A stretch of DNA of 64,000 bases from Desulfosporosinus acididurans (lineage in GTDB: Bacteria; Bacillota; Desulfitobacteriia; Desulfitobacteriales; Desulfitobacteriaceae), in the NCBI RefSeq assembly GCF_001029285.1, contig NZ_LDZY01000009.1, positions 62,001 to 126,000 on the forward strand, given 5' to 3'. The position numbers and the translations under genes are program-made. The notes beneath the pieces are model-generated. The model had not been told where the DNA came from, searched no databases, and saw only the letters and a program-made list of their open reading frames with translations. Below are positions 1-64,000 of this stretch, piece by piece; within the stretch, counting starts at the first letter, position 1, and each line of letters opens with the position of its first letter.

Positions 1-957
1 CACTTAACCAATGGCTTAGCATGGCCTCTTCCTATTACTCTTTCAGTTACCAAAGAACAAGCTGGTTCACTGAAAATTGGTCAAGAAGTTGCTTTAGTCG
101 ATGATGAAACTGATACTTATGTTGGTATCTTAACCGTCGGCGATATGTATGAGTATAACAAAACAAAAGAATGCAAAGCAGTTTTCTTCACTGATGATCC
201 TGAGCATAATGGTGTTCAAAAAGTTATGGCTCAAGGAGATGTCAATGTTGGTGGTTCGATCATTACCTTCAGTCAATTAGGCTATGCCTCCAAATATGGT
301 GACTATTATGCTACTCCTGAACAAACCAGAAAAATCTTCGACGAAAAAGGCTGGGCAACTGTTGCAGCTTTCCAAACCCGTAACCCATTGCATCGTTCGC
401 ATGAATTCCTCTGCAAAATGGGTAATGAAGTTTGTGATGGACTCTTCATTCATCCAATCGTAGGAAAACTGAAAGCTGGAGATATTCCTGCTGAAGTTCG
501 TTTAGAGTGCTACGAAGTTCTCTTAAAGAACTATTTTAATCCTAAAAATGTTGTAATGAAAGTTTATCCGATGGAAATGCGTTATGCAGGACCTAGCGAA
601 GCAATTCTCCACGCTATCTTCCGTCAAAACTTCGGCTGCAGCCATATCTTAATTGGCCGTGACCATGCTGGTGTTGGCGACTACTATACCGCATATCAAG
701 CTCAAGAAATTTTTGACCAATTCAAACCTGGTGAAATTCTCTGTCAACCACTCAAAGTAACAGCTGCTATGTACTGCAATAAGTGTGAAGGCATGACTAC
801 AGAAAAAACTTGCCCACACGGAAAAGAAGATCATCTCAAAATTAGCGGTACTAAACTGAGAGCTATGTTAGGCGCAGGAGAAGTACCACCCAGTAACTTC
901 AGTCGTCCAGAAGTTCTGCAAATCTTACTCAAATATTACGGCTCATTAAATAAGTAA
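1..957 (+). CDS. sat: sulfate adenylyltransferase (ATP sulfurylase), 5' end outside window
   Basis: This enzyme activates sulfate with ATP to APS and pyrophosphate in the cytoplasm, the first step of sulfate reduction. The frame is open from base 1, so the N-terminus lies outside the window; 318 codons plus stop are present. Seen are the nucleotide-binding motif QTRNPLHRSHEF (near base 375), GRDHAG (near base 655), and a Cys-rich patch CNKC...CPH near base 775 like the zinc site of archaeal/Gram-positive homodimeric Sat. It stands 79 bp upstream of aprB on the same strand, as expected for a dissimilatory sulfate-reduction operon. Identity is secure; only its start is missing. Confidence 0.96.
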   Translation, partial: HLTNGLAWPLPITLSVTKEQAGSLKIGQEVALVDDETDTYVGILTVGDMYEYNKTKECKAVFFTDDPEHNGVQKVMAQGDVNVGGSIITFSQLGYASKYGDYYATPEQTRKIFDEKGWATVAAFQTRNPLHRSHEFLCKMGNEVCDGLFIHPIVGKLKAGDIPAEVRLECYEVLLKNYFNPKNVVMKVYPMEMRYAGPSEAILHAIFRQNFGCSHILIGRDHAGVGDYYTAYQAQEIFDQFKPGEILCQPLKVTAAMYCNKCEGMTTEKTCPHGKEDHLKISGTKLRAMLGAGEVPPSNFSRPEVLQILLKYYGSLNK

Positions 958-1036
958 AACTTTGGTTTGTAAATTAAACAAGAGAGTAATTCTTACGTTT
1001 AATTTCAAAAATATAAGAATGATGGAGGTTTAACAA

Positions 1037-1477
1037 ATGCCAAGTTTTGTAATTGCAGAAAAGTGTGACGGATGCAAAGGGCAAGATAAAACAGCTTGCA
1101 TGTATGCATGCCCAAATGACCTGATGTTTTTAGACAAAGAAAGAATGAAAGCTGTAAACCTAGACCCTAGCCAATGCTGGGAGTGCTTATGCTGCGTTAA
1201 AGCTTGCCCGCAGCAAGCTATGGACCTTCGTGGTTATGCAGATTTCGTTCCCCTCGGCGCTTCTTGTGTACCTCTCCGTGGTTCGGACAGCATCATGTGG
1301 ACAGTTAAATTCCGTAATGGCATGACCAAACGCTTTAAATTCCCCATCCGTACAACTGAAGAAGGCTCCGCTGTTCCTGATGGCGGTTTCGTTGAAGATA
1401 ACACCGATATCAACAGCATCGAACTCTTCACCGAACCTTCATCCATGAAAATGCCGGTTTGGACTTATAAGAAATAA
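1037..1477 (+). CDS. aprB: adenylylsulfate reductase, beta (iron-sulfur) subunit
   Basis: Electron-transfer subunit of APS reductase, carrying electrons to the FAD of AprA for APS reduction to sulfite and AMP. It is 146 residues. Two [4Fe-4S] motifs are visible: Cys10, 13, 21, 25 (with the family insertion CKGQDKTAC) and Cys47, 50, 53, 57. The C-terminal tail of about 80 residues is the AprA-wrapping extension typical of AprB. Ribosome site GATGGAGG precedes the ATG. It sits 38 bp before aprA, so the two are surely co-transcribed. Confidence 0.97.
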   Translation: MPSFVIAEKCDGCKGQDKTACMYACPNDLMFLDKERMKAVNLDPSQCWECLCCVKACPQQAMDLRGYADFVPLGASCVPLRGSDSIMWTVKFRNGMTKRFKFPIRTTEEGSAVPDGGFVEDNTDINSIELFTEPSSMKMPVWTYKK

Positions 1478-1515
1478 GCTCTTGCAATAAGGAATAAATA
1501 GGGAGGTTAAAATCA

Positions 1516-3408
1516 ATGCCAATGAACTTTGAAACAGTAGAAGTAACAACCGACCTTCTCATCATCGGAGGCGGAATGGGAGCCTGCGGCGCAGCTGTAG
1601 AAGCAGCTTACTGGGGCAAAAAACACGGACTTAAAGTAACCTTAGTTGATAAAGCATCAATGCCGCGTTCCGGTGCTGTCGGAATGGGATTGTCCGCAAT
1701 CAACCTTTATGTTGGACTTGCTGAAGGCAGAAATACAGTCCAAGACTATGTTCGCTATGTTAAAGGCGATATGATGGGAATTGCCCGTGATGACTTGGTC
1801 GCTAACATCGCTCGTCACGTAGACAGCTCCGTGCATATGTTTGAAAAATGGGGCCTTCCTTTATGGAAAGATGAAGAAGGCAACTATGTGCACGAAGGCA
1901 AATGGCAACTGATGATCAGCGGTGAATCTTATAAAGTAATCGTAGCTGAAGCTGCTAAGACTGCTTTAGGCGAAGAAAACATTTATGAGAGAGTCTTCAT
2001 CACCGAGCCGCTGTTAAAAGACGGCAAATGCGTAGGAGCCGTAGGTTTCAGTGTACGTGAGAATAAATTCTATGTCTTCAAAGCAAAAGCTACCTTGTGT
2101 GCAATGGGTGGAACCGTTGGTGTCTTCAAACCGAAATCCACAGGTGAAGGTGCCGGACGTTCATGGTATCCTCCATTCTCCACTGGATCATCTGCTTACT
2201 TCACCATGAAGGCTGGAGCAGAGATGAGCAGCCAAGAAGTACGTTTCGTACCGATTCGTTTCAAAGACGCTTATGGACCAGTAGGAGCATGGTTCTTACT
2301 CTTTAAATCCCGTGCAACCAATGCTATGGGCGAAAACTATATGGAAACCCGTGCCGATGAATTGAAGAAGTTCGGTGTCTACGGTTCCATTAAACCGATT
2401 CCTGCAAACCTGCGTAACCATCTCGGCTTATTAGACGTCCAAGAAGGTAAAGGACCTCTCTTCATGCGCACAGAAGAAGCTATTGCCAATCTGGCTAAAG
2501 CGTATGAAGGAGACGAAAAAGCCTTCAAGAAGAAAATGAAATCCTTAGAAAATGAAGCTTGGGAAGACTTCCTCGATATGACGATTGCCCAAGCCTTATT
2601 ATGGGCTGCAAGCAACGTACAACCGGAAGAAAGATCTTCTGAAATCGCGGCAGCAGAGCCTTACTTCATCAGTTCACACTCCGGTTCATCAGGAGCATGG
2701 ATCTCTGGTCCGGAAGACCTTTCCGCTGGAACCGATTACTTCTGGGGTTATGCTAACATGACCACCGTACCTGGACTCTTTGCTGCAGGTGACGCTTCAG
2801 GAAACTGCCCGCACAAATTCTCTTCAGGAACACACGCTGAAGGACGTATTGCAGGGAAATCTGCTTGCAAATATATCTTAGAGAACAATACGCTTCTCGA
2901 AGTAGAATCTTCAGTAATTGAAGAAATGAAAGCTATCACCTACAAGCCACTGGAAATCTATGAGCAACACAGCGGCTTCAGCACCGATCCACAAGTCAAC
3001 CCGAACTATATTCTTCCGAAACAATTTATGTTCCGTTTACAAAAATTGATGGACGAGTATGTCGGCGGAGCCAACGTATACTTCTGCATGAACAATGCAT
3101 CCTTAGAAAGAGCAGCAGAACTCTTTGAGTTCCTGAAAGAAGACTCGGAAAAACTGGCTGCTAAAGATATTTATGAATTGCTGAGAGTCTGGGAAAACAA
3201 ACACAGAATGTGGCAAGCTGAATCCCACCTTAGAGCAGTAACCTTCCGTGATGAAACTCGTTGGCCTGGATACTATATCAGAACAGACAAACCAGTAATT
3301 GACGAAGAGAACTGGCATTGTTTCGTTAATATGAAATGGGATCCACAAACCAAAGAATGGTCTATCTTCAAACGTCCTGTCATCGATATGTTCGACGTTA
3401 AATTCTAA
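1516..3408 (+). CDS. aprA: adenylylsulfate reductase, alpha (FAD) subunit
   Basis: Catalytic flavoprotein of APS reductase (APS + 2 e- to sulfite + AMP). It is 630 residues, slightly shorter than many proteobacterial AprA. The N-terminal dinucleotide-binding motif IIGGGMGACGAA lies at about residues 16-27 and a second FAD contact region (GDASGNCPHKFSSGTH) at about residues 425-440. RBS GGGAGG is at the right distance from the ATG. The gene is followed by a strong terminator and not by qmoA/qmoB/hdrBC, the usual electron-delivery neighbours in Gram-positive sulfate reducers; the electron donor complex must be encoded elsewhere. Confidence 0.97.
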   Translation: MPMNFETVEVTTDLLIIGGGMGACGAAVEAAYWGKKHGLKVTLVDKASMPRSGAVGMGLSAINLYVGLAEGRNTVQDYVRYVKGDMMGIARDDLVANIARHVDSSVHMFEKWGLPLWKDEEGNYVHEGKWQLMISGESYKVIVAEAAKTALGEENIYERVFITEPLLKDGKCVGAVGFSVRENKFYVFKAKATLCAMGGTVGVFKPKSTGEGAGRSWYPPFSTGSSAYFTMKAGAEMSSQEVRFVPIRFKDAYGPVGAWFLLFKSRATNAMGENYMETRADELKKFGVYGSIKPIPANLRNHLGLLDVQEGKGPLFMRTEEAIANLAKAYEGDEKAFKKKMKSLENEAWEDFLDMTIAQALLWAASNVQPEERSSEIAAAEPYFISSHSGSSGAWISGPEDLSAGTDYFWGYANMTTVPGLFAAGDASGNCPHKFSSGTHAEGRIAGKSACKYILENNTLLEVESSVIEEMKAITYKPLEIYEQHSGFSTDPQVNPNYILPKQFMFRLQKLMDEYVGGANVYFCMNNASLERAAELFEFLKEDSEKLAAKDIYELLRVWENKHRMWQAESHLRAVTFRDETRWPGYYIRTDKPVIDEENWHCFVNMKWDPQTKEWSIFKRPVIDMFDVKF

Positions 3409-3468
3409 AGAATGTAATATCTTTCAGCTTTAAGTTGCTACTATAACTAATAGGGTAACTTCCAGAGA

Positions 3469-3521
3469 GACGAGTATGACTTTTCGAGTCTATCGAAAGG
3501 TTTATACTCGTCTTCTTTTTT
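3469..3521 (+). terminator. intrinsic terminator of the sat-aprBA operon
   Basis: GACGAGTAT (3469-3477) pairs with ATACTCGTC (3504-3512); an inner TTTCGA/TCGAAA pairing extends the hairpin. It is followed by TTCTTTTTT. It lies 60 bp past the aprA stop. Confidence 0.9.
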
Positions 3522-3613
3522 ACGAATATATAGTTTCGTTTTTACGATTAAAATTCTATCAAGAAATCTAATACGTTTGTCTAGTATCCCGTGAAATGCG
3601 CAGGGCTTAGCCT

Positions 3614-3666
3614 GCTGCTTTTGATAGAGGCTGGCAGTACTAGTCGGAGCCTCTATCAAAAGCAGC
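3614..3666. repeat. perfect 19-bp inverted repeat with 15-nt loop
   Basis: GCTGCTTTTGATAGAGGCT at 3614-3632 is exactly complementary to 3648-3666. There is no run of T on either side, so it is not a standard terminator. It lies about 100 bp after the aprA terminator, in non-coding DNA. It could be a processed RNA hairpin, a recombination remnant or a protein-binding cruciform. Confidence 0.75.
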
Positions 3667-4482
3667 TAACTTCTCTCTTGCTAGTGAAATATCAAGCGTA
3701 ATTTTAATTAGAGATTGGAGAATCATAAAGAAAGGTATCTGACAATAATAAATGTTTATTATAAAATTTAAATTAAATTGCACAATTTTTGTTATCAATC
3801 GTTTGTAGATTGTTATTAAAGTACAGAAACGAGGGCAATAATAAATAAAACAGAGTGTTATCCTCTAGAAATATAATATAAATTAAAAGCAAAACAAAAT
3901 AACATTGCAAAACTATAAAGTAATAAACTAAATTGTGATAAAGTATCAAGAATAATAGACAGAAAATTCTATTAAAAATATCTTGCCATAATATATCCTG
4001 ATTACGACCATATTGACTCGGAATACTCACAGTGTTAATCTTATCTCATAAATTCAATATCGTCAGCAGCGAGCTTATTATAACAGAGATTCTGAGCAAT
4101 AAATGTATGATACCTGACAAACGTTAAAAAACAGCTAAAAATTTTAGCTAAGGCGGTATGTTCGTAATCAGTTTTAAAAATGTTATTAATCCTTCCCAAC
4201 AGACATGAATAACCTATTCTTTTTCACTAATCCTTTGCTAGCAGGATTAACTTTTAATAGATCACCAAGTGAAAATAATCTCTATTACAAGCTATTACGA
4301 TAATATGAAAATATTTATTGATCTTTTGGTGCAATACCCCCTAAATATCTACGAATTTCAACTTCGAATGTAACACTCAAAGTATAGATAAAGGATGCAA
4401 GAGGTAGGAAGGGGGAAAGTAAAATCTGTTAACTTAATAATCTTAATGTTGCGTAACTTGCTTTTGCATAGGAGGAGTCAAA
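3667..4482. other. AT-rich non-coding stretch upstream of chrA1
   Basis: About 800 bp with no convincing gene. It holds one degenerate copy of the island promoter module (4000-4041) and, just before chrA1, an AGGAGG ribosome site. Short frames on the minus strand here lack ribosome sites and are very AT-rich; they look accidental. Confidence 0.6.
4000..4041 (+). promoter_or_regulatory. degenerate copy P5 of the dyad/extended -10 promoter module
   Basis: GATTACGACCATATTG at 4000-4015 matches the dyad found at 7017, 9149, 10396 and 13437. The matching extended -10, TGTTAATCT, is at 4033-4041. The spacing between the -35 position (TACTCA, 4024) and the -10 is only 6 bp, not the 17-18 of the other copies, so about 11 bp (one helical turn) appears deleted and the promoter may be inactive. 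Confidence 0.45.
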
Positions 4483-5106
4483 GTGGAAGTAGAAAAGGAA
4501 AATGAAAAACGAAAAATCACATTTAAATTTTTATATGAAATATTTATGGTATTTTTTAAAATTTCCCCTATTACTTTTGGCGGCGGATTTGCTATGATTC
4601 CTATCATGGAAGAAGAAATTGTCCATAAAAAACAATGGATAGATCGTGAAAACCTCGTTGATATCTTCGCAGTTTCGCAGTCCTTACCAGGGGCGATCGC
4701 TGTTAATTCCGCTACATTTGTTGGTTATCAGATCGGTGGCATTCCTGGTGCATTAGCTGCATTAGTTGGAATTGTTATCCCTACATTTGTGATTATTATA
4801 ATTTTAGGTGCTTTACTTAGTTCATTTCAGCAAAATAGTTACGTTCAGGCTGCTCTGCAAGGAATTAGACCAATTGTAGTTGCTTTAATCGCCTCTGCTG
4901 CTTTTAAGATGGGACACGTTTCAGTAGTAGATAAAATTAGTGCTGCAATCTGCGCAGTATGTATTATGTCGCTTTTACTAATCAAGAGTCTTAACTTAAT
5001 CCTGGTGATTTTCTTAGGAGCTTTTGTAGGCATTGTGATTGTTAAAGTTAAGGATCAACAAGATAAAAGACTATCTCATAAGAAAGCTAGTGGTGAGACA
5101 TTATGA
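4483..5106 (+). CDS. chrA1: chromate transporter, N-terminal-type half (short-chain CHR)
   Basis: Membrane protein of the chromate ion transporter (CHR) family, 207 residues. The family signature FGGGFAMIP is at about residues 31-39 and the second conserved element SLPGAIAVNSATFVGY at about 67-82. GTG start with ribosome site AGGAGGAG 5 bp upstream. It overlaps the second half (5103) by ATGA, so the two are translationally coupled and probably form the antiparallel heterodimer known for split CHR pairs. Physiological substrate may be chromate or sulfate; placement near sulfate genes fits either, as chromate is a sulfate analogue. Confidence 0.9.
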   Translation: MEVEKENEKRKITFKFLYEIFMVFFKISPITFGGGFAMIPIMEEEIVHKKQWIDRENLVDIFAVSQSLPGAIAVNSATFVGYQIGGIPGALAALVGIVIPTFVIIIILGALLSSFQQNSYVQAALQGIRPIVVALIASAAFKMGHVSVVDKISAAICAVCIMSLLLIKSLNLILVIFLGAFVGIVIVKVKDQQDKRLSHKKASGETL

Positions 5107-5642
5107 GTTTGTATTTGGAAATGATCGTTACTTTTTTCAAACTTGGGTTAGTCAGTTTTGGCGGCGGTTATGCAATGATCCCTCTTATCCAGACAGAAAT
5201 GCAAAGTCATCATTGGTTAGATATCAGTCAGTTTACGAACTTAATTGCTGTATCAGCAATGGCTCCCGGTCCAATTGCCAGCAACACAGCAACAGTAGTG
5301 GGGTATAAATTGGCCGGTCTAACAGGGGCTGCAGTTGCTTGTATTGGAGTAACTTTACCATCATTACTATTAATCCTTGTTGTCGGCAAACTATTTTTTA
5401 CATTTCAGAATCATCCTTATGTAAAAGCCGCTTTCTATGGACTAAGGCCGACTATCGTAGGAGTAATTGCTTATGCTGCTATAAAATTCGCCATAAGTAA
5501 TGGTATTGTCGGCGGTAGCCAGTTTATTGACATTAAGAGCAGCATATTATTAGTCGCAGCTTTTATTCTATTAATTAAGACGAAAATACATCCGGCATAT
5601 CTTATCTTAGCATCAGGAATAATCGGCGTTTTCATATTTTGA
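5103..5642 (+). CDS. chrA2: chromate transporter, C-terminal-type half (short-chain CHR)
   Basis: Second short CHR-family membrane protein, 179 residues. It repeats the signature (FGGGYAMIPL at about residues 18-27, and MAPGPIASNTATVVGYKLAG at about 57-76), as expected for paired halves that arose by duplication of a six-helix unit. Start ATG overlaps the chrA1 stop. A weak terminator follows at 5681. Substrate is inferred only from the family. Confidence 0.9.
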   Translation: MSLYLEMIVTFFKLGLVSFGGGYAMIPLIQTEMQSHHWLDISQFTNLIAVSAMAPGPIASNTATVVGYKLAGLTGAAVACIGVTLPSLLLILVVGKLFFTFQNHPYVKAAFYGLRPTIVGVIAYAAIKFAISNGIVGGSQFIDIKSSILLVAAFILLIKTKIHPAYLILASGIIGVFIF

Positions 5643-5680
5643 GACATTCACAATCAACTTAAAATATCACTATTAGTTTG

Positions 5681-5714
5681 CCTCAGAGAAATAATCTTTG
5701 AGGTTTTCTCTTTT
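5681..5714 (+). terminator. probable terminator after chrA1-chrA2
   Basis: CCTCA...TGAGG hairpin (5681-5703, extended by AG/CT pairs) followed by TTTTCTCTTTT. The rest of 5643-5966 is AT-rich and shows nothing else beyond a likely leader for the next gene. Confidence 0.6.
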
Positions 5715-5966
5715 AGAGATAAATCTACAGCATCGAAGCAAAGTATGAGAACATTTCCTACTAATTGAAGTGGTGTCTTATAATTGCAGATGAAATTATT
5801 TTAGATTTGTCTCTACTTGTTTAAGTGGATATTAATATGCTATAATTTTTTATATCGTAGAAATTATAAATAAGGAATAAATAAGCATAAGCGTATATTT
5901 GAGAAAATCATGTCAGTCTAATATATCAGAATCACAAGGATCCATCATGGAGAAAGAGGTGTTTGT

Positions 5967-6605
5967 ATGAACGATTCTAAGTTTAACGTTTTACTTTATT
6001 CCGATGGCTCACATCAAGCTTTTTCAGCGGCTGTATATACCGCAACGCTTTTAAAAAAAATCCCTAATATGCAGTTAACTATCCTTCAAGTACAAGAAAG
6101 CGATGATGAATCACAAGAAATGAGTTACAGCTGGTTAGAGCTGCGACCCAAATATAAGCGTTATCATTGGGGCTGTCTATCTGAAAATGAGTATAAATGG
6201 ATTGATTCATGGCCAGAGAATCCAAGTCCTGATTGGATGTGTGGTGTACTTAATGAATCTGAGTCTAGCTTAAAAAGCCAAAAACAATACGCAAGCATTT
6301 TAAAAAAGACTAATGAGATTTACCAGAAACGGACTGCAAATGTTAAACAACAAATTCTTTACAAAAAAACAAGTCTCAATGAATCAGCAAGTATTTCTGA
6401 AACGGTAAAAATGATCATTGATTATGCTAGTAGTAATCCTTTTGAGTTAATAATTATGGGTACTCGAGGTCTTTCAACAATTAATGGTTTAATTCATGGC
6501 AGTTTAGCTCATACGGTTCTTGATAAATCTAAGCTTCCTGTTTTGTTAATAAAAAAACTGCCACAGGAGTTTATTGATAATTATCTAGCCTCAGTGGATT
6601 TTTAA
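5967..6605 (+). CDS. universal stress protein family protein, enlarged (copy 1)
   Basis: UspA-like cytoplasmic protein of 212 residues, longer than the usual 140-150. The C-terminal half carries the ATP-binding signature G-x2-G-x9-G-S (GTRGLSTINGLIHGS, about residues 168-182), so it is probably of the ATP-binding class. The N-terminus NVLLYSDGSHQAFSAA is the usual first strand and helix. A Trp/Tyr-rich insertion at about residues 45-100 accounts for the extra length. The tail IKKLPQEFIDNYL is nearly identical in the two other copies (7369, 12227). RBS GAAAGAGG. Role is inferred: stress or nucleotide sensing linked to neighbouring anion transporters. Confidence 0.82.
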   Translation: MNDSKFNVLLYSDGSHQAFSAAVYTATLLKKIPNMQLTILQVQESDDESQEMSYSWLELRPKYKRYHWGCLSENEYKWIDSWPENPSPDWMCGVLNESESSLKSQKQYASILKKTNEIYQKRTANVKQQILYKKTSLNESASISETVKMIIDYASSNPFELIIMGTRGLSTINGLIHGSLAHTVLDKSKLPVLLIKKLPQEFIDNYLASVDF

Positions 6606-6630
6606 TAATTTATAAATGATTGTACTGAAA

Positions 6631-6814
6631 TTAATGAACTCGTTCAGCTAAAGCTGGACATCGGGGCTTTAGATACAATAATGTCCAGTGCACATTATTG
6701 CCGAGCTGCCTTTCCCAATAGGAATACTTAGCGGCGAAGGAGGACTCTACCCCACCTGAAGTTTATGAGGGAACCACCCCCACTTATAGAAGTGGGGTCT
6801 TAAAACTGGATAAA
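6631..6814 (-). repeat. dispersed palindromic repeat, long form (copy R1)
   Basis: Reverse-oriented, about 184 bp. It contains the hairpin GTTCAGCTAAAGCTGGAC, a long arm with AATAATGTCCA and GCCGCCTT-type palindromes, the ACTCTACCCCACCTGAAG box and the terminal hairpin CCCCCACTT/AAGTGGGG. The same parts in the same order recur at 16728 and 51436. No coding capacity. Confidence 0.85.
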
Positions 6815-6885
6815 TATTTGTCATTAATTAAAATATTTTATTCTTGTATAACAACTAAATGTTTAATAGAGATTCATATTTGATT

Positions 6886-6928
6886 TAAAAGGCTTTGGGA
6901 TAAGTAATTTCTTTCCAAAGCCTTTTTT
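6886..6928 (+). terminator. intrinsic terminator
   Basis: AAAGGCTTTGG pairs with CCAAAGCC and is followed by TTTTTT (6923-6928). It follows repeat R1 and would stop transcripts from the USP gene at 5967 that read through the repeat. Confidence 0.8.
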
Positions 6929-7016
6929 ATATGTGTTTTGCCTTCTAATAGTTTTAGATATTTCAACAGATACCCGAGTTCTACGTAGAAGAAAAACCTT
7001 AGATATTAATTATATT

Positions 7017-7069
7017 GATTATGAACATATTGTTTTAATATAGACACCGTGTAAATACAATGCTAATCT
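7017..7069 (+). promoter_or_regulatory. promoter module P1 (dyad plus TAGACA and extended -10)
   Basis: Dyad GATTATGAACATATTG at 7017-7032; -35 TAGACA at 7041-7046; 17-bp spacer; extended -10 TGCTAATCT at 7061-7069. The dyad centre would be near -51, on the same helix face as classic activator sites at -41 and -61. It leads into a decayed small-protein locus (7076-7250) and then the USP gene at 7369. Confidence 0.65.
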
Positions 7070-7094
7070 GTACTTGTTAGTAAAGTCACAAGGA

Positions 7095-7250
7095 AATAGG
7101 AGGTGAAGGTGAAGGCCATTTACTAGTGGATCGGAATATATACTTGCCAAAATAAATACCTTTATCAGTGGTATCTTTAGATGATGACATGAAAGTATGA
7201 TAAAAAAAACAGCCTTGTAAAGGCTGCTAAGAAATTTGACATGTTAATTA
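7095..7250 (+). pseudogene. decayed copy of the tiny-protein locus
   Basis: After an AGGAGGTG ribosome site (about 7098) only a five-codon frame remains. The 3' end (7208-7240, then AATTATACCA at about 7246) aligns with the end of the intact tiny gene at 13634-13762 but carries a 2-nt insertion (CAGCCTTGTAAAGG against CAGCCTCGAAGG) that breaks the frame. The CAGCCTTGTAAAGGCTG palindrome preceded by A's is also a terminator on the minus strand. This is my alignment by eye. Confidence 0.45.
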
Positions 7251-7368
7251 TACCATAAACTCGAAAAAATACTGACTAATTATTTTCGAAATAGCTGAAA
7301 GAATATGCGAAAATTTTAATCGGATTTATTTTATATGGTTCAAGTTATTTAGGGAAGGGGCTATTTAT

Positions 7369-8037
7369 ATGGCAAAATCGAATTTTAATGTTTTGCTCTA
7401 TTCAGATGGATCGAGACAATCGATCTCTGCTGCTGTATATGCCGCATCACTCATAAATAATATTCCTAATATGAAATTGACAATTCTTCAAATACATGAA
7501 AGTCATGAACGTTTTATGGGGAGTGAATTTAGTTGGATTGAATTAAGACGAAAGTATAAGAGGATTTACTGGGAATCCGAATCGGAACTTAGTTGGTCCC
7601 AAACTTATCTTAAAATTCCTGACGATGATTGGTTTAAACGAATGCTTAATTCAGAGGAAGATTGTGGAGATCAATATGCTCGTATAGTATCGAAAACAAA
7701 CCGAATTTTTGTAGAAAGTTCGCACAGCATTAAACATCAGATATTATATTCCAATATTAATAAGTCAGATATCTCCGATACAGCAGATTTGATTTTAAAC
7801 TATTCAAGTAGAAACTCATTTAATCTAATTATTATAGGGTTGCAAGGTTTCTCAATGTTTAATGGGTTGATTTTCGGGGGCTTGGCTCATAAAGTACAAA
7901 ATAAGTCATCAATTCCGGTACTCTTAATTAAAAAGCTGCCTCAAGAATTTATTAGTAATTTCTTATCGGATACTAGAGAAGAAAACTGCCCGATTGCACA
8001 TATGATCAGTGGCCGTACAAGTAATATATTTTTTTAA
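7369..8037 (+). CDS. universal stress protein family protein, enlarged (copy 2)
   Basis: UspA-like, 222 residues, paralogue of the proteins at 5967 and 12227. It shares the N-terminus (FNVLLYSDGSRQSISAAVYA), the Trp-rich middle insertion and the tail IKKLPQEFISNFL, followed by an extra 20-residue extension. The nucleotide signature is altered: GLQGFSMFNGLIFGGLA, where the final Gly-Ser is Gly-Gly, so ATP binding may be weakened or lost. RBS GGGAAGGGG before the ATG. It is followed by a terminator and then, 91 bp on, by the first of the unknown ~208-residue paralogues. Confidence 0.8.
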   Translation: MAKSNFNVLLYSDGSRQSISAAVYAASLINNIPNMKLTILQIHESHERFMGSEFSWIELRRKYKRIYWESESELSWSQTYLKIPDDDWFKRMLNSEEDCGDQYARIVSKTNRIFVESSHSIKHQILYSNINKSDISDTADLILNYSSRNSFNLIIIGLQGFSMFNGLIFGGLAHKVQNKSSIPVLLIKKLPQEFISNFLSDTREENCPIAHMISGRTSNIFF

Positions 8038-8062
8038 TGTATTCAGCAGAACAAGATAACTT

Positions 8063-8094
8063 GCCCTAAATGAGGATTTCTCTTTGGGGCTTTT
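8063..8094 (+). terminator. intrinsic terminator
   Basis: GCCCTAAA pairs (one G-T) with TTTGGGGC and is followed by TTTTA. It lies just past the USP gene at 7369. Confidence 0.7.
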
Positions 8095-8128
8095 ATATGC
8101 ATGACTGAATCTGAAAGAAGGGATAAAT

Positions 8129-8755
8129 TTGTCATCGTTAAATGAAACTAATACAACAATTTCAAATCCACCTGAAGAAATTGAACGGGAGACCGGAGAT
8201 AAATCATATCCGATTTGGCTGTTAGTAAACCCTAAACATCCAGCTGTACGCCATAATATTTGGGCACCAGTGCTTGCGGAGATACAAGAAAAGGTTTATA
8301 GAGACTTGCGTACGAGAATTGATACAACGAAACTATACACGAGAAAAGTTGTTAGTGACAGCAGAATAATTCCCAATACTTTAAATTGGTGGGGTACGGA
8401 ATTAGCCAAAGAAATTGAGCTTTTCAGAGGGATCGTTGTGGATTATCAACCAAAGATATTAATAACATTTGGCTCATTTCCTTTTGAATTTGTGCGAAGA
8501 GTCTATGAAATATATCCGGAGAAAGGTCCAAAATTTTGGGGTACCTCAAATTTAGGGGATGAATTTGGCAAAGCTATTGAAAACTTTGATATCACGAAAA
8601 CTAATCGAGTTCCTTTGCTGCGCAGAGTTGTAAAAAGTGGGAGATTTATTGAAGATCATAACTATTATGGAGAAAACTATTTTCAGTATGTAGGAAAAAA
8701 AGTAGCTGAAAAGATTATTGATAATAAAGATAGTCTTGATATATGGATCAAATAA
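8129..8755 (+). CDS. unknown conserved protein, family of three paralogues (copy a)
   Basis: 208 residues, TTG start with AGAAGGG ribosome site. I do not recognise the family with certainty. No signal peptide or membrane helix is seen. Conserved among the three copies (8129, 9438, 15991): TGDKSYPIWLLVNPKHPAVR, PVLAEIQ, PNTLNWWG, a strand-like ITFGSFPFEFVRRV, EKGPKFWG, FDITKTNR followed by PLLRRV, and a C-terminus ending in LDIWIK. The layout (an NP-x-HP start, an LNWW motif, an ITFG strand, and a late I-W ending) faintly recalls the uracil-DNA glycosylase fold, but the catalytic GQDP motif is absent and this is only a hypothesis. Soluble cytoplasmic protein, function unknown. Confidence 0.8.
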   Translation: MSSLNETNTTISNPPEEIERETGDKSYPIWLLVNPKHPAVRHNIWAPVLAEIQEKVYRDLRTRIDTTKLYTRKVVSDSRIIPNTLNWWGTELAKEIELFRGIVVDYQPKILITFGSFPFEFVRRVYEIYPEKGPKFWGTSNLGDEFGKAIENFDITKTNRVPLLRRVVKSGRFIEDHNYYGENYFQYVGKKVAEKIIDNKDSLDIWIK

Positions 8756-8773
8756 GGAATCAAGTGCTCAACT

Positions 8774-8806
8774 GCCCTGAAGGCTCAAACTTCAGGGCTT
8801 ATTTTT
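8774..8806 (+). terminator. intrinsic terminator
   Basis: GCCCTGAAG pairs with CTTCAGGGC across a 7-nt loop, followed by TTATTTTT. It ends the transcript of the unknown gene at 8129. Confidence 0.88.
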
Positions 8807-9148
8807 AACTGCCAATTTTTCAATGGCGAGGTTGACTTCTAGGAAAAAAATATTTTAGGTAATTAAGAAATATTATAATAATTGGTCAATAAAATTCTGC
8901 AAACTTTTAAAATTAATACTCTATTTGGTAAACTGCGAAGTGTAAAAACAATCACGGGGTTTTATGATTTTGTATTGACTTTGATTTTCAAGCTTTTTCT
9001 CTTGTTTTTACCTCTTTAGCGCCCGAACACGTCAAAGGTGTTATATTAATAACTTAAAAATATAGCCAAAGTTAATGCAGCGAAAAAGAAAGATTAACTA
9101 AAATGGAATAAACAGGAACCAGGACGCGCTATAACCATAGGATATTCT
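8807..9148. other. non-coding AT-rich stretch
   Basis: About 340 bp between the terminator at 8774 and promoter module P2. I see no gene, repeat copy or strong hairpin in it. Confidence 0.5.
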
Positions 9149-9201
9149 GATTACGATAATATTGCCTAGTTATAGACAATATCTTAACACAATGATAATC
9201 T
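9149..9201 (+). promoter_or_regulatory. promoter module P2
   Basis: Dyad variant GATTACGATAATATTG at 9149-9164; TAGACA at 9173-9178; 17-bp spacer; extended -10 TGATAATCT at 9193-9201. Spacing between dyad and -35 is identical to P1, P3 and P4. It leads into a strongly decayed tiny-protein locus ending at 9299-9320 (GGCTGCTAAGAAATTTGA, shared with 7222 and related to 13741), then the unknown gene at 9438. Confidence 0.6.
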
Positions 9202-9437
9202 TTAATTGTGAGGATAAGTACATACTTTAGGTGAGGAGGGAGACGATACTATCATAATCTTAGATATAGAAGCAATAGAGTTAAGAAGGCATATCTAAGG
9301 GCTGCTAAGAAATTTGATAAATTTTCAATAAAATATTAGTTATAGATTAAGACAGTTGTTTGATAAGCTAATTCCTGACCCAAGCTAAAGAACTGATAAT
9401 ATTTAGATGTTTAAATCTTGAGAGGAGGGATTTTTAT

Positions 9438-10067
9438 ATGTCTAACTTAACGCTTAACAGATATATTCCTGCAGTAGAAAAAATCAAACAGGAGACAGGA
9501 GATAGAAGTTACCCTATATGGCTGCTTGTTAATCCCAAACATCCTGCTGTTCGTCACAATATATGGACTCCCGTTCTTGCTGAGATACAGGATAAGGTAT
9601 TCCGAGTTTTGCACTCACGGATAGATACCTCAAATATTTATATTCGGAACGCAGTTAGAATAAGTGAGCTCGTTCCAAATACACTAAACTGGTGGGGCGT
9701 TGAAGTAGCAGAAGAAATTGAGGTTTTTAAGGAAATTGCCGTTGAAAATAAGCCTAAAATTATTATTTCCTTTGGCGCATTTCCTTTTGAATTCTTGAGA
9801 AGAGTTTATCAGATTAAACCTGAAAAGGGACCAAAGTTTTGGAGTACTGCTAATCTTGGTCAAGAATTTGGAAAGTCAATCAATAATTTTGATATTACGA
9901 AGACAAACAGAATTCCGTTGCTCCGTCGAGTCATTGAAACCGCAAAATTTACGGTTGATCAAAGTTATTCGGGCCCTCATGACGGCGAGACATACTTTCA
10001 TTATGTTGGAACAAAAATAGCGGATAGAATTATTGAGCATAAGGATGATCTCGATATTTGGATTTAG
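9438..10067 (+). CDS. unknown conserved protein, family of three paralogues (copy b)
   Basis: 209 residues, paralogue of the proteins at 8129 and 15991. ATG start with ribosome site GAGAGGAGGG. All blocks of the family are present: YPIWLLVNPKHPAVRHNIW, PVLAEIQDKV, PNTLNWWG, IISFGAFPFEFLRRVY, FDITKTNRIPLLRRV and the C-terminal LDIWI. A four-residue insertion (about residue 178, GPHDG) distinguishes it. No homologue with known function is recognised. It stands alone between P2 and a weak terminator, so it is probably its own transcript. Confidence 0.8.
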   Translation: MSNLTLNRYIPAVEKIKQETGDRSYPIWLLVNPKHPAVRHNIWTPVLAEIQDKVFRVLHSRIDTSNIYIRNAVRISELVPNTLNWWGVEVAEEIEVFKEIAVENKPKIIISFGAFPFEFLRRVYQIKPEKGPKFWSTANLGQEFGKSINNFDITKTNRIPLLRRVIETAKFTVDQSYSGPHDGETYFHYVGTKIADRIIEHKDDLDIWI

Positions 10068-10102
10068 CAATTTATTAGTATTCATTTAGCTTAAAATAAA
10101 CC

Positions 10103-10140
10103 CAGCACTATGGCCTTGGCCCAATCTTTAGTGCAATTTT
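10103..10140 (+). terminator. weak terminator
   Basis: GCACTA...TAGTGC hairpin with an interrupted stem, followed by AATTTT. It follows the unknown gene at 9438. Confidence 0.45.
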
Positions 10141-10167
10141 GAACTAAGTGAATAATACCTGTTAAGA

Positions 10168-10206
10168 TTAAGTGAACTCGTTCAGCTAAAGCTGAACACC
10201 GGGGCT
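10168..10206 (-). repeat. dispersed palindromic repeat, end fragment (copy R2)
   Basis: Only the hairpin end remains: AAGTGAACTCG, TTCAGCTAAAGCTGAA and CCGGGGCT, reverse orientation. Confidence 0.75.
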
Positions 10207-10315
10207 GATAAACATTAAATTATGACTATTTTACTGAATTGAGTAAAGCTTCAATAAAATTATTCTCTTGTGAAAATAAATCGAAATTGACAAAAGTTCC
10301 AGGCGAAATCGATAG

Positions 10316-10357
10316 AGGTCTGTAGTGAGTATGTTCCTACGGGCCTTTGCTTTTTTT
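10316..10357 (+). terminator. intrinsic terminator-like hairpin
   Basis: AGGTCTGTAG pairs with CTACGGGCCT (one G-T) and is followed by TTGCTTTTTTT. It lies just ahead of promoter P3 and would insulate the TSUP operon. Confidence 0.75.
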
Positions 10358-10395
10358 AGGTGACTTTATAGAGGGCTTGAGTCATAAATAAAATC

Positions 10396-10449
10396 GATTA
10401 TGAACATATTGTTATCCTATAGACACGAGGCAAAGACAAATGTTACTCT
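10396..10449 (+). promoter_or_regulatory. promoter module P3 of the TSUP operon
   Basis: Dyad GATTATGAACATATTG at 10396-10411, identical to P1; TAGACA at 10420-10425; extended -10 TGTTACTCT at 10441-10449 (18-bp spacer). A short hairpin TGTGAG/CTCACA follows at about 10453-10468, near the start of the RNA. The downstream gene is the TSUP transporter at 10559. Confidence 0.65.
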
Positions 10450-10558
10450 ATTTGTGAGAAGACTCACATGTTAAAAGTAAGGGGGGTGAGATTGATAAAA
10501 AACTATAAGTTGAAGACTTAATGCCTAGAAAATTTAACGTATATAGGAGGCCCAGAAT

Positions 10559-11485
10559 ATGATCGGACAATTTTTCGCCCACACCAGTTCAATATTTGCA
10601 TCAACTAGTCTTGCTGTGGCGAATGCAGCTAGTACCCCAGGTATGCCCTGGTGGGTATGGCCGCTTGCCTTGATGGTAACAACCTTCTTTATTGGTATTG
10701 TTTCGGCCCTGGCAGGAATTGGGGGAAGTACACTTTTTGTACCAATCATTAGCAGCTTCTTTCCTTTTAACTTTGATTTCATTCGTGGCACGGGTTTATT
10801 TGTTGCTCTTGCATGTTCATTGTCTGCCGGACCTAAGCTTCTCAAAGCAAATATGGCAAGTTTGCGATTAGTTATTCCCCTAGCATTGCTTGCTTCCTCT
10901 TCAAGTATCGCTGGAGCATATTTAGGACTTGCTCTACCACAGAATATATTGAAAATATTATTAGGTGTTTTAATAACAGGTATAGCCTTAGTATTTGTGG
11001 TTTCGAAAAATAGTGAAATTCCTAAGATTGGCCGTCCGGATTCTTTAGCTCGTTATCTGAATATCGGGGGCGCATATTATGAGTCTTCCAGCGGCCAAGA
11101 TATCAACTGGACGGTTTGGAGACTGCCTCAAGGTTTGTTGCTCTTCTGCGTTATCGGGGTTATCGCTGGAATGTTTGGAATTGGCGCAGGTTGGGCTAAC
11201 GTTCCTGTATTGAATCTCCTGCTAGGGGCTCCTCTCAAAATAGCAGTTGGTACGAGTATGTCACTACTGGCAATCACTGATACCTCAGCGGCCTGGATTT
11301 ATTTAAATCAGGGTGCAGTACTGGCAATAATTACTATTCCTTCAGTTCTTGGCATTATGCTTGGATCACGTGTAGGTGTTCGGCTTCTCAATATTACAAA
11401 ACCTAAATCAATCCGCTATATTGTAATCCTTATGTTATTATTTGCAGGGTTAAAATCTTTATTAGATGGATTAGGATGGGGGTAA
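10559..11485 (+). CDS. TSUP (TauE/SafE) family sulfur-anion transporter
   Basis: Membrane protein of 308 residues in the TauE/SafE (sulfite exporter / sulfate-type) family. About eight hydrophobic helices are visible, with the duplicated family motif SALAGIGGSTLFVPII at about residues 48-63 and AGMFGIGAGWANVPVLN at about 203-219. RBS AGGAGG 8 bp before the ATG. It is five bases from the small membrane protein at 11491, so they form an operon driven by P3. Family members move sulfite, sulfoacetate, sulfate or other organosulfur anions; the sat-aprBA neighbourhood makes sulfate or sulfite plausible, which is inference. Confidence 0.88.
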   Translation: MIGQFFAHTSSIFASTSLAVANAASTPGMPWWVWPLALMVTTFFIGIVSALAGIGGSTLFVPIISSFFPFNFDFIRGTGLFVALACSLSAGPKLLKANMASLRLVIPLALLASSSSIAGAYLGLALPQNILKILLGVLITGIALVFVVSKNSEIPKIGRPDSLARYLNIGGAYYESSSGQDINWTVWRLPQGLLLFCVIGVIAGMFGIGAGWANVPVLNLLLGAPLKIAVGTSMSLLAITDTSAAWIYLNQGAVLAIITIPSVLGIMLGSRVGVRLLNITKPKSIRYIVILMLLFAGLKSLLDGLGWG

Positions 11486-11490
11486 AAATT

Positions 11491-11964
11491 ATGAATAGTC
11501 AAGCTTCTGTTTCCAATGGCCATGCTCCAAGTGTAGTCAATACTTCGGATGCTGCTCTAAGTTCAATGGTTAGTCCTGAACAGAATCGATATGCAAATAT
11601 TTTATTAGTATGTTCCTGGGCCGGCATAGGTATTATGGCTGTTACGTTTATTCTGTATATGGCTGGTTTATTTAATCCAATGGTTGCGCCTTCGCAAATG
11701 CCTCAGTATTGGGGGCTTTCAGTTCATGAATATGCAAAACTTACTAATGCTCCTTCGGGTTGGAGTTGGTTAACAATGGTCAGCCATGCTGATTATATGA
11801 ATTTAGTTGGATTAGCATTTTTAGGATTAGTTTCTGTTATTGGGTATATTACCTTGTTTTTCAATTATTCTATGAAAAAAGATATACCCTATGCAATTAT
11901 GGTTGGGCTGGAAATTATTATTATACTCTCGGCAGCTTCAGGCGTTTTTCATGTAGCCGGATAA
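11491..11964 (+). CDS. small membrane protein, DUF1634-like partner of the TSUP transporter
   Basis: 157 residues from ATG 11491, which has GGGGG 8 bp upstream; an upstream in-frame ATG at 11476 overlaps the TSUP gene and lacks a ribosome site. Three hydrophobic segments (about residues 38-58, 98-120, 132-150). The part YWGLSVHEYAKLTNAPSGWSW between helices 1 and 2 resembles DUF1634 proteins that I remember as neighbours of TauE/SafE genes in anaerobes. It probably forms a complex with, or regulates, the transporter. Assignment rests on pattern and context. Confidence 0.7.
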   Translation: MNSQASVSNGHAPSVVNTSDAALSSMVSPEQNRYANILLVCSWAGIGIMAVTFILYMAGLFNPMVAPSQMPQYWGLSVHEYAKLTNAPSGWSWLTMVSHADYMNLVGLAFLGLVSVIGYITLFFNYSMKKDIPYAIMVGLEIIIILSAASGVFHVAG

Positions 11965-12226
11965 GAAAATTTCATTTTCGTGAGATCGCTTTTCTGAAAC
12001 CCAATAAGATAACTGTTAGTTAATGAGATTCTGACCTGAGTAGATCTAAAGCAATTTCAGAGATGATAATTGATTATGCTCATATTATCTGGGCTTAACT
12101 AAATGTGAAATCAAAAGGGGATTTGAAAAAGATCTGAAAAAATCTAAAAAAACTTTAAAACACTAGAGACTGAGAACTTGTAATTATGATAAAATAGTTC
12201 TAAATTTTATTAGGAGAGATTGAATT

Positions 12227-12784
12227 ATGAATGATTCTCAGTTTAAAGTGCTTCTTTACTCCGATGGCTCGCATCAGGCTTTTTCAGCAGCGGTCTATAC
12301 TGCTACACTACTGCAAAACATGCCAGATATGCAATTAACGGTATTAAGAGTTATTGAGGAAACCGAATCTCCTTCATTTAAATCGTATGATTGGAGAGAT
12401 ACTTGGCCTGCTACTCCAACTTCTGAATGGATGAAGCATGTCCTTTCCGAATCGGATAACGAGACTGAGCAAGAATATTATAAGATTCTTCGTAAAACAA
12501 ATCAAATCTTCTTCAACCAGGGATATAATGTTGCCCATAAAGAAATATACACTAAGAGTACAAGCGGTGCTCCTAATGATACTTCTCATATTGAAGATAT
12601 AATCCTTGAATATGCAAATACCAATTCTTTTGATCTGATTATTATTGGAACTCGCGGTTTATCAAGTTTTAAGGGGTTAATCTTCGGCAGTTTAGCCCAT
12701 AATTTACTTAATAAGTCAACGATACCAGTTATGCTGATTAAAAAACTTCCGCAAGAATTTATTGATAGTTACTTGGAAAATTGA
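12227..12784 (+). CDS. universal stress protein family protein (copy 3)
   Basis: UspA-like, 185 residues, closest to the protein at 5967 (same opening FKVLLYSDGSHQAFSAAVYT). It lacks part of the Tyr-rich insertion of the other two. The ATP signature is intact: GTRGLSSFKGLIFGS at about residues 143-157. The tail IKKLPQEFIDSYL is shared by all three copies. RBS TAGGAGAG. It follows the TSUP operon by 262 bp on the same strand and could be part of its transcript or have its own promoter. Confidence 0.82.
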   Translation: MNDSQFKVLLYSDGSHQAFSAAVYTATLLQNMPDMQLTVLRVIEETESPSFKSYDWRDTWPATPTSEWMKHVLSESDNETEQEYYKILRKTNQIFFNQGYNVAHKEIYTKSTSGAPNDTSHIEDIILEYANTNSFDLIIIGTRGLSSFKGLIFGSLAHNLLNKSTIPVMLIKKLPQEFIDSYLEN

Positions 12785-12803
12785 TAGGAATTATTGTAAG
12801 ACA

Positions 12804-12895
12804 TTTATCCAATCGTAAGACTCCCACTTATATAAGTGAGAGTGGTTCCCACACCTAGCTTCGGTGGGGGAGAGCCCCCCCCGCTGAAACCCTGC
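12804..12895 (+). repeat. dispersed palindromic repeat, right end missing (copy R3a)
   Basis: Plus orientation. It has the left end TTTATCCAATCGTAAGACTC, the CCCACTT...AAGTGAG hairpin and the CTTCGGTGGGGGAGAG box; the GTTCAGCTTTAGCTGAAC end is lost. Confidence 0.75.
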
Positions 12896-12968
12896 TAAGG
12901 ATTTGCGTTATAGATGTTATAGAATTGTCCCCCAAAATGGTAGACAAAAATAGGTTAAAACGATGTCG

Positions 12969-12999
12969 AGGTGACCGAATAAGCGGTCACCTCTTTTTA
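12969..12999 (+). terminator. intrinsic terminator
   Basis: AGGTGACCG pairs with CGGTCACCT, loop AATAAG, then CTTTTTAT. It lies between repeat copies R3a and R3b, so the transcript it ends probably comes from the USP gene at 12227. Confidence 0.85.
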
Positions 13000-13006
13000 T
13001 GCTGCG

Positions 13007-13126
13007 TTTATCCAGTTTTTAAGGCCCCCGCTTCTAAGTGGGGTGGGCCCCTCGTTAACTTCAGGTGGGGTAGAGTCCCCTCTGAAGCCCCGATGCTCAG
13101 CTTTAGCTGAACGAGTTTCACTTAAC
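13007..13126 (+). repeat. dispersed palindromic repeat, short form, complete (copy R3b)
   Basis: Plus orientation, about 120 bp, from TTTATCCAGTTTTTAAG to GAACGAGTTTCACTTAA. Both end hairpins and the CTTCAGGTGGGGTAGAGTCC box are present. Confidence 0.85.
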
Positions 13127-13326
13127 GGTACTGTACGGGATTCATGCCGGCAAGCTTTTTAAAAATTTTTTTAGGATCATTCTTTCAGCATCGATAATAA
13201 TTATTGATTAGCTACTGCTTTCAACTGGATACCTAAATCATCGATTGGCGTTTTAAAGAATGGAAATGTCGAATTGTAGAAAAGAAAAGATATTTTTGGT
13301 TATTTTTAAAGATTATATTGGGAGTA

Positions 13327-13422
13327 ATGAATCTGAGCAAAGAGAAAAATTCACAAAGTAATCAAAAGGTAAAGAGCAGTATAGAGGAGCTAAATCACGA
13401 ATTACATTATTTATCATTTTAG
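13327..13422 (+). CDS. possible 31-residue protein, Spo0E-like in appearance
   Basis: Short frame of 31 codons with GGGAG upstream of the ATG. The peptide is polar, with a helix-forming segment SIEELNHELHYLSF that recalls the helical hairpin of tiny Spo0E-like aspartyl phosphatases but lacks a clear SQELD motif. It ends just before promoter P4. Evidence is weak; it may be chance. Confidence 0.25.
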   Translation: MNLSKEKNSQSNQKVKSSIEELNHELHYLSF

Positions 13423-13436
13423 CCATTACGTTAATC

Positions 13437-13489
13437 GATGGTGAGCATATTGATTTCCCATAGACAGAACAAAAACATAATGTTAACCT
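13437..13489 (+). promoter_or_regulatory. promoter module P4 of the tiny-protein pair
   Basis: Dyad variant GATGGTGAGCATATTG at 13437-13452; TAGACA at 13461-13466; 17-bp spacer; extended -10 TGTTAACCT at 13481-13489. The first tiny gene begins about 43 bp after the -10, with ribosome site TTGGAGGTG. Confidence 0.65.
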
Positions 13490-13531
13490 TTTAGTAAAGT
13501 TAGTGAAATATTTAATTTGGAGGTGAGAGTA

Positions 13532-13633
13532 ATGTTAACAGGTATATTAGCGATCATGGTTATGGTAGCATCCTTCGGAGTTATCTTAGCGGATCAATTG
13601 GGGCAAAGAAGCGGAGGAAGAGAGCATGTGTAA
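13532..13633 (+). CDS. 33-residue single-helix membrane peptide
   Basis: ATG with a strong GGAGGTGA ribosome site. The peptide has one hydrophobic segment, LTGILAIMVMVASFGVILA (residues 2-20), then a short charged tail with Arg and Gly ending REHV. It follows promoter P4 and its stop codon directly abuts the ATG of the next tiny gene. Not recognised as a known family. Small single-pass peptides often modulate transporters or kinases, but nothing here shows the target. Confidence 0.6.
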   Translation: MLTGILAIMVMVASFGVILADQLGQRSGGREHV

Positions 13634-13762
13634 ATGGACAGTTTTAGAAACAGAAACAAAAACAAAAACAGAAACAAAAACAAAAACAAAAACTTCAACG
13701 ATTGGGTTAGAGTTAAAAAAATAAAAAAAGCAGCCTCGAAGGCCGCTAAAAAATGTGACTAA
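13634..13762 (+). CDS. 42-residue Asn/Lys-repeat basic peptide
   Basis: ATG directly after the TAA of the membrane peptide at 13532, so translation is probably coupled. Residues 5-20 are a near-perfect alternation of Asn with Lys or Arg, encoded by an AACAAA tandem repeat, followed by a basic helix rich in Lys and Ala (AASKAAKK) and a C-terminal Cys-Asp. Decayed relatives of its 3' end lie at 7208-7240 and 9299-9320. It looks nucleic-acid- or membrane-binding by charge alone. Whether it is translated is uncertain. Confidence 0.4.
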   Translation: MDSFRNRNKNKNRNKNKNKNFNDWVRVKKIKKAASKAAKKCD

Positions 13763-14093
13763 ATAAATTATACCAGAATTCCTTATGGTTATCTACCCTG
13801 ACCAAGTAACTGCTGCAAAATCTCATGCTTAAAAGAAAAGAAGACTTAGTTGCAGCCTAAGTTGTAGGTTGCAACTAAGTCTCAATCAAAGTCATCTGGG
13901 TTAAGGAATTCTAGGCCGCCGTTTTAGGGCGATTTGAACGTCTATAGGTATAGGTTAACACCAATAGGCTTGGCTTTTTGTTGCTAAATTTTGAGACTAA
14001 AGTTATGCCTTAAACGTTCGGAATAACAACCCTAATGTATCAACGACTCAGATAGCTTAGAGGGTTGTCATTCAGAGGAAAGGTGGGATTAAT
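13763..14093. other. non-coding leader region of the SulP gene
   Basis: No gene seen. Two inverted repeats: AGACTTAGTTGCA... at 13842-13882 (16 of 17 paired, 7-nt loop; T-rich only on the minus strand) and ACAACCCT/AGGGTTGT at 14026-14068 with a 27-nt loop immediately ahead of the SulP ribosome site. The second could be a regulatory hairpin or operator. Confidence 0.5.
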
Positions 14094-15923
14094 TTGAACC
14101 TAACAGGATTTCGCTATATTCCTGTGATTTCTACAATTAAGAACTACAAAAAGGAGTATTTCGTCAAAGACTTAATTGCTGCTTTGACTGTTGCTGTTGT
14201 AGCGATTCCTCAGTCAATGGCTTATGCTCTAATCGCGGGAGTAAATCCACTTTACGGTCTATACACGGCTATCGTGTCTTCCATTTTTGGTTCAGCTTTT
14301 GGAAGTTCGAAACATTTAGTTACAGGTCCCACAAATGCCATATGCTTACTCGTTGCAGGAAGTATGCGAAACTATATGGGACTTGATAATGCTTATCAAA
14401 TGCTCTTTCTTATGACGTTCCTAGTGGGGACTTTACAAATGTTATACGGAATAATTAAACTAGGAAAAGTCATTAATTTTGTTTCACATAGCGTTATTGT
14501 GGGTTTTACCGCGGGTGCGGGTGTTTTAATCGCCCTTGGACAATTGAATACCATACTGAGCATTTCGATTAAAAATTCAGCCCAATTACCAACTATGGAG
14601 AAACTTTACTATGTATTAACTCACATTAATCAGACAAATCTTTATGCATTAGGACTAGGATTATTGACGATCGTAATCATTGTGACATGTAAAAAAATCA
14701 ATAAAAACTTGCCTGGTGCGCTTATAGGGATTATTATCCCGATCTTAATAATTGTCATGTTTGGATTGGATCAAAAGGGTGTTAAACTTACAGGAGTTAT
14801 ACCTTCGTCATTGCCTCCTTTTAGAATGGTTCAATTCAACTTTGATGCAGCAAGTAAAGTATTTAGTGGGGCTATTGCAATTTCTGTGATTGGTTTAGTC
14901 GAAGCGATATCAATTTCTAAATCTATTTCAAGTACCTCTCGACAAAAAATTGATGCCAATCAAGAATTTATAGGACAGGGACTTTCGAATATAATATCTT
15001 CGTTTTTCCAGTGTTTTCCTGCATCGGGTTCCTTCACTCGTTCTGCCATTAACTACCATAATGGAGCTGTGAGCAGATTGTCAGGAATTCTGTCCGGTGT
15101 GGTGATAGCCATTGTTCTCTTGTTCTTTGCACCCTATGCCCGCTATATCCCGAATCCTTGCCTAGCAGGAGTTATCCTGGTAACAGCATATAGTTTAATT
15201 GATCAGGAAGAAATTAAGAGTATTATCAAATTAGGGAAATTAAATTCGGATTCTTTAGCTATGGCGGTAACTTGTTTAGCAACAATCCTACTGCCAGATT
15301 TAGATTATGCGATTTATACGGGCATAGTGTTATCTATAATACTTTATCTTAAGGACACGAATAAATCACCAATTAAATTGTTCATTCCTTCACAGGGAAG
15401 GGATTTGAAAATTAACAGACAGGAATTAATGGTCGTAGATGAGAAAACTGATTTGCTTATAATCCAATTAGAAGGGCATTTGTATTTTGGCTCTGCCTAC
15501 GATTTAGAACAGAAACTTGATAGTTTGGTTGATAAAGCTAATCTTTATATTTTGGAAATGAAAAATGTTATCTCCCTTGACGTAACAGTACTAAATGCCT
15601 TGAAGGTTTTCATTAAAGCTGTCAATAGGTTTGGCGGAAAAGTCATGATCTGCGGAGTAAGACCGGAGATTAATTTACTACTTTTAAAGGCGAATCTAGA
15701 TACTGAATTAGGAGTGGATAACAAGTTTACCTTGTCAGAAGACGAACTATTAAAATTAATAGCTCTTGATATCGAGAAAACTAGGGTTCCATTTCCTTGT
15801 GAAAATACGAACACGGAAACTAATAATTTCGCCTATCATCTCTTACAGTCTGTTTCGAATTTTAATGGGGGGAACAACTCCGATAAAAAGCCAGCTTATT
15901 TTGAAAATACTAGCACTAATTAA
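14094..15923 (+). CDS. SulP family anion transporter with STAS domain
   Basis: Membrane transporter of 609 residues, usual for SulP. TTG start with AGGAAAGGTGGG upstream. The sulfate-transporter signature lies early (PQSMAYALIAGVNPLYGLY, about residues 39-57) and about eleven to twelve helices run to residue 420. A cytoplasmic STAS domain follows (about 445-565: LEGHLYFGSAYDLEQKL, then MKNVISLDVTVLNAL). The tail of about 40 residues is Asn-rich. SulP proteins import sulfate, bicarbonate or other anions; beside sat-aprBA, sulfate uptake is the obvious guess. It is 67 bp ahead of the third unknown paralogue and likely co-transcribed with it. Confidence 0.93.
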   Translation: MNLTGFRYIPVISTIKNYKKEYFVKDLIAALTVAVVAIPQSMAYALIAGVNPLYGLYTAIVSSIFGSAFGSSKHLVTGPTNAICLLVAGSMRNYMGLDNAYQMLFLMTFLVGTLQMLYGIIKLGKVINFVSHSVIVGFTAGAGVLIALGQLNTILSISIKNSAQLPTMEKLYYVLTHINQTNLYALGLGLLTIVIIVTCKKINKNLPGALIGIIIPILIIVMFGLDQKGVKLTGVIPSSLPPFRMVQFNFDAASKVFSGAIAISVIGLVEAISISKSISSTSRQKIDANQEFIGQGLSNIISSFFQCFPASGSFTRSAINYHNGAVSRLSGILSGVVIAIVLLFFAPYARYIPNPCLAGVILVTAYSLIDQEEIKSIIKLGKLNSDSLAMAVTCLATILLPDLDYAIYTGIVLSIILYLKDTNKSPIKLFIPSQGRDLKINRQELMVVDEKTDLLIIQLEGHLYFGSAYDLEQKLDSLVDKANLYILEMKNVISLDVTVLNALKVFIKAVNRFGGKVMICGVRPEINLLLLKANLDTELGVDNKFTLSEDELLKLIALDIEKTRVPFPCENTNTETNNFAYHLLQSVSNFNGGNNSDKKPAYFENTSTN

Positions 15924-15990
15924 AGGTGATTGTAAACCCAAAACGACGAGTGATCGACGATCGATAAATTGATTGAGAGGCGGGATCAAA

Positions 15991-16611
15991 ATGACAAATC
16001 TTATACGCCATAACTATATATCGCAGACTGAAAAGGCTAAGAGAGATACAGGAGATAAAAATTATCCGATTTGGTTATTGGTAAATCCCAAATATCCTGC
16101 AGTTCGCCATCAAATATGGACACCGGTTCTTGCCGAAATACAGGATAAAGTATATCGGGAAATCCAAACGAGAATTGATACAACAAACCTATATATTAGG
16201 AACGCAGTAACTGATAGCGGTATCGTTCCTAATACCTTAAACTGGTGGGGCATTGAAGTCGGCGAAGAAATAGAGATGTTCAGGGAAATTGTCTTAGACT
16301 ATAAACCGAAAATTATTATAACATTTGGTGCCTTTCCCTATGAATTTCTGCGACGGGTCTTTAAAATCAAGCCGGAGAAGGGACCAGTCTATTGGGGAAA
16401 TGCTATTTTAGGCGAAGAATTTGGCAAAGGAATTAAAAATTTTGATATAAACAAAACTAACCGAATACCTTTGCTCCATCGAGTTAATGCGGGTGTAAAG
16501 TTTGTTGAGAATCAAAATTACTTCGGCGAGAGCTATTTTCAATATGTTGGGGTGAAAATCGCTGAGAAAATTATTGAATATAAAGAGAATCTTGATATCT
16601 GGATAAAATAA
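15991..16611 (+). CDS. unknown conserved protein, family of three paralogues (copy c)
   Basis: 206 residues from ATG 15991, preceded by GAGAGGCGGG; an in-frame TTG at 15973 would overlap that ribosome site. Paralogue of 8129 and 9438, with the same blocks (YPIWLLVNPKYPAVRHQIW, PVLAEIQDKV, PNTLNWWG, IITFGAFPYEFLRRVF, FDINKTNRIPLLHRV, LDIWIK). It directly follows the SulP transporter, which is the best clue to its role: an accessory to anion uptake or to a stress response shared with the USP proteins. No catalytic motif is recognised. Confidence 0.8.
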   Translation: MTNLIRHNYISQTEKAKRDTGDKNYPIWLLVNPKYPAVRHQIWTPVLAEIQDKVYREIQTRIDTTNLYIRNAVTDSGIVPNTLNWWGIEVGEEIEMFREIVLDYKPKIIITFGAFPYEFLRRVFKIKPEKGPVYWGNAILGEEFGKGIKNFDINKTNRIPLLHRVNAGVKFVENQNYFGESYFQYVGVKIAEKIIEYKENLDIWIK

Positions 16612-16687
16612 ATGTGTAATTGATGATCGCCACGGGGGCTGCGTAAAAACGTAATCAGAAATCCGAAGTGAGTGGTAAATAACTCAG

Positions 16688-16730
16688 GGCGTTCTCGGTT
16701 CACTAGTATAGTGAAGCGAGAACGCCTTTT
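16688..16730 (+). terminator. intrinsic terminator of the SulP operon
   Basis: GGCGTTCTCG pairs with CGAGAACGCC, with an internal TTCACTA/TAGTGAA extension, followed by TTTT. Repeat copy R4 begins inside its T-run. Confidence 0.88.
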
Positions 16731-16914
16731 ATCCAGTTTTTAAGACCCCCACTTCTTAAGTTGGGGTGGGTCCTTCGTTAACTTCAGGTGGGGTAGAGTC
16801 CTCCTTCGCCGCTAAGTATTCCTATTGGGAAAGGCGGCTCGGCAATAATGTCCACTGGACATTATTGTATCTGAAGCCCCGAAGTTCAGCTTTAGCGTAA
16901 GCGAGTTCACTTAA
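16728..16914 (+). repeat. dispersed palindromic repeat, long form (copy R4)
   Basis: Plus orientation, about 187 bp. The long arm CCTCCTTCGCCGCTAAGT and the palindrome AATAATGTCCA-C-TGGACATTATT are nearly identical to R1 and R12. The last hairpin has a small variant (TTTAGCGTAAGCGAG). Confidence 0.88.
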
Positions 16915-17018
16915 TGATCAGGAAAGCGAAAGTAGGGATTCAATGAGAGCTCCCACAAGTTTTGAATGCGCTGACGTGTTGGTGAAGCTGCCCGGAAAAA
17001 GAATAACAGATGAATGAG

Positions 17019-18245
17019 TTAGAAGGCGAAATTTCCTTTTTGAAAGACTGGGATTTCTCTTCCATCCCATGTTTCTCCGATTATCTCTAAATCATTAGTA
17101 CCAAGCATGAAGTCAACGTGTATTAAAGAATCATTAACACCTAATCTCTGTAATTCTTCTGCATCCATTGCTTCACTATTCTTAATACATACAGGATAGG
17201 CTTTACCAATAGCTAAATGACAGGATGCGTTTTCATCAAAAAGTGTATTGTAAAACAGGATATTTGAATTTGAAATGGGAGAATCAAAAGGAACTAAAGC
17301 AACTTCGCCTAAATAATGAGAACCCTCGTCTGTAGCAATGAGAATTTTCAGCGTGTCATACCCTTTCTTTGCAGAAAAGTCGACGATTCTCCCACCCTTA
17401 AACGTAAAGGAAAACTCTTCGATTAAATTTCCATTGTAATTTAGGGGCTTTGAACTGACGACGGTACCATTTACTCCATTTCGATCAGGCAATGTAAACA
17501 CTTCTTCAGTAGGCATGTTGGCAATAAATTCAACCCCTTCAGGTGTAAAGTCTGAACCACCAAGCCATTGGTGGTTTTTAGGGAGCGAAATGGTTAAATC
17601 CGTGCCCAAAGAATTCCTGTAATGGAGTGATTTGAACGCATAGTTATTGAGGAAATCCAGACTCTTCATGAGGTTGGTTTTATGGTTATTCCAGGCCATA
17701 ATCGGATTTTCAGTGTCAACTCGTACTGTCATAAAAATAGTTTCCCATAGCTTGGTTAGTGCCTCTTCAGGTTGCAGCTCTGGAAATACCTTTTTAGCCC
17801 AAGCTGCGGTAGGAATAGAAACGATACTCCAAACATTTCGATTACTCATAAGACGTTCGCGGTATTCTTTTAATGCCATGCTGTTTGCTTTTTGGGCTTT
17901 CATCATACGCTCAGGACTGACGTCTTGCATAAGTTCAGGGTCAGAAGCAGAAATAGTTAAGAAAGCAGCTCCCTGATGAACATAAGAGAGATAGAAATTT
18001 TTCTGCCATTCAGGGAATTCATCGAATATTTCTTCAGGGGCGTTCAAAAAACGAATTTTTGAAAAGAGTTCGTCTCTCCATTGGATTATGACATCTCTTG
18101 CCCCTTCTTGGTAAGCTGTCTGGGCAACCAATCGGGTAAATGATGCACATTCAATAGGAGACATAACAACGAGGGTCTGATTTGGCTGGAGATTTAAACC
18201 GGTTTTTACAATAAGTAAAGCGTATTTTTCTAAACTATTAGTCAT
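17019..18245 (-). CDS. aminopeptidase, M29 family
   Basis: Metallo-aminopeptidase of the thermophilic M29 family (AmpS/aminopeptidase T type), cytoplasmic, releasing N-terminal residues from peptides. 408 residues from ATG 18245, which has AGGAAGG 9 bp upstream; the frame continues 11 codons further without a ribosome site. Family marks: MTNSLEKYALLIVKTGLNLQ start, GGSDFTPEGVEFIANMPTEE (a metal-ligand Glu region) near residue 250, and the C-terminal FMLGTNDLEIIGE. Single gene, transcribed against its neighbours. Confidence 0.92.
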   Translation of the reverse strand: MTNSLEKYALLIVKTGLNLQPNQTLVVMSPIECASFTRLVAQTAYQEGARDVIIQWRDELFSKIRFLNAPEEIFDEFPEWQKNFYLSYVHQGAAFLTISASDPELMQDVSPERMMKAQKANSMALKEYRERLMSNRNVWSIVSIPTAAWAKKVFPELQPEEALTKLWETIFMTVRVDTENPIMAWNNHKTNLMKSLDFLNNYAFKSLHYRNSLGTDLTISLPKNHQWLGGSDFTPEGVEFIANMPTEEVFTLPDRNGVNGTVVSSKPLNYNGNLIEEFSFTFKGGRIVDFSAKKGYDTLKILIATDEGSHYLGEVALVPFDSPISNSNILFYNTLFDENASCHLAIGKAYPVCIKNSEAMDAEELQRLGVNDSLIHVDFMLGTNDLEIIGETWDGREIPVFQKGNFAF

Positions 18246-18590
18246 GATAACATTCCTTCCTAACAAAATTAGCCTCATAATTTATTTCTTCATCAGCATC
18301 TAATATATGCGAAAAGCGAGGTGTACATAAGCGAAAGATTTTGAGATGATGTATTTATAAGCTTAGAAAGACGTGTTAAATTATAACATATATTTTCTGA
18401 AGAATTTCTCTTAATATCATATAAATATCTTCAAGGTGGAGTGAACTAAGAAGTGGGGGTCTTAAAAACTGGAATAAACTATTAGTAGAACAAATAGTCT
18501 GTAAAATTAAAATTGAGAAAAATATTCTTTAATCTAAAAGAGGATATGATATAATTATTCGGTAATTATATCAAAGGAGAGTGACATCCA
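18246..18590. other. divergent intergenic region
   Basis: Holds the promoters of the minus-strand aminopeptidase and the plus-strand cupin gene and repeat fragment R5. Nothing else is seen. Confidence 0.5.
18441..18478 (-). repeat. dispersed palindromic repeat, internal-deletion relic (copy R5)
   Basis: GTGAACT from one end is joined directly to AAGAAGTGGGGGTCTTAAAA and CTGGAATAAA from the other, as if the middle of a reverse-oriented copy was deleted. Confidence 0.6.
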
Positions 18591-18938
18591 ATGTTAAAAC
18601 ATGGAGATTCTTTAAAAAAGGAAACAGTTTTTGAACGTTTTGGTGGAAAAGGAGAACTCCAAATAACTCATTTTCTTAATGTTGATGAATTTAATGGCAA
18701 GGGAAGATTATTTGCTAAAAATGTACTCCTCCCTGGGGCGTCTCTTGGTCTTCATGAACATGTTGGCGATTTTGAAACATATGTCATTCTCAGCGGGGAA
18801 GGCCTTTTAAATGATAATGGAGAGCAAAAAGCTGTCAAACCAGGAGATGTGATTATTACTTGCAGTGGCGAAAAACATGCTATTGAAAATACGGGGAACC
18901 AGAATCTGGAGTTTTTAGCTCTTGTCATTTTTGACTAG
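18591..18938 (+). CDS. cupin domain protein
   Basis: 115-residue single-domain cupin. Metal-ligand motifs are visible: G-x5-HEH-x3-FETY (about residues 50-62) and PGDVIITCSGEKHAIEN (about residues 83-99). AAAGGAGAG ribosome site. It could bind a metal and a small ligand; no substrate can be told. Stand-alone gene with a terminator at 19056. Confidence 0.87.
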   Translation: MLKHGDSLKKETVFERFGGKGELQITHFLNVDEFNGKGRLFAKNVLLPGASLGLHEHVGDFETYVILSGEGLLNDNGEQKAVKPGDVIITCSGEKHAIENTGNQNLEFLALVIFD

Positions 18939-19055
18939 TTTTCTGGTAGATACTTACTCACTTTAAAAGACGATACCTTGCTGAAACATAAGAATAGCTG
19001 GAGATAATCCGGCCAAAAGGTCAAAAGGAATGAAATGCTCCTCTTGTAGTAGAAG

Positions 19056-19086
19056 ACAGTTTAAAAAGAAACTGTTTATTTTATTA
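19056..19086 (+). terminator. intrinsic terminator after the cupin gene
   Basis: ACAGTTT/AAACTGT hairpin with loop AAAAAG, then TTATTTTATT. An outer ATGCTCCT/AGGAGCGT pairing (about 19035 and 19090) may enlarge it. Confidence 0.75.
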
Positions 19087-19274
19087 CATTTAGGAGCGTT
19101 TTAATATTTTATAGGTCAAAAGTGTTCTAAGCATAAGATCAAGTTCCTTTGCAATGCAGCGGAATAAGCTATATAGTTTTACCATAATGTTTGCATGGCC
19201 TTGGTTTTATATGGTAAACTTCATTTAATTTAATAAGAATTTTGACGTTTAAAATAGAAAGGCGGGGAAAGCTA

Positions 19275-20681
19275 ATGGCTGTTAGATTGAGTAAAGGGCA
19301 AAAGGTCGATTTAACTAAGAGTCATCCGAATTTGCAAGAAATTATTGTTGGCCTGGGGTGGGCTCCAAATGTTTCAACGAATAGTTATGATTATGATTTA
19401 GATGCTTCAGCTTTTCTGTTAAGTTCCAATGGACTTGTCAAAGATGAAAAGGATTTGGTTTTTTATAATAACCCATCAGGTGGCCAAGGTTCTGTTAAAC
19501 ATAGCGGTGACAATAAGAAAGGATCCGGAAGCGGAGATGATGAGCAGATCCGAATTAACCTTCAAGCTGTGCCATCATATATTGAAAGAATTGCCTTTAC
19601 GATTACCATCAATGATGCTCAACTAAAGAGACAAAGTTTTGGCGATATAAAAAGCTCTTACGTTCGAATTATTAATGCAAACACCAATGAATTATTGCTA
19701 AATTATGACTTGGGTCAAGATTTTTCAGTCGAAACAGCTATTGTAGCTGCAGAACTATATCGCCATGGTGGTGAGTGGAAATTTCATGCTATAGCAAGCG
19801 GGTTCCAAGGTGGTTTGGCCGCCCTCTGTCGAAATTTTGGCTTAGACGTTGAAGAAGATCAAACGTCAACAAGCAGAAACCCTAATATCAATAATGAAAG
19901 AAATTTCTCTGCAGGTAATTATGAAAATAGACAAGAAACAAGCATCGATCATGCAACTTATGGAAGTTCTTATGCAAGCCCATCATCTGGACGGACAAAC
20001 TATCCTTCCTCTGAACTATCCCGAAATTCAGGGTATCCACAGGATCATGGTGGTCTGACTTGTCCGCGTTGTCATTCGACTCAAATAACGGCAGGAAAGA
20101 AAGGATTTGGAATCGGCAAAGCTTTCGTGGGGGGCATTTTACTTGGACCTGTCGGCCTGCTGGCTGGTTTTATCGGCAGCAGAAATATGGAATTTGCTTG
20201 CTTGAGCTGTCGAGAACGTTGGAATGCGGCGAGTAATACCAATACCGCTCAGTGGCTTCAACAACAGACGGAAAATGCCAAAAATGTCGTTAATAAGTAT
20301 ATGGGCAAAGACCTAACTGATGCTCTGGTAGCTGGGAGTGCCTTGGTCGCTATGGCAGACGGAGTAATTGATCCCTCAGAACGGGAGAAACTCATAGATT
20401 ATTTCAGGACGAGTCAAGAAATGCGTGGTATAAATATTCGCGACGTTGACAGTCGGTTTACCGAATTTGTTCAAAAAATAAAAAATGACCCCATGTTAGG
20501 TAAAGCAGAAGCATTGAGAGCTGTTGGCAAAGTCGCTCATAAACCGGAAGCAGCTCGTTTAGTTGTCCGTCTGTGTTGTGCTATTGGTTTTGCAGATGGA
20601 GAATTTTCGCCGGTCGAAAAGAATGTTGTGAGTGAAATATGTCGGGAAGTTCACTTGGATCCCAGGGAATTCATTTATTAA
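19275..20681 (+). CDS. TerD-TerB fusion protein (tellurite/stress response)
   Basis: 468 residues from ATG 19275, which has AAAGGCGGGG upstream. An N-terminal TerD domain (about residues 1-180; Ca-binding stretch YDYDLDASAFLL at about 38-49 and DDEQIRINL) is followed by a Ser/Asn-rich linker, a zinc ribbon (CPRC...CLSC, about residues 262-315) enclosing a Gly-rich hydrophobic hairpin, and a C-terminal TerB domain (about 335-468: ALVAGSALVAMADGVIDPSEREKL). TerD and TerB are scaffold proteins of Ter-type membrane stress systems. The fusion and the yceG and telA genes 2-6 kb downstream support one system. Confidence 0.9.
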   Translation: MAVRLSKGQKVDLTKSHPNLQEIIVGLGWAPNVSTNSYDYDLDASAFLLSSNGLVKDEKDLVFYNNPSGGQGSVKHSGDNKKGSGSGDDEQIRINLQAVPSYIERIAFTITINDAQLKRQSFGDIKSSYVRIINANTNELLLNYDLGQDFSVETAIVAAELYRHGGEWKFHAIASGFQGGLAALCRNFGLDVEEDQTSTSRNPNINNERNFSAGNYENRQETSIDHATYGSSYASPSSGRTNYPSSELSRNSGYPQDHGGLTCPRCHSTQITAGKKGFGIGKAFVGGILLGPVGLLAGFIGSRNMEFACLSCRERWNAASNTNTAQWLQQQTENAKNVVNKYMGKDLTDALVAGSALVAMADGVIDPSEREKLIDYFRTSQEMRGINIRDVDSRFTEFVQKIKNDPMLGKAEALRAVGKVAHKPEAARLVVRLCCAIGFADGEFSPVEKNVVSEICREVHLDPREFIY

Positions 20682-20731
20682 TACAATATGGTTTAAGGTT
20701 TATTCTTATAGCAGCTAAGGAAGGGTGTTCT

Positions 20732-21139
20732 ATGCGGCTCTGGCATCAAGATCTCTTACCTTTTTTGCCTCGCGCCCAACTCCTTGGACAACACCGCGAG
20801 TGCTGCGCTTTGCGAGGCAAAGGGTGGGGGAAAAGACATTCGACAGTCGATTATGTTTTTGCTTACGACGTCGAAAAGCTTGTTAGCTTTCATCGTCTTG
20901 TTCTTAATGAAATGAAACGCCGCGGCTACAAACCAGATCAACAGTGGTATACCCCTGAATACAGGGGGAAAAATATAGGGCCGTGGGTCGGCCTTTCACT
21001 TGAAAAATCAGACATTCCAGTAGCTGCTCATATTTACCCTGAACATGATAAGGCGTATTTAGAAGAATGCTTATTAAATCTCAGACAGAAAGGGATAGAG
21101 CTTAAAGTGCCTATTAACGAGGATTCTTGTCCTCCATAA
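20732..21139 (+). CDS. pyrimidine-dimer DNA glycosylase-like protein (TIGR02328/PF03013 type)
   Basis: 135 residues from ATG 20732 (AAGGAAGGG 6 bp upstream); a longer frame starts inside terD and has no ribosome site. The start MRLWHQDLLPFLPRAQLLGQ and the later YRGKNIGPWVGL match a conserved family related to T4 endonuclease V, where the N-terminal region attacks pyrimidine dimers. Activity in this branch is not established to my knowledge. It lies in the Ter cluster on the same strand. Confidence 0.72.
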   Translation: MRLWHQDLLPFLPRAQLLGQHRECCALRGKGWGKRHSTVDYVFAYDVEKLVSFHRLVLNEMKRRGYKPDQQWYTPEYRGKNIGPWVGLSLEKSDIPVAAHIYPEHDKAYLEECLLNLRQKGIELKVPINEDSCPP

Positions 21140-21242
21140 CGTTATATTATACAATAATATTATGGTAATGGTATAAACCAACTAACCTATACAATTTCCA
21201 AAATGGTTAAAATAGGTTGTATAGTTCTGGAGGAGGAACACT

Positions 21243-22205
21243 TTGAAAGCCATTATTCTGGGTATTTTAGCATCATTCTTTTTTGCTTTCACCTTTGTGC
21301 TTAATCGGGCAATGAATCTTGCCGGAGGCAGTTGGGTATGGAGTGCAGTTCTGCGCTATGAGTTTATGGTAGGGCCGTTGCTTTTAATTGTCCTTCTCCG
21401 GGGAAATTTAAAAAACCTTCTGTTGGATTTGCTAAGAAGGCCTTGGTTATGGCTTGGTTGGAGTACAGTTGGCTTTGGTTTATTTTATGCTCCTTTATGT
21501 TTTGCCGCTGACTACGGCCCGGCCTGGTTAGTGGCCAGTATGTGGCAAATTACGATTGTCGCGGGTTCTTTACTGGCCCCATTTTTTTTTGAAGTTGTTT
21601 CTTCAGACAATGGATTACAAAAAGTACGTTCGAGAATACCTGTGAAAGGCCTGTGGATTTCCCTAATCGTCCTGATAGGGGTTGCTGTTATCCAATGTCA
21701 GGAAATACAACATCTCGCTCTACGGGAGATTCTACTCGGAGTACTTCCGGTTATTGCTGCGGCTTTCGCGTATCCTCTAGGAAATCGTAAAATGATGGAA
21801 GTTTGCGGAGAACGTTTGGATACCTATCAAAGAGTTCTGGGAATGACATTAGCAAGCCTTCCGTTCTGGCTGATTCTTTCTATCTATGGCTATATGAGTG
21901 TTGGACTCCCCAGTCATCAACAAGTTATTCAATCCTTGATTGTAGCTCTATCGTCCGGTGTAATTGCCACTGTCCTCTTTTTCACAGCAACTGATCTTAG
22001 CAGAGGCGATCTTCATAAACTAGCTGCAGTTGAAGCAACACAGTCCGGTGAAATTATTTTTTCGCTCTTGGGAGAGATTTTTGTTTTAAAGGGAAATTAC
22101 CCCAGCATCATTTCAATCATAGGTATCGGACTTGTAATTCTTGGCATGACGCTTCATAGTTTCAATTCTGGAATAAGAAGGAAAGACGAATCTGTCTCAC
22201 TATGA
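21243..22205 (+). CDS. DMT-superfamily (EamA/EmrE-like) transporter
   Basis: 320 residues, TTG start behind GGAGGAGG. Ten hydrophobic helices in two repeats, with the first motif ILASFFFAFTFVLNRAMNL typical of the putative multidrug-resistance efflux branch of drug/metabolite transporters. Upstream lies an 8-bp inverted repeat CTATACAA/TTGTATAG (about 21188 and 21219), a possible operator. Substrate unknown. Confidence 0.85.
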   Translation: MKAIILGILASFFFAFTFVLNRAMNLAGGSWVWSAVLRYEFMVGPLLLIVLLRGNLKNLLLDLLRRPWLWLGWSTVGFGLFYAPLCFAADYGPAWLVASMWQITIVAGSLLAPFFFEVVSSDNGLQKVRSRIPVKGLWISLIVLIGVAVIQCQEIQHLALREILLGVLPVIAAAFAYPLGNRKMMEVCGERLDTYQRVLGMTLASLPFWLILSIYGYMSVGLPSHQQVIQSLIVALSSGVIATVLFFTATDLSRGDLHKLAAVEATQSGEIIFSLLGEIFVLKGNYPSIISIIGIGLVILGMTLHSFNSGIRRKDESVSL

Positions 22206-22298
22206 ATGTTTACTTGGTGTAAGTATCAGTTTATTGGAATAATGCCATAATTTAAGCAGATGCATTTGATGGAGAACTATGGTAAGGGGAGTTAAGGA

Positions 22299-22637
22299 AT
22301 GACTATACAAATCTTTGGTGTTAAGAAATGTTTTGATACTAAAAAGGCAGAACGCTATTTTAAAGAGAGAAGAATTTCTTATCAATTTATTGATTTAGCA
22401 CAATTTGGTTTAAGTAAAGGCGAACTGCAAAGTGTTAAGTCTGCAGTTGGTTTAAATAATTTAATCAATTCTGAGGCCAAAGATTATAAGCTATTAATGA
22501 TGGAGCGAATGATTACACCCCAGGGCAAGGAAGAGATGTTATTGAAGCATTCGAGCCTTTATCAAACACCGATTGTACGTAATGGGAAATTGGCAACAGT
22601 AGGATATAAACCGGAGGTATGGGACTCTTGGGTCTAG
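22299..22637 (+). CDS. ArsC/Spx-family protein (YffB-like)
   Basis: 112 residues, thioredoxin-fold ArsC family. The single active-site-type Cys is in FGVKKCFDTKKAERYF (Cys11), and the TPIVRNGKLATVGYKPE segment near the end is the cis-Pro region. The Cys-x2-Cys of true Spx is absent, and the second Cys pair of arsenate reductases is missing, so arsenate reduction is not assured. It lies 36 bp before yceG and may be co-transcribed. Confidence 0.85.
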   Translation: MTIQIFGVKKCFDTKKAERYFKERRISYQFIDLAQFGLSKGELQSVKSAVGLNNLINSEAKDYKLLMMERMITPQGKEEMLLKHSSLYQTPIVRNGKLATVGYKPEVWDSWV

Positions 22638-22672
22638 TACAAATCATGGCTTTTCTAAAGAGGTGAAATAGG

Positions 22673-25147
22673 ATGGAGACAAGCCCAAATGATCAAATGA
22701 TGTTGTTGGAAATCGAAAAACTTTTTAAGGATCTTCTGTCTCCTTTGCAGGAAAGAGAAGGGGGTCCACCTGCTTACTTCTATCGAATTGTCGGCTGCGA
22801 TAATCAGAAGGAATTATTAAGTCGAGTCGCTAGTTTTGCGGAAAAGCTACAATCTACGGACAATTTTAAGATTTGGGACACGGTAATTCCCTTGCCCAGT
22901 GATCAAAAAATTATTGAAAGAATTAAGGGAATTCTAGAACCGATTTCCCTCAAAGATTATAATAACGGGGCTCTTCTCAATGTTCTTGAAGGCAAAGGCT
23001 ATTTCTCTCTAACGATAGATGATTTGAGTCCTCAAACCATTCGCGAGGCTTTTGCGATTGTAATTAATTTATATATGGTTAATGATCAACCTAAAAATAT
23101 TAGTATCGCCATGAACTTTGTGACAAAAGTTCTGCTCTGGTACACTGATTTTGGGCAGCTTTGCCCAAAAAATCGGATTAAGCCGAAAGTTCTCTATTGG
23201 GGAAGCCCTAAGACCCATGAAGTATACTTTCTGATTTTAGTGTTCCTGCTCGGCGGTGATGTCATTGTAATTAATACAACCTTTAACGACCGCTTTGATA
23301 ACGTCGATAAGCAAAATCATTTCTGCCTGCCCATAAAATTATCCCAAGAAATACCCCTTCCTTCCTTTCCCCAAAGACGGCCGCTGGTGGAAAATAGCCC
23401 CAAAAACATCTCTGCTATTCAATCCCCAACAAAGGCAGCGCAAAGGCCCTCCAATTTAATCTCTAAAATAAAAACTGATCCTGCAATCGTAGTGAAATTG
23501 CAGCATTCAGATAATCCTTTGCAAGATATTCTCCTTCCGTTACCAAAACGCAGTGGTTATATTTCTGGACAGTTCCCGATTTTACCGACATTATTTACAC
23601 GTTATATCGGTGTGCCTGTTTCTTCAGATGATTGGAAAGCAGAATACTATAACGACCTCTATAATTTAGACCGAACCTTACAGCGTTCGGGTCATTATCT
23701 GAAGTTTATTGAGGGTGTTTCTGCTCCTACCCCCGTGGAAAGTTCCTTAATTCCGGAGCAATTTGCCCATGGTTCCTTTGAGACTCGTGAGGATATCTTA
23801 GAAAAGATTCTGCAAGCTAATTTATTGCCTCAGCTAAAAAACTCAATCTTCAGTAATACGCTTAAACAATCGTTTATCGATTCAGCAAATCTATTTTGTG
23901 ATAGTCAATCGCATTTCACGTCTTCAATTTTCTTGAATTTTTGTTTGAAGCTCGTAGTATGGATTAATCGCTATCTGCCCAAACTGCTGGAAGGAAGCGA
24001 CCCCTTGGCGAAAGATGGGGAGGGAGGAATTCTTCAGGAACAATGCTTTAAAATTCTCTTTTATGGCCCTATTAAACTTCATGAGGTTTATTTATTGGAT
24101 TTTTTTCATAGGATCGGAAGTGATGTGCTTTTTATTCATTCCGACTTGGACGGTGACTCAACGTTTAAAAATTTCGACAATAATGGTACAATGACTCAAG
24201 TGATCAGAAACTTAAATAGTTTACCATTAGTGCTATTTCCTCAAAAAGAACAATTAATCCGTAAAAGTACCGTGGCGTATAATGCCTCAAGAGAAATTGA
24301 AGAAGTTATTTACAGTGAGGATGTCGGTTTATATAAACCTTGGCAATTCGAACAATACTTGACTCAACCAATTACTCTGAAAACAACGTATGATGAGCTG
24401 AAGATACTTTGGCAGGAAGCAGCTAAAATTAGACCTGAATTCAAAGTTCAAAATCATAAAGTTTATATTCCCAATCTCTTCGCCAAGATAAATGGAGTTC
24501 ATGAGGATTTAAGAGAGTATTGGCAAGATCTAAAAACTTTTGCCCAGGCTTCCAATACTCACTTGATCAAAGCTGTACCTTTCTGCAAAGTGACTTATTC
24601 CAGACAAGAACTTTATCAAGCCGATTATTTATTTAATCCTCAAGGTTATCTTGATGAGGATAAAGTTATGAAAAGTCAACATTATAAATTTGCGTATCTG
24701 AGAACACCTTTGCAAGAGTTTTTGCTTTCTAAAATCAACGAACTTCTATATTCGAATGTGTTTCTTTTCCAAATTGATGAACGGATGAAATTGAAGATTT
24801 TAATGACAGTTTTGACCATGGATGATTCTTTGATCAAGCTCATAGAAACTTTTGATTTTCCTCAAGAAATTCCCAAACTTATTGTTTATGATTCTAATAA
24901 GGAAAGTTTTTCGGAATTTGACGCGATATTAATTGCTTTTCTGAATCTAGTCGGACTGGATATTCTTGTTTTTACTCCTACTAAGTATAATACCCTTGAA
25001 CAACTAATCAGGCCAAACCTTTTTGATGTATTTCAGCTGCCTTTGTTGAAATATGACCTTGATCTCCCAGAACTATACAATATTCCGTCCCCTTCGACTC
25101 ATAAGCAAGGGTTTTTCTCGAGATTTTTCAATAGTAATAAGCTATAG
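22673..25147 (+). CDS. yceG: YceG family protein of the tellurite/stress module
   Basis: 824 residues, soluble. Three internal repeats are visible, each with a strand-helix-strand pattern around an acidic E and a G-x-D: KVLYWGSPKTHEVYFL (about residue 171), KILFYGPIKLHEVYLLDFF (about 460) and LIVYDSNKESFSEFDAIL (about 736). This matches my memory of Bacillus YceG (PF14266), which is encoded with TerD-like proteins and TelA (YceH). The molecular function is unknown; comparative genomics has linked YceG to a biosynthetic module of Ter-dependent stress systems. RBS GAGGTG. A repeat copy (R6) separates it from telA. Confidence 0.8.
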   Translation: METSPNDQMMLLEIEKLFKDLLSPLQEREGGPPAYFYRIVGCDNQKELLSRVASFAEKLQSTDNFKIWDTVIPLPSDQKIIERIKGILEPISLKDYNNGALLNVLEGKGYFSLTIDDLSPQTIREAFAIVINLYMVNDQPKNISIAMNFVTKVLLWYTDFGQLCPKNRIKPKVLYWGSPKTHEVYFLILVFLLGGDVIVINTTFNDRFDNVDKQNHFCLPIKLSQEIPLPSFPQRRPLVENSPKNISAIQSPTKAAQRPSNLISKIKTDPAIVVKLQHSDNPLQDILLPLPKRSGYISGQFPILPTLFTRYIGVPVSSDDWKAEYYNDLYNLDRTLQRSGHYLKFIEGVSAPTPVESSLIPEQFAHGSFETREDILEKILQANLLPQLKNSIFSNTLKQSFIDSANLFCDSQSHFTSSIFLNFCLKLVVWINRYLPKLLEGSDPLAKDGEGGILQEQCFKILFYGPIKLHEVYLLDFFHRIGSDVLFIHSDLDGDSTFKNFDNNGTMTQVIRNLNSLPLVLFPQKEQLIRKSTVAYNASREIEEVIYSEDVGLYKPWQFEQYLTQPITLKTTYDELKILWQEAAKIRPEFKVQNHKVYIPNLFAKINGVHEDLREYWQDLKTFAQASNTHLIKAVPFCKVTYSRQELYQADYLFNPQGYLDEDKVMKSQHYKFAYLRTPLQEFLLSKINELLYSNVFLFQIDERMKLKILMTVLTMDDSLIKLIETFDFPQEIPKLIVYDSNKESFSEFDAILIAFLNLVGLDILVFTPTKYNTLEQLIRPNLFDVFQLPLLKYDLDLPELYNIPSPSTHKQGFFSRFFNSNKL

Positions 25148-25195
25148 TACTGATGTCAAGGCTGGGAATATCAAGGGATAGGTGATTATAAGCTT

Positions 25196-25315
25196 TTATC
25201 CAATCGTAAGACTCCCACTTCTATAAGTGGGAGTGGGTCCCCCGTACTCTGCTTCGGTGGGGTTAGAGTCCCCCACCGAAGTCTCGATGTTCAGCTTTAG
25301 CTGAACGAGTTCACT
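25196..25315 (+). repeat. dispersed palindromic repeat, short form, complete (copy R6)
   Basis: Plus orientation, from TTTATCCAATCGTAAGACTC to GAACGAGTTCACT, inserted in the yceG-telA spacer. The middle palindrome GCTTCGGTGGGG...CCCCACCGAAG is well kept. Confidence 0.88.
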
Positions 25316-25387
25316 GAAGCTAATTAGAGGTCGAAAAAATGACCACGAGATGCTCTTAATTTAGCAGGAAATGAGGTATAAAAGAAC

Positions 25388-26512
25388 ATGGAAATCCAAG
25401 GTTTTACAACGACATTGACTGAGGACAAAAGCTTAGTTCCGGCGCCTGTTCCAGAGTTTAATGTTGAACAAACTAAAAACGAAATTATGGCTAAGGTTAA
25501 AGAAAGCCCGGAAGTACGCAGTATTGTTCGCCAAATCAATATTGAAGATGTTAGTTCAATTATGAGCTTTGGGAAAAATACGTCAGAAGAGGTTTCAAGA
25601 TTTGCCGATGCTATTTTGCATTCCATGCAGACAACGAAAGTTGAAGATTCAGGTGAACTCTTATTGCAGCTTAATAAAATCATGGACAAATTTGATATTA
25701 AGGACTTCGAAGAAAAATCGCCGGGATTTTTAGCAAAGATGTTTTCTAAAGCTAAAAACTCTGTAGAAGCTTTGTTCCATAAATATAACTCTATGGGTGA
25801 TGAAGTTGATAAAGTCTTTGTTACTCTAAAACAATACGAAGCGGAAATCAATACTGCAAACAAGCATTTAGAAGACATGTTTATGAGAAATACGGAATAT
25901 TATGAGCAACTGGGTCAATATATCTATGCCGGTCAAGTCGTCCTGGACGAGCTGAAAAACAATATTATTCCTGCTGCCCAAACTGCGGCTAATCAGACGG
26001 GTAATCAGCTTGATCAAATTAAGGTTAATAACCTCTTGCAAATACAAGAGATTATGGAACAGAGAATCTATGATTTACAACTGGCCGAAAATGTTGCTGT
26101 TCAAAGTATGCCGACCATCAAATCTATTGAATATGGTAATTATAATTTAATCCGTAAGATTAACTCAGCTTTTGTTATTACCATGCCAATCTTCAAACAA
26201 TGTTTAGTTCAGGCAATTATGTTAAAACGGCAATCAGTCCAAGCTAAGGCAATGAGCGCTTTGGATGAAAAGACGAATGAACTTCTGCTCCGCAACGCAG
26301 AAAACACAGCCTTGCAATCTAAAATGGTTGCTAAGTTAGCTTCGGGAAGTTCAGTGAGTATTGAGACTCTGGAAAAATCCTGGCAAACAATCGTTAAAGG
26401 AATAGAAGAGACCAAGGCTATCCAAGATGAAATGAGGCAAAAACGTATTGATGGCACAAAACGTTTAGAGGTTTTGAAACAAGACTTTATAAATCGTGGA
26501 ATTATTCGCTGA
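25388..26512 (+). CDS. telA: toxic anion resistance protein TelA (YceH)
   Basis: 374 residues, largely alpha-helical, TelA/KlaA family (PF05816). Marks: NSVEALFHKYNSMGDEVDKVFVTL in the middle and the conserved second half (TMPIFKQCLVQAIMLKRQSVQAKAM, then a Glu/Lys-rich C-terminal helix). It is linked to tellurite and general membrane or cell-wall stress resistance and is normally encoded next to yceG, as here. A terminator follows. Confidence 0.92.
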   Translation: MEIQGFTTTLTEDKSLVPAPVPEFNVEQTKNEIMAKVKESPEVRSIVRQINIEDVSSIMSFGKNTSEEVSRFADAILHSMQTTKVEDSGELLLQLNKIMDKFDIKDFEEKSPGFLAKMFSKAKNSVEALFHKYNSMGDEVDKVFVTLKQYEAEINTANKHLEDMFMRNTEYYEQLGQYIYAGQVVLDELKNNIIPAAQTAANQTGNQLDQIKVNNLLQIQEIMEQRIYDLQLAENVAVQSMPTIKSIEYGNYNLIRKINSAFVITMPIFKQCLVQAIMLKRQSVQAKAMSALDEKTNELLLRNAENTALQSKMVAKLASGSSVSIETLEKSWQTIVKGIEETKAIQDEMRQKRIDGTKRLEVLKQDFINRGIIR

Positions 26513-26570
26513 TCATAAACGGCAATTCAAAATAGCAGACAACCATAATGCAACGTACCGATGATGAAAG

Positions 26571-26613
26571 AAATTAACGGGCCGATCCAATAAATCGTGC
26601 CCGTTAATTTTAT
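26571..26613 (+). terminator. intrinsic terminator after telA
   Basis: ATTAACGGG pairs with CCCGTTAAT, inner CGAT/ATCG, then TTTTAT. Confidence 0.88.
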
Positions 26614-26691
26614 AAAAAAGTAAGGATCAATTTATATATAATGTTTTGAAAATTTAATTAAATTCTTGAAAATTACTTAACTGAAAACTAT

Positions 26692-26720
26692 AATGGTATT
26701 ACAATCATTTGTATACCATT
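26692..26720. promoter_or_regulatory. inverted repeat, candidate operator of the MarR gene
   Basis: AATGGTAT (26692-26699) and ATACCATT (26713-26720) form an 8-bp dyad with a 13-bp centre about 40 bp before the marR start, as expected for autoregulation by a MarR dimer. Confidence 0.6.
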
Positions 26721-26758
26721 AATTGTAGTACCAACAAAATGGAGGTCTGAAGGCAAAA

Positions 26759-27190
26759 ATGATCACCGATAATTCATGCGGTCCCTCAAAATATATTTGT
26801 TATAAGCTGAGCCGTGTTATGAGAAAACTATATCGTTATTACGAGAGTAATCTTTCCACCTATGGTATTACTCCGTCTCAGTTTTACGTTCTGACCGTAG
26901 TTTGGGAGAATGACGGACTCAAGTTTAAAGAACTTGCTAAACGTTTAGAAATGGATGGATCGACCCTGACGTCCATCCTGGATCGCATGGAGAGACAAGA
27001 CTTAGTAGAGAGGAGGGACGATCCTGAAGATAGACGGTCTCTATTAGTTTGTCTAAAAGAAAAGGCACGTGCAAATATCTTGGAAATTACTAATCTTGCA
27101 GAAAAAATGGATCAAGAGATCAAAGAGCGTTTTTCCAGAGAAGAATACGCTATTTTTGAAAAGGTTTTGGAGAGTCTTTTCCAAGATTGA
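26759..27190 (+). CDS. MarR family transcriptional regulator
   Basis: 143 residues with a winged helix: LKFKELAKRLEMDGSTLTSILDRMERQDLVERRDDPEDRRS (split here as the recognition helix around residues 60-85 and the DxR-S wing at about 88-97). Two Cys (Cys8, Cys13) near the N-terminus might sense redox. It sits upstream of the old-yellow-enzyme gene at 27375 and probably controls it and itself; MarR-OYE pairs are common. Confidence 0.9.
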   Translation: MITDNSCGPSKYICYKLSRVMRKLYRYYESNLSTYGITPSQFYVLTVVWENDGLKFKELAKRLEMDGSTLTSILDRMERQDLVERRDDPEDRRSLLVCLKEKARANILEITNLAEKMDQEIKERFSREEYAIFEKVLESLFQD

Positions 27191-27215
27191 GGAAAAACTC
27201 TGGTTGCTTTAGATA

Positions 27216-27256
27216 GGAACCCCGATGTTCAGCTTTAGCTGAACAAGTTAACTTAA
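27216..27256 (+). repeat. dispersed palindromic repeat, right-end fragment (copy R7)
   Basis: GGAACCCCGATG, TTCAGCTTTAGCTGAA and CAAGTTAACTTAA, plus orientation, between marR and the flavoprotein gene. Confidence 0.75.
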
Positions 27257-27374
27257 TGTTGTCATTAATGGATACTTCCGTTGATACATAGTTGTGTCAG
27301 GTTTATGAACTGATACCGCTTAAGCTGTGGACAAAGATACAGACAATGCAAGAATGAAAAAGGAGGATTATAGG

Positions 27375-29390
27375 ATGTCTCTATTGTTTTCTTCCGCCCA
27401 GATAGGAACCCTTCAACTGCGTAATCGTCTGATCATGACTCCGCTGCATTTGGGGTACTGCCCGGAGGGCGAAGTTACGGATCGACTGATCGAGTTCTAT
27501 CGAACCCGCGCCCGCGGAGGCGTAGGTTTGATTATAGTCGGCGGTTGTGGCATTGACAAAATCGGCAACGCCTTTGGCATGACGCAGCTTGACGAGGATC
27601 GTTATATACCGGGACTAATTCGCTTAGTTGAGGCAGTACACTCCGAAGGAGCAAAAATTGTACCTCAGCTCTACCAAGCTGGTCGTTACGCTCACTCAGC
27701 CCATACTGGTCAATCTTCCGTAGCTCCTTCAGCGATCCCTTCTCGGCTTACAGGCCAAACGCCTCAGGAATTGACGCAAGAGAAAATATTGGAAGTTATT
27801 GCGTCATATGAAAGCGCAGCTAAACGTGCTCAGGCAGCCGGTTTTGATGGGGTTGAAATATTGGCTAGTGCCGGTTACTTAATCTCTCAGTTTCTTTCTC
27901 CTTTAACCAATCAACGTAAAGATCGTTACGGGGGAGATCTTCAGGCTCGAATGACGTTTGGTTTAGAAGTCGTTGAAACCGTTCGCAGAGCTGTTGGAGC
28001 GGATTATCCAATCATCGTTCGGGTTGCGGGCAATGATTTTATGCCTGGAAGTCATACAAATCTCGAATCGAGAGCTTTTTGTCAGGCTCTTGAAAATGCA
28101 GGGGTCAACGCACTCAATGTGACAGGGGGATGGCATGAAACACCCGTACCTCAACTTACTATGAATGTTCCGCCCGGAGCCTTTACTTACTTAGCTGCAG
28201 GGATTAAACAAGTGGTCTCGATTCCCGTCATTGCTTGCAATCGGATCAACACCCCAGAGCTTGCCGAGAAGATTCTCCAAGAAGGTAAAGCGGACTTCAT
28301 TGGCATGGCCCGGCAGCTCATGGCCGATCCGTATTTTCCCAATAAAGTCATTCAAGGAAATTCGGAAGCCATTCGTCCTTGCATCGCTTGCAATCAAGGA
28401 TGTCTTGATAATATTTTTCGTTTAAAACCGGTTGCTTGCTTAGTCAATGCTGAAGCCGGACATGAAGCTGAGTTAGGATCAATTCAGCCAACACCGAACC
28501 CCCAAAAAATTCTAGTGATTGGGGCCGGGGCTGCCGGACTAGAATATGCTCGAGTTTCAAGTCTTCTTGGGCATAAGGTTACTGTATGGGAAAAAACTAA
28601 AAAACCTGGAGGACAATTGACACTAGCTGCTGCTCCTCCGGGGCGAAAAGATTTCCTTTATCTCAGCACCTATTTGCTAGCGGCCTGTCAGCAACAAGGA
28701 GTACACCTTGAATTTGGTGTTGCGGCTACGCCGGAAATGATTCTGGAAGCGGTAAAAAAAGACACGTTTGATCAAGTTGTCATCGCTGCCGGGTCTATTC
28801 CCATCAGCCCGCCGCTTCCCAATCAGGGACATCAGAACATTCTTCAAGCATGGGATGTATTGGCTGGCCGTAAAACACCTGGTCAGAACATAATAATTGT
28901 TGGCGGCGGTGCAGTTGGGGTGGAAACGGCTTTATATTTGGCAGAACCATCTGCTCTGGATGACGAGAGCCTTCGCTTCCTTATCTTACAGCAAGCTGAA
29001 TCTGACAAAGAACTATATCGCTTATTAACCCAAGGTAATAAGCAAATTACATTGTTAGAAATGGCCAAGGGAATTGGCAGAGACATCGGCCCAAGTACGC
29101 GCTGGTCAATGCTCGCCGATTTGAAACGCTATGGCGTTAAATGTATGGACGAAACGAAAGTTTTAGAAATTACAACAGATGGCGTGCTGGTTGAGCGCGA
29201 AGGGGAACAACGTCAAATCTCTTGCGATACTGTGATCTTTGCTGTGGGCTCTATCTCTCAAAATGAACTATACCACGCATTGCTGGGAAAGGTTGAAAAA
29301 TTGACTTTGATTGGAGATGCGCTAAAACCCCACAAAGTATTAGATGCTATTCATCAGGGCTATCAGGAAGCTCGAGGTCTGAGGCTCTAG
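27375..29390 (+). CDS. NADH:flavin oxidoreductase, 2,4-dienoyl-CoA reductase type (FMN, FAD, 4Fe-4S)
   Basis: 671 residues from ATG 27375, with AAAGGAGG 7 bp upstream; the frame extends 16 codons further without a ribosome site. Order: old-yellow-enzyme barrel (residues 1-330; SQFLSPLTNQRKDRYGGDL signature), a C-x2-C-x3-C-x11-C iron-sulfur site (about residues 336-355), an FAD Rossmann motif VIGAGAAGLEYAR (about 379) and an NAD Rossmann motif IIIVGGGAVGVETALYL (about 508). Such enzymes reduce enoyl-CoAs, enones or other electrophiles. The substrate is unknown; MarR control suggests detoxification. Confidence 0.92.
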   Translation: MSLLFSSAQIGTLQLRNRLIMTPLHLGYCPEGEVTDRLIEFYRTRARGGVGLIIVGGCGIDKIGNAFGMTQLDEDRYIPGLIRLVEAVHSEGAKIVPQLYQAGRYAHSAHTGQSSVAPSAIPSRLTGQTPQELTQEKILEVIASYESAAKRAQAAGFDGVEILASAGYLISQFLSPLTNQRKDRYGGDLQARMTFGLEVVETVRRAVGADYPIIVRVAGNDFMPGSHTNLESRAFCQALENAGVNALNVTGGWHETPVPQLTMNVPPGAFTYLAAGIKQVVSIPVIACNRINTPELAEKILQEGKADFIGMARQLMADPYFPNKVIQGNSEAIRPCIACNQGCLDNIFRLKPVACLVNAEAGHEAELGSIQPTPNPQKILVIGAGAAGLEYARVSSLLGHKVTVWEKTKKPGGQLTLAAAPPGRKDFLYLSTYLLAACQQQGVHLEFGVAATPEMILEAVKKDTFDQVVIAAGSIPISPPLPNQGHQNILQAWDVLAGRKTPGQNIIIVGGGAVGVETALYLAEPSALDDESLRFLILQQAESDKELYRLLTQGNKQITLLEMAKGIGRDIGPSTRWSMLADLKRYGVKCMDETKVLEITTDGVLVEREGEQRQISCDTVIFAVGSISQNELYHALLGKVEKLTLIGDALKPHKVLDAIHQGYQEARGLRL

Positions 29391-29631
29391 AGAATAATTT
29401 TGCGTTTATCGCTAATCTCCACATCCAGAAGTGGGGGGCTTACATGGTGATAATGCAGTTCTTTAGAGATTGAGTTGTTCAGATACTTATACTGTCTCTG
29501 AGTAAAACTGTAGTTATCAATACAGTGATGCTCAGAGTTTTTTTTATTAAAGTAACTGGACAAGGAGGAGAAATAGGTGTTATTGTACATAATGTCAAAA
29601 GTAGAGTAAAATCACTACGGAGGTGAACTGT

Positions 29632-31545
29632 TTGTCAGCAACGCAGTATAATGCAGAATCCATACAAGTTTTAGAGGGCCTGGAGGCTGTACGCCGCCGT
29701 CCGGGCATGTATATAGGTTCCACGGGAAGCAAAGGACTACACCATCTTGCTTATGAGATTATTGACAATGCTATTGATGAAGCGGGAGCAGGTTTTTGCG
29801 ATCGAATTACGGTTACCCTTAATCGGGATGGATCAATTACGATTGAAGACAATGGGCGGGGAATTCCCGTTGATATTCATCCAGGGAAAAAAATCTCCGC
29901 AGTTCGCTTAGCTTTTGAAACCTTGCACGCTGGTGGTAAATTTGGCGGAGATACTTATAAAACATCCGGCGGGTTACACGGAGTTGGGGCAAGTGTTGTT
30001 AATGCCTTATCGGAGTTTTTAATGGTACAAATTAAACGGGATGGCAAGCAATATCAAGTTGAATATGTTAAAGGCGGGGAATTAAAGTCTGATTTAAAAA
30101 TTGTTGATAAAAAGGTAAAAGGTACTGGAACAACGGTAACCTTTAAACCCGATCCTTTGATTTTTAAGGAGACAACTGTTTTTAAATACACTACCTTGCG
30201 CAGCCGCTTGATGGAGTTATCCTTTTTGAATATGGGATTGACGATCATACTTGCGGATAACAGGGGAGAGGTAAAGACTGAGACCTTTCTACAACAACAA
30301 GGGATCGTCGGTTTTGTTGAACATTTAATGAAAGAGGCCGGAGTATCACCTATCCATAAAAAAACGATCTATTTTTCCGGAGAGAAGGACGAGGTCATTG
30401 TTGAATGCGCTTTGCAGTATAATGATGGCGAGGATGAATCCTTGCACTCCTATGTTAATAACATCCCTACAGATGAGGGAGGAACCCACGAATCGGGTTT
30501 TCGTACTGCTTTAACTAAAGCATTTAACAATTACGGGCGCAAAAATAACCTCTTCAAAAAAGATGAGAGTCTTATCGGGGATGATCTGCGTGATGGTCTA
30601 ACCTGTATCTTATCTCTTAAAATCAAAGATCCTCAGTTTGAAGGACAAACCAAAACGAAACTTTCCAATCTAGAGATTGAAGGGATAGTTCAATCTTTAA
30701 CGAACGAGGGCATAAGTCAGTTTCTCGAACAAAACCCAACCATAGCTAAACAAGTGATTAACCGCACCTTAACAACATGTTTAGCTCGCTTGGCTGCTAA
30801 AAAAGCGAAAGAACTAAAAAAGAAGGCCCGAGATGCGGAGGTTAAAGCTCTAAGCGGCAAACTTGCTGCCTGCAGCGGCAAGGATAAAACTCGCAATGAA
30901 CTATTCTTAGTAGAAGGAGACAGCGCCGGCGGCTCAGCTAAAATGGGGAGGGACCGGCGTTTTCAAGCTATACTTCCTTTGCGAGGCAAAGTTATTAACA
31001 CCTATCGGGCGAAATTAGATAAGATCCTGGAAAACGAAGAGATACGAAGTATTATTACGGCAGTAGGTTCGGGAATTGGCAAAGAATTTGATTTGGAGAA
31101 AGGTAATTATGCTCGTGTTTGTATCATGACAGATGCTGATATTGACGGAGCTCATATTCGTTGTCTTTTATTAACGTTTTTTTACCGTTATATGAAGCCT
31201 CTCATCTTAAACGGTCGAGTATTTATTGCCCAATCTCCTCTTTTTAAAGTGGAAAAAGAACGTGGAAAGATCACCCGCTATGCCTATGATGAAGAAGAAT
31301 TGAAGAAAGAGCTTAAAGAATTGGGGAAAACGGCCAAGATCTCACGTTACAAAGGGCTTGGTGAAATGAACCCCGAACAACTTTGGGAAACAACCCTGAA
31401 TCCTGCCAATCGGCGCATGATTCAAGTAACTATAGATGATTCATTAGAGGCGGAACGTAAACTGAGGATTCTTATGAGTGAACAGGTTGAGCCGCGGCGT
31501 GATTTTTTAATGGAAAATATTATTTTTACTGATGATGATATGTAA
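29632..31545 (+). CDS. parE: type II topoisomerase ATPase subunit (ParE/GyrB family)
   Basis: 637 residues from TTG 29632, 8 bp after CGGAGG; an in-frame GTG at 29623 overlaps that site. GHKL ATPase: EIIDNAIDEA (Asn-Mg), EDNGRGIPV, GGLHGVGASVVNAL; then the transducer and TOPRIM region (EGDSAGGSAK, PLRGKVINT, DADIDGAHI). The sequence is not next to recF/dnaN, and its partner lacks a GyrA box, so topoisomerase IV is more likely than gyrase. Twenty-one bases separate it from the partner gene. Confidence 0.9.
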   Translation: MSATQYNAESIQVLEGLEAVRRRPGMYIGSTGSKGLHHLAYEIIDNAIDEAGAGFCDRITVTLNRDGSITIEDNGRGIPVDIHPGKKISAVRLAFETLHAGGKFGGDTYKTSGGLHGVGASVVNALSEFLMVQIKRDGKQYQVEYVKGGELKSDLKIVDKKVKGTGTTVTFKPDPLIFKETTVFKYTTLRSRLMELSFLNMGLTIILADNRGEVKTETFLQQQGIVGFVEHLMKEAGVSPIHKKTIYFSGEKDEVIVECALQYNDGEDESLHSYVNNIPTDEGGTHESGFRTALTKAFNNYGRKNNLFKKDESLIGDDLRDGLTCILSLKIKDPQFEGQTKTKLSNLEIEGIVQSLTNEGISQFLEQNPTIAKQVINRTLTTCLARLAAKKAKELKKKARDAEVKALSGKLAACSGKDKTRNELFLVEGDSAGGSAKMGRDRRFQAILPLRGKVINTYRAKLDKILENEEIRSIITAVGSGIGKEFDLEKGNYARVCIMTDADIDGAHIRCLLLTFFYRYMKPLILNGRVFIAQSPLFKVEKERGKITRYAYDEEELKKELKELGKTAKISRYKGLGEMNPEQLWETTLNPANRRMIQVTIDDSLEAERKLRILMSEQVEPRRDFLMENIIFTDDDM

Positions 31546-31566
31546 CGTGAAAGGGGGAGTATCCCA

Positions 31567-33993
31567 ATGAGTGTAACTGAAGAAACGATTAGTCAACGGC
31601 CATTGGAAGAAGTCCTGCCTGAATCGTTTTTAGGCTATTCCAAACATGTAATTTTACAGAGAGCCGTTCCGGATGTTCGGGATGGACTGAAACCTGTACA
31701 CCGCCGAATCCTTTACTCTATGGACGAAATCGGCATGTCTCCAGATAAACCCTATAGTAAGTCTGCCCGTCTTGTTGGTGATTGTATGGGGAAATATCAC
31801 CCTCACGGCGATTCTTCCATCTATGATTCTGCTGTTCGTATGGCCCAGCCCTGGGCAATTCGTTATCCTTTGGTTGACGGTCAAGGGAATTTTGGTTCAA
31901 TCGATGGCGATAATGCAGCCGCCATGCGTTATACGGAAATGAGAATGACCCCTTTAGCTCAACTAATGACCCAAGATCTTGATAAAAACACCGTACTTTT
32001 TAAACCAAATTATGATCAGCGACTTAAAGAGCCCGTTGTTCTTCCCAGCCCTTTTCCCAATCTGTTAATTAATGGGGGGTCAGGGATTGCCGTAGGCATG
32101 ATGTCGAATATTCCTCCCCATAATTTAAGAGAAGTTGTTGCAGGGTTGATCCTGCAAATTGACCGGCCGGACATCACCGTCGAAGAGCTTATGGAAAAAG
32201 TGAAAGGCCCCGACTTCCCTACAGGTGGGTTGATCATAGGAGCTGGAGGAATTACCAGCGCTTATAAGACTGGCCGCGGAAAAGTGACCATGCGTGGTAA
32301 AACAGTATTAGAGCAAGGTAAGAATGGCAAAAGTTTAATTGTCATCACTGAAATTCCCTTTCAAGTCAATAAAGCAACGTTAGCCTCTAAAATCGAGGCC
32401 CATGCGGATTCTGGAAAAATCAACGGGATTAGTGAGGTTCGAGATGAATCGGACCGTGAAGGGATTCGCTTGGTTGTGGAATGCCGTAAAGAAGCAGACC
32501 CCCTCGAAATTTTACGCAATCTTTATAAGTACACCCAAATGGAGGAGACGTTTGGTATCATCAATCTTGTTATTACTGCGGATGGAACACCCAAAGTTTT
32601 AGGGTTGCGCGAGATTAATGAGGCCTTTATCGAACATCGCAAAATTGTTGTTACGAAGCGAACAGAGTTTGATCTTGAAAAAGCCAAAAAGCAGATTCAC
32701 CTTCTTGAAGGTTTGATGATTGCGATAAAACATCTTGATGAGGTTATTGAGATTATCCGTACTAGTAAAACACCGGCACTCGCCAAAGCAGCACTTATGA
32801 CAAGATTCGAGCTCTCGGAAATACAAGCACAAGCAATTCTCGACCTGAAGCTCCAGAACCTCACGAATTATGAACTGGAAGGAATAAAAACTGATTATGA
32901 AAATACTCTGCACCTGATATCAGAATTAGAAGGAATCCTGGCCGATGTGTCTAAGGTTTACCAGATTGTTAAGCGGGAACTTAAAGAAATCGCCGATAAG
33001 TATGGTGATGAACGCCGTACACATATTTTGCCTGAGGAAATGCGAAACGAGTTTGACCTCAGTTCCTTTGAAGAAGCAGAACATCCCATTGAAGTAATGC
33101 TGACCCAACAGGGATATATTAAACGAATTCCTTTACCGGTCAAGAATCTTAAATCGACACCGTTACTATCGTTTAAAGATGGGGACAGTGTCGCCATAAA
33201 AGTCCAGGCCACAGATCAAGAAACACTTTATTTCTTCACCCAACTTGGTAATTTTTATAGTATCAAAGCCAAGACGGTAGCGGAAGCTGGGTTTAAAGAG
33301 AAAGGCAGCCCGCTGAATAATCTGCTTCAGCTGCAAGCTCAGGAAACCATCGTTTCGATTGCAGCCCTAAAAGATGGGGCAGAACAGAGCGGTCAGAGTT
33401 ACTTTGTTTTTATAACGCAAGAAGGACAAGTGATGAGGAGTCCAGTTAAGGACTTTGTTCACGCTCGCGGCTCCGAGGGCATGGGACTCAAAGAAGGAGA
33501 TCGTTTAATCAAAGTATTTATGGGTTCTGATGAAGGAGAGTTATTCCTTGCCACTTATAATGGACAAGGGATTCGCTATCCCTTGACGGATATCAACCCA
33601 ATGGGTCGTAAAGCGCGTGGTATTAAAGGTATTACCTTGAACGAAGGGGATCGAGTTGTCGATGCATTATTACTAGTATCCTCGCCAGATGATTCTTTAG
33701 GCGACCTGGTAACCCTCACCGAGCGGGGATTTGTCAAACGGACATCCTTTAATGAATTTAAACCACAGGGAAGAACCGGCAAGGGGATCGGAATTACTAA
33801 AATCAACCCGGTTAAGACGGGTTTTCTTGTCGGCATCACTCAAGCTAAAGCGGATGATGTTTTAGAAATTCTTCAAGTCAACGGTGAGATTACAAAACTG
33901 GATCTAAAAAATTTGAAAACAGAGCCTCGGACCAAATACGGAATACAATGGATACCTGTTTTACAGGATAATCTAAGCGTTAGGATGTTTTGA
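31567..33993 (+). CDS. parC: type II topoisomerase DNA-cleavage subunit (ParC/GyrA family)
   Basis: 808 residues. Catalytic Tyr is in AAMRYTEMRM (about residue 121). The quinolone region HPHGDSSIYDSAVRMAQP keeps the Ser and acidic residue of drug-sensitive enzymes. The C-terminal beta-pinwheel (about residues 505-805) shows repeated blades but no QRRGGKG-like GyrA box where the first blade should carry it, pointing to decatenation (ParC) rather than supercoiling. RBS AAGGGGGAG. Operon with parE. Confidence 0.9.
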   Translation: MSVTEETISQRPLEEVLPESFLGYSKHVILQRAVPDVRDGLKPVHRRILYSMDEIGMSPDKPYSKSARLVGDCMGKYHPHGDSSIYDSAVRMAQPWAIRYPLVDGQGNFGSIDGDNAAAMRYTEMRMTPLAQLMTQDLDKNTVLFKPNYDQRLKEPVVLPSPFPNLLINGGSGIAVGMMSNIPPHNLREVVAGLILQIDRPDITVEELMEKVKGPDFPTGGLIIGAGGITSAYKTGRGKVTMRGKTVLEQGKNGKSLIVITEIPFQVNKATLASKIEAHADSGKINGISEVRDESDREGIRLVVECRKEADPLEILRNLYKYTQMEETFGIINLVITADGTPKVLGLREINEAFIEHRKIVVTKRTEFDLEKAKKQIHLLEGLMIAIKHLDEVIEIIRTSKTPALAKAALMTRFELSEIQAQAILDLKLQNLTNYELEGIKTDYENTLHLISELEGILADVSKVYQIVKRELKEIADKYGDERRTHILPEEMRNEFDLSSFEEAEHPIEVMLTQQGYIKRIPLPVKNLKSTPLLSFKDGDSVAIKVQATDQETLYFFTQLGNFYSIKAKTVAEAGFKEKGSPLNNLLQLQAQETIVSIAALKDGAEQSGQSYFVFITQEGQVMRSPVKDFVHARGSEGMGLKEGDRLIKVFMGSDEGELFLATYNGQGIRYPLTDINPMGRKARGIKGITLNEGDRVVDALLLVSSPDDSLGDLVTLTERGFVKRTSFNEFKPQGRTGKGIGITKINPVKTGFLVGITQAKADDVLEILQVNGEITKLDLKNLKTEPRTKYGIQWIPVLQDNLSVRMF

Positions 33994-34067
33994 GAAGAGA
34001 ATATTGCATAATGCCTATGAAGGTGCAACATACTAAAGAGTAAACAAGAGGTGAAACGGGAGGATTT

Positions 34068-34340
34068 ATGATGGAAATTTTCGATGTTACAGTTAATGGC
34101 GCGGGATTTGATCCTGAATATAACTTTAACAATTATGCTTTAACTCTCGTCTTCCAGAACAACGGCTCAGAAAAAACTGTTAGAGCAAACTTGCGCTATT
34201 ATCCTGCAAATCACGAATGGGATCTCAATCCGATTTTTTATGAATATTCTGCTGCTGAAAAAAGAGAGTTAATAGCCCAAATTATTAATAATGAGAATTT
34301 CAAAACAGTCTTTGAAGATCGTCCGAATACTTTACACTAG
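34068..34340 (+). CDS. hypothetical 90-residue protein
   Basis: Small acidic soluble protein; not recognised. ATG with GGGAGGA upstream (a second ATG follows at once). It contains many Asn and aromatic residues (FNNYALTLVFQNNGS; NLRYYPANHEWDLNPIFYEY) and looks like a small beta-rich domain with a C-terminal helix. It follows parC by 74 bp, possibly in the same transcript. A hairpin CCCGGAAAGGAG/CTCCTTCGGG follows at about 34358-34399. Confidence 0.65.
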   Translation: MMEIFDVTVNGAGFDPEYNFNNYALTLVFQNNGSEKTVRANLRYYPANHEWDLNPIFYEYSAAEKRELIAQIINNENFKTVFEDRPNTLH

Positions 34341-34494
34341 AAATGCCAAATATTTTGTCCCGGAAAGGAGGGCGTGTTAATACACGAACTCCTTCGGGAA
34401 AAATAGAGGAATTTTTGGATATTTCTCGAATATTTCAAATGTGCCTAAATATATTGTAAAGGATTGATATATTCTGTCACAACATGAGGAACCA

Positions 34495-36381
34495 TTGATC
34501 TACAATCCGTTAAATTTGCCGCCATCTCAAACTCGTGGTTTTTTCGAAAAACGACAGAGATTTGGACTCGTGCAGTTCCTGAAAAACAACATTTTACTTT
34601 TTTCCATGGTTTTGACAATCTTATTAAAGTTTGTTCTATTTCTAGGCTTAGTTAATAATGACGATTCCTCAAAATTCAGCTTCATGAAGGCATTCTTTAG
34701 TTTTAGTTCACCTCCGCCGATCCTTGTCTATATTTCCATGATTCTGATTCCGCTAAGCTTTAGCTTTTTATTCCGAGGGCGGGCACGCTTTTGGTTCCTG
34801 CAGTTTTGCAATAGCCTAATAACCCTATTATTAATCGCTGATTTAATGTACTATCGTGGATTTAATAGTTTTATTTCTCCCTATATCTTTAGTCAGACTA
34901 CGAATCTTGATAATTTATCAAACAGCATAATTTCTATGCTTCGTCCTATTGATATCTTTATGATCATAGATCTTATAATATATCTTACCCTTGGCCTTGG
35001 TAAAAAAACACTTTATCTCCATAGGAATCGAAGCGGAATTGCCTTTTTACTGACATTGCTGCTGCCCATTTCGTATATCTATTATCAGCATTATCAACTT
35101 GATCTACATGGAAACAACAAGACAATGTTGTTTAGAGTATCTTGGTCTCCGAACCAAACCATGTCCAATTTGTCGCCTTTAGGTTATCATGCATTTGATT
35201 TATATAATTTTTACAAAAATAAAAATATCCAGCCGATTACCCCACAGCAAACCGCTGAAATCAAGAATTGGTTTAAAGAAAAGCAAGAAAATCTGCCTCC
35301 AAATCAATATTTCGGTAGGTTTGCCAATCAGAACCTTATCGTGATTCAAGTAGAGTCGCTTGAGAATTTTGTCATTAAGCAAAAAATTAATGGACAGGAA
35401 ATTACACCTAACCTAAATAAATTACTAGCAAACAGCCTATATTTCTCTAATTTTTATGAACAAGTGAATAATGGGACGAGTTCCGATGCCGACCTTATGA
35501 CCAACACTTCCGTTTACCCTATACGAACGGGGGCTACGTTTTTCCGCTTTCCCAATAATACCTATAATTCTTTGCCAAAAATGTTGGCCAATAAAGGGTA
35601 TGCAACGGTAGCTATTCATCCCGACAAGGGGTCCTATTGGAATTGGATGCCCGCTCTGAAGTCTATAGGTTTTGAAAAAACTATTGATTCTTCTCATTTT
35701 AAGGAAACTGAGAAAATTGGCTTAGGGATCAGCGATGGAAGCTACTTAAAGCAAATTGCACCAATTATCGAAAATGAAAAACAGCCTTTCTACAATTTTA
35801 TAGTCACCTTGACGAGTCACAATCCGTTTGATCTGCCCGCTCAATATCGAACTCTCAAGTTAAGTGATAACTTAAACAAATCGAAGCTGGGGGGATATTT
35901 CCAAAGCGTCCATTATACCGACGAACAGATCGGAAAGTTCCTGAATACTTTGGACCAACAAGGAGTTTTGGACAATTCCGTAGTGGTTATTTACGGTGAT
36001 CATACCGGTGTTCATAAATATTATGATGATGAAGTTAAGCAAGTACAGCCCCAAGAAAGCTGGTGGCTTGATGACAGCAAACGAATTCCCCTGATTATTT
36101 TTCATAAAGGAATGAATGGGCAAGAGCTAAAAATTACCGGAGGCCAGATTGATACTCTGCCGACAATAGCTTCTTTAATGGGTATTAGTGAAAAAACGTA
36201 TCAAAACACTGCCTTTGGACGAAACCTCTTAAATACGCATAAGAATTTTGCTGTTTTAGCTAATAAAGAATACGTAGGACAAGCCTCCTCCGAGACTGAG
36301 AAAAATCAAGAAATAACAGGAATAGATTTAGCAGATCTTGTTATTGAGAAGAATTACTTTAAAGCACAAGGTTATAAATAA
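34495..36381 (+). CDS. lipoteichoic acid synthase family (LtaS-type) sulfatase-fold protein
   Basis: 628 residues; TTG start after GAGGAACCA. Five N-terminal membrane helices (about residues 30-220) and an extracellular alkaline-phosphatase-like domain. The catalytic Thr is in NNGTSSDADLMTN (about residue 325); metal-site motifs VIQVESLENF (about 283), GISDGSYLKQ and VVIYGDHTGVH (about 498) are present. It would polymerise glycerol-phosphate from phosphatidylglycerol onto a lipid anchor, or be a primase-like or LtaS-like paralogue. Single gene. Confidence 0.9.
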   Translation: MIYNPLNLPPSQTRGFFEKRQRFGLVQFLKNNILLFSMVLTILLKFVLFLGLVNNDDSSKFSFMKAFFSFSSPPPILVYISMILIPLSFSFLFRGRARFWFLQFCNSLITLLLIADLMYYRGFNSFISPYIFSQTTNLDNLSNSIISMLRPIDIFMIIDLIIYLTLGLGKKTLYLHRNRSGIAFLLTLLLPISYIYYQHYQLDLHGNNKTMLFRVSWSPNQTMSNLSPLGYHAFDLYNFYKNKNIQPITPQQTAEIKNWFKEKQENLPPNQYFGRFANQNLIVIQVESLENFVIKQKINGQEITPNLNKLLANSLYFSNFYEQVNNGTSSDADLMTNTSVYPIRTGATFFRFPNNTYNSLPKMLANKGYATVAIHPDKGSYWNWMPALKSIGFEKTIDSSHFKETEKIGLGISDGSYLKQIAPIIENEKQPFYNFIVTLTSHNPFDLPAQYRTLKLSDNLNKSKLGGYFQSVHYTDEQIGKFLNTLDQQGVLDNSVVVIYGDHTGVHKYYDDEVKQVQPQESWWLDDSKRIPLIIFHKGMNGQELKITGGQIDTLPTIASLMGISEKTYQNTAFGRNLLNTHKNFAVLANKEYVGQASSETEKNQEITGIDLADLVIEKNYFKAQGYK

Positions 36382-36403
36382 TTTGAGGAATAGTTAAAGA
36401 CTA

Positions 36404-36452
36404 ATATGCCTAAGTCAGTTAGGAATTCCAGGCTGGCTTAGGCATAAGTTAT
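36404..36452 (+). terminator. hairpin after the LtaS-type gene
   Basis: ATGCCTAAG...CTTAGGCAT stem with an inner CAG/CTG pair, followed by AAGTTATTT; repeat fragment R9 starts in its tail. Confidence 0.65.
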
Positions 36453-36496
36453 TTATCCAATTGTCAGAAGCTCACTTCTACAAGTGGGAGTGGTTC
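36452..36496 (+). repeat. dispersed palindromic repeat, left-end fragment (copy R9)
   Basis: TTTATCCAATTGTCAGAAGC, then CTCACTT...AAGTGGGAGTGGTT, plus orientation. The rest of the element is missing. Confidence 0.65.
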
Positions 36497-36507
36497 TATT
36501 CCTTGCT

Positions 36508-36563
36508 GTCAACAATTCTTCGACAATATCTCTGTTGACGAATTTATTTATAATTAGTATAAT
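36508..36563 (+). promoter_or_regulatory. cyd promoter with overlapping inverted repeat
   Basis: -35 TTGACG at 36535-36540, 17-bp spacer, -10 TATAAT at 36558-36563. An inverted repeat GTCAACA (36508-36514) and TGTTGAC (36533-36539) overlaps the -35, a layout typical of repressor control. The leader to cydA is about 215 nt. Confidence 0.6.
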
Positions 36564-36782
36564 AACAATAAAGTAAATAATACATATATAAGCAAAAGTA
36601 CTTCACTCTGATTCAGTTAATCCAGTTTATCCACAAACTAAACCAAACTTCAATCAACGGACTTATCTTACAAAGCTTCAATTATCAATGAAGGATAGGA
36701 AATGGGGTGGTAGATTGTGTAAAAAAAACCCTATGTCTAAATAGACGTAGTTTGAGTTAAAAATGAAAGCGGAGGTGCAGTG

Positions 36783-38168
36783 ATGACTCAACTAATAATA
36801 TCTAGATTACAGTTTGCAGTTACAACATCTTATCATTTCTTATTCGTACCCCTGACCTTAGGGCTTGGAGTTTTAGTTGCTCTGATGGAGACCTGGTACG
36901 TAAGAACAGGCAATGAAACCTATAAAAAAATGACTAAGTTTTGGGGCAAATTATTCCTGATCAATTTTGCCATGGGTGTTGTCACGGGCTTGGTTCAGGA
37001 GTTTCAATTCGGTATGAACTGGTCTGAGTATTCCCGCTTTGTCGGAGATATTTTCGGGGCACCTTTAGCCGTTGAAGCCTTGTTAGCTTTTTTCTTGGAA
37101 TCAACCTTTTTGGGTGTATGGGTTTTTGGCTGGGATAGATTGCCCAAAAAGGTACATTTGCTTAGTATCTGGTTAGTAGCTATATCTTCGAATTTATCAG
37201 CACTTTGGATCTTAATTGCCAACTCTTTTATGCAGGAGCCCGTAGGCTATGCTTTGCGTCATGGCCGGGCAGAAATGACAAGTTTCCTAGCTTTAGTGAC
37301 CAACCCACATGTATTCTATCAATTTCCTCATACCGTTTTAAGCGGTTTTGTTACTGCTGCCTTTTTCGTAATGGGAATTAGTGCTTATCATCTAATCAAA
37401 AAGAACCATCTGGACGTATTTCGCCGTTCTTTTCATATGGCCGTAGTTTTTGGAATAATTAGTACTTTCGGAGTTGCCGGTATTGGGCATTTACAAGGCA
37501 TGTATCTTGTTAAGGTTCAGCCTATGAAGATGGCTGCCGCGGAAGCACATTGGGAGACTGAAAATCCCGCCGGCTTGTTGGTTTTTGCCTCTATTGATGA
37601 ACAAGGGCATAAAAATACGTCTCAACTTGAAATTCCCGGCATGTTGAGTTTCCTTTCTTATGATAGGTTTACCGGGGAGGTTAAAGGAATTAATGAACTT
37701 CAGGCTGCCGATGTGCAGCAATATGGACCGGGAAACTATATTCCGCCCGTAACATCTCTGTTCTGGAGCTTTAGAATTATGCTTGCGGCCGGGATGTGGC
37801 TGGTTGTAATGTCTCTTTTAGGATTGTATTTCTATAAATCAAAACGCTTAGAGCAAAAGACTTGGTTCTTAAAGCTTTTACTTTTTACAATTCCCATTCC
37901 GTATATTGCCAATACCTCGGGTTGGTATATGGCAGAAGTCGGTCGTCAGCCCTGGATTGTTTATGGTCTGCAAAAAGTGGACGCGGCTGTTTCGACTTCC
38001 GTACCTGCGGCGTCAATGCTCATAGCCCTAATCGGTTTTGCACTGATCTATTCGATTTTAGCTATTGCCGATGTTTATCTCCTCGTTAAATTTATCAAAC
38101 AAGGTCCTGAAGAGGCAAGCCCGGAGGCACTGAATCATGAAATGAAGGGGGCGTCGTTATGGACTTAA
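36783..38168 (+). CDS. cydA: cytochrome bd quinol oxidase subunit I
   Basis: 461 residues from ATG 36783 (GGAGG 7 bp upstream; a GTG one codon earlier is too close). Integral membrane subunit binding hemes b558, b595 and d; reduces O2 to water. Start SRLQFAVTTSYHFLFVPLTL carries the heme-ligand His; FAMGVVTGLVQEFQFGMNW and the GWYMAEVGRQPW segment near residue 380 are conserved. The quinol (Q) loop is the short form. Eight-base-scale overlap with cydB and genes cydDC downstream make the full cyd locus; in a strict anaerobe it defends against oxygen. Confidence 0.96.
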   Translation: MTQLIISRLQFAVTTSYHFLFVPLTLGLGVLVALMETWYVRTGNETYKKMTKFWGKLFLINFAMGVVTGLVQEFQFGMNWSEYSRFVGDIFGAPLAVEALLAFFLESTFLGVWVFGWDRLPKKVHLLSIWLVAISSNLSALWILIANSFMQEPVGYALRHGRAEMTSFLALVTNPHVFYQFPHTVLSGFVTAAFFVMGISAYHLIKKNHLDVFRRSFHMAVVFGIISTFGVAGIGHLQGMYLVKVQPMKMAAAEAHWETENPAGLLVFASIDEQGHKNTSQLEIPGMLSFLSYDRFTGEVKGINELQAADVQQYGPGNYIPPVTSLFWSFRIMLAAGMWLVVMSLLGLYFYKSKRLEQKTWFLKLLLFTIPIPYIANTSGWYMAEVGRQPWIVYGLQKVDAAVSTSVPAASMLIALIGFALIYSILAIADVYLLVKFIKQGPEEASPEALNHEMKGASLWT

Positions 38169-39163
38169 ATAGTTTATGGTTTATCTTAATCGCTGTTTTG
38201 TTTGTCGGCTTCTTTTTCCTCGAAGGATTTGATTTTGGCGTAGGCATACTCTTGCCTATCCTAGGAAAGAATGATGTGGATCGCCGTCAAATTATTAATA
38301 CCATCGGTCCCCATTGGGATGGCAATGAAGTCTGGATGATTACGGCAGGGGGAGCTATATTTGCAGCGTTTCCCAATTGGTATGCTACCTTATTCAGCGG
38401 TTTTTTTCTCGCTTTGTTTTTAGTCTTAGTGGCCTTGATCATAAGGGGAGTGGCTTTTGAGTTTCGCAGCAGTCATTCAAGCGCCGGCTGGCGTACTTCT
38501 TGGGATTGGGCAATCTTCACGGGGAGTATCTTATCGGCAATTCTCTGGGGAGTTGCTGTAGCAAATCTCATTAAGGGAGTACCCATTGATGCGAAGATGC
38601 AATACGTCGGAACGTTCTTTGATCTGCTTTCTCCCTATACAATTATCGGCGGTTTAACGACACTTTTTGTTTTTGTCTTTCATGGTGCTTTGTTTCTTAG
38701 TCTTAAAACTACAGGGAAAATGGCTGAAAAAGCTGCGAAAACAGCCCGAAGTGTTGGCTTATTAGCTATTGTCATCGTCCTAATCATGGCGGGCTGCACG
38801 TACTTCCAAACAGGACTATTTTCCAGCCTGGGCGCCGGAATCACCTTATTATCCTCAGGTATTACTCTAGTACTTGCCAATGTCTTATTGCGTTCGCAAA
38901 AGGTGAAAGCTGCTTTTGTCCTGAATGGCTTGACAATCCTCTTATTTACTGTGGCAATGTTCTGGGGACTTTTCCCTCACGTTATGATTTCAAGTTTAAA
39001 TCCGAATTGGAGTTTGACAATCTATAATGCCTCATCCAGTCCTTATACTTTGAAAATCATGACCATCGTAGCGTTTACCATGGTTCCTATCGTCTTACTT
39101 TATCAAGGCTGGACTTATTGGGTTTTCCGTAAACGGGTTACTGAAAAAGACCTGCATTATTAA
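38159..39163 (+). CDS. cydB: cytochrome bd quinol oxidase subunit II
   Basis: 334 residues, about eight membrane helices. FFFLEGFDFGVGILLPILG near the N-terminus and GPHWDGNEVWMITAGGAIFAAFP (split around residues 50-72) are family hallmarks. Its ATG lies inside the last codons of cydA (10-base overlap), so the subunits are translated in step. Confidence 0.96.
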   Translation: MDLNSLWFILIAVLFVGFFFLEGFDFGVGILLPILGKNDVDRRQIINTIGPHWDGNEVWMITAGGAIFAAFPNWYATLFSGFFLALFLVLVALIIRGVAFEFRSSHSSAGWRTSWDWAIFTGSILSAILWGVAVANLIKGVPIDAKMQYVGTFFDLLSPYTIIGGLTTLFVFVFHGALFLSLKTTGKMAEKAAKTARSVGLLAIVIVLIMAGCTYFQTGLFSSLGAGITLLSSGITLVLANVLLRSQKVKAAFVLNGLTILLFTVAMFWGLFPHVMISSLNPNWSLTIYNASSSPYTLKIMTIVAFTMVPIVLLYQGWTYWVFRKRVTEKDLHY

Positions 39164-39172
39164 AAATAAGCC

Positions 39173-39247
39173 TGAGGGCCTGTTCTCCAAGGATTCCATT
39201 TTTTACTTCGACTGTGAATGCCTTGGAAAACTAAGCCCTCATTTTTT
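39173..39247 (+). terminator. terminator or attenuator between cydB and cydD
   Basis: TGAGGGC (39173) pairs with GCCCTCA (39235-39241) and an inner CTCCAAGG pairs with CCTTGGA; TTTTTT follows. cydD starts only 35 bp later, so partial read-through would lower CydDC relative to CydAB. Confidence 0.75.
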
Positions 39248-39282
39248 CGTCTAGTCATGCTAAGGTTTAGGAGATGAATGGC

Positions 39283-41028
39283 ATGTTTGATAAGCGATTA
39301 ATAAATGAAGGGAGGCAAGTGAAGGGGTACCTTATACTTACCGTTGGTCTGAGTGTCGGAATTTCACTCCTGGCCGTTGCCCAAGCTTGGTATTTTTCTC
39401 AGATTGTCGCTAAAGTATTTCTTGCTAAGGCGCCCTTTAAAGCTGTTGACCATGCTCTGGGTTTAATTTTGGCCATTGTCGTCGTTAAGGCTCTCTTTCA
39501 ATGGTCAAGCGAAGTATGTGCCCATGAAGCAGCCTTGCGTGTTAAAAGCGATTTGCGGCAGCGATTGCTGCAAAAGATATTTGCTTTAGGTCCTTTTTAT
39601 GTTCGGGGAGAAAAGAGCGGCGAAGTCATCTCAACTATTGTTGGCGGAACAGATGCTCTTGAAGATTATTTTGCCAAATATTTGCCTCAGCTTCTGATAG
39701 CGGTCGGTATCCCGCTGATCATCTTAGCCTTTGTTTTTCCCTTGGATTGGAAATCTGGGAGCATTCTTCTTTTAACAGGACCTCTGATTCCCATCTTTAT
39801 GGTGATGATTGGCAAATTAGCTGAGAAAAAGTCGTTACAGCAGTGGCAGCGTTTGAGTTGGATGAGCGGACATTTTCTGGATATCTTGCGCGGAATCACT
39901 ACTTTAAAACTATTTGGACGGGCTAAAGATCAGATTAGAGTTATTGCCAGGGTCAGTGAATCCTTTCGAGAGTCGACACTGAGTGTGCTGCGAATTGCCT
40001 TTTTATCGGCTCTGGTTCTTGAATTTTTGGCGACAATGAGTACTGCACTTGTTGCAGTCGCTATTGGCTTAAGACTTGTTTACGGTACACTTTCTTTCTC
40101 TTCCGGGTTGTTTCTTTTATTGCTGGCCCCTGAATTTTATACTCCTTTAAGAACACTTGGCTTAAATTTTCATGCTGGACTATCCGGAGTAAATGCTGCT
40201 GACAGAATTTTTGAGATTTTAAACGTTCCTCAGCCAAATCTTAGCATCGAGCCTAATTCCGATACCCGCCATTCAAGGATTTTGGCAGACGATTATCAAA
40301 TTAAGTTTGACCATGTTACCTTAACCTACGAGCAGGAGGATACTCCGGCATTACAAGATATCACTGTATCTTTGAATTGCCGGGAAACTATTGCCCTTGT
40401 CGGCCCCAGCGGGGCAGGGAAGACCTCTTTGGTTCAACTTGTAATGGGCTTTATTCAGCCTTCAGAAGGTCAAATTTCTATCAACGGAGAGCTGCTTCAG
40501 ACCATCTCACCCAATATATGGCGAGAACAGATTGGCTATGTTTCTCAAAATCCCTATCTCTTTGCCGGCAGCATTTTAGAAAATATTACTCTCGGAAAAC
40601 CCGAAGCGACTATGAACGAGATCATCAAGGCGGCGGAGAGCGCCAATGCTCACAATTTTATAATGACATTTCCCCGCGGGTACCACACAATCCTGGGTGA
40701 GGGTGGGTATCGTTTAAGTGGAGGTCAAGCTCAAAGAATTGCCATGGCGAGGATTTTTTTAAAAAATCCTCCGCTGCTTATCTTCGATGAACCGACGTCT
40801 TCTTTAGACCTCGTGAGTGAAAAGGCTGTTCAGGAAGCTCTCTGGAATTTAGCTCAAGGGAAGACCAGCATTATCATCGCTCATCGGCTTAATACCATTC
40901 GGCAGGCAAATCGAATTCTTGTCTTGGATCAAGGCCGCATCGTTGAAGAGGGAAACCATGATGGTTTAATGATAAAACGAGGGCTGTATTATCAGCTTGT
41001 TCAGAAAGCAAGAGGGCTCTCATTATGA
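39283..41028 (+). CDS. cydD: thiol reductant ABC exporter, CydD subunit
   Basis: 581 residues from ATG 39283, 9 bp after TTTAGGAG; an ATG at 39274 directly abuts that site. Fused membrane domain (six helices) and ATPase domain: Walker A GPSGAGKTSL (about residue 374), signature LSGGQAQRIA, Walker B LLIFDEPTSS. CydDC exports glutathione or cysteine and is needed to assemble cytochrome bd. ATGA overlap with cydC. Confidence 0.94.
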   Translation: MFDKRLINEGRQVKGYLILTVGLSVGISLLAVAQAWYFSQIVAKVFLAKAPFKAVDHALGLILAIVVVKALFQWSSEVCAHEAALRVKSDLRQRLLQKIFALGPFYVRGEKSGEVISTIVGGTDALEDYFAKYLPQLLIAVGIPLIILAFVFPLDWKSGSILLLTGPLIPIFMVMIGKLAEKKSLQQWQRLSWMSGHFLDILRGITTLKLFGRAKDQIRVIARVSESFRESTLSVLRIAFLSALVLEFLATMSTALVAVAIGLRLVYGTLSFSSGLFLLLLAPEFYTPLRTLGLNFHAGLSGVNAADRIFEILNVPQPNLSIEPNSDTRHSRILADDYQIKFDHVTLTYEQEDTPALQDITVSLNCRETIALVGPSGAGKTSLVQLVMGFIQPSEGQISINGELLQTISPNIWREQIGYVSQNPYLFAGSILENITLGKPEATMNEIIKAAESANAHNFIMTFPRGYHTILGEGGYRLSGGQAQRIAMARIFLKNPPLLIFDEPTSSLDLVSEKAVQEALWNLAQGKTSIIIAHRLNTIRQANRILVLDQGRIVEEGNHDGLMIKRGLYYQLVQKARGLSL

Positions 41029-42752
41029 AAAGACTAATCTGGTTAATTCGTTTGCTGATTCCTTATTGGCCAAGAATACTGTTAGCCCTGGTCTTAAGCG
41101 TGTTTACTGTTACCAGTCATATTGGTTTAATGGCTGCGTCCGCTTATCTTTTGGCTCGAGCTGCTCTGCATCCTCCCATTCTGGATTTGATGGTAACCAT
41201 CGTAGGAGTGCGCTTTTTCGGGCTATCGCGCGCTGTCTTCCGTTATCTGGAGCGTTATTTGTCCCATGATGTGACGTTTCGTGTTTTAAGCCGAATTCGG
41301 GTAACGTTTTATGAACAAATAGAGCCCCTTGCTCCGGCTCGTTTAAGCAACTACCGCAGTGCTGATCTTTTAAGCCGAATTGTTGGGGACGTGGAGACAC
41401 AGCAGAATTTTTATCTTCGAGTTTTTGCTCCGCCTCTGGTAGCTTTCCTGGTTTTGCTGGGATATGGAGTTTTTTTAGCGAGGTTCGATATTCGTTTTTC
41501 CTATATTCTTGCTGCCGGTTTCTTAATGGCAGGTCTATTACTGCCTTGGTTAATTAAGATACTGGGGAGGGGTATCTCAACTCGGATTATCTCCCTTAAA
41601 GCAGAATTAAATACCCAAGTTGCTGACGGCCTGTTGGGAATGACCGAACTGTTATCTTATAATCAGGTCAGTAAACACTTGCACAAAATTGAACGGACAA
41701 GTAACAAGATAATCGAGCATGAGCGTAAACTCGTGAAGCTTTCAGCACTTTCCTCATCACTGATGGGATTGATTGCCAATCTTGGCATGCTGTCTGTCCT
41801 TGTCTGGGGAATTCTGCTTGTGGAAGCAGGGAGGTTAAAGGGAGTTGATTTAGGAATGTTGGCTCTTGGAACGTTAAGCAGCTTCGAAGCAATTTTCCCC
41901 CTAGCCATGCTCCCTAACTATTGTGAAGAAAACCTTGCGGCGGCTGATCGTTTGTTAGAGCTAATAGAGAACAAACACGAGCTAAATGACAAGGGCGATC
42001 TTCTTCCCCCAGGAAATAATTTGGATTTACGTTTCCAAGATGTGAGTTTTCGTTATAACCAAGATGAACCTTGGGTTCTGAAAGATCTGTCTTTGGCCAT
42101 TTCAGAGGGAAGCAAAACGGCAATCGTTGGACCGAGCGGAGTGGGCAAAACCAGTATCATTAACCTTGTCTTAAGATTTTGGGAACCTGAGAAGGGCAAA
42201 ATATTCTTGGCTGAACATTCGTTGCCGGAATATGATTTAGAACGACTGAGGGACTTATTCGCAGTCGTTTCTCAACAGACCTATCTTTTTAATGCAACGA
42301 TTAAGGAAAATCTTCTTCTGGCCAAACCATCGGCCACAGATCAGGAACTGATTGAGGTTGCTCAACAGGCCCAGCTCCACGAGTTCATCCTGTCCTTACC
42401 CCAAGGCTATGATAGTTATGTCGGTGAAGGAGGTTTAAAACTTTCCGGCGGGCAGAGGCAGCGTTTAGCTATTGCCCGTGTCTTACTAAAGAATGCACCG
42501 CTCATAATTCTAGACGAAGCATTTGCAAGCCTTGATTCGCTTACTGAAAGCGAGGTGCAAAGGGAAGTCTTTCATCTTCTGGAGGAGCGAACAATAATAT
42601 TGATAACTCACAACATCTTAGGTCTAGAGAGCATGGACGAGATTATGCTGCTCGGCAACGGAAGAGTAATTGAACAGGGGACGCATACAGAGCTCCTTCA
42701 ATTCGAGGGGGAATATAATGAGTTATGGAATCGAGCAAGATTTGTTAGTTAG
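41025..42752 (+). CDS. cydC: thiol reductant ABC exporter, CydC subunit
   Basis: 575 residues, half-transporter partner of CydD. Six helices, then Walker A GPSGVGKTSI (about residue 367), signature LSGGQRQRLA and Walker B LIILDEAFAS. Translationally coupled to cydD. It closes the cyd locus; a repeat fragment follows 36 bp later. Confidence 0.94.
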   Translation: MKRLIWLIRLLIPYWPRILLALVLSVFTVTSHIGLMAASAYLLARAALHPPILDLMVTIVGVRFFGLSRAVFRYLERYLSHDVTFRVLSRIRVTFYEQIEPLAPARLSNYRSADLLSRIVGDVETQQNFYLRVFAPPLVAFLVLLGYGVFLARFDIRFSYILAAGFLMAGLLLPWLIKILGRGISTRIISLKAELNTQVADGLLGMTELLSYNQVSKHLHKIERTSNKIIEHERKLVKLSALSSSLMGLIANLGMLSVLVWGILLVEAGRLKGVDLGMLALGTLSSFEAIFPLAMLPNYCEENLAAADRLLELIENKHELNDKGDLLPPGNNLDLRFQDVSFRYNQDEPWVLKDLSLAISEGSKTAIVGPSGVGKTSIINLVLRFWEPEKGKIFLAEHSLPEYDLERLRDLFAVVSQQTYLFNATIKENLLLAKPSATDQELIEVAQQAQLHEFILSLPQGYDSYVGEGGLKLSGGQRQRLAIARVLLKNAPLIILDEAFASLDSLTESEVQREVFHLLEERTIILITHNILGLESMDEIMLLGNGRVIEQGTHTELLQFEGEYNELWNRARFVS

Positions 42753-42787
42753 CCCATAATAAATGCTAATGCCCTGAAGGATGGGCT

Positions 42788-42845
42788 TTACTCCCACCGA
42801 AGCAAGGTATGGGAACTACTCCCACTTGAAGTGGGAGTTTCATGA
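42788..42845 (-). repeat. dispersed palindromic repeat, partial (copy R10)
   Basis: CTTTACTCCCACCGAAGC, then CTACTCCCACTTGAAGTGGG AGTTTC, reverse orientation; the TTCAGCTAAAGCTGAA end is lost. Confidence 0.65.
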
Positions 42846-42931
42846 GTTAGTTAATTTGCTGAAAAATTATCTCCTGGAGATTAAAAGAGCTGCCAATTCT
42901 TAACAAAAGAAACTGACAGCAGGGAACCCGA

Positions 42932-44260
42932 TTAGTCCTCAATATTACTTTCATTCTGTTCTAAGAGTAGGTTTGTTTCATTTACTGGCAACGATTGAAC
43001 AGTTTTAAGTTTTCGTACAATAGTGCGTGATTTTTTCGTTGCCGAATCAATAGTATTACTTGCTTCTTGAAGCTTTTTCTGGGTTTTCTCAAGGATCTCC
43101 ACAAATTTTCCAAATTCCGTTTTGACTGCACCCAAGAGGTTCCAAACCTCACTCGATCGTTTTTCAATGGCTAAGGTTCTGAAGCCCATCTGTAGACTGT
43201 TAAGAAGTGCAGCGAGGGTCGTTGGACCGGTGATGATCACCTTATATTCGCGCTGCAGGAATTCACATAAACCTGGGCGCCGCAAAACTTCGGCATATAA
43301 GCCTTCAATAGGCAGAAACATGATGCCGAAATCCGTTGTGTGGGGCGGATCGATATATTTATCATGAATACTTTTACCTTCTGACTTAAGGCGATTCTCC
43401 AGAGATTTAGCCAACTCTTCAACCCGCGGGACATTTACCTGTTCTTGTGCTTCCAGCAATCGTTCATAGTCCTCCAAGGGAAATTTGGCATCAATGGGTA
43501 ACCAAAGGATACTATCCTGATCATCCCGTGACGGTAATTTAAGGGCAAATTCAACGCGGTCATTACTTCCGAGCTTTGTCGGGACATTGGTTGCATATTG
43601 TTCGGGAGTAAGGATTTGTTCAAGTAAATTCCCCAGTTGAATCTCACCCATAATGCCTCTCGTTTTTACATTGGTTAAGACTTTCTTTAAATCTCCAACA
43701 CCGGAGGCTAACGTCTGCATTTCCCCAAGCCCTTTATAGACGGCTTCAAGCCGCTCACTGACTAATTTAAAGGATTCTCCCAGTCGCTGTTCAAGGGTAG
43801 CGCTGAGTTTCTCATCGACGGTGGCGCGCATCTGGTCTAATTTATGAGCGTTATCCTGTTGAATCTGTGTAAGCCGTTCTTCGACAGTATGACGCAGGCG
43901 TTCCAATTTTAAATCAGTGGTTTTTGTTAGCGAGCCTAACTGATCTGAAAAAATATCCAACTGATTACGCTGGAGGGAAGCAATCTCCGCCATACGCGTC
44001 AAAACTGAATCGTTGAAGGAATGAAGCGTTTGGCTTAGTTCTTCCCGCACCTGACGTGCGTTGAGCATTGATTCTTCGCGATTTTTAGAGATTTCACCAT
44101 GAACTAAGCGCTCGCTGCGTTCAAGGCCCTTCTCCAATACCTCGAATTTCCCCTGGAAATGGTTCATTGAATTTTGAGAAGAGCGAAAGAGTAAGAGAAT
44201 AAGTAAGAGTAACGAAATACTTGCCAGAACTATTAAAGTCATAAGTAAAGGATCTCCCAT
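42932..44260 (-). CDS. rmuC: DNA recombination protein RmuC family
   Basis: 442 residues from ATG 44260, with AGGAGG 8 bp upstream; the frame runs 38 codons further without support. One N-terminal membrane helix (about residues 5-24), a long coiled coil (about 30-190), then the RmuC nuclease-like core: LKKVLTNVKTRGIMGEIQLG, FALKLPSRDDQDSILWLPID (containing the PD-like acidic residues) and the conserved VIITGPTTLAALLNSLQMGF. It is thought to limit inversions or process DNA. Single gene on the minus strand. Confidence 0.93.
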   Translation of the reverse strand: MGDPLLMTLIVLASISLLLLILLLFRSSQNSMNHFQGKFEVLEKGLERSERLVHGEISKNREESMLNARQVREELSQTLHSFNDSVLTRMAEIASLQRNQLDIFSDQLGSLTKTTDLKLERLRHTVEERLTQIQQDNAHKLDQMRATVDEKLSATLEQRLGESFKLVSERLEAVYKGLGEMQTLASGVGDLKKVLTNVKTRGIMGEIQLGNLLEQILTPEQYATNVPTKLGSNDRVEFALKLPSRDDQDSILWLPIDAKFPLEDYERLLEAQEQVNVPRVEELAKSLENRLKSEGKSIHDKYIDPPHTTDFGIMFLPIEGLYAEVLRRPGLCEFLQREYKVIITGPTTLAALLNSLQMGFRTLAIEKRSSEVWNLLGAVKTEFGKFVEILEKTQKKLQEASNTIDSATKKSRTIVRKLKTVQSLPVNETNLLLEQNESNIED

Positions 44261-44544
44261 TAAAATGCCTCCTAAGTTTAAATCTATAATTACAATAACA
44301 CACTTAAAAGACATTTCGCTGTTTATCTCGTATATTTGTGATTTCAACACCTTCGCATTCCAGGTTTCGTCCATTCACTTATGCGGGAGTTCCGCAAAAC
44401 CTCTGAGAAATACCTCAAGTCTACCGCCGGTCATGGACGATCAAGTGTCTCTGTAGCTTTCAAACAAATCGAAAATCATGGTTTGACCGAGCTCAAAGAG
44501 TTGACTTTCGATTTCGAGCGTGTTAAGTTTTAAAAAAGCATATA

Positions 44545-44640
44545 GAGCGGGGGAGCTGGAAAGGCCGGCTGAGATTTAGACCCTGGAAAGTCTAGGACCC
44601 TATAAACCTGATCTGGATAATGCCAGCGTAGGTAAGCAGT
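44545..44640 (+). promoter_or_regulatory. TPP riboswitch (THI box)
   Basis: The aptamer core is plain: GGCTGAGAT, ACCCT at the turn, then AACCTGATCTGGATAATGCC and GCGTAGG. Binding thiamine pyrophosphate would favour the terminator at 44663-44700, repressing thiD. Confidence 0.95.
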
Positions 44641-44662
44641 TACTCTTACGGTTTAAATAATT

Positions 44663-44700
44663 AAGAGCTTAACTCCTATTCTGGAGATAGGCTCTTTTTA
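44663..44700 (+). terminator. expression-platform terminator of the TPP riboswitch
   Basis: AAGAGC...GCTCTT stem with an inner ACTCC/GGAG pairing, then TTTTTAT. Confidence 0.8.
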
Positions 44701-44708
44701 TATGAAAG

Positions 44709-44827
44709 AGTGAACTCGTTCAGCTAAAGCTGAACATCGGGGCTTCGGTGGGGGACTCTACCCCCACCGAAGCGGAGAACGGGGGCCACTCCCACTTGTA
44801 GAAGTGGGAGTCTCACGATTAGATGAA
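44709..44827 (-). repeat. dispersed palindromic repeat, short form, complete (copy R11)
   Basis: Reverse orientation, from AGTGAACTCGTTCAGC to GTGGGAGTCTCACGATTAGA. It lies exactly between the riboswitch terminator and the thiD ribosome site, so the thiD mRNA must carry it. Confidence 0.88.
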
Positions 44828-44846
44828 AAATCATGGGGGGAGAACA

Positions 44847-45650
44847 ATGAAAAAAGCGCTTACAATTGCCGGCTCAGACAGTAGTGGTGGAGCAGGAATT
44901 CAAGCCGATCTCAAAACCTTTTCCGCACATGGCATTTTTGGCATGAGCGTTATTACCGCCGTCACGGCTCAAAACACACAAGGAGTTTTTGCCGTTCAAG
45001 ATATTTCCAGAGAGATGATAGCAGCTCAAATTAAGGCGATTTTTGAAGATATTGAGGTCGATGGTCTCAAAATCGGCATGGTTTCTCAAATTTCCTCTAT
45101 TGAGGTCATTGCCGAATCTCTAAAAAACTATTCTCCGCAGAACGTTGTGCTGGATCCAGTCATGGTATCAAAAAGCGGTTACCATTTGTTAAATCCAGAA
45201 GCCGAGGAGACGCTTATTCGTAAGCTTTTACCCTTAGCGACCGTCGTAACACCTAATATTCCGGAAGCAGAAGTGATGACGAAAATGTCAATTCGTAATC
45301 TTCCCCAGATGGAAGCGGCTGCTAAAATAATTCGCCAAATGGGAGCTAAGAATGTTCTTCTTAAAGGCGGACACCTGGAGGATGATTCAATAGATATTCT
45401 CTATAATGGTCAAGGCTTTGAGTATTATGCTTCAAAACGAATTGTGACAAAGAATACCCATGGAACTGGCTGTACTCTTTCTTCAGCTATAACTTCTAAC
45501 CTTGCCCTGGGCTATTCTCTTGACGAAGCTGTTTCTCGTGCTAAAGAATACATTTCCGCAGCGATTGAACACTCTTTAGAGATTGGCAAAGGTGTTGGAC
45601 CGACTCATCACTTTTATGAGTTGTATAAGAAAGCGGGAATGATGAACTGA
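44847..45650 (+). CDS. thiD: hydroxymethylpyrimidine/phosphomethylpyrimidine kinase
   Basis: 267 residues from ATG 44847, with GGGGGGAG 5 bp upstream. Ribokinase-fold enzyme making HMP-PP for thiamine synthesis. Start KALTIAGSDSSGGAGIQADLK, the DPVMVSKSGYHLL region (about residue 105) and the anion-hole motif NTHGTGCTLSSA (about 207-218) are all present. Controlled by the TPP riboswitch upstream. A terminator follows. Confidence 0.96.
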   Translation: MKKALTIAGSDSSGGAGIQADLKTFSAHGIFGMSVITAVTAQNTQGVFAVQDISREMIAAQIKAIFEDIEVDGLKIGMVSQISSIEVIAESLKNYSPQNVVLDPVMVSKSGYHLLNPEAEETLIRKLLPLATVVTPNIPEAEVMTKMSIRNLPQMEAAAKIIRQMGAKNVLLKGGHLEDDSIDILYNGQGFEYYASKRIVTKNTHGTGCTLSSAITSNLALGYSLDEAVSRAKEYISAAIEHSLEIGKGVGPTHHFYELYKKAGMMN

Positions 45651-45680
45651 AGGTTAAGCATTAGTTCAAGATTTAGACGA

Positions 45681-45712
45681 CAAATCAGAAAAGTGATTTG
45701 TTTTATGTTTTT
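45681..45712 (+). terminator. terminator after thiD
   Basis: CAAATCA/TGATTTG hairpin, loop GAAAAG, followed by TTTTATGTTTTTT. Confidence 0.75.
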
Positions 45713-45751
45713 TGGAATCTTAAGCTCTGGGTAAGAGACTCCGGATTAAAC

Positions 45752-45780
45752 TTGTACAGTTTTAGAGGGTGCGTTATACT
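45752..45780 (+). promoter_or_regulatory. sigma-A type promoter of the SDR gene
   Basis: TTGTAC at 45752-45757, 17-bp spacer, TATACT at 45775-45780; the ATG is 58 bp further on. Confidence 0.6.
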
Positions 45781-45838
45781 AGAATTCAATATTTAAAATT
45801 TCTATAATACAGAACTAAGACGTAGAGGAGGAGTTTGA

Positions 45839-46576
45839 ATGCTGCAAGGAAAAATAGCTTTAATTACTGGCGGTGGTACGGGAATCGGGAGAGCAATCGC
45901 CCTGATTCTTGCTAAAGCTGGTGTCCAGATTGCCGTTAATTATTCCCGTTCGGAAGATGACGCCTTAACGACAAAGGCCGAGGTCGAAAGTTTGGGAGTT
46001 CGTTGTCTAACTTACCGGGCCGATATCGCAAAGGATGAAGACGTCAGATTAATGATCAGGAAGGTTGTTAACGACTTTGGGAAATTAGACATTCTTGTGA
46101 ATAATGCCGGTATGACTCACTTTGTAGATCATGCTGATTTAGAAGGTTTAAAAGAAGAATATTGGGACGACATTATGGGAGTAAATGTTAAAGGAACGTT
46201 CTTCTGCTCCCGTGCTGCCGCCCCGGAACTTAAGAAAACTCGGGGATGTATCGTCAACATGGCATCCATTGCCGGCCTGACGGGATTAGGCAGCTCTATT
46301 GCTTATTCAGCCTCCAAGGCTGCCGTTGTCAGCATTAATAAATCTTTAGCTCGCGTTCTAGCGCCTGAGGTTAGGGTCAATGCTGTAGCTCCGGGAATTG
46401 TGCAGACGCGTTGGGTAGCAGGTAAGGATGAACATATCGCCCATCTTGCAGCCGGTACTCCCCTCGGACGGGTGGCTACCCCGGATGATATCGCCGAAGT
46501 TGTTTACGCACTTATTGCCCATGCCGGCTTTGTAACTGGGCAAACGATTGTTGTGGACGGCGGAAATTTCATCTAA
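45839..46576 (+). CDS. short-chain dehydrogenase/reductase (FabG-like)
   Basis: 245 residues, classical SDR. NAD(P) motif TGGGTGIG (about residues 10-17), NNAG (about 89-92), catalytic Ser in MASIAG, Tyr and Lys in YSASK (about 157-161). GAGGAGG ribosome site and its own promoter. It could reduce a ketoacyl, sugar or steroid-like substrate; it is not in a fatty-acid cluster, so no symbol is given. Confidence 0.92.
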   Translation: MLQGKIALITGGGTGIGRAIALILAKAGVQIAVNYSRSEDDALTTKAEVESLGVRCLTYRADIAKDEDVRLMIRKVVNDFGKLDILVNNAGMTHFVDHADLEGLKEEYWDDIMGVNVKGTFFCSRAAAPELKKTRGCIVNMASIAGLTGLGSSIAYSASKAAVVSINKSLARVLAPEVRVNAVAPGIVQTRWVAGKDEHIAHLAAGTPLGRVATPDDIAEVVYALIAHAGFVTGQTIVVDGGNFI

Positions 46577-46604
46577 ATCATACAACTCTGGTATAATAAG
46601 GCAC

Positions 46605-46790
46605 TTGACAAGAATTAAAATATGATTATAATTAAATTATAGTCAATGAATAAAAAAGATTCAGTTTAGTTCTTGTTAGGGCATGCTAGGTAAAGTTTCG
46701 ATTCTTCGGAGGTTTTCAGCATTGCGGTTTTAATGGGTGCTGAATTCGTTGAATTGATAACTACCTAGTAAGAAGGTAGTTTTTTCTTTT
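46605..46790 (+). ncRNA. candidate structured RNA 1 with own promoter and terminator
   Basis: Promoter TTGACA (46605-46610), 16-bp spacer, TATAAT (46627-46632): a near-consensus pair with no gene behind it. Within the transcript CTAGGTA (46686-46692) can pair with TACCTAG (46762-46768) and TTCAGCA (46715-46721) with TGCTGAA (46738-46744). A terminator AACTACC/GGTAGTT (46759-46781) plus TTTTTT uses part of the same TACC, so two folds compete, as in a switch. No known class is recognised. Confidence 0.55.
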
Positions 46791-47073
46791 AAGAAAGCTT
46801 TCCCGCAAAGTTCCTCCCCGTAACTCTGTTGTCGTTAGTCCCATAAAATTTCTTTGGTAATCAGTAAGTCATTGATTCTGCTGGGAAATTAGGTCGAGAT
46901 TTCAGAGGATTGTTTCCGAAACACATTTTATCAGAAGTAGTGGAGGATTTGTCGAGATTAGTTTGCTAACCTAACTTGATTTGGTTCATATTTCTTTTAG
47001 TGAGTATGTTGAAAATTAATCCAGAGCCGTTTATCCATTAATTCTGGGGGGACTTTGCGGGATATATCAGTTA

Positions 47074-47107
47074 AAAGAAAGGCCACTAATTTGGTGGCCT
47101 TTTCTAC
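47074..47107 (+). terminator. intrinsic terminator in the SDR-deoD spacer
   Basis: AAAGGCCAC pairs with GTGGCCTTTT across TAATTTG. The 280 bp ahead of it contain no gene, though CCAGA/TCTGG (about 47021-47044) could form a stem; what transcript it ends is unclear. Confidence 0.8.
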
Positions 47108-47211
47108 GTTTGCACCACGCAGTGGCGTAAATGCAGAGGGTTAAAACCCCTCCAGGGCCTTTACCTAAAACTTACCACGAAGCAAACCAATACAAATCCC
47201 TGTGAATATTG

Positions 47212-47415
47212 TATAATAAGGCGGAAGGACATATGTCCTTAAGTCTTTTTCATGTATATCCTCTTTGTCCCTCCGGGACAGCATAATCGGAGGGAACCTT
47301 TTTCTTCTTTCCTAGTACGGTTAGGAACGTACTGCCTATAGTTTCTTAGAGGATAAATGAAGAAAATTTTTGGATTAGATTTTAGAAATAAGCCCGCCTT
47401 TTGGTGGGCTTATTT
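47212..47415 (+). ncRNA. candidate structured RNA 2 upstream of deoD
   Basis: After a TATAAT (47212-47217) comes about 190 nt with strong pairing and no coding frame: the palindrome AAGGACATATGTCCTT (47225-47240); a long closing stem around TATCCTCT (47257) and AGAGGATA (47348), extendable to about 18 pairs; inside it two hairpins, CCCTCC/GGAGGG (47269, 47289) and AGTACG/CGTACT (47314, 47328), giving a three-way junction; then a perfect terminator AAATAAGCCCGCC (47386-47415). deoD starts 79 bp later. It does not match the purine riboswitch consensus. A 6S-like or new RNA is possible. Confidence 0.6.
47386..47415 (+). terminator. intrinsic terminator of candidate RNA 2
   Basis: AAATAAGCCCGCC pairs with GGTGGGCTTATTT across TTTT. 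Confidence 0.88.
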
Positions 47416-47493
47416 CATTAAAGTGGACAGATTATCATCGAATAGGATAAAATAGGATTGATCAAAATTGTTTAATTTAGGAAGGTGACGTTT

Positions 47494-48207
47494 ATGAGTA
47501 TACATATTGGCGCTAAAGAAGGCGAGATTGCAAGGACCGTTCTTTTACCCGGCGATCCTTTGAGAGCAAAGTTCATAGCAGAGACCTTTCTTCAGGATGT
47601 TGTTTGTTATAATGAAGTAAGAGGCATGTTCGGATTTACAGGTACTTATCAAGGAAAACGAGTTTCTGTTCAAGGAACAGGAATGGGAATGCCTTCAATC
47701 TCAATTTATGTCAATGAACTAATTACAGAGTTTAAAGTTCAGAATTTAATTCGCATCGGTACTTGTGGTGCTATGCAGGAGGATATTCATCTTAAGGATG
47801 TCATTCTGGCAATGAGTACCTCAACTGATTCCAACATGAACAAACTTAGATTCAACAATATGGATTATGCTCCAACCGCTAATTTTTCCTTACTCATGAA
47901 AGCCTATAATAATGCTCAGAAATTGGGGGTCCCTGTTCGTGTCGGCAATATATTAAGCACGGATACCTTTTATGGGGATGAACCTGATGATTGGAAGCAC
48001 TGGGCTAAGTTTGGAGTTTTGGCAGTGGAAATGGAAGCGGCTGCCCTCTATACTTTAGCTGCCAAATTTAACGTCAGGGCACTTGGGATAATGACTGTCA
48101 GCGATAGCTTTATAACGCATGAAATTACAACCTCCGAAGAGCGACAAAAAACATTCCGCAATATGATTGAAATAGCCTTAGAAACAGCATTAGAATTAGA
48201 AGATTAA
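47494..48207 (+). CDS. deoD: purine-nucleoside phosphorylase, DeoD type
   Basis: 237 residues from ATG 47494 (AGGAAGG 8 bp upstream; an in-frame GTG at 47485 overlaps the site). Splits purine nucleosides with phosphate. [13 protein letters not shown] start, [17 protein letters not shown] (phosphate loop), RIGTCGA, and the C-terminal [12 protein letters not shown] and TVSDSF motifs mark the hexameric DeoD branch; the catalytic Asp is in VSDS. Possibly regulated by the candidate RNA in front. Confidence 0.96.
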
Positions 48208-48278
48208 TCATTTGATTTTACTGGGTAGAACCTCAATGTTAAGCCTCAGCGTCTCAAAATAGGGGGGTGGCAAATTAC

Positions 48279-49073
48279 ATGTCACTGGATAATCCTTTGG
48301 AAGTTTACAAATTGCTCCCTAGATCGAATTGCAGACAATGCGGCCTGGCGACCTGTCTTGCTTTTGCTGCAGCAGTAATCAAGGGAGAAAAACGTCTTAC
48401 TGGATGTCCTCATTTAGAGAGGACGTTTATAGAGGAATTAGAAGGAAAAATCGTCCGCCAATCGACCCCGGAAGAGCAATTGAAGCAAGTTCTCGTACCT
48501 TTGAAAAAAGAAATCGGTAAGATAAACTTTCCTGCATCAGTAGAACGGTTAGGGGCTGCTCTATCCGGAGATAAGCTGATCATTAAATGTTTGGGAAAGG
48601 ATTTTGGCGTTGATTCTGAGGGGACTGTTATCTCGGATTGCCATATTAATGTCTGGGTAATAGTGCCTTTGCTCAACTATGTTATTTATAGTGCCGGGAA
48701 AGCCCCTAGCGGAAAATGGGTTCCTTTCAGAGAACTTAGTAAAGAGACTGTTTGGATTGCATTCTTCGAGCAACGGTTTGAAAAGCCGTTAAAACAACTA
48801 ACCGATGACCACCCAGACTTGATTGAAGATATGATTCATATTTTCAGCGGCAAACCTGTTCAGACAAGTTTTGAAGCAGATATTTCTCTTGCCTTGTATC
48901 CCTTGCCTAAAGTTCCTTTACTCCTTTGTTACACTAAACCAACAGAGGACATTGAATCAAAATTAAATGTATTTTTCGATGAGACTGCAGAAGCTAATCT
49001 CCAGCTTGATTCAATTTATAGGTTGTGTGTTGGTCTTTTGGTGATGTTTCAAAAGATTGCCTTACGACATTAA
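48279..49073 (+). CDS. Fe-S domain and DUF3786-type protein
   Basis: 264 residues from ATG 48279, 9 bp after AGGGGGG. N-terminal Cys motif NCRQCGLATCLAFAAAVIKG...CP (about residues 16-42) is the ACS/CODH-gamma-type [4Fe-4S] domain. The remainder resembles DUF3786, found in anaerobes. Function unknown; perhaps a corrinoid- or redox-linked protein. Seventy bases downstream of deoD. Confidence 0.78.
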   Translation: MSLDNPLEVYKLLPRSNCRQCGLATCLAFAAAVIKGEKRLTGCPHLERTFIEELEGKIVRQSTPEEQLKQVLVPLKKEIGKINFPASVERLGAALSGDKLIIKCLGKDFGVDSEGTVISDCHINVWVIVPLLNYVIYSAGKAPSGKWVPFRELSKETVWIAFFEQRFEKPLKQLTDDHPDLIEDMIHIFSGKPVQTSFEADISLALYPLPKVPLLLCYTKPTEDIESKLNVFFDETAEANLQLDSIYRLCVGLLVMFQKIALRH

Positions 49074-49144
49074 AATCTTAATGAGAGCTAAGATTTAAAG
49101 CTCCGGCAATGAGATAAACGATTACGATATGGGAGGGAAGACCT

Positions 49145-49465
49145 ATGATTTTATCGACAACCCCGTCTATTGAAGGACATCGTATTACCTCGTATTTAGG
49201 TATTGTAACCGGAGAAGCTATTATGGGTGCCAACATTATGCGTGATATATTTGCCAGTATTACGGATATTATTGGCGGACGCTCAGGTGCTTATGAGGAG
49301 AAACTGCAGGATGCGCGAAGTGTTGCTTTAAAAGAGTTAGAAGATCGGGCAGCACGAATAGGGGCTAATGCGGTCGTCGGAATCGATTTGGATTACGAAG
49401 TGATTGGTCAAAATGGCAGTATGCTGATGGTTAGTGCTTCTGGTACTGCCGTACATGTTGAATAG
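49145..49465 (+). CDS. YbjQ family (DUF74) putative heavy-metal-binding protein
   Basis: 106 residues. [20 protein letters not shown]-like start ([14 protein letters not shown] at about residues 21-34) and [20 protein letters not shown] (about 78-97) are the family pattern. Small soluble pentameric proteins of uncertain role. RBS GGGAGGG. Likely co-transcribed with the membrane protein at 49496. Confidence 0.9.
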
Positions 49466-49495
49466 TTCACTACATTGTCTCTAAAAGGAGGATAT

Positions 49496-49753
49496 ATGGC
49501 AAAATTTTATAAAGCTCTTTGGTATTTGGCGATTTTGGTCTTTGTCATTACAATGGCTGCTTTCACCATGGGAATTCTATTAATGGGTGTTCTTCTGGTC
49601 GGAACAATAGGGGTTTTACGTTTTTATTGGAAAAGAAAACATTACCGAAGTTTTAACAAGAATAACACTCACACTCATTTTGCCTCTGGCGAAATCATTG
49701 ATATTACACCGAAGTCTTCATCGGATAATGTTCTATTAAAGTTAAAGCGATAG
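49496..49753 (+). CDS. small membrane protein
   Basis: 85 residues from ATG 49496, with AAAGGAGG 5 bp upstream. Two hydrophobic stretches (about residues 8-42, probably one hairpin) and a polar tail rich in His/Asn/Lys. Not recognised. Thirty bases downstream of the YbjQ gene and ended by a terminator. Confidence 0.65.
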   Translation: MAKFYKALWYLAILVFVITMAAFTMGILLMGVLLVGTIGVLRFYWKRKHYRSFNKNNTHTHFASGEIIDITPKSSSDNVLLKLKR

Positions 49754-49767
49754 TCATAGTCATAGCA

Positions 49768-49800
49768 AACAGCCCCCTCACAATGAGGAGGCTGTTTTTT
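49768..49800. terminator. bidirectional intrinsic terminator
   Basis: AAACAGCC...GGCTGTTT stem with inner CCTCA/TGAGG, flanked by TTTTTT on the plus side and by T-rich DNA for the converging gene on the minus side. Confidence 0.88.
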
Positions 49801-49817
49801 AATCATCTCAGTAACCA

Positions 49818-50027
49818 TTAACGTGCCCTTCTAAAAGGCATTCGCGGAGCTGATTGAAATCTGCTCCCAAGGTCCTCATAGGAGTTAATCCCTTTTTTAG
49901 CTAAGAAGCGTTGCATACCGTAGGGCATCGCTCGATTAGACTGATTTAAGAACTCAGTATTACCTCCTGCATCTGTGCCTCCGAGTTCTCCGCCTTGATT
50001 TAACGCTCGATTTCTTCCAAGAAACAT
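49818..50027 (-). CDS. 69-residue hypothetical protein
   Basis: ATG at 50027 with a near-perfect AAAGGAGG 8 bp upstream, which decides the start. Polar, glycine- and arginine-rich, no membrane helix (starts MFLGRNRALNQGGELGGTD, ends RMPFRRAR). Not recognised; the Gly/Asn-rich composition recalls small spore proteins but no motif supports that. Convergent with the membrane protein at 49496. Confidence 0.65.
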   Translation of the reverse strand: MFLGRNRALNQGGELGGTDAGGNTEFLNQSNRAMPYGMQRFLAKKGINSYEDLGSRFQSAPRMPFRRAR

Positions 50028-50217
50028 TTTGGCACCTCCTTTAATAACCAGTATATGCCAATTCCGGCGTATTTGTTTTCGATCAAAACCGACAATATTC
50101 TCTATGAAAATATTGAACAATGTCATATAATTGTTGTATTATTATTTAATATAACATTTACATTATATTGAGAAAAGACCGCCGACCATACAAACGAGAG
50201 GGGACATTAAAGAACAG

Positions 50218-50339
50218 ATGCAGCAAAAAGCACGAAATTGGTCAAGCGAGTTTTCTCGGTGAAAGTTCTTCTCCTTACAGCAGGTGCTGTAGCATTAATA
50301 GCTATATTAAGTGGTGCTGTTGCAATGTTGATATTTTAA
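50218..50339 (+). CDS. possible coupled tiny ORFs: 14-codon leader and 26-residue membrane peptide
   Basis: A 14-codon frame (50218-50262) ends in TGA that overlaps a GTG (50259) opening a 26-residue hydrophobic peptide, MKVLLLTAGAVALIAILSGA and onward, ending LIF. The GTGA overlap suggests translational coupling, but ribosome sites are weak. An alternative is a decayed longer gene. A perfect 12-bp hairpin AAAGCCCAAGTT/AACTTGGGCTTT follows at 50349-50380. Confidence 0.3.
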
Positions 50340-50348
50340 AAGTAACTT

Positions 50349-50380
50349 AAAGCCCAAGTTCCCAATATAACTTGGGCTTT
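50349..50380. terminator. perfect 12-bp hairpin, possible terminator
   Basis: AAAGCCCAAGTT pairs with AACTTGGGCTTT across CCCAATAT. No clean T-run follows, so termination is uncertain. Confidence 0.5.
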
Positions 50381-50496
50381 AGGTTGTGTTGTATACGAAG
50401 CCAATATAGCGTGTCAGAACGCAAAATCTCGCATGACTCGGACATACAATTTGCGTTTACAGTAACAAATTCATTTACAATTGGAGGAACACGAAC

Positions 50497-51387
50497 GTGC
50501 CTAATGACCAGGAACAGGAACCTAATCGAGACATTAAGACTCATTCAAACACAAAAGCTCTCAAAATTGGTTTAGGGGCAATAGTCGGTGCAGCGCTTAT
50601 CGCTGCCGAAGCAAAGGCCAAAACAGAGGAGAATCTTCCTGATTTGAACTTTCCTATTCCTTTAACACAGGATTTCCCTTCTGATAAAATTGTTCTTCGA
50701 ATGCAGCGTGAACTTCAGCAGGCCTTGTTAAAACCAGAGCAACAACGAAAGTGGGCTATGGTTATAGATTTACGTAAGTGTATCGGCTGTCACTCATGTA
50801 CTGTTGCCTGTCAAGCGGAGAATGTTCTTCCTCCGGGGGTTATTTATCGTCCCGTAACCGAGCAGGAAGGCGGTGTATATCCTCAGGTCAGGCTGCATTT
50901 TCTCCCTCAGCCATGTATGCATTGCACAATACCACCTTGTACTAAAGTTTGCCCTGTAGCTGCGACTTATAAACGAGACGATGGCGTGGTAGTGGTTGAT
51001 TACACCAAATGTATTGGTTGTCAGAGATGTATTTCTGTTTGCCCGTATGGAGCGCGTAGTTTTGATAAAGGGAGTTATTATACTAACTCCACTCCTCAGC
51101 ATGAGCCCTATGAGTCAGAACCTTCGTTTGAGTATGGCGGAGATTGGTTTCGCCAACCTGGCTCAATAAAACCACCGATCAACAAAGTACGCAAGTGTCA
51201 TTTTTGTCTTGAACGGATTGAAGCTGGAATGTTACCCGCTTGTGTAAATACATGCCTAGGCCGTGCAACGTATTTTGGTGATTTAAACAATGATACAAGT
51301 TTAATCAATGGATTAATTAAATCGAATTCCGTGATGAAGTTAAAAGAGGAATTAAAAACAGGTCCCAATGTCTACTACTTGGTCTGA
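50497..51387 (+). CDS. four-cluster ferredoxin subunit of a molybdopterin oxidoreductase
   Basis: 296 residues, GTG start after TTGGAGGA. An N-terminal hydrophobic stretch (IGLGAIVGAALIAAEA, about residues 25-40) may be a membrane anchor or uncleaved signal. Sixteen Cys in four sets (CIGCHSCTVAC, CMHCTIPPCTKVC, CIGCQRCISVC, CHFCLERIEAGMLPACVNTC) would bind four [4Fe-4S] clusters, as in TtrB, PhsB and DmsB. It would relay electrons to the catalytic subunit at 51662. A repeat copy (R12) lies between them. Confidence 0.9.
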   Translation: MPNDQEQEPNRDIKTHSNTKALKIGLGAIVGAALIAAEAKAKTEENLPDLNFPIPLTQDFPSDKIVLRMQRELQQALLKPEQQRKWAMVIDLRKCIGCHSCTVACQAENVLPPGVIYRPVTEQEGGVYPQVRLHFLPQPCMHCTIPPCTKVCPVAATYKRDDGVVVVDYTKCIGCQRCISVCPYGARSFDKGSYYTNSTPQHEPYESEPSFEYGGDWFRQPGSIKPPINKVRKCHFCLERIEAGMLPACVNTCLGRATYFGDLNNDTSLINGLIKSNSVMKLKEELKTGPNVYYLV

Positions 51388-51435
51388 ATTTAATAGACGA
51401 TATGCTAACTTTTTTACTGCAAGCGATAATAAACA

Positions 51436-51616
51436 ATTTTTCCAGTATTCAGGCCCAACACTTAGTGGGGGTGGGTCCTTCGGTAACTTCAGGTGGGGTA
51501 GAGTCCTCCTTCGCCGCTAAGTCTTCCTATTGGGAAAGGCGGCTCGGCAATAATGTCCACTGGACATTATTGTATCTGAAGCCCCCCGATGTTCAGCTTT
51601 AGCTGAACGAGTTCAC
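51436..51616 (+). repeat. dispersed palindromic repeat, long form (copy R12)
   Basis: Plus orientation, about 180 bp. The long arm and the AATAATGTCCA-C-TGGACATTATT palindrome are almost identical to R4; the left hairpin is altered. It fills most of the spacer between the ferredoxin and catalytic subunits. Confidence 0.88.
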
Positions 51617-51661
51617 TCCCGAAAGTCCATATATTATAATTAATGGAAGGAAATAATCATC

Positions 51662-54600
51662 ATGAATACCAATCAAAAATCAGGCTTGACACGGCGCGAC
51701 TTTATTAAGTCAACAGCCTTATTAGGCGGATGCAGTGTATTAGCGTCGCAAATGGGTATATTGGGGACGCCGTCCAGTGCTGAGGCAGCAACGACTGAAG
51801 AAGGAAATCTCTATCCCTTGGCACAACCAGAGAACATTATCTATACCACCTGTTTACAATGTACTACTGCCTGCCTGGTAAAAGTAAAGCTTCTTAATGG
51901 CGTTGCTATGAAGATTGACGGCAATCCCTATAGCTCAACAAACTTACTGCCTAATCTGTCCTATACGCTTTCTCCTTTAGTTTCCTCACAAGTGGATGGA
52001 AAGAGTTGTTGCAAAGGACAAGCCGGAGTCCAAACTGCCTATGATCCATATCGACTGCGCAAAGTACTCAAACGGGTAGGACCGCGGGGCTCAGGGAAAT
52101 GGAAATCGGTTCCCTTCGATCAAGCTGTACAAGAAATTGTTCATGGTGGACAGTTATTTGAAGAAATTGGTGAGGAACGGAATATTCAGGGGATAAAGGA
52201 TATTGCCATTTTGAGAGACGCCAAGCTTATGTCCAGTATGGCAAAGGATGTTGAGTCCATCCGCAGCAAAAAAATGACTGTTCAGGAATTTAAGTCGAAA
52301 TATCAAGACAACCTTAAGTATCTCATTGATCCTGAGCATCCGGATTTAGGTCCCAAAAACAACCAATTTCTTTTCCAAGTTGGACGTATTCATAATGGCA
52401 GGATTGAGTTTACACGACGATTTGTGAAAAATGCACTTGGCAGTATTAACTGGATTGAGAAAACTTCCATCTGCGGCCAAACCAGCAATAAGGCCTGGGT
52501 TGCCTCAACGAATCTTTTCAAAGAAGGTAAATGGACGGGAGGAACAAAAACTGTTCGTCCGGATTGGGCAAATACGGAGTTCGTTCTTGTCGTCGGAACT
52601 CGGGTATTTGAAGCGAACTATGGACCCGTTCAGGAAGCGGAGCCCATAACGGATGGAATAATCAATGGACGGCTAAAGTTAGCAGTCGTCGATCCTCAAC
52701 TTAGTAAGGTGGCGAGTAAAGCCTGGAAATGGCTGCCTTCTAAGCCAGGAACCGATGGAGCCTTGGGCTTGGGACTTATCCGGTGGATTTTAGAGAATAA
52801 TCGCTTTGATAAAAAATATCTGCAGAATGCCAATCTGGCAGCGGCAAATGCTGACATGGAGAGTACCTGGAGCGATTCTTCATATTTGGTCAAAATCGTC
52901 AACGGACGACCGGAGAAATTTTTACGAGCCAATGAGGTTAAATTGGGCACGGAAAATCAATTTGTTGTTTTTTTCCAAGGGAATTTTATTGCAGTGGATC
53001 CCAATAGCACTCAAAAAGAAATTGAAGGTGAACTATTCGTTACAACTCAACTTGAGGGAATAATGCTAAAATCTTCTCTTCAGCTCCTTAAAGAGGAAGC
53101 TTTCTCACGAACTTTACAGGAGTATGCGGACATCACCGGCTTAGCTATCCAAGACATCATCGATGTTGCCAAGGAATTTACATCTCATGGCAAAAAAGCA
53201 GCTGTCGAGTTCTATCGTGGTGCAGTGAAACATACAAATGGTTGGTATAATGCTCAGGCTCTAATCGCTTTAAATTTCTTAATTGGTAACCCTAATTGGG
53301 AAGGTGGATTAGCAAAGCCAGCAGGTGGGTGGGATTATCTGGGCAGCTCTGGTCACAATAAACCGTATAACGTGAATAAACTTCATCCAGGAAAACTAAG
53401 CGCCTTTGGGGTTCCGATAACTCGTGAAGGATGGCAATATGAAGAGTCCACTTTATTTAAAGGGTACCCGGCTTTACGTCCTTGGTACCCGTTTAGTGGT
53501 AATGTTGCCCAGGAGACGTGGCCTTCGATTTCAGATGCTTATCCGTATTCCATGAAAATAGTGCTTCTCCATTCCCATAATCCCATGTACTCTCTTCCGG
53601 GAGGAAGCCATCAGCTTAAAACATTACTAGATACCAGCAAGGTACCGCTTTTGATTGCGTCCGATATCATTATTGGAGAGACTAGTATGTATGCGGATTA
53701 TATATTCCCGGACATTTCTTATCTAGAGCAATGGGGCACAGGGCAAATGCCACAGCATTATCGGGTTAAAACATCATCCGTTCGTCAGCCAGTGATCGCT
53801 CCTCTGACGGAGACAGTAGTTGTAAACGGTGAAAAACTGCCGATTTGTCTGGAAACTCTAATGTTAGCTATTGCAGCAGAAATGGGACTTTCAGGATTTG
53901 GTCAAGATGGGTTCGATAAGGGAATAGACCTTAAAAGGCCTGAAGATTGGTATTTAAAATTAGTAGCTAATATTGCCTACGGAGATAAAGCGGGTGAGGT
54001 TGTTCCCGATGCCGATCAAAAGGAACTCCTCCTCTTCCAGAAAAGCCGTCGCAATCTCACGGATTCACTGTTTAACGAGGAAAAGTGGAAGAGCGCTCTG
54101 AAGCCTGAGGAATGGCGAAAAGTTGTTTGTGTTTTAAACCGAGGCGGGCGTTTTGAAAGTTATGATCATGCCTATAGTTCCAACCAAGAAAAATATCCTT
54201 TCACCGGTATTATGCGCTTTTATCTCGAAGAAATTGGAACATCCAGGCATGCCATGAGTGGTCAGTATTTTTGGGGGCATGCTGTTTACGATGAAATTAC
54301 AGACTCGATGGGGCAGCCCGTACCCGTTGATGGTGATTATAAATTAATCACGTATAAAGAAGTTTTCGGCACTCAATCTCGAACGATTGCTGACTACTGG
54401 CTGGAAACGGATATTGCCAATCAGAACTTCGTTCTTCTCAACAGCCAAGATGCTAAGCAATTAGGGTTAAAAAATGGAGATAAGGTGCGCCTCTCATCAA
54501 AGAGCAATCCTCAGGGAATTCAGGATTTAGGAAATGATCGTTCGAGGTATGTCGAAGGAATAGTTAAAATCCGAGAAGGGATTCGCCCAGGAGTTGTGGC

Positions 54601-54811
54601 GGTTTCTACTCATTATGGCCACTGGGCTTATGGAGCAAATGACATGGAAATTGACGGAGTTGTCATTCACGGTGATTCTCGGAGAGTTAAAGGTACCCAT
54701 GTTAACCCGATTTTTCGTTTAGACGACCATTTGCGCGGAACAACACTCAGTGAACCGATTGGCGGTAGTGCTTCATTTTATGACACTTGGGTTAAAGTGC
54801 TAAAGGTTTGA
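51662..54811 (+). CDS. Tat-exported molybdopterin oxidoreductase, TtrA/PsrA-like catalytic subunit
   Basis: 1049 residues. Tat signal TRRDFIK at residues 10-16 with a following hydrophobic stretch. N-terminal [4Fe-4S] site Cys64, 67, 71 and a later Cys116/117. A Cys in TSICGQTSNKAW (about residue 271) is where the Mo/W ligand sits in the TtrA/thiosulfate/arsenate branch. Length is near that of tetrathionate reductase TtrA (~1020) and larger than PhsA (~760). Substrate could be tetrathionate or another sulfur or metalloid oxyanion. The usual NrfD/TtrC membrane subunit is not seen nearby. Terminator at 54871. Confidence 0.87.
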   Translation: MNTNQKSGLTRRDFIKSTALLGGCSVLASQMGILGTPSSAEAATTEEGNLYPLAQPENIIYTTCLQCTTACLVKVKLLNGVAMKIDGNPYSSTNLLPNLSYTLSPLVSSQVDGKSCCKGQAGVQTAYDPYRLRKVLKRVGPRGSGKWKSVPFDQAVQEIVHGGQLFEEIGEERNIQGIKDIAILRDAKLMSSMAKDVESIRSKKMTVQEFKSKYQDNLKYLIDPEHPDLGPKNNQFLFQVGRIHNGRIEFTRRFVKNALGSINWIEKTSICGQTSNKAWVASTNLFKEGKWTGGTKTVRPDWANTEFVLVVGTRVFEANYGPVQEAEPITDGIINGRLKLAVVDPQLSKVASKAWKWLPSKPGTDGALGLGLIRWILENNRFDKKYLQNANLAAANADMESTWSDSSYLVKIVNGRPEKFLRANEVKLGTENQFVVFFQGNFIAVDPNSTQKEIEGELFVTTQLEGIMLKSSLQLLKEEAFSRTLQEYADITGLAIQDIIDVAKEFTSHGKKAAVEFYRGAVKHTNGWYNAQALIALNFLIGNPNWEGGLAKPAGGWDYLGSSGHNKPYNVNKLHPGKLSAFGVPITREGWQYEESTLFKGYPALRPWYPFSGNVAQETWPSISDAYPYSMKIVLLHSHNPMYSLPGGSHQLKTLLDTSKVPLLIASDIIIGETSMYADYIFPDISYLEQWGTGQMPQHYRVKTSSVRQPVIAPLTETVVVNGEKLPICLETLMLAIAAEMGLSGFGQDGFDKGIDLKRPEDWYLKLVANIAYGDKAGEVVPDADQKELLLFQKSRRNLTDSLFNEEKWKSALKPEEWRKVVCVLNRGGRFESYDHAYSSNQEKYPFTGIMRFYLEEIGTSRHAMSGQYFWGHAVYDEITDSMGQPVPVDGDYKLITYKEVFGTQSRTIADYWLETDIANQNFVLLNSQDAKQLGLKNGDKVRLSSKSNPQGIQDLGNDRSRYVEGIVKIREGIRPGVVAVSTHYGHWAYGANDMEIDGVVIHGDSRRVKGTHVNPIFRLDDHLRGTTLSEPIGGSASFYDTWVKVLKV

Positions 54812-54870
54812 TACAATCTTCATCAACTTACTAGGCCCTCCTTGAGCCAGTTATTGATTTAGGAAACAGT

Positions 54871-54916
54871 AATCGCCAGATTGTTCCATGTTTATGGATG
54901 GTCTGGTGATTTATTT
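54871..54916 (+). terminator. terminator after the molybdoenzyme
   Basis: AATCGCCAGA pairs (one G-T) with TCTGGTGATT, then TATTTAAAA. Confidence 0.65.
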
Positions 54917-55029
54917 AAAATGGAAGGAAGGGACTCAAAAACTAAATGTTTCTGAGGTCATGTTAATACTTAATCGATTGAAGCGGAGGGGGGCGGAAGA
55001 GTGAGATGGATGACGTTTTCAGACAATTA

Positions 55030-55076
55030 AAAAATAAGGCCTTGAGATACAATCATACGTAACTCAAGGCCTATTT
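55030..55076 (-). terminator. terminator of the minus-strand MFS gene
   Basis: AGGCCTTGAG/CTCAAGGCCT stem; on the minus strand it is followed by TTATTTTTTAATT. Confidence 0.85.
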
Positions 55077-55118
55077 ATTATCTATTGTATTGTACTACTT
55101 TCTTGCCAAAAATGTTTA

Positions 55119-56306
55119 TTACGCTTTAATGGCGGGATCAACCTCGATCTTAATTTTGCGTGAAAGTATAAAGTTGAGGAATGCGATAACGGCTGCACCC
55201 ATAAATACTGCTTGATATCCAAAAGCCAACCATAAAAGCCCGCCAAAAACGGGAATCGTCATTGAAGCGACGTGCTGCAGGCTCACGCCTGTCGATAGCG
55301 TTGGGGTCACATCATCAAGATCAACGGCAATCTTCCGTAAATAAGTTGACCGCGCCATTTCGACCGCAGCCATGGAATTGTCGATGACATAGCAACCGGC
55401 GATAATAACTGCAGCGATGCCGGCGGGAAAAATGTCGGCAGAGAACGCATACCCAAGACAGATGGCGAACAATAAAGCGGCCTCCATAGTCAGAACGAAT
55501 CGCTCGCCCCGGGCGTCTATCAATCTACCGATCATTTTACGAGTCCCGATACTTACCAAGGCGACAATCATTCCTAGAATGGCAAACATCTGGGGCTGCA
55601 CACCGAACACTTTAATCAGCACCCATGGCGCAAACGTCAGAAAAATCTGCGCCCGCGCACCGCTAACGCCGGCCAGTACATAGTAGAGCGTATAGCGTCT
55701 GCGAAAAATAAATCTGACTTTCCTGGCTTTCGGTTCACCTTTATTCATCAGCCCCACCGCTAAAGCTGCGAACATATAGGAAACAGCACCTACGATAAAA
55801 GCAAGCTGATAGGTCATGTGCAGGAAGTGAAAGCTCAGGAAGACAAAAACATAGGCAGCAATACTGCCGAACAGGCCGAAAGCGCTAACTGTTCCAAGCC
55901 TGGCGCCGAAAGAATTCTGCTTGGACAGGGACATGCCGATGGATGGCGTGACAGGCATGACCATATGTGTCCCGAGGCTGTACATCATCATCCAGATAAT
56001 CATAACCGCGAAGGTCGGCGACAACAGGCCGAGCCCAAGCATCCCCAATCCTGCCGCTATCATACCGAGCATTGCAATTCGTACATCACCGCAAAAACTT
56101 AAAACCGCCAAAATTAGCATGATAAAGAAACCCGGCGCTTCCCGCGGTACTTCAAGGAAACCTCTGACATTCTCGGACAGCCTGAATATGTCGTTTAAAT
56201 AGTTGTTGAATATCGATGTATTAATGCCTGTACCGATCCCGGCGAACAACCCTGCCAGTAAAAATAGGTTAAAGTTCCGATCACCGTCAATATGTTCTCT
56301 TTCCAT
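55119..56306 (-). CDS. MFS transporter
   Basis: 395 residues from ATG 56306 (GAAAGGG 9 bp upstream); the frame extends six codons upstream. Twelve hydrophobic helices; the gene has noticeably higher GC than the sulfur and stress regions. Opening LFAGIGTGINTSIFNNYLND and a loop R/D-rich motif between helices are MFS-like. The substrate cannot be told. It stands alone and convergent with the molybdoenzyme, and may be acquired DNA. Confidence 0.85.
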   Translation of the reverse strand: MEREHIDGDRNFNLFLLAGLFAGIGTGINTSIFNNYLNDIFRLSENVRGFLEVPREAPGFFIMLILAVLSFCGDVRIAMLGMIAAGLGMLGLGLLSPTFAVMIIWMMMYSLGTHMVMPVTPSIGMSLSKQNSFGARLGTVSAFGLFGSIAAYVFVFLSFHFLHMTYQLAFIVGAVSYMFAALAVGLMNKGEPKARKVRFIFRRRYTLYYVLAGVSGARAQIFLTFAPWVLIKVFGVQPQMFAILGMIVALVSIGTRKMIGRLIDARGERFVLTMEAALLFAICLGYAFSADIFPAGIAAVIIAGCYVIDNSMAAVEMARSTYLRKIAVDLDDVTPTLSTGVSLQHVASMTIPVFGGLLWLAFGYQAVFMGAAVIAFLNFILSRKIKIEVDPAIKA

Positions 56307-56431
56307 TAAGCCGAACCCTTTCAAAACCGTCTGATGTAATTTCTCGCTTTTGAAATAAACCGCAAGTGCATTATAGCACGAGAGAATGTTGCTTTCAATG
56401 AGCTGCCGATGCCGCGTAAGGAGAATATATT

Positions 56432-56530
56432 ATGAACTCATACGTACTCAGCTTTCAGGAAATAGATATAACAAAACTTGCCCTGGTTGGGGGCAAAGGT
56501 CCCCACTGCGGCAGAACAAGGAGGAAATAA
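56432..56530 (+). pseudogene. N-terminal fragment of phosphoenolpyruvate synthase
   Basis: With a good TAAGGAGAA ribosome site the frame reads MNSYVLSFQEIDITKLALVG then GKG, which is the start of PEP synthase/pyruvate-phosphate dikinase-type proteins. After GGKG it leaves the family and stops at codon 33. The remaining ~800 residues are absent. Confidence 0.7.
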
Positions 56531-56534
56531 CAGA

Positions 56535-56737
56535 ATGACCAAAAAAGCGTATAATTATCTATTGACCATCAGCGGCGTGATTTGCGTTTATGTCATGATC
56601 AAAGCATTCTTGTCGGCTTCGGTCTGGCGCTTTTCACGGCCCACATTACCGCGAAGCTGAAGGCCACAAAGGTCAACGGGTGGACCACCATGTTCAGATT
56701 GAGCGTACCTAGTGGTTTATATAGTTGGGTCGGCTAA
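56535..56737 (+). pseudogene. frameshifted small membrane protein remnant
   Basis: ATG with AAGGAGG 10 bp upstream opens MTKKAYNYLLTISGVICVYV and stops at 56660. In another frame from about 56610 the sequence continues as VGFGLALFTAHITAKLKATK and ends at 56737, so a frameshift or small deletion splits it. Family not recognised. Confidence 0.5.
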
Positions 56738-56909
56738 TTTTGTGATATATTTAGAATACAGAGGTGGAAGTTGCCATTTTCAGCTGTAATCCCCTATCCA
56801 CATGTTATCGGTTTATTCGCAAATGGAGGAAAGATGTATCAGTATAGATAAATGGAGGCATAGTGTTCGGACTTAATAAATAGTAATTTAAGGGGTGAGT
56901 ATTTTAATT

Positions 56910-57239
56910 ATGATAATTGACGATAATCCAAAGGAAATAGAAGCAATGAAGGCATTTCATCGTGGTGACAGAAAAGAAGGATTGCGTTTGCAGGAAGAGT
57001 TTGCTTCGGAATTTCGTGACGAATTTAAAGATAAGGACCATTGTTCATGTGAAAAGGCATGTCGTTATCATGGAAACTGTAAAGAATGTGTGGCAATTCA
57101 CAGAGCACATCAGGAACATGTACCAAATTGTATGCGACCATTGATAAATAAAAAGTTAAAAATATTATCTGAACTTACTGAACATACAATTGCCAATGAA
57201 ATTGAGCCACATCAAGAAGTTTTGAGACCGGATTGTTAA
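56910..57239 (+). CDS. Cys/His-rich small protein
   Basis: 109 residues from ATG 56910 (or 114 from GTG 56895, which abuts AAGGGG). N-terminal two thirds acidic helical; then CSCEKACRYHGNCKECVAIH and HVPNC, a C-x-C-x4-C-x2-H-x2-C-x2-C pattern likely to bind zinc or an iron-sulfur cluster. I recall short clostridial proteins with a similar Cys-rich core (C-x-RHGNC-x2-C-x3-H), of unknown function; here it has an added N-terminal part. Stand-alone gene. Confidence 0.7.
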   Translation: MIIDDNPKEIEAMKAFHRGDRKEGLRLQEEFASEFRDEFKDKDHCSCEKACRYHGNCKECVAIHRAHQEHVPNCMRPLINKKLKILSELTEHTIANEIEPHQEVLRPDC

Positions 57240-57453
57240 AAATGTAAAACTTCATATTGAGTGAGTAAATTATATAAATGAGAAATTTATTTTTCAGTTT
57301 AAGTCAGGTAAATCGACACAATAATTAAAGTATTAAAGGTAAAATAATAGAAAAGAACTTAAATGAATTTAGCTAAGATGACTTAAAGTCGCATAACAAA
57401 AGGGTATAGAGAATGAGATGTGGACCTTAATTATGTTAAGAGGGGGATTTTAG

Positions 57454-57828
57454 ATGACTGTATTGACTAAAGCAAAAGAGTTGTGTGAAGCTATTGTTCA
57501 ATCAGATGAATTTCAAGAATTAATTAAAACAGAGACAATACTAATAAATGATATCGATGCACAAGATTTGATTGAACGCTTTAATAAGTTACAAACTGAA
57601 TTAGAAAATCTGTTCCGTCAAGGAAAAAAAGCTACTGCTCAGCAGTTTAGCGAACTTAGAGTTTTGGAAGAAGAGCTAAATAAAGACCTTTCTGCTGGCC
57701 CCTATTTTAAGGCACAGCAGAAATTTTCCGAATTGTTGTCGCAAATGAATAAGATGATAAATGATACAATTCAACTAAAAAACAATATCGGAACAGCTCG
57801 CTGCACCTGCGGTAAACATACTTTGTGA
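57454..57828 (+). CDS. YlbF/YmcA family protein
   Basis: 124 residues, all-helical, Com_YlbF family (PF06133). LTKAKELCEAIVQSDEFQEL start, then a conserved DAQDLIERFNKLQTELENL helix. In Bacillus such proteins act in the Y-complex that modulates RNase Y and development. The C-terminal CTCGKH is an unusual tail that could bind an Fe-S cluster, as reported for the Bacillus complex. RBS GAGGGGG. Confidence 0.85.
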   Translation: MTVLTKAKELCEAIVQSDEFQELIKTETILINDIDAQDLIERFNKLQTELENLFRQGKKATAQQFSELRVLEEELNKDLSAGPYFKAQQKFSELLSQMNKMINDTIQLKNNIGTARCTCGKHTL

Positions 57829-57829
57829 T

Positions 57830-58237
57830 ATGCTATCTCTACAAAATTATTTTGACGTTGTTGGGCTCTCAATATCGGTTTCAATTTTACTAACGATTAA
57901 GAAGATTCGAAAAATAGATACTCTGGCTCGCTGGGGTGGTGAGGAATTTATACTATTATTGCCGGAAACCACAATAAATAAGGCTGTAGTTTTGGGGGAA
58001 AAACTGCGTGAACGTCTAAGTAGAATGGATATTTCGAATGTGGGCAATGTTACTGCAAGCTTCGGAGTTGCTGAGTACAATTCCGGAGATACAGTTGATA
58101 CAATAGTACAAAAGGCAGATGACATGATGTACCAGGCGAAATCTGCAGGCAGGAATTGTGTGCGATATATCGAGAATGAAAACAAATACTTTGTATTAGA
58201 GATATTTACTCTAAACAGCCTAGGCTTAATAAAATAA
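57830..58237 (+). pseudogene. truncated GGDEF-domain (diguanylate cyclase) fragment
   Basis: 135 codons begin one base after the YlbF stop. The second half of a GGDEF domain is clear: DTLARWGGEEFILLLPET (active site GGEEF) and ASFGVAEYN...ADDMMYQAKSAGRN. The first part, including the Mg-binding Asp and the ND-x2-GH-x2-GD helix, is missing or scrambled, and there is no ribosome site. It is probably the 3' remnant of a cyclase gene. Confidence 0.75.
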
Positions 58238-58581
58238 TATTATCTATACGTACGTTGCTTGCTTACAAAGCTCATCGATTTCTGAATAATCACTCTAAAA
58301 CTGATTAATAGAATTGCTGCAATTAACATGATTGTCACAGGAATATAATGAACTTTCTTTCAACCTACGATGTGCGAAGATTAGATTTGGTTTTGATCCT
58401 ATTATAAATTTCGGGAATTTAAAAAACTTACTTATTAAGTCAGACTTCCAAATGTAATCCAGGGCGTGTTGCTCTGGGTTTTACATTAATAAATGGAACA
58501 ACAATTTGTCGAGTACAGTGGTATAATTGACACAAAACTCAAGGAATTTCAGATAACCTCATTTTTTGCGGAGGGGACCTA
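58238..58581. other. non-coding region before the histidine kinase gene
   Basis: No gene seen. A hairpin AATGTAATCCAG...CTGGGTTTTACATT at 58451-58487 is the only structure; it may be a terminator or leader element. Confidence 0.5.
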
Positions 58582-60165
58582 ATGCGATTGCAACGTAAAA
58601 TCAGCATCTATATTCTCGTTATCTTATCCGTATCAATTGGAAGTATCATGATTTTATCAGTCTATCAAATGAGAAGTCTAGTAAAAAATCAGGTTAGCAG
58701 AAATCTCTTAAATATTTCTAATTCTGTTGCCAATTTTTCTGAAGTTCAGGACTTTCTACAAGGGAAGAGCACCTTAACGGAAAATGCTTTTAATGAGCAG
58801 ATAGAAACGATCCGAGCGAAAACCGGTGTCGCCTTCATTGTCGTTATGAATATGAAAGGAATCCGCTATTCCCATCCAGTTGAAACAAGAATTGGAGAAA
58901 AATTTCAGGGCGGAGATGAAAAAAGAGTCCTGACATCAGGGCAGGAATATGTTTCTGAGGCTCATGGAACGCTGGGAACATCGTTGCGTGCGTTTGCCCC
59001 AATTTATAAAAACGACCATCAAATCGGAGCCGTATCTGTGGGTATACTATTGACGGAACTCGATACTGACGTGTACAAAGCGCTGCTGCGTTTTTTGCCG
59101 TTCATCGTATTTGGCCTTTTTCTCGGAGGGATTGGCGCTACTGTCCTGTCGTTCAGTATTAAGAATACAATTTTTGGGATGGAACCGGAAGAGATTGCTT
59201 TAGCCCTCAAGGAGAGGGAGGTTGTTTTGGGAAATGTCAAAGAGGGAATTGTCGCTGTCGATGACAAGGGAAAAATCACTTTGTATAACAAACAAGCTGC
59301 TATCATCTTGGATCTAAATGAAAGTGACAAAGGAAAGAACGTCTTTGAATTCATCTTCAGGGACGTACAGCAGGGCCCTCTATCCCTCGGGCAGTTGCTG
59401 GAGGATGTGGAAATCAGAATCAAACCAGGACTTACGATCGTATGCAAATATAGTCCCCTCATTGATGAAAAAAACCGAGTCATGGGTGCTGTGATCAATT
59501 TTCGTGATCTGACCACAGTTAAAAAGATGGCTGAAGAGCTTACAGGCATTAAGAAAATGGCTTGGTCACTGAGGGCACAAAATCATGAGTTTATGAACAA
59601 ACTGCACACGATCTCTGCCTTGATCCAGATGGAAGAATACGATGAAGCCGTTGACTATATTTCCAGCACGGCCAAGGCGAGAAACAATGTTAGCGGTATT
59701 CTGACAAGAAAGATAAAAAATGTTTCCGTCTCAGCGCTGCTCTTCGCCAAATACAATAAGGCGGAAGAGTCTAGAATAAAGCTGAAGATCGACCCCAATT
59801 GCAGCCTATCTGAACTTCCTCAAGCGCTAACTGCAGATGATTTGTGTTCTGTACTTGGAAATCTGATTGAGAATGCTTTCGATGCTGTTGAGAGTGACGG
59901 TAGCGGAGAAGTCTATGTAAAACTTGATGAGGAAGATGATATTCTCAATATTACGGTTGCGGACAACGGCTCTGGCATCCCCGAATCCGTTCAGCCATAC
60001 ATATACAACTTGGGTATGTCCAGCAAATCTGGGCAGCGTGGTTACGGTATGTATATCGTGAAAAAAATTATTGATGATGCGAGGGGCACTATTCGCTTTA
60101 AGGTTGACCGTGGGACATCATGGCACATCTCAGTGCCCCTCAAGGGGAGGGACATAAATGTTTGA
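58582..60165 (+). CDS. sensor histidine kinase, CitA/DcuS family
   Basis: 527 residues. Helix 1 at about residues 8-30, an extracytoplasmic sensor (Cache/PASp-type, about 32-165, with GEKFQGGDEKRVL), helix 2 at about 168-190, a cytoplasmic PAS domain (about 210-315), a SpoB-type phosphoacceptor NHEFMNKLHTISALIQM (His near 335) and a HATPase domain (NLIENAFDA near 430, DNGSGIP near 461, GYGMYIVKKI). The family senses citrate, malate, fumarate or similar acids. Overlaps the response-regulator gene by 8 bp. Confidence 0.93.
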   Translation: MRLQRKISIYILVILSVSIGSIMILSVYQMRSLVKNQVSRNLLNISNSVANFSEVQDFLQGKSTLTENAFNEQIETIRAKTGVAFIVVMNMKGIRYSHPVETRIGEKFQGGDEKRVLTSGQEYVSEAHGTLGTSLRAFAPIYKNDHQIGAVSVGILLTELDTDVYKALLRFLPFIVFGLFLGGIGATVLSFSIKNTIFGMEPEEIALALKEREVVLGNVKEGIVAVDDKGKITLYNKQAAIILDLNESDKGKNVFEFIFRDVQQGPLSLGQLLEDVEIRIKPGLTIVCKYSPLIDEKNRVMGAVINFRDLTTVKKMAEELTGIKKMAWSLRAQNHEFMNKLHTISALIQMEEYDEAVDYISSTAKARNNVSGILTRKIKNVSVSALLFAKYNKAEESRIKLKIDPNCSLSELPQALTADDLCSVLGNLIENAFDAVESDGSGEVYVKLDEEDDILNITVADNGSGIPESVQPYIYNLGMSSKSGQRGYGMYIVKKIIDDARGTIRFKVDRGTSWHISVPLKGRDINV

Positions 60166-60841
60166 TGTTTTGATCGTAGAAGATGATCCTATGGTAAGCC
60201 ATGTGAACACAAAATTTCTCAAGAAAGTTCCTGGCTTTAACTTGGTGGGTGCGGCAGCAAATTTGGCGGAAGCCCGTGAGTATGTTCAAAAGAAAAAGAT
60301 CAACTTGATCCTGCTCGATTTATTCCTCCCGAAAGAAAACGGTATTGACTTTCTGAAGTGGTTGCGCAGCCAAGAAATCCACATCGATGTCATTCTGATC
60401 ACAGCCGACAAACGCAGCGAGAGTGTGCAGGAAGCCTTTCGTTATGGGGCCGTCGATTATTTGATCAAGCCTTTCACCTTTGAGCGTTTCAAAGATGCAA
60501 TGCAGCAATACAAAGAGTGGGCCGAAAGCTTGCAAAACAGTATTTTTATAGAACAGGAAGCCTTGGACCGTTATGTTCTAACTGGGAGAGCGGAAGATGA
60601 AACGGACAAGCCCTTGGAAAAAGGTTTGAGCAAATATACTTACCAGCGAATTTGGGACCATATTGCCCACAACGGCGAAGAGTATTTCACTGCAGATGAG
60701 TTAGCGGAATATTTAGGAATGGCGCGGGCCTCCGTCCGCAAATATCTTGACGTCATGGAACGCGAAGAAAAATTAGAGCTTTTGATCGAGTATGGAAAAG
60801 TCGGCCGGCCTCAGCATAAATTCAAACTCAAGGAGTTCTGA
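60158..60841 (+). CDS. response regulator, CitB/DcuR family
   Basis: 227 residues. Receiver domain (residues 1-120; acidic pair ED at 8-10, phospho-Asp in LILLDLFLPKENG near residue 53, ITADK and the Lys in LIKPF) and a C-terminal winged helix-turn-helix (YFTADELAEYLGMARASVRK). Partner of the kinase at 58582. It most likely activates the MFS transporter at 61066, 225 bp downstream. Confidence 0.93.
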   Translation: MFDVLIVEDDPMVSHVNTKFLKKVPGFNLVGAAANLAEAREYVQKKKINLILLDLFLPKENGIDFLKWLRSQEIHIDVILITADKRSESVQEAFRYGAVDYLIKPFTFERFKDAMQQYKEWAESLQNSIFIEQEALDRYVLTGRAEDETDKPLEKGLSKYTYQRIWDHIAHNGEEYFTADELAEYLGMARASVRKYLDVMEREEKLELLIEYGKVGRPQHKFKLKEF

Positions 60842-61065
60842 GACAATGTCCTTTATGGAGATAAAGTTTGTAAGAGCAAAAAGAACTTAAAATTCTTAAT
60901 CTGCAAAAATAAGTCTTAATTTGCAGAATATTGTCAATGGTCCCCATTTTCGGCTAATATGAAGTTGCGTTTATTATCTAAAAAGGAGGTTAACTTTAGT
61001 TTACGCAACTCAGGTTTGCCGTTGGTTCAATTCTAACTTGAGAATGAATTGGGAGGGGATCTATA

Positions 61066-62325
61066 ATGAAACCGACAAAAGTGCGTTGGGAAGTCATAAC
61101 CCTGTTATTCTTCGCGACGACGATTAATTATCTCGACCGAACCAACTTATCAGTTGCACTTCCGGTCATTGCCAAACAGTTATCCTGGACACCTGCGGCC
61201 ATGGGCGCCATTTCATCAGCTTTTCTCATAACTTATGCGCTCCTGCAAATGCCGATCGGTGTTTTCATTGACAAAATTGGAACCAGGATGACATATATCT
61301 GGTCTGTCATCATTTGGTCTCTCGCCTCCATGGCGACCGCTTTGGGTACTTCCTTCGGATCGATCTACATCTTCCGCTTAATCTTGGGTGTCGGCGAAGC
61401 CCCTGCTTTTCCGGCAGCGACAAAGACGGCTGCAGACTGGATACCTCGGCGGCAGAGAGGGATCGCCACCGGATTTTTTACAGCCGGAGTTAACATGGGC
61501 TCCGCTATAGCACTCCCTCTTGTTGCATGGATTGTGAGCTCTTTTGGCTGGCAAATGTCCTTCATCATCACCGGTGCACTTGGTTTTATCTGGCTCTTTT
61601 TCTGGCTTGTTCTCTACCGTGACCGAAAAGACAACAAGCGAGTCAATGAGGCTGAAAATGCTTTAATTGACGCCGACATCACAACGGTGCAGGAACAGCC
61701 CCGCGTACCCTGGATACAATTGTTTAAGAAAGTGTCGACCTGGGGTCTGATGCTCGGCTACGCTTGTCAGCTCTATATCATGTTTGTTTTTGTCACTTGG
61801 CTTCCGACCTACCTCGTGCAGGCTCGCCATATGACCCTTCTGCATTCCGGTATTTACGGGATGATACCGTTCATTGCCGGTACGATCAGCGCCTTCCTTG
61901 GCGGAAGAACCTCAGACGTCTGGGTGCGCAAGACACCGAACGGTCGAAAGATCGCCATGAGCCTGGGTCTCATTCTTGCCATGGCCATTATCCCAGCGGT
62001 ATTCGCAGGTTCTGCCTCGATGGCTCTAACTCTTTTGACAATTTCTGAATTTGGAGTCATGTTCTCAAACGGAGCCGCATGGGCCGCCGCTTCGGAAATT
62101 GCTCCCGCAGGTCAGGCCGCTTCCGTTGCTTCAATCCAAAACTTTGGCGGAAATGTTGGCGGTTTCCTAGCCCCAACAGTCACCGGTATACTCGTTCAGG
62201 CTACCCACTCCTTCAACAGCGCTTTGATCCTGGCAGGCATCCTGGCTTTTGTCGGTGCGATTATCTACTACACCATGCTTCCGGGGTCAAAAGTACAAGA
62301 GGAGAGCCAAGCTTCTGCAGCTTGA
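61066..62325 (+). CDS. MFS transporter, anion:cation symporter (ACS) family
   Basis: 419 residues, twelve helices. NYLDRTNLSVALPVIAKQL after helix 1 and the RLILGVGEAPAFPAATKTAA motif in helices 4-5 are typical of the ACS family (hexuronate, phthalate, organic-acid carriers). GGGAGGGG ribosome site. Immediately downstream of the CitA/DcuS-type system and followed by a malic enzyme remnant, so a C4-dicarboxylate-like substrate is plausible but not shown. GC is higher than the window average. Confidence 0.9.
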   Translation: MKPTKVRWEVITLLFFATTINYLDRTNLSVALPVIAKQLSWTPAAMGAISSAFLITYALLQMPIGVFIDKIGTRMTYIWSVIIWSLASMATALGTSFGSIYIFRLILGVGEAPAFPAATKTAADWIPRRQRGIATGFFTAGVNMGSAIALPLVAWIVSSFGWQMSFIITGALGFIWLFFWLVLYRDRKDNKRVNEAENALIDADITTVQEQPRVPWIQLFKKVSTWGLMLGYACQLYIMFVFVTWLPTYLVQARHMTLLHSGIYGMIPFIAGTISAFLGGRTSDVWVRKTPNGRKIAMSLGLILAMAIIPAVFAGSASMALTLLTISEFGVMFSNGAAWAAASEIAPAGQAASVASIQNFGGNVGGFLAPTVTGILVQATHSFNSALILAGILAFVGAIIYYTMLPGSKVQEESQASAA

Positions 62326-62393
62326 TTCAGCACTCCTTTCTGTAGGTTGAAATTAAAATCATAATCGCGGGAAGAAAAACTATCGATGAATCC

Positions 62394-62700
62394 CAAGAAC
62401 GGTCTTTGGTTAATGTATATACAAATAGGGGAAATACAGTAGCCATCGTCACTAATGGGACCGCTGTTCTCGAACTTGGCAATATCGGGCCTTATGCCGC
62501 CATGCCGGTAATGGCAGGTAAGGTAATTCTATTCGAAGATTTTGCCGGTATTGCTGCTTTCTCCATCTGTCTAGACACTACGGATGTTGACAAAGCGGTC
62601 GAAACCGTAAAGCTTTTGGAACCTATCTTTGGCGGAATTAATCTTGAGGATATTGCAGGACCTGCTTGTTTCGAAATTGAGGAACCTCTTAAAAAAAAGA
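62394..62700 (+). pseudogene. malic enzyme fragment
   Basis: The frame reads [20 protein letters not shown], then [20 protein letters not shown] and [38 protein letters not shown]: the segment of NAD-malic enzyme that contains the conserved Asp/Lys region just ahead of the FHDDQHG motif. Family similarity ends near 62700, and the frame then runs into a terminator. Both ends (about 60 N-terminal and 270 C-terminal residues) are missing. Confidence 0.82.
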
Positions 62701-62786
62701 TGCACATTCTTATTAACAACTTTAAGAGCCTTAATAAGTCCTGCCATTACAACAATCGCTGTTCCATGTTGATTCTAACCCTTATA

Positions 62787-62812
62787 CCCATCGGAAACGG
62801 TGGGATTTTTTT
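62787..62812 (+). terminator. intrinsic terminator
   Basis: CCCATCG pairs with CGGTGGG across GAAA, followed by TTTTTTT. It lies inside the open frame trailing the malic enzyme fragment, showing that this tail is not a real protein end. Confidence 0.82.
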
Positions 62813-62968
62813 GTGACATAAAAATGTTGGGTTTTAAGGCAAGTTCAATTTCCCCTTCCTTATTGTATAAGAAAGAGTTCCTAAAATAACATCTATTAGA
62901 AATCATAAGCTTTTCTTAGCATCCAACTCAGAAAAATTGCAGTTAAATAAAATACTTTTGACGATTTT

Positions 62969-63277
62969 ATGAAATTAGATATTAGAGTTGGAGAAATTAT
63001 TAAGGCGGAAGTCTTTGAAAAGGCAAAAAAAACTGCTTACAAATTATTTATAGACTTCGGTGCAGAAATTGGTACAAAAAAATCAAGCGCTCAAATCACC
63101 GAATGCTATAGGATAGATGAACTTATTGGGAAACAAGTTTTAGGAGTGGTAAACTTCCCTCCAAGACAAATTGCAGATTTTATATCAGAAGTCTTAGTTT
63201 TAGGAGTTTATGCGAACCAAGGAGTTGTACTCATTCAGCCGGAAAAAGTAGTTCGTAAAGGTGATAAATTAGGATAA
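62969..63277 (+). CDS. csaA: CsaA-like tRNA-binding domain protein, start uncertain
   Basis: 102 residues, OB-fold tRNA-binding domain: MKLDIRVGEIIKAEVFEKAK, then the conserved SAQITECYRIDELIGKQVLG and VNFPPRQIADFISEVLVLG. CsaA is a small dimeric export-related chaperone. Normal proteins begin about six residues earlier (T-F-x-D-F-MKLDIRVG); here the codons for N-T-F-D-D-F lie just upstream in frame but behind a stop, with no start codon and no ribosome site. The gene may be poorly expressed or decaying. Confidence 0.78.
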   Translation: MKLDIRVGEIIKAEVFEKAKKTAYKLFIDFGAEIGTKKSSAQITECYRIDELIGKQVLGVVNFPPRQIADFISEVLVLGVYANQGVVLIQPEKVVRKGDKLG

Positions 63278-63540
63278 TGAACAATGTTAAAAAAATGCAC
63301 CTCAGAATTGCGAATACAAATAAACTCAAGTTACTTTATCATCTTGTTTTTTGCCACATCCTCGCCCGACACCAAATCCTCCCCCACGCACACTTCTACC
63401 TCGCTACCCTCATCCCCAAATCCCCATAAACACCAACCACCCGTCAACCTAGCGACCTCCTTCAATCCTGCAGGATGTCCTTACCTGTCGGATAACCGAA
63501 CCGGGAAGGCGAGCCGTATCAAAATAAAATTCGCCTAAAA
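63278..63540. other. C-rich region, no supported gene
   Basis: A Pro/Ser/Thr-rich plus-strand frame here looks artefactual. On the minus strand about 48 codons ending near 63335 read like the end of an acidic protein (LTGGWCLWGFGDEGSEVEV, then VCVGEDLVSGEDVAKNKMIK), but a stop precedes it. Possibly a remnant. Confidence 0.35.
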
Positions 63541-63576
63541 AAATAAGAAAACGCACCGAGGCGCGTTTTCTTATTT
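63541..63576. terminator. bidirectional intrinsic terminator
   Basis: AAATAAGAAAACGC pairs with GCGTTTTCTTATTT; on the minus strand it is followed by a run of T. A second hairpin TTTAAACAGT/ACTGTTTAAA (63583-63609) lies between it and the minus-strand gene. Confidence 0.85.
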
Positions 63577-63609
63577 GCAGATTTAAACAGTCTCCCAAAC
63601 TGTTTAAAC

Positions 63610-64000
63610 TTATTTTTTATATGCTTCTGCAAAAACTTTCGCAAAATCTTTGAGTTTGACTTTACCAAGATGGTAATCCGTGGCGCGGAGGCTAGCATAG
63701 AATTCGTCAGCGTTTTCTCCGGCGCAGTTCATTTGGACGAAGCGGTTGGCAGTGTCTTCGTGGAAGCCGATTTTTTTCATGTTTGCAGCGAGAGCTTCGA
63801 CAGGGATTTGTTGGTATTTGGCTTCGATTTCATTTTCAGCAAGAGCCTTGAGCCAATCGTTTCCTGTGCCCCAGTCGCTTACGACGAATTTCGCGCTTTT
63901 GCCCGCTTGGGTGTGGGAAATCAGGGCGTAAGCGACGTCCGCGATATCAACAGGGCTGACCCAGCCACGCGTGATGTCAGCTGAAACTGTGCTGAGGATG
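63610..64000 (-). CDS. NmrA-like / NAD(P)-binding protein, C-terminal part only
   Basis: The stop is at 63610-63612 and the frame is open to the window edge (130 codons). The fragment contains WVSPVDIADVAYALISHTQA, the typical position of the D-I-A motif of NmrA/atypical SDR proteins, then a helical C-terminal domain (IPVEALAANMKKIGFHEDTA). The Rossmann motif lies outside. It probably reduces or senses NAD(P)H-linked substrates; only the family is inferred. Confidence 0.7.
   Translation of the reverse strand, partial: ILSTVSADITRGWVSPVDIADVAYALISHTQAGKSAKFVVSDWGTGNDWLKALAENEIEAKYQQIPVEALAANMKKIGFHEDTANRFVQMNCAGENADEFYASLRATDYHLGKVKLKDFAKVFAEAYKK

Follow-up and report, generated by a model that had tools for sequence, protein, structure and literature searches.

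The switching of sulfate uptake in sulfate reducers is poorly known, and our literature searches found neither a regulator of sulfate uptake for Gram-positive sulfate reducers nor anything on the regulation of sulfate transport in Desulfosporosinus. The gene of a LysR-type regulator usually lies divergent from or adjacent to its target, although this is not obligatory, and the Rex operator has the form TTGTGAA-N4-TTCACAA. Among the closest described systems, the HcpR regulon of Desulfovibrio features TTGTGAnnnnnnTCACAA, which overlies the sat and apsAB promoters (PMC545781), and LysR-regulated promoters (sliding-dimer model; lys box of PltR, PMC3382589) have a T-N11-A box near -65 and a second box adjoining the -35 box.

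The window analysed here is a stretch of 64 kb from Desulfosporosinus acididurans. A preliminary description had proposed five copies of a promoter module in it (at 7017, 9149, 10396, 13437 and 4000); all five are present and four are intact. The features are as follows, with scores from a weight matrix built from 80 non-redundant sites.

3986..4041, + strand: shortened module 5; retains GATTACGACCATATTG at 4000-4015 and TGTTAATCT, with an 11-bp loss that takes in the -35 box; matrix score 11.7; 440 bp 5' of a chromate-transporter pair (4483-5642).
7003..7091, + strand: module 1; upstream block starts at 7003, GATTATGAACATATTG 7017-7032, -35 TAGACA 7041-7046, 17-bp spacer, TGC and -10 TAATCT 7064-7069, start-site palindrome TTGTTAGTAAAGTCACAA 7074-7091; matrix score 61; Usp-like gene 7369-8037 downstream.
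7194..7265, + strand: leader element 1; hairpin ACAGCCUUGUAAAGGCUGC then UAAGAAAUUUGA; covariance model 55.4 bits, E 6e-7; fold -9.1 kcal/mol.
9135..9223, + strand: module 2; GATTACGATAATATTG 9149-9164, -35 TAGACA 9173-9178, -10 TAATCT 9196-9201, imperfect palindrome 9206-9223; matrix score 58.4; target, a gene of a genus-specific family at 9438-10067.
9273..9344, + strand: leader element 2, a weak copy; covariance model 46.4 bits; hairpin poor here.
10382..10469, + strand: module 3; GATTATGAACATATTG 10396-10411, -35 TAGACA 10420-10425, 18-bp spacer, -10 TACTCT 10444-10449, palindrome TTGTGAGAAGACTCACAT 10452-10469; matrix score 59.0; target, TauE/TSUP gene 10559-11485.
13423..13489, + strand: module 4; GATGGTGAGCATATTG 13437-13452, -35 TAGACA 13461-13466, -10 TAACCT 13484-13489; matrix score 62.6; targets, the microprotein gene and then the SulP gene 14094-15923.
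13532..13633, + strand: microprotein gene, the first after module 4; translation MLTGILAIMVMVASFGVILADQLGQRSGGREHV, 33 residues, single-helix membrane protein.
13715..13785, + strand: leader element 3; hairpin GCAGCCUCGAAGGCCGC then UAAAAAAUGUGAC; covariance model 58.0 bits; fold -8.4 kcal/mol, z -2.5.

With up to three mismatches, GATTATGAACATATTG has nine matches in the window, where 1.27 would be expected. The sites already described account for five of them, and the matches at 4154 and 12072 carry no module. The matrix gives the four intact sites 58-63; apart from these and the 4000 site nothing in the window exceeds 2, and the ceiling for random sequence is -4. Spacers measure 17 bp in general and 18 bp at 10396 (17-18 bp had been stated), and the loss of about 11 bp in the 4000 copy is exact to the base pair; the shortened form is retained in two related species (L040, L075). 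The distance from the dyad centre to TAGACA is the same in all four intact copies, as claimed, but counts 16 bp and not 15 bp.

A site of the GATTATGAACATATTG type with TAGACA at the fixed distance (up to three mismatches) matches six times in the whole 4.64-Mb genome and once in a reversed control. The six are the five window sites and one on contig C24, and a longer pattern gives one further site, on C1. A 65-bp pattern matches about 125 times, the matches being spread over 29 of the 83 related genomes searched, and its reversed control gives none. When 84,980 species genomes were scanned for exact matches, hits came from Desulfosporosinus and its sister genus Acididesulfobacillus only. In these scans the module is limited to sulfate-reducing Desulfosporosinus and Acididesulfobacillus. 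Scanning the genome and its relatives, as the preliminary description had advised, shows that the promoter module is genuine and marks a regulon; many random hits unrelated to genes were looked for and did not materialise.

The 80 non-redundant copies have a single conserved block in common. It spans about 80 bp, -78 to about +3 (positions are counted from an inferred start site), and contains in this order CCATAr, TGATTATGAnCATATTG, CTATAGACA, 17 bp and TGnTAATCT; outside it the information content is at background level. The AT located 12 bp 5' of the 16-bp site, a position not covered by the search pattern of that site plus TAGACA, is invariant in 84 of 84 copies and belongs to the conserved unit. 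The 16-bp site, which had been taken for that unit, is only the middle of a far larger block. The core promoter is weak, given that none of the four intact window promoters was listed by a consensus sigma-70 scan, and the proposed arrangement, an activator-type site with a weak -35 box and then an extended -10 box 3' of it, is supported.

Four positions of the upstream block are close to invariant in the 80 sites: T-71 and A-59 (80/80 each), T-49 (79/80) and A-37 (71/80). An unbiased symmetry scan of these sites puts the best dyad centres at -54 (z 3.2) and -65 (z 2.9) and also lists -43 (z 2.0); the first of these lies midway between the other two. The dyads are weak, -54 alone lying narrowly above the 95% null of 3.03. 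This symmetry fits two predicted LysR-type T-N11-A boxes, one near -65 and the other adjoining the -35 box, with a common axis at -54. The TATG-N2-CATA dyad that had been proposed as the binding site has its centre outside the ten best of the scan; with the three centres above listed, the 16-mer seems to combine the inner half of each of two adjacent putative LysR-type boxes. To our knowledge, the sequence of the site matches no known LysR-type site.

We give about an even chance to the reading that the module is an activator-dependent promoter of the housekeeping sigma factor with predicted LysR-type control. In this mechanism one dimer of a LysR-type tetramer would occupy a recognition box with its centre at -65 (T-71, A-59) and the other an activation box with its centre at -43 (T-49, A-37), which overlaps the -35 box, and a co-inducer would shift the second dimer so that RNA polymerase could use the weak TAGACA/TGnTAATCT. 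The candidate dsr-linked LysR would sense a sulfur metabolite. In a subset of modules a CRP/HcpR- or Rex-like factor would repress from the palindrome over the start site, and in about half of them a leader hairpin would add a post-initiation step.

It is also possible, albeit rather doubtful, that the same promoter and regulon are served by an activator of another family (AraC-type, or a response regulator of LytTR/OmpR type) on tandem direct repeats, namely a pair of CATA-N9/10-AT units at a distance of 22 bp, of which the second extends into the -35 box. The strict distance between the upstream block and the -35 box in the 80 sites agrees with such an arrangement, a lag of 22 is among the better lags (z 2.06), and a LytTR gene adjoins the module-driven gene of the CstA transporter (L116). 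However, no lag reaches the 95% null of 2.96 in the symmetry scan, which does not support a direct-repeat array, and in the neighbourhoods examined no conserved AraC or LytTR gene is adjacent to the sites.

Returning to LysR-type control, the probable regulator of the module is a LysR-type protein whose gene adjoins those of sulfite reductase. The likeliest candidate we infer is the LysR next to dsrAB or dsrMKJOP (G000:C8:217809 and its paralogs). This gene occurs in 29 of 30 genomes of the genus and in both Acididesulfobacillus-type genomes. It is found in all 29 module-bearing genomes and is missing in G020, which is 98% complete and the sole near-complete Desulfosporosinus genome with no module. 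In G020 aprA and dsrA are absent too; the whole pathway is gone there, and several genes vanish jointly. The copy number of the dsr-linked LysR correlates with the number of modules with a rho of 0.84, taken across related genomes and hence with too small a p-value, as against 0.38 for other LysR genes. A module lies 190-225 bp 5' of three of the copies, whereas most copies are without one. Since the dsr-linked LysR is also encoded in related genera with dsrA but without the module (g3, g6-g8), its presence alone fails to predict the module. No LysR gene lies near the window sites, those three copies are the only ones directly under a module, and no regulator gene is adjacent to the window cluster or to sat-aprBA in four genomes. 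In some module-bearing genomes aprA is seemingly missing; in several the cluster ends at a contig end near the expected apr, and aprA was not found in the assembly of SbF1 (G011), which is reported to encode AprBA (PMC6372793). These two observations make assembly gaps the likely cause.

Several other regulators were considered and rejected. The LysR L189 passed a first presence/absence screen (present in G000 and G001, absent from G004 and G020) but is missing in most module-bearing genomes. L190 is unlikely, being present in 29 genomes of the genus including the module-free G020 and missing in G034, which has 13 modules. The NtrC-type regulator and histidine kinase beside many sites depend on promoters of the sigma-54 class, to which the module does not belong. 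A small zinc-finger/RNA-polymerase-alpha-CTD protein encoded under some modules is found in only about half of the Desulfosporosinus genomes, and its gene is apparently broken in the genome of the window; it is at most a member of the regulon.

We regard as unlikely a dedicated alternative sigma factor that owns the -35/-10 pair (CTATAGACA and TGnTAATCT, the fifth base of the -10 box being C), with the upstream block as its activator site or UP-type element. TAGACA and TAnnCT are near-invariant in the 80 sites and differ from TTGACA/TATAAT, which speaks for such a factor, but the spacing of 17-18 bp and the extended -10 TG in 80/80 sites are the housekeeping pattern, and weak boxes are frequent in activator-dependent promoters. 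In addition, no sigma-factor gene is among the conserved neighbours, and the sigma-54 elements (GG-N10-GC at -24/-12) are missing from the consensus of the 80 sites.

The leader element follows about half of the modules (72/148; 25 of the 80 non-redundant ones). All 72 matches of its covariance model in 1.06 Mb, 39 of which served to train the model, lie 69-274 nt 3' of a module on the same strand; the covariation exceeds that of all 500 shuffles, and no Rfam family was found at gathering score in the window region (one sub-threshold minus-strand match) or in seven loci. These properties favour a view in which control rests mainly with the leader, as a riboswitch or a hairpin bound by a protein, and the promoter is constitutive. 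We nevertheless consider this very unlikely: the other modules lack the element, and a constitutive promoter would not need the invariant 45-bp upstream block. Moreover, the hairpin at 13715..13785 is terminator-like when read on the minus strand, and in the subset with A-runs the element may be a minus-strand terminator.

The genes under the modules serve the transport of sulfate and other anions, stress and allied functions; they encode SulP, SLC13 and TauE transporters, Usp-like proteins and the genus-specific family. The TSUP transporter said to follow one module is that of the 10396 copy. Of the "tiny genes" also claimed, the microprotein gene driven by the SulP copy is conserved: other species have homologues in the corresponding position, and SulP leaders encode a membrane microprotein of about 30 residues; the remaining leader ORFs are not conserved. 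That the copies are leftovers of a recent island duplication or a mobile element without a shared regulator is scarcely credible and largely refuted: the repeated Usp-like and c0 genes of the window cluster do suggest that some copies arose together with their genes, but the block precedes unrelated, unlinked families (SulP, TauE, SLC13, CBS, CstA, Mrp, CODH, LysR), its conservation ends abruptly at -78 and about +3, and upstream, spacer and leader sequences vary among copies.

About a quarter of the copies have a TTGTGA-N6-TCACA palindrome over the start site. With at most one mismatch per half, TTGTGA-N6-TCACAA is found in 18 of the 80 non-redundant modules at a gap of exactly 6, and in 0-2 at other gaps; the palindrome of HcpR/CRP regulons is thus present in a subset. 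A CRP/FNR-type regulator, which had been suggested for the upstream site, is not indicated there; the CRP/HcpR-like palindrome sits 3' of the -10 box.

Taken together, we tentatively suggest that Desulfosporosinus and its sister genus may have evolved a regulon devoted to sulfate uptake and the side effects that come with it. It would be built on one composite cassette: a predicted LysR-type activator site, a weak promoter, an operator over the start site in some copies, and a hairpin in the leader that would belong to a new RNA family and act on the transcript. The membrane microprotein of the SulP operon may represent a novel subunit of the transporter, and a main target would be a family of degenerate uracil-DNA-glycosylase-like proteins found only here. 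The analysis yields a regulon of well over 100 predicted promoters in about 30 genomes and one testable candidate regulator, which makes the identity of the protein that controls sulfate uptake in Desulfosporosinus directly testable. A natural loss is available in the Desulfosporosinus without sulfate-reduction genes, which is also without the module, and a new leader RNA and the SulP-linked microprotein are added as objects of study.

The curated relatives closest to the candidate LysR include YeiE, CysB and the selenium-metabolism-associated LysR regulators, but all scores are under the curated cut-offs, which makes it a member of none of these groups. The start-site palindrome shares the outer bases TTGTGA/TCACAA with the Rex operator, whereas its inner positions are mostly G and G/A, not A and T. 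With HcpR (PMC545781) it shares the palindrome itself and the location near the -10 box or start of sulfate-metabolism genes, a position that suggests repression; unlike there, it is present in a subset only, just 3' of the -10 box, with an activator-type site upstream, and precedes transporters and accessory genes. The upstream block resembles LysR-regulated promoters (PMC3382589) in its predicted T-N11-A boxes, of which one lies near -65 and the next adjoins the -35 box, in the strict spacing and in the weak core promoter. It differs from these systems in that one type of site is common to many unlinked operons of a genus, and a subset of modules adds a start-site palindrome and a leader hairpin.

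The four promoter sites of the preliminary description (7017, 9149, 10396 and 13437) and the shortened fifth (4000) are present in the sequence as claimed, and they belong to a real, genus-wide, sulfate-linked promoter module. When the upstream site and TAGACA were searched at their fixed distance (up to 3 mismatches), six matches were found in the 4.64-Mb genome and one in the reversed control; of the six, all but one lie in the window, and the remaining site, on contig C24, precedes genes for SulP and a YeiH-like protein. A longer pattern adds a site on contig C1, also located before a SulP gene, and the genome total is therefore about seven. Extending the scan to relatives, as had been suggested, gave 30 positive genomes out of 46 at the family level. 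With the two promoter boxes included in a 65-bp pattern (at most 3 mismatches), about 125 sites were detected among 83 genomes of the class, 29 of which carry at least one; the reversed control gave none. Among 84,980 named species genomes, exact matches are confined to Desulfosporosinus species, a Bacillota bin (corresponding to G032, a genome of the same genus), Acididesulfobacillus acetoxydans and Peptococcaceae bacterium CEB3; the viral contigs scanned gave no match.

The copy at 4000 (window 3986-4041) is shortened by exactly 11 bp, close to one helical turn, and the missing stretch includes the -35 box. Loci L040 and L075 retain the same shortened form, which may therefore still be functional. 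A palindrome-rich repeat, CTCGTTCAGCTAAAGCTGAACACCGGGGCT, is located at 6634-6680, 10171-10215 and 13085-13130, one copy being inverted, and is perhaps the end of an insertion element; a TnpB-like fragment is present in the related cluster L075.

The anatomy of the block was described from 80 non-redundant sites out of 148 (pairwise identity below 72%), numbered from a start assumed 7 nt after the -10 box. Column information spans about -78 to +3, with almost none beyond, and the consensus is TTnrCCATAr-N3-wAwAtTGATTATGAnCATATtGaTttgCTATAGACAc-N9-CACAATGnTAATCTTTAnTTGtgA. Spacer length is 17 bp in 66 sites, 18 bp in 13 and 16 bp in one. The extended -10 TG and the outer -10 bases never vary, an invariance that stems in part from their use in site selection; the upstream AT at -72/-71 is present in 84 of 84 sites, counted when outside the search pattern. 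A consensus sigma-70 scan listed none of the four window promoters, as would be expected of promoters that are weak and depend on an activator.

Every dyad centre and direct-repeat lag within -78 to -31 was scored against column-shuffled matrices. The highest dyad score is centred at -54 (z 3.17; 95% limit for the maximum 3.03), followed by -65 (z 2.9) and a lower centre at -43 (z 2.0), and no direct-repeat lag over this range reached its 95% limit (2.96). Position -54 is the midpoint between the other two centres, and the block contains the pairs T-71/A-59 and T-49/A-37, T-N11-A being the definition of the LysR box (PMC3382589). This nested symmetry is consistent with, rather than strong evidence for, a LysR tetramer occupying both a recognition site and an activation site; the 16-bp dyad-like site originally described, GATTATGAACATATTG, would then join the right half of the first box to the left half of the second.

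The module is most likely LysR-controlled. The preliminary description proposed looking for an HTH-family regulator, and among those of the genome's 15 LysR matches that were compared with G001, G004 and G020 for presence pattern, the best fit is the dsr-linked group around C8:217809, an unproven candidate for the regulator. All but one of the 30 genus genomes have it, as do both Acididesulfobacillus-type sister genomes. The one genus genome without it, G020, is 98% complete (3.0 Mb in about 210 contigs) and is also devoid of the module, the genus-specific protein family c0, aprA and dsrA; Desulfosporosinus sp. Tol-M has been published as lacking dsrAB (PMC4299902). The gene order is dsrMKJOP-cobB-LysR in the sister genome G001 and dsrAB-cobB-LysR, with a broken LysR copy, in the window's genome (genes named from sequence); judging from coordinates, dsrA and a LysR are no more than about 5 kb apart in most other genomes. 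Copy number of the group follows module number (rho 0.84 in 30 genomes and 0.82 after thinning to 21, shared ancestry uncorrected), against rho 0.38 for other LysR genes. Three copies of the group are themselves located below a module, and the two of these placed in the tree are sisters. However, related genera that possess dsrA carry this LysR but lack the module, which counts against the candidate, so the module may be a later addition to an older regulator. The proteins of the group fall below every named NCBIfam cut-off.

The first genes below modules encode SulP permeases, TauE/SafE transporters, SLC13-type sulfate symporters, Usp-like proteins, chromate transporters and, most commonly, c0, which is the main target of the module. 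Scattered sites precede genes that, judged by sequence, would encode CBS-domain, CstA, Mrp antiporter, CO dehydrogenase, NADH-dehydrogenase-like and eqolisin-like protease proteins. In published metatranscriptomes of MAG SbF1, dsr genes and a UspA that need not be under module control rise together upon addition of sulfate and substrate (PMC6372793). The c0 family, which matches no Pfam or NCBIfam family, is restricted, among genomes of the bacterial family, to 28 of the 30 from the genus and the two of Acididesulfobacillus type, mostly in 2-8 copies per genome (in the window at 8129-8755, 9438-10067 and 15973-16611). Its predicted structure (pLDDT 83) weakly resembles uracil-DNA glycosylases, which make up all of the top 40 PDB matches (TM 0.34-0.46).

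The window cluster lies directly downstream of sat-aprBA, and the sat-apr genes have no module of their own. In this genome aprBA and qmo are duplicated, the two sets being nearly identical and about 10 kb apart (G000:C9:44000-65405; locus L202 and window 1-3408). In over a third of the genomes, the module-controlled c0 gene has an NtrC-type response regulator and a histidine kinase as neighbours (L043, L045, L049, L050, L053, L061, L063, L080, L095). A small protein with a Cys-rich N-terminus and an RNA polymerase alpha C-terminal domain (PF03118) is found under or beside the module in less than half of the genus (L115:4931-5275, L055, L057, L078, L112, L113; broken in L106), and its gene is apparently a pseudogene in the window's genome.

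Two further elements follow the promoter.

Leader elements and SulP-linked microprotein in the window
7194-7265, leader element
9273-9344, leader element
13715-13785, leader element
13532-13633, microprotein, a conserved membrane protein of about 30 residues

The leader element, a hairpin GCnGCCU-loop-AGGCnGC followed by UAAGAAAUUURAUCG, is located below 72 of 148 modules (25 of the 80 non-redundant). Two-sided changes occur in five of six hairpin pairs, and the covariation score exceeds all 500 shuffles. A covariance model built from 39 sequences gave 72 matches in 1.06 Mb, all 69-274 nt downstream of a module on the same strand; Rfam has no family for it. Because the minus strand carries TGnTATAAT in about a third of copies and a U-run past the hairpin in about half, some copies may instead be a short minus-strand transcript with a terminator. 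Wobble pairs in well-aligned rows favour the plus strand, 13 to 3 (p 0.02), although over all rows (22 to 15) it is not clearly favoured.

The microprotein is the first gene of SulP-type leaders, starting 36-47 nt past the -10 box. It has 27-50 residues, the first 22 or so following the pattern MvxGxxAIIVMVAVFGIVxVDY, and probably forms one membrane helix. Its median dN/dS is about 0.35 over pairs, with dS saturated in many, and the position of its gene would fit a small subunit of SulP.

The start region of a subset of modules carries a palindrome. The left half TGTGA (up to one mismatch) is present in 48 non-redundant modules, and in 18 of these it is followed after exactly 6 nt by the right half TCACA, against 0-2 at other gaps; in one variant both halves are altered together (TTGCGA...TCGCAA). 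The palindrome begins a few nt past the -10 box, a position at which protein binding would block initiation. Its sequence is that of the HcpR/CRP consensus reported for sat and apsAB of Desulfovibrio (PMC545781); its inner bases disfavour Rex.

Follow-up and report, generated by a model that had tools for sequence, protein, structure and literature searches.

The window examined here (the whole stretch of Desulfosporosinus acididurans DNA that was analysed, 64,000 nucleotides) contains a strongly structured region ahead of a deoD-like gene, which raises the question of whether this region is a leader of that gene or a gene in its own right. Folding of positions 47219-47417 gave −77 kcal/mol versus −47.8 ± 4.1 kcal/mol for dinucleotide shuffles (z, −7.2; 0/200). 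The fold has a palindromic hairpin on its 5' side, a long closing stem that joins about 47246-47266 to 47346-47366, hairpins inside this stem, and an intrinsic terminator at 47389-47412. A sequence-only reading of this DNA had described a three-way-junction RNA ahead of deoD and had suggested two readings, a ligand-sensing leader of a new kind and an independent RNA, for instance one of the 6S type. The fold is present in the window copy, but the conserved unit ends about 115 nt earlier, at the first of two intrinsic terminators (T1).

Anatomy and distribution of the conserved element

A DNA search of the genus gave matches in 16 of 29 genomes. In all genomes but that of the nearest relative (G008), good matches stop near query position 115, which corresponds to 47304 (aligned part, 47190/47205-47304), and a few weak matches fall in other parts of the query; the element therefore divides into the first 100 nt, which are conserved, and a 3' part that is local. 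The conserved unit is a small RNA (sRNA) gene of ∼85 nt at about 47219-47303 (plus strand), and its anatomy as computed here is given in Table 1. The promoter has a −10 box without a recognisable −35 box. Folded alone, the 85-nt RNA forms two hairpins with a fully open middle. The unpaired stretch between the 5' hairpin and the terminator reads AGUCUUUUUCAUGUAUAUCCUCUUUG. In the unpaired seed, one part (AGUCUUUUUCAUG, 47242-47254) is anti-start plus first codons and another (UCCUCUUUG, 47259-47267) is anti-Shine-Dalgarno. The three-way junction arises only if the transcript passes T1, and the form of the window RNA that ends at the second terminator (T2) would be ∼195 nt long. The gap from T2 to the deoD ATG (47494) is 81 bp, and deoD has a candidate promoter of its own (TGGACA-18-TAAAAT, 47424-47453). 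A strict T2 lies within 190 nt 3' of T1 in 15/31 copies.

TABLE 1 Predicted features of the sRNA locus, in window positions
Feature	Coordinates	Strand	Basis or remark
Tandem box TTACCT-N5-TTACCA	47161-47177	+	Proposed activator site; TTACCA at 47172-47177, 34 bp 5' of the −10 box
−10 box TATAAT of the sRNA	47212-47217	+	TATAAT or a one-mismatch form here in 31/31 copies
5' hairpin AAGGAC-AUAU-GUCCUU (helix 1)	47225-47240	+	Covariation and fold
Unpaired seed	47242-47267	+	Open in the fold of the 85-nt RNA
First intrinsic terminator T1, UCCCUCCG / CGGAGGGA	47268-47303	+	Helix 2 covariation; U-tract at 47299-47303
3' extension, segment AGAGGATAAATGAAGAAAA	47348-47366	+	Like Shine-Dalgarno, AUG, and Lys-Lys; pairs with the seed; only in deoD-locus copies
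Second intrinsic terminator T2	47389-47418	+	End of the read-through form
deoD-like gene, purine nucleoside phosphorylase family	47494-48207	+	Pfam PF01048, 6e-45; neighbour, outside the element

The window's genome (G000) holds one clear second copy of the element. Two covariance models were built, R1 from 15 copies and R2 from 31 copies, and in the genus models R1 and R2 gave matches in 25/29 genomes at E ≤ 0.1 and 28/29 genomes at E ≤ 0.05 (matches at S-layer genes included). Over 82 genomes of the class, R1 matched 19, of which 18 belong to the genus; the remaining one is G035. The sRNA locus of G035, a genome of another genus, is nearly identical to one in G021 (L150 and L146, respectively), so that contamination is possible, a mis-binned contig being likely. 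An exact 23-mer pattern of the element had no match in a collection of genome contigs, and a gapped exact pattern derived from type 1, the copies that resemble that of the window, found five stretches there, all in Desulfosporosinus records. Within the genomes tested, the family is nearly restricted to the genus Desulfosporosinus. A phage origin was rejected, as phage records and viral contigs contained no match.

In a typical copy, the −10 box and the 5' hairpin precede an open pyrimidine-rich segment that contains CUUUUUCAUG, after which come a hairpin and a U-run; CUUUUUCAUG was invariant across the first 23 copies. Besides type 1, we distinguish type 2, whose 5' hairpin is short and overlaps the seed (e.g., L046, L049, and L149), and type 3, whose terminator is of the GATCTCC or GGACCTCC type (e.g., L145 and L148, which lie near genes that we take to resemble those for PII and an ammonium transporter). 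Diverged copies carry other stem sequences at the position of T1, each followed by a U-run or T-run, and the last hairpin is therefore a terminator and not a fixed sequence. As a separate observation, the type-2 loci L146, L149, L300, L303, and L306 share a conserved CATTGCGCARAAGA-like stretch 3' of T1 and before a second terminator.

Both hairpins covary. Over the 31 copies, 93.2% of cells are paired and 12/14 pairs show two-sided changes (helix 1, 5/6 pairs with 87.1% of cells paired; helix 2, 7/8 pairs with 97.2%). The covariation score of 0.345 compares with ≤0.174 for slid controls and was reached by 0/500 shuffles, in an alignment fitted to the tested hairpin structure, which favours the score. 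The closing stem of the three-way junction does not covary in the homologues; it is found in the window copy and its G008 and G009 orthologues and is not a family-wide trait. The copies are dispersed and their neighbour genes vary, with a deoD-like gene downstream at 4/31 loci (G000, G008, G025, and G009); in G009, a 585-amino-acid open reading frame (ORF), presumably a transposase, lies in between. Because the neighbours of the copies differ, a cis role at deoD is unlikely. The idea of an independent RNA is supported by its own promoter, its own terminator, the dispersed copies, and the scarcity of deoD among the downstream genes.

None of the Rfam 15 families matches the element at the gathering score, which leaves it without a match to any known RNA class at that threshold. 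At E values up to 10 (46560-47500), only sub-threshold matches appeared, the best-scoring of them being terminator-like hairpins against leader families, and neither a purine riboswitch nor 6S was among them. The sequence-only reading had remarked that the purine aptamer core is absent. The element probably encodes a real RNA, and neither a deoD riboswitch nor a 6S RNA is supported.

Two further RNA elements were observed in the neighbourhood. Positions 46603-47107 hold a structured noncoding element of ∼470 to 500 nt. Its promoter is a perfect TTGACA-16-TATAAT (46605-46632), a hairpin plus T-run lies in its interior, CCCGCAAAG...CTTTGCGGG form a long closing stem, and a terminator stands at its end. 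The element has homologues in 29/29 genus genomes, often several in each, some with middles enlarged by GTTAGTTAGTCAG-like repeats; it has no Rfam match and is possibly a new large RNA class. It was rejected as a part of the sRNA, having its own promoter and occurring in all 29 genus genomes without being tied to the sRNA. A TPP riboswitch (Rfam match) lies at 44539-44652, 5' of a thiamine-type gene.

Complementarity of the seed to S-layer gene starts

Taken as its reverse complement, the open segment spells out a Shine-Dalgarno sequence, an AUG, and codons for Lys-Lys, and the seed complement resembles GAGAGGAG...CATGAAAAAGACT of S-layer mRNAs. The target genes were found through a pattern search with GAGGA-N-CATGAAAAAG together with weak R1 matches antisense to a signal-peptide gene. 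They belong to the CWB2 family (Pfam PF04122), which we read as S-layer genes, and include one on contig C15 of the window's genome with the start region GAGAGGAGAAACATTACGCATGAAAAAGACT. By computed complementarity, the seed is antisense to the Shine-Dalgarno sequence, the AUG, and the first codons of these mRNAs. Among the matches listed, 63 S-layer-like starts whose N terminus was covered were picked by hand.

Among 347 start regions of the window's genome, the 27-nt seed pairs best with that of the S-layer gene G000:C15:96621 (−26.4 kcal/mol), and other S-layer starts come 9th and 130th; this rank test is not independent, the S-layer link having first been noticed via complementarity. The second sRNA of this genome ranks the C15 gene 2nd. 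A longer query that includes the terminator arm is less specific, with 8/127 background starts pairing as well as the S-layer gene. The route of discovery is circular as a statistic, and more independent tests were therefore sought.

Model R2, which was trained on the 31 sRNA copies only and without S-layer DNA, gave 72 matches over the 29 genomes at E ≤ 0.05. Twenty-two of these lie exactly opposite S-layer start codons, a class that makes up about 2e-5 of the positions searched. The remaining 50 consist of the 31 copies of the alignment (A4), 14 sRNA-gene-like matches, and 5 doubtful ones (L109, L110, L304, L305, and L307), and no other recurrent class appeared among the R2 matches in these genomes. 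Pairing of sRNAs with the S-layer starts of their own genome averaged −19.63 versus −17.81 when genome labels were permuted (P = 0.0004; 25 sRNAs in 15 genomes, with relatedness of the genomes uncontrolled); for type-2 sRNAs alone, P was 0.23. In G016, the sRNA is complementary to the S-layer start of its own genome over ACTACATGAAGAAAACTAAAA, and antisense matches reach 21 nt in some copies.

The S-layer genes vary at the synonymous lysine codons 2 and 3, and computed allele matching links this variation to the sRNAs. Among the 21 genomes in which sRNA and S-layer starts are both represented, an anti-AAG-AAA sRNA (UUUCUUCAUG) occurs in 10/10 genomes with an ATG-AAG-AAA S-layer gene and in 0/11 others (table 10/0/0/11; chance by arithmetic, 1/352716). 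Mapping the AAG label onto an atpD tree of 25 genomes requires five changes, at least three of them forced by supported branches, and shared ancestry alone is therefore a poor explanation. Gain and loss of the type-3 sRNA contribute to the association, and co-inheritance may explain part of it. G021 carries two sRNAs of different types, both with the anti-AAG-AAA allele; the AAA-AAA S-layer gene of G012 occurs together with a UUUUUUUCAUG sRNA; and G025 combines an AAA-AAA S-layer gene with a similar anti-AAA-AAA copy that has one change in the anti-start. AAA-AAA and AAA-AAG are both represented in the S-layer and sRNA sets of G012, and similarly in G003 and G025. Alleles of the sRNA and the S-layer genes of its own genome mismatch in G001 and G019 and for L049 in G026. 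Seed and target change together across species, with G001 and G019 as exceptions.

No close S-layer gene was found in G020 and G023, though type-1 copies are present there. G028 has a CWB2 gene of the S-layer family (L308; start, ATGAAAAAAGCT); it was left out of the 21-genome table and is not counted among the genomes without an S-layer gene.

A cis-encoded antisense RNA was rejected, the best targets in the window's genome lying on contigs C15 and C3 and the sRNA on C9. The gene has its own promoter and terminator, no conserved host operon, and a conserved open seed complementary to a start region encoded elsewhere, as a trans-acting sRNA would have.

As a side observation, S-layer genes share a conserved leader of >200 nt upstream of their starts, seen at L182, L184, L185, L186, and L237 (GGAGGGACG..., TTAGATAYTGCGCAATGTCTAAAG, and AAGGRGGTGAGRGRCG) that has no convincing Rfam match. 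Its TTGCGCAATGTC hairpin resembles the CATTGCGCARAAGA-like stretch of the type-2 loci.

Promoter box, proposed mechanism, and alternatives

Upstream of the −10 box, 26/31 copies have TTACC[AG] and 2 more have TACCA (28/31 in total); of the 3 copies without the box, one is cut by the edge of its stretch. The spacing between box and −10 is 23 to 25 bp in 6 copies, 34 or 35 bp in 18, and 44 or 45 bp in 4, so that the classes differ by steps of one helical turn, and many copies have a second TTACC ∼11 bp further upstream, as the window does. From this arrangement we propose that the TTACCA box is a phased activator site; the activator is possibly an OmpR-like response regulator.

The element is probably the gene of a trans-acting, base-pairing sRNA that belongs to a multicopy Desulfosporosinus family and blocks S-layer translation. 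For transcription, the activator, repression as the direction of the effect, and the read-through form, we infer the following course. The sRNA would be transcribed from its own promoter, probably with an activator at the TTACCA box, and its transcript would end at T1, at about 47303. Its seed would pair with the Shine-Dalgarno sequence, the start codon, and codons 2 to 4 of CWB2-type S-layer mRNAs, and the duplex over the start region would block ribosome entry and lower S-layer synthesis. A duplex over the Shine-Dalgarno sequence and start codon normally blocks initiation. An Hfq gene is encoded.

In the copies at deoD loci, RNA that reads through T1 may fold a target-mimicking 3' segment onto the seed and thereby become inactive. 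In 4/31 copies, ≤6/200 shuffles equalled the pairing between the seed and the 110 nt that follow downstream (the window, 3; L124, 2; L149, 4; L139, 6), and for pairing with the 3' extension, shuffles were as good in 3/200 cases for the window, 2/200 for G009, and 17/200 for G008. The AGAGGATAAATGAAGAAAA segment is kept in G009 although the adjoining sequence has diverged. We propose from these three genomes that the 3' extension would keep the read-through RNA inactive.

The window copy by itself could also be taken for a purine- or nucleoside-sensing cis riboswitch or leader that controls deoD through T2. It sits 81 bp 5' of a purine nucleoside phosphorylase gene, as a purine riboswitch might, ends in a terminator, and can form a three-way junction. 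We regard this as very improbable: only 4/31 loci have the deoD-like gene, in G009 behind the 585-amino-acid ORF, most copies lack the closing stem of the junction, no purine aptamer was matched, and the conserved promoter and terminator enclose an RNA whose 3' end falls short of the closing strand of the junction. The ligand-sensing deoD leader of the sequence-only reading is not upheld by a family that shares neither a downstream gene nor a junction core and whose covarying parts are two simple hairpins around an antisense segment, unlike a purine riboswitch. A 6S-type or other housekeeping RNA that does not act by base pairing is scarcely credible. The ∼195-nt T2 form, which has the length of 6S RNA, and the long closing stem of the window copy suit it, but the main form is an 85-nt RNA with two conserved hairpins around an open middle, no 6S match was obtained, and the family is multicopy and, as far as tested, nearly confined to one genus.

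Two other explanations accept the complementarity and interpret it differently. If the copies were decayed inverted duplicates of S-layer gene starts, complementarity would reflect their origin and not a function, which would suit both the antisense stretches of up to 21 nt (G016) and the position of copy G014:C149 next to an S-layer gene. Such decay is improbable given that the promoter, the phased TTACCA box, and both covarying hairpins keep their positions, that the anti-start decamer is invariant in the first 23 copies whereas the reverse-strand reading frame is not, and that the alleles track the S-layer genes of their hosts across at least three supported switches. The sRNA might instead activate or stabilise S-layer mRNAs, or an S-layer mRNA might be a sponge, with other genes being regulated; S-layer mRNAs are presumably abundant, and in Clostridioides difficile, SpoX activates cwpV (PMC10267692). 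We think this unlikely, as the predicted duplex covers the Shine-Dalgarno sequence and start codon, which normally blocks initiation, and R2 yielded no other recurrent class of matches.

Relation to known sRNAs and implications

Sibling sRNAs of Bacillota, for example RsaE-like RNAs, occur in several copies per genome and have an open, C-rich anti-Shine-Dalgarno segment between hairpins and an intrinsic terminator. The Desulfosporosinus seed differs in that it also spans the AUG and the codons for lysine in a single gene family, and the element has no Rfam match. The products of cwp2 and cwpV of C. difficile are of the CWB2 type. The C. difficile sRNAs SpoY and SpoX are described as trans-acting, Hfq-associated RNAs that pair with cell-wall protein mRNAs, SpoY repressing cwp2 and SpoX activating cwpV, with spo0A as the main target studied (PMC10267692). 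Such regulation is therefore already known in the class, and the likeness lies in base-pairing sRNAs that act on cell-wall protein mRNAs in Clostridia (PMC10267692). The family described here is a dispersed multicopy one, antisense to the starts of S-layer paralogues, and differs from SpoY and SpoX in its targets. In the open-licence literature on S-layer sRNAs, on noncoding RNAs of Desulfosporosinus and Desulfitobacterium, and on CWB2, we found no paper on this RNA. The sRNA family is new, the kind of regulation is already known, and the predicted target is unusually well supported.

In cells that make them, S-layer proteins presumably rank with the most abundant proteins; to our knowledge, the tuning of their synthesis is poorly understood, and Desulfosporosinus is a sulfate-reducing genus for which we know of few genetic studies. 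As genomes hold several S-layer paralogues together with sRNAs that have corresponding seeds, we tentatively consider, as a conceivable but rather unlikely extension, that the family might be a posttranscriptional selector of the cell coat, in which the choice of the displayed S-layer protein would depend on the sRNAs that are switched on via the phased TTACCA box and the deoD-locus copies would add an off form through the target mimic of their read-through transcript. The locus illustrates that what looks like the leader of a metabolic gene can be a trans-acting gene unrelated to it. If the proposed role holds true, a dedicated multicopy sRNA family that tracks the codons of its targets would offer, with its precisely predicted pairing, a direct handle on the tuning of the S-layer.
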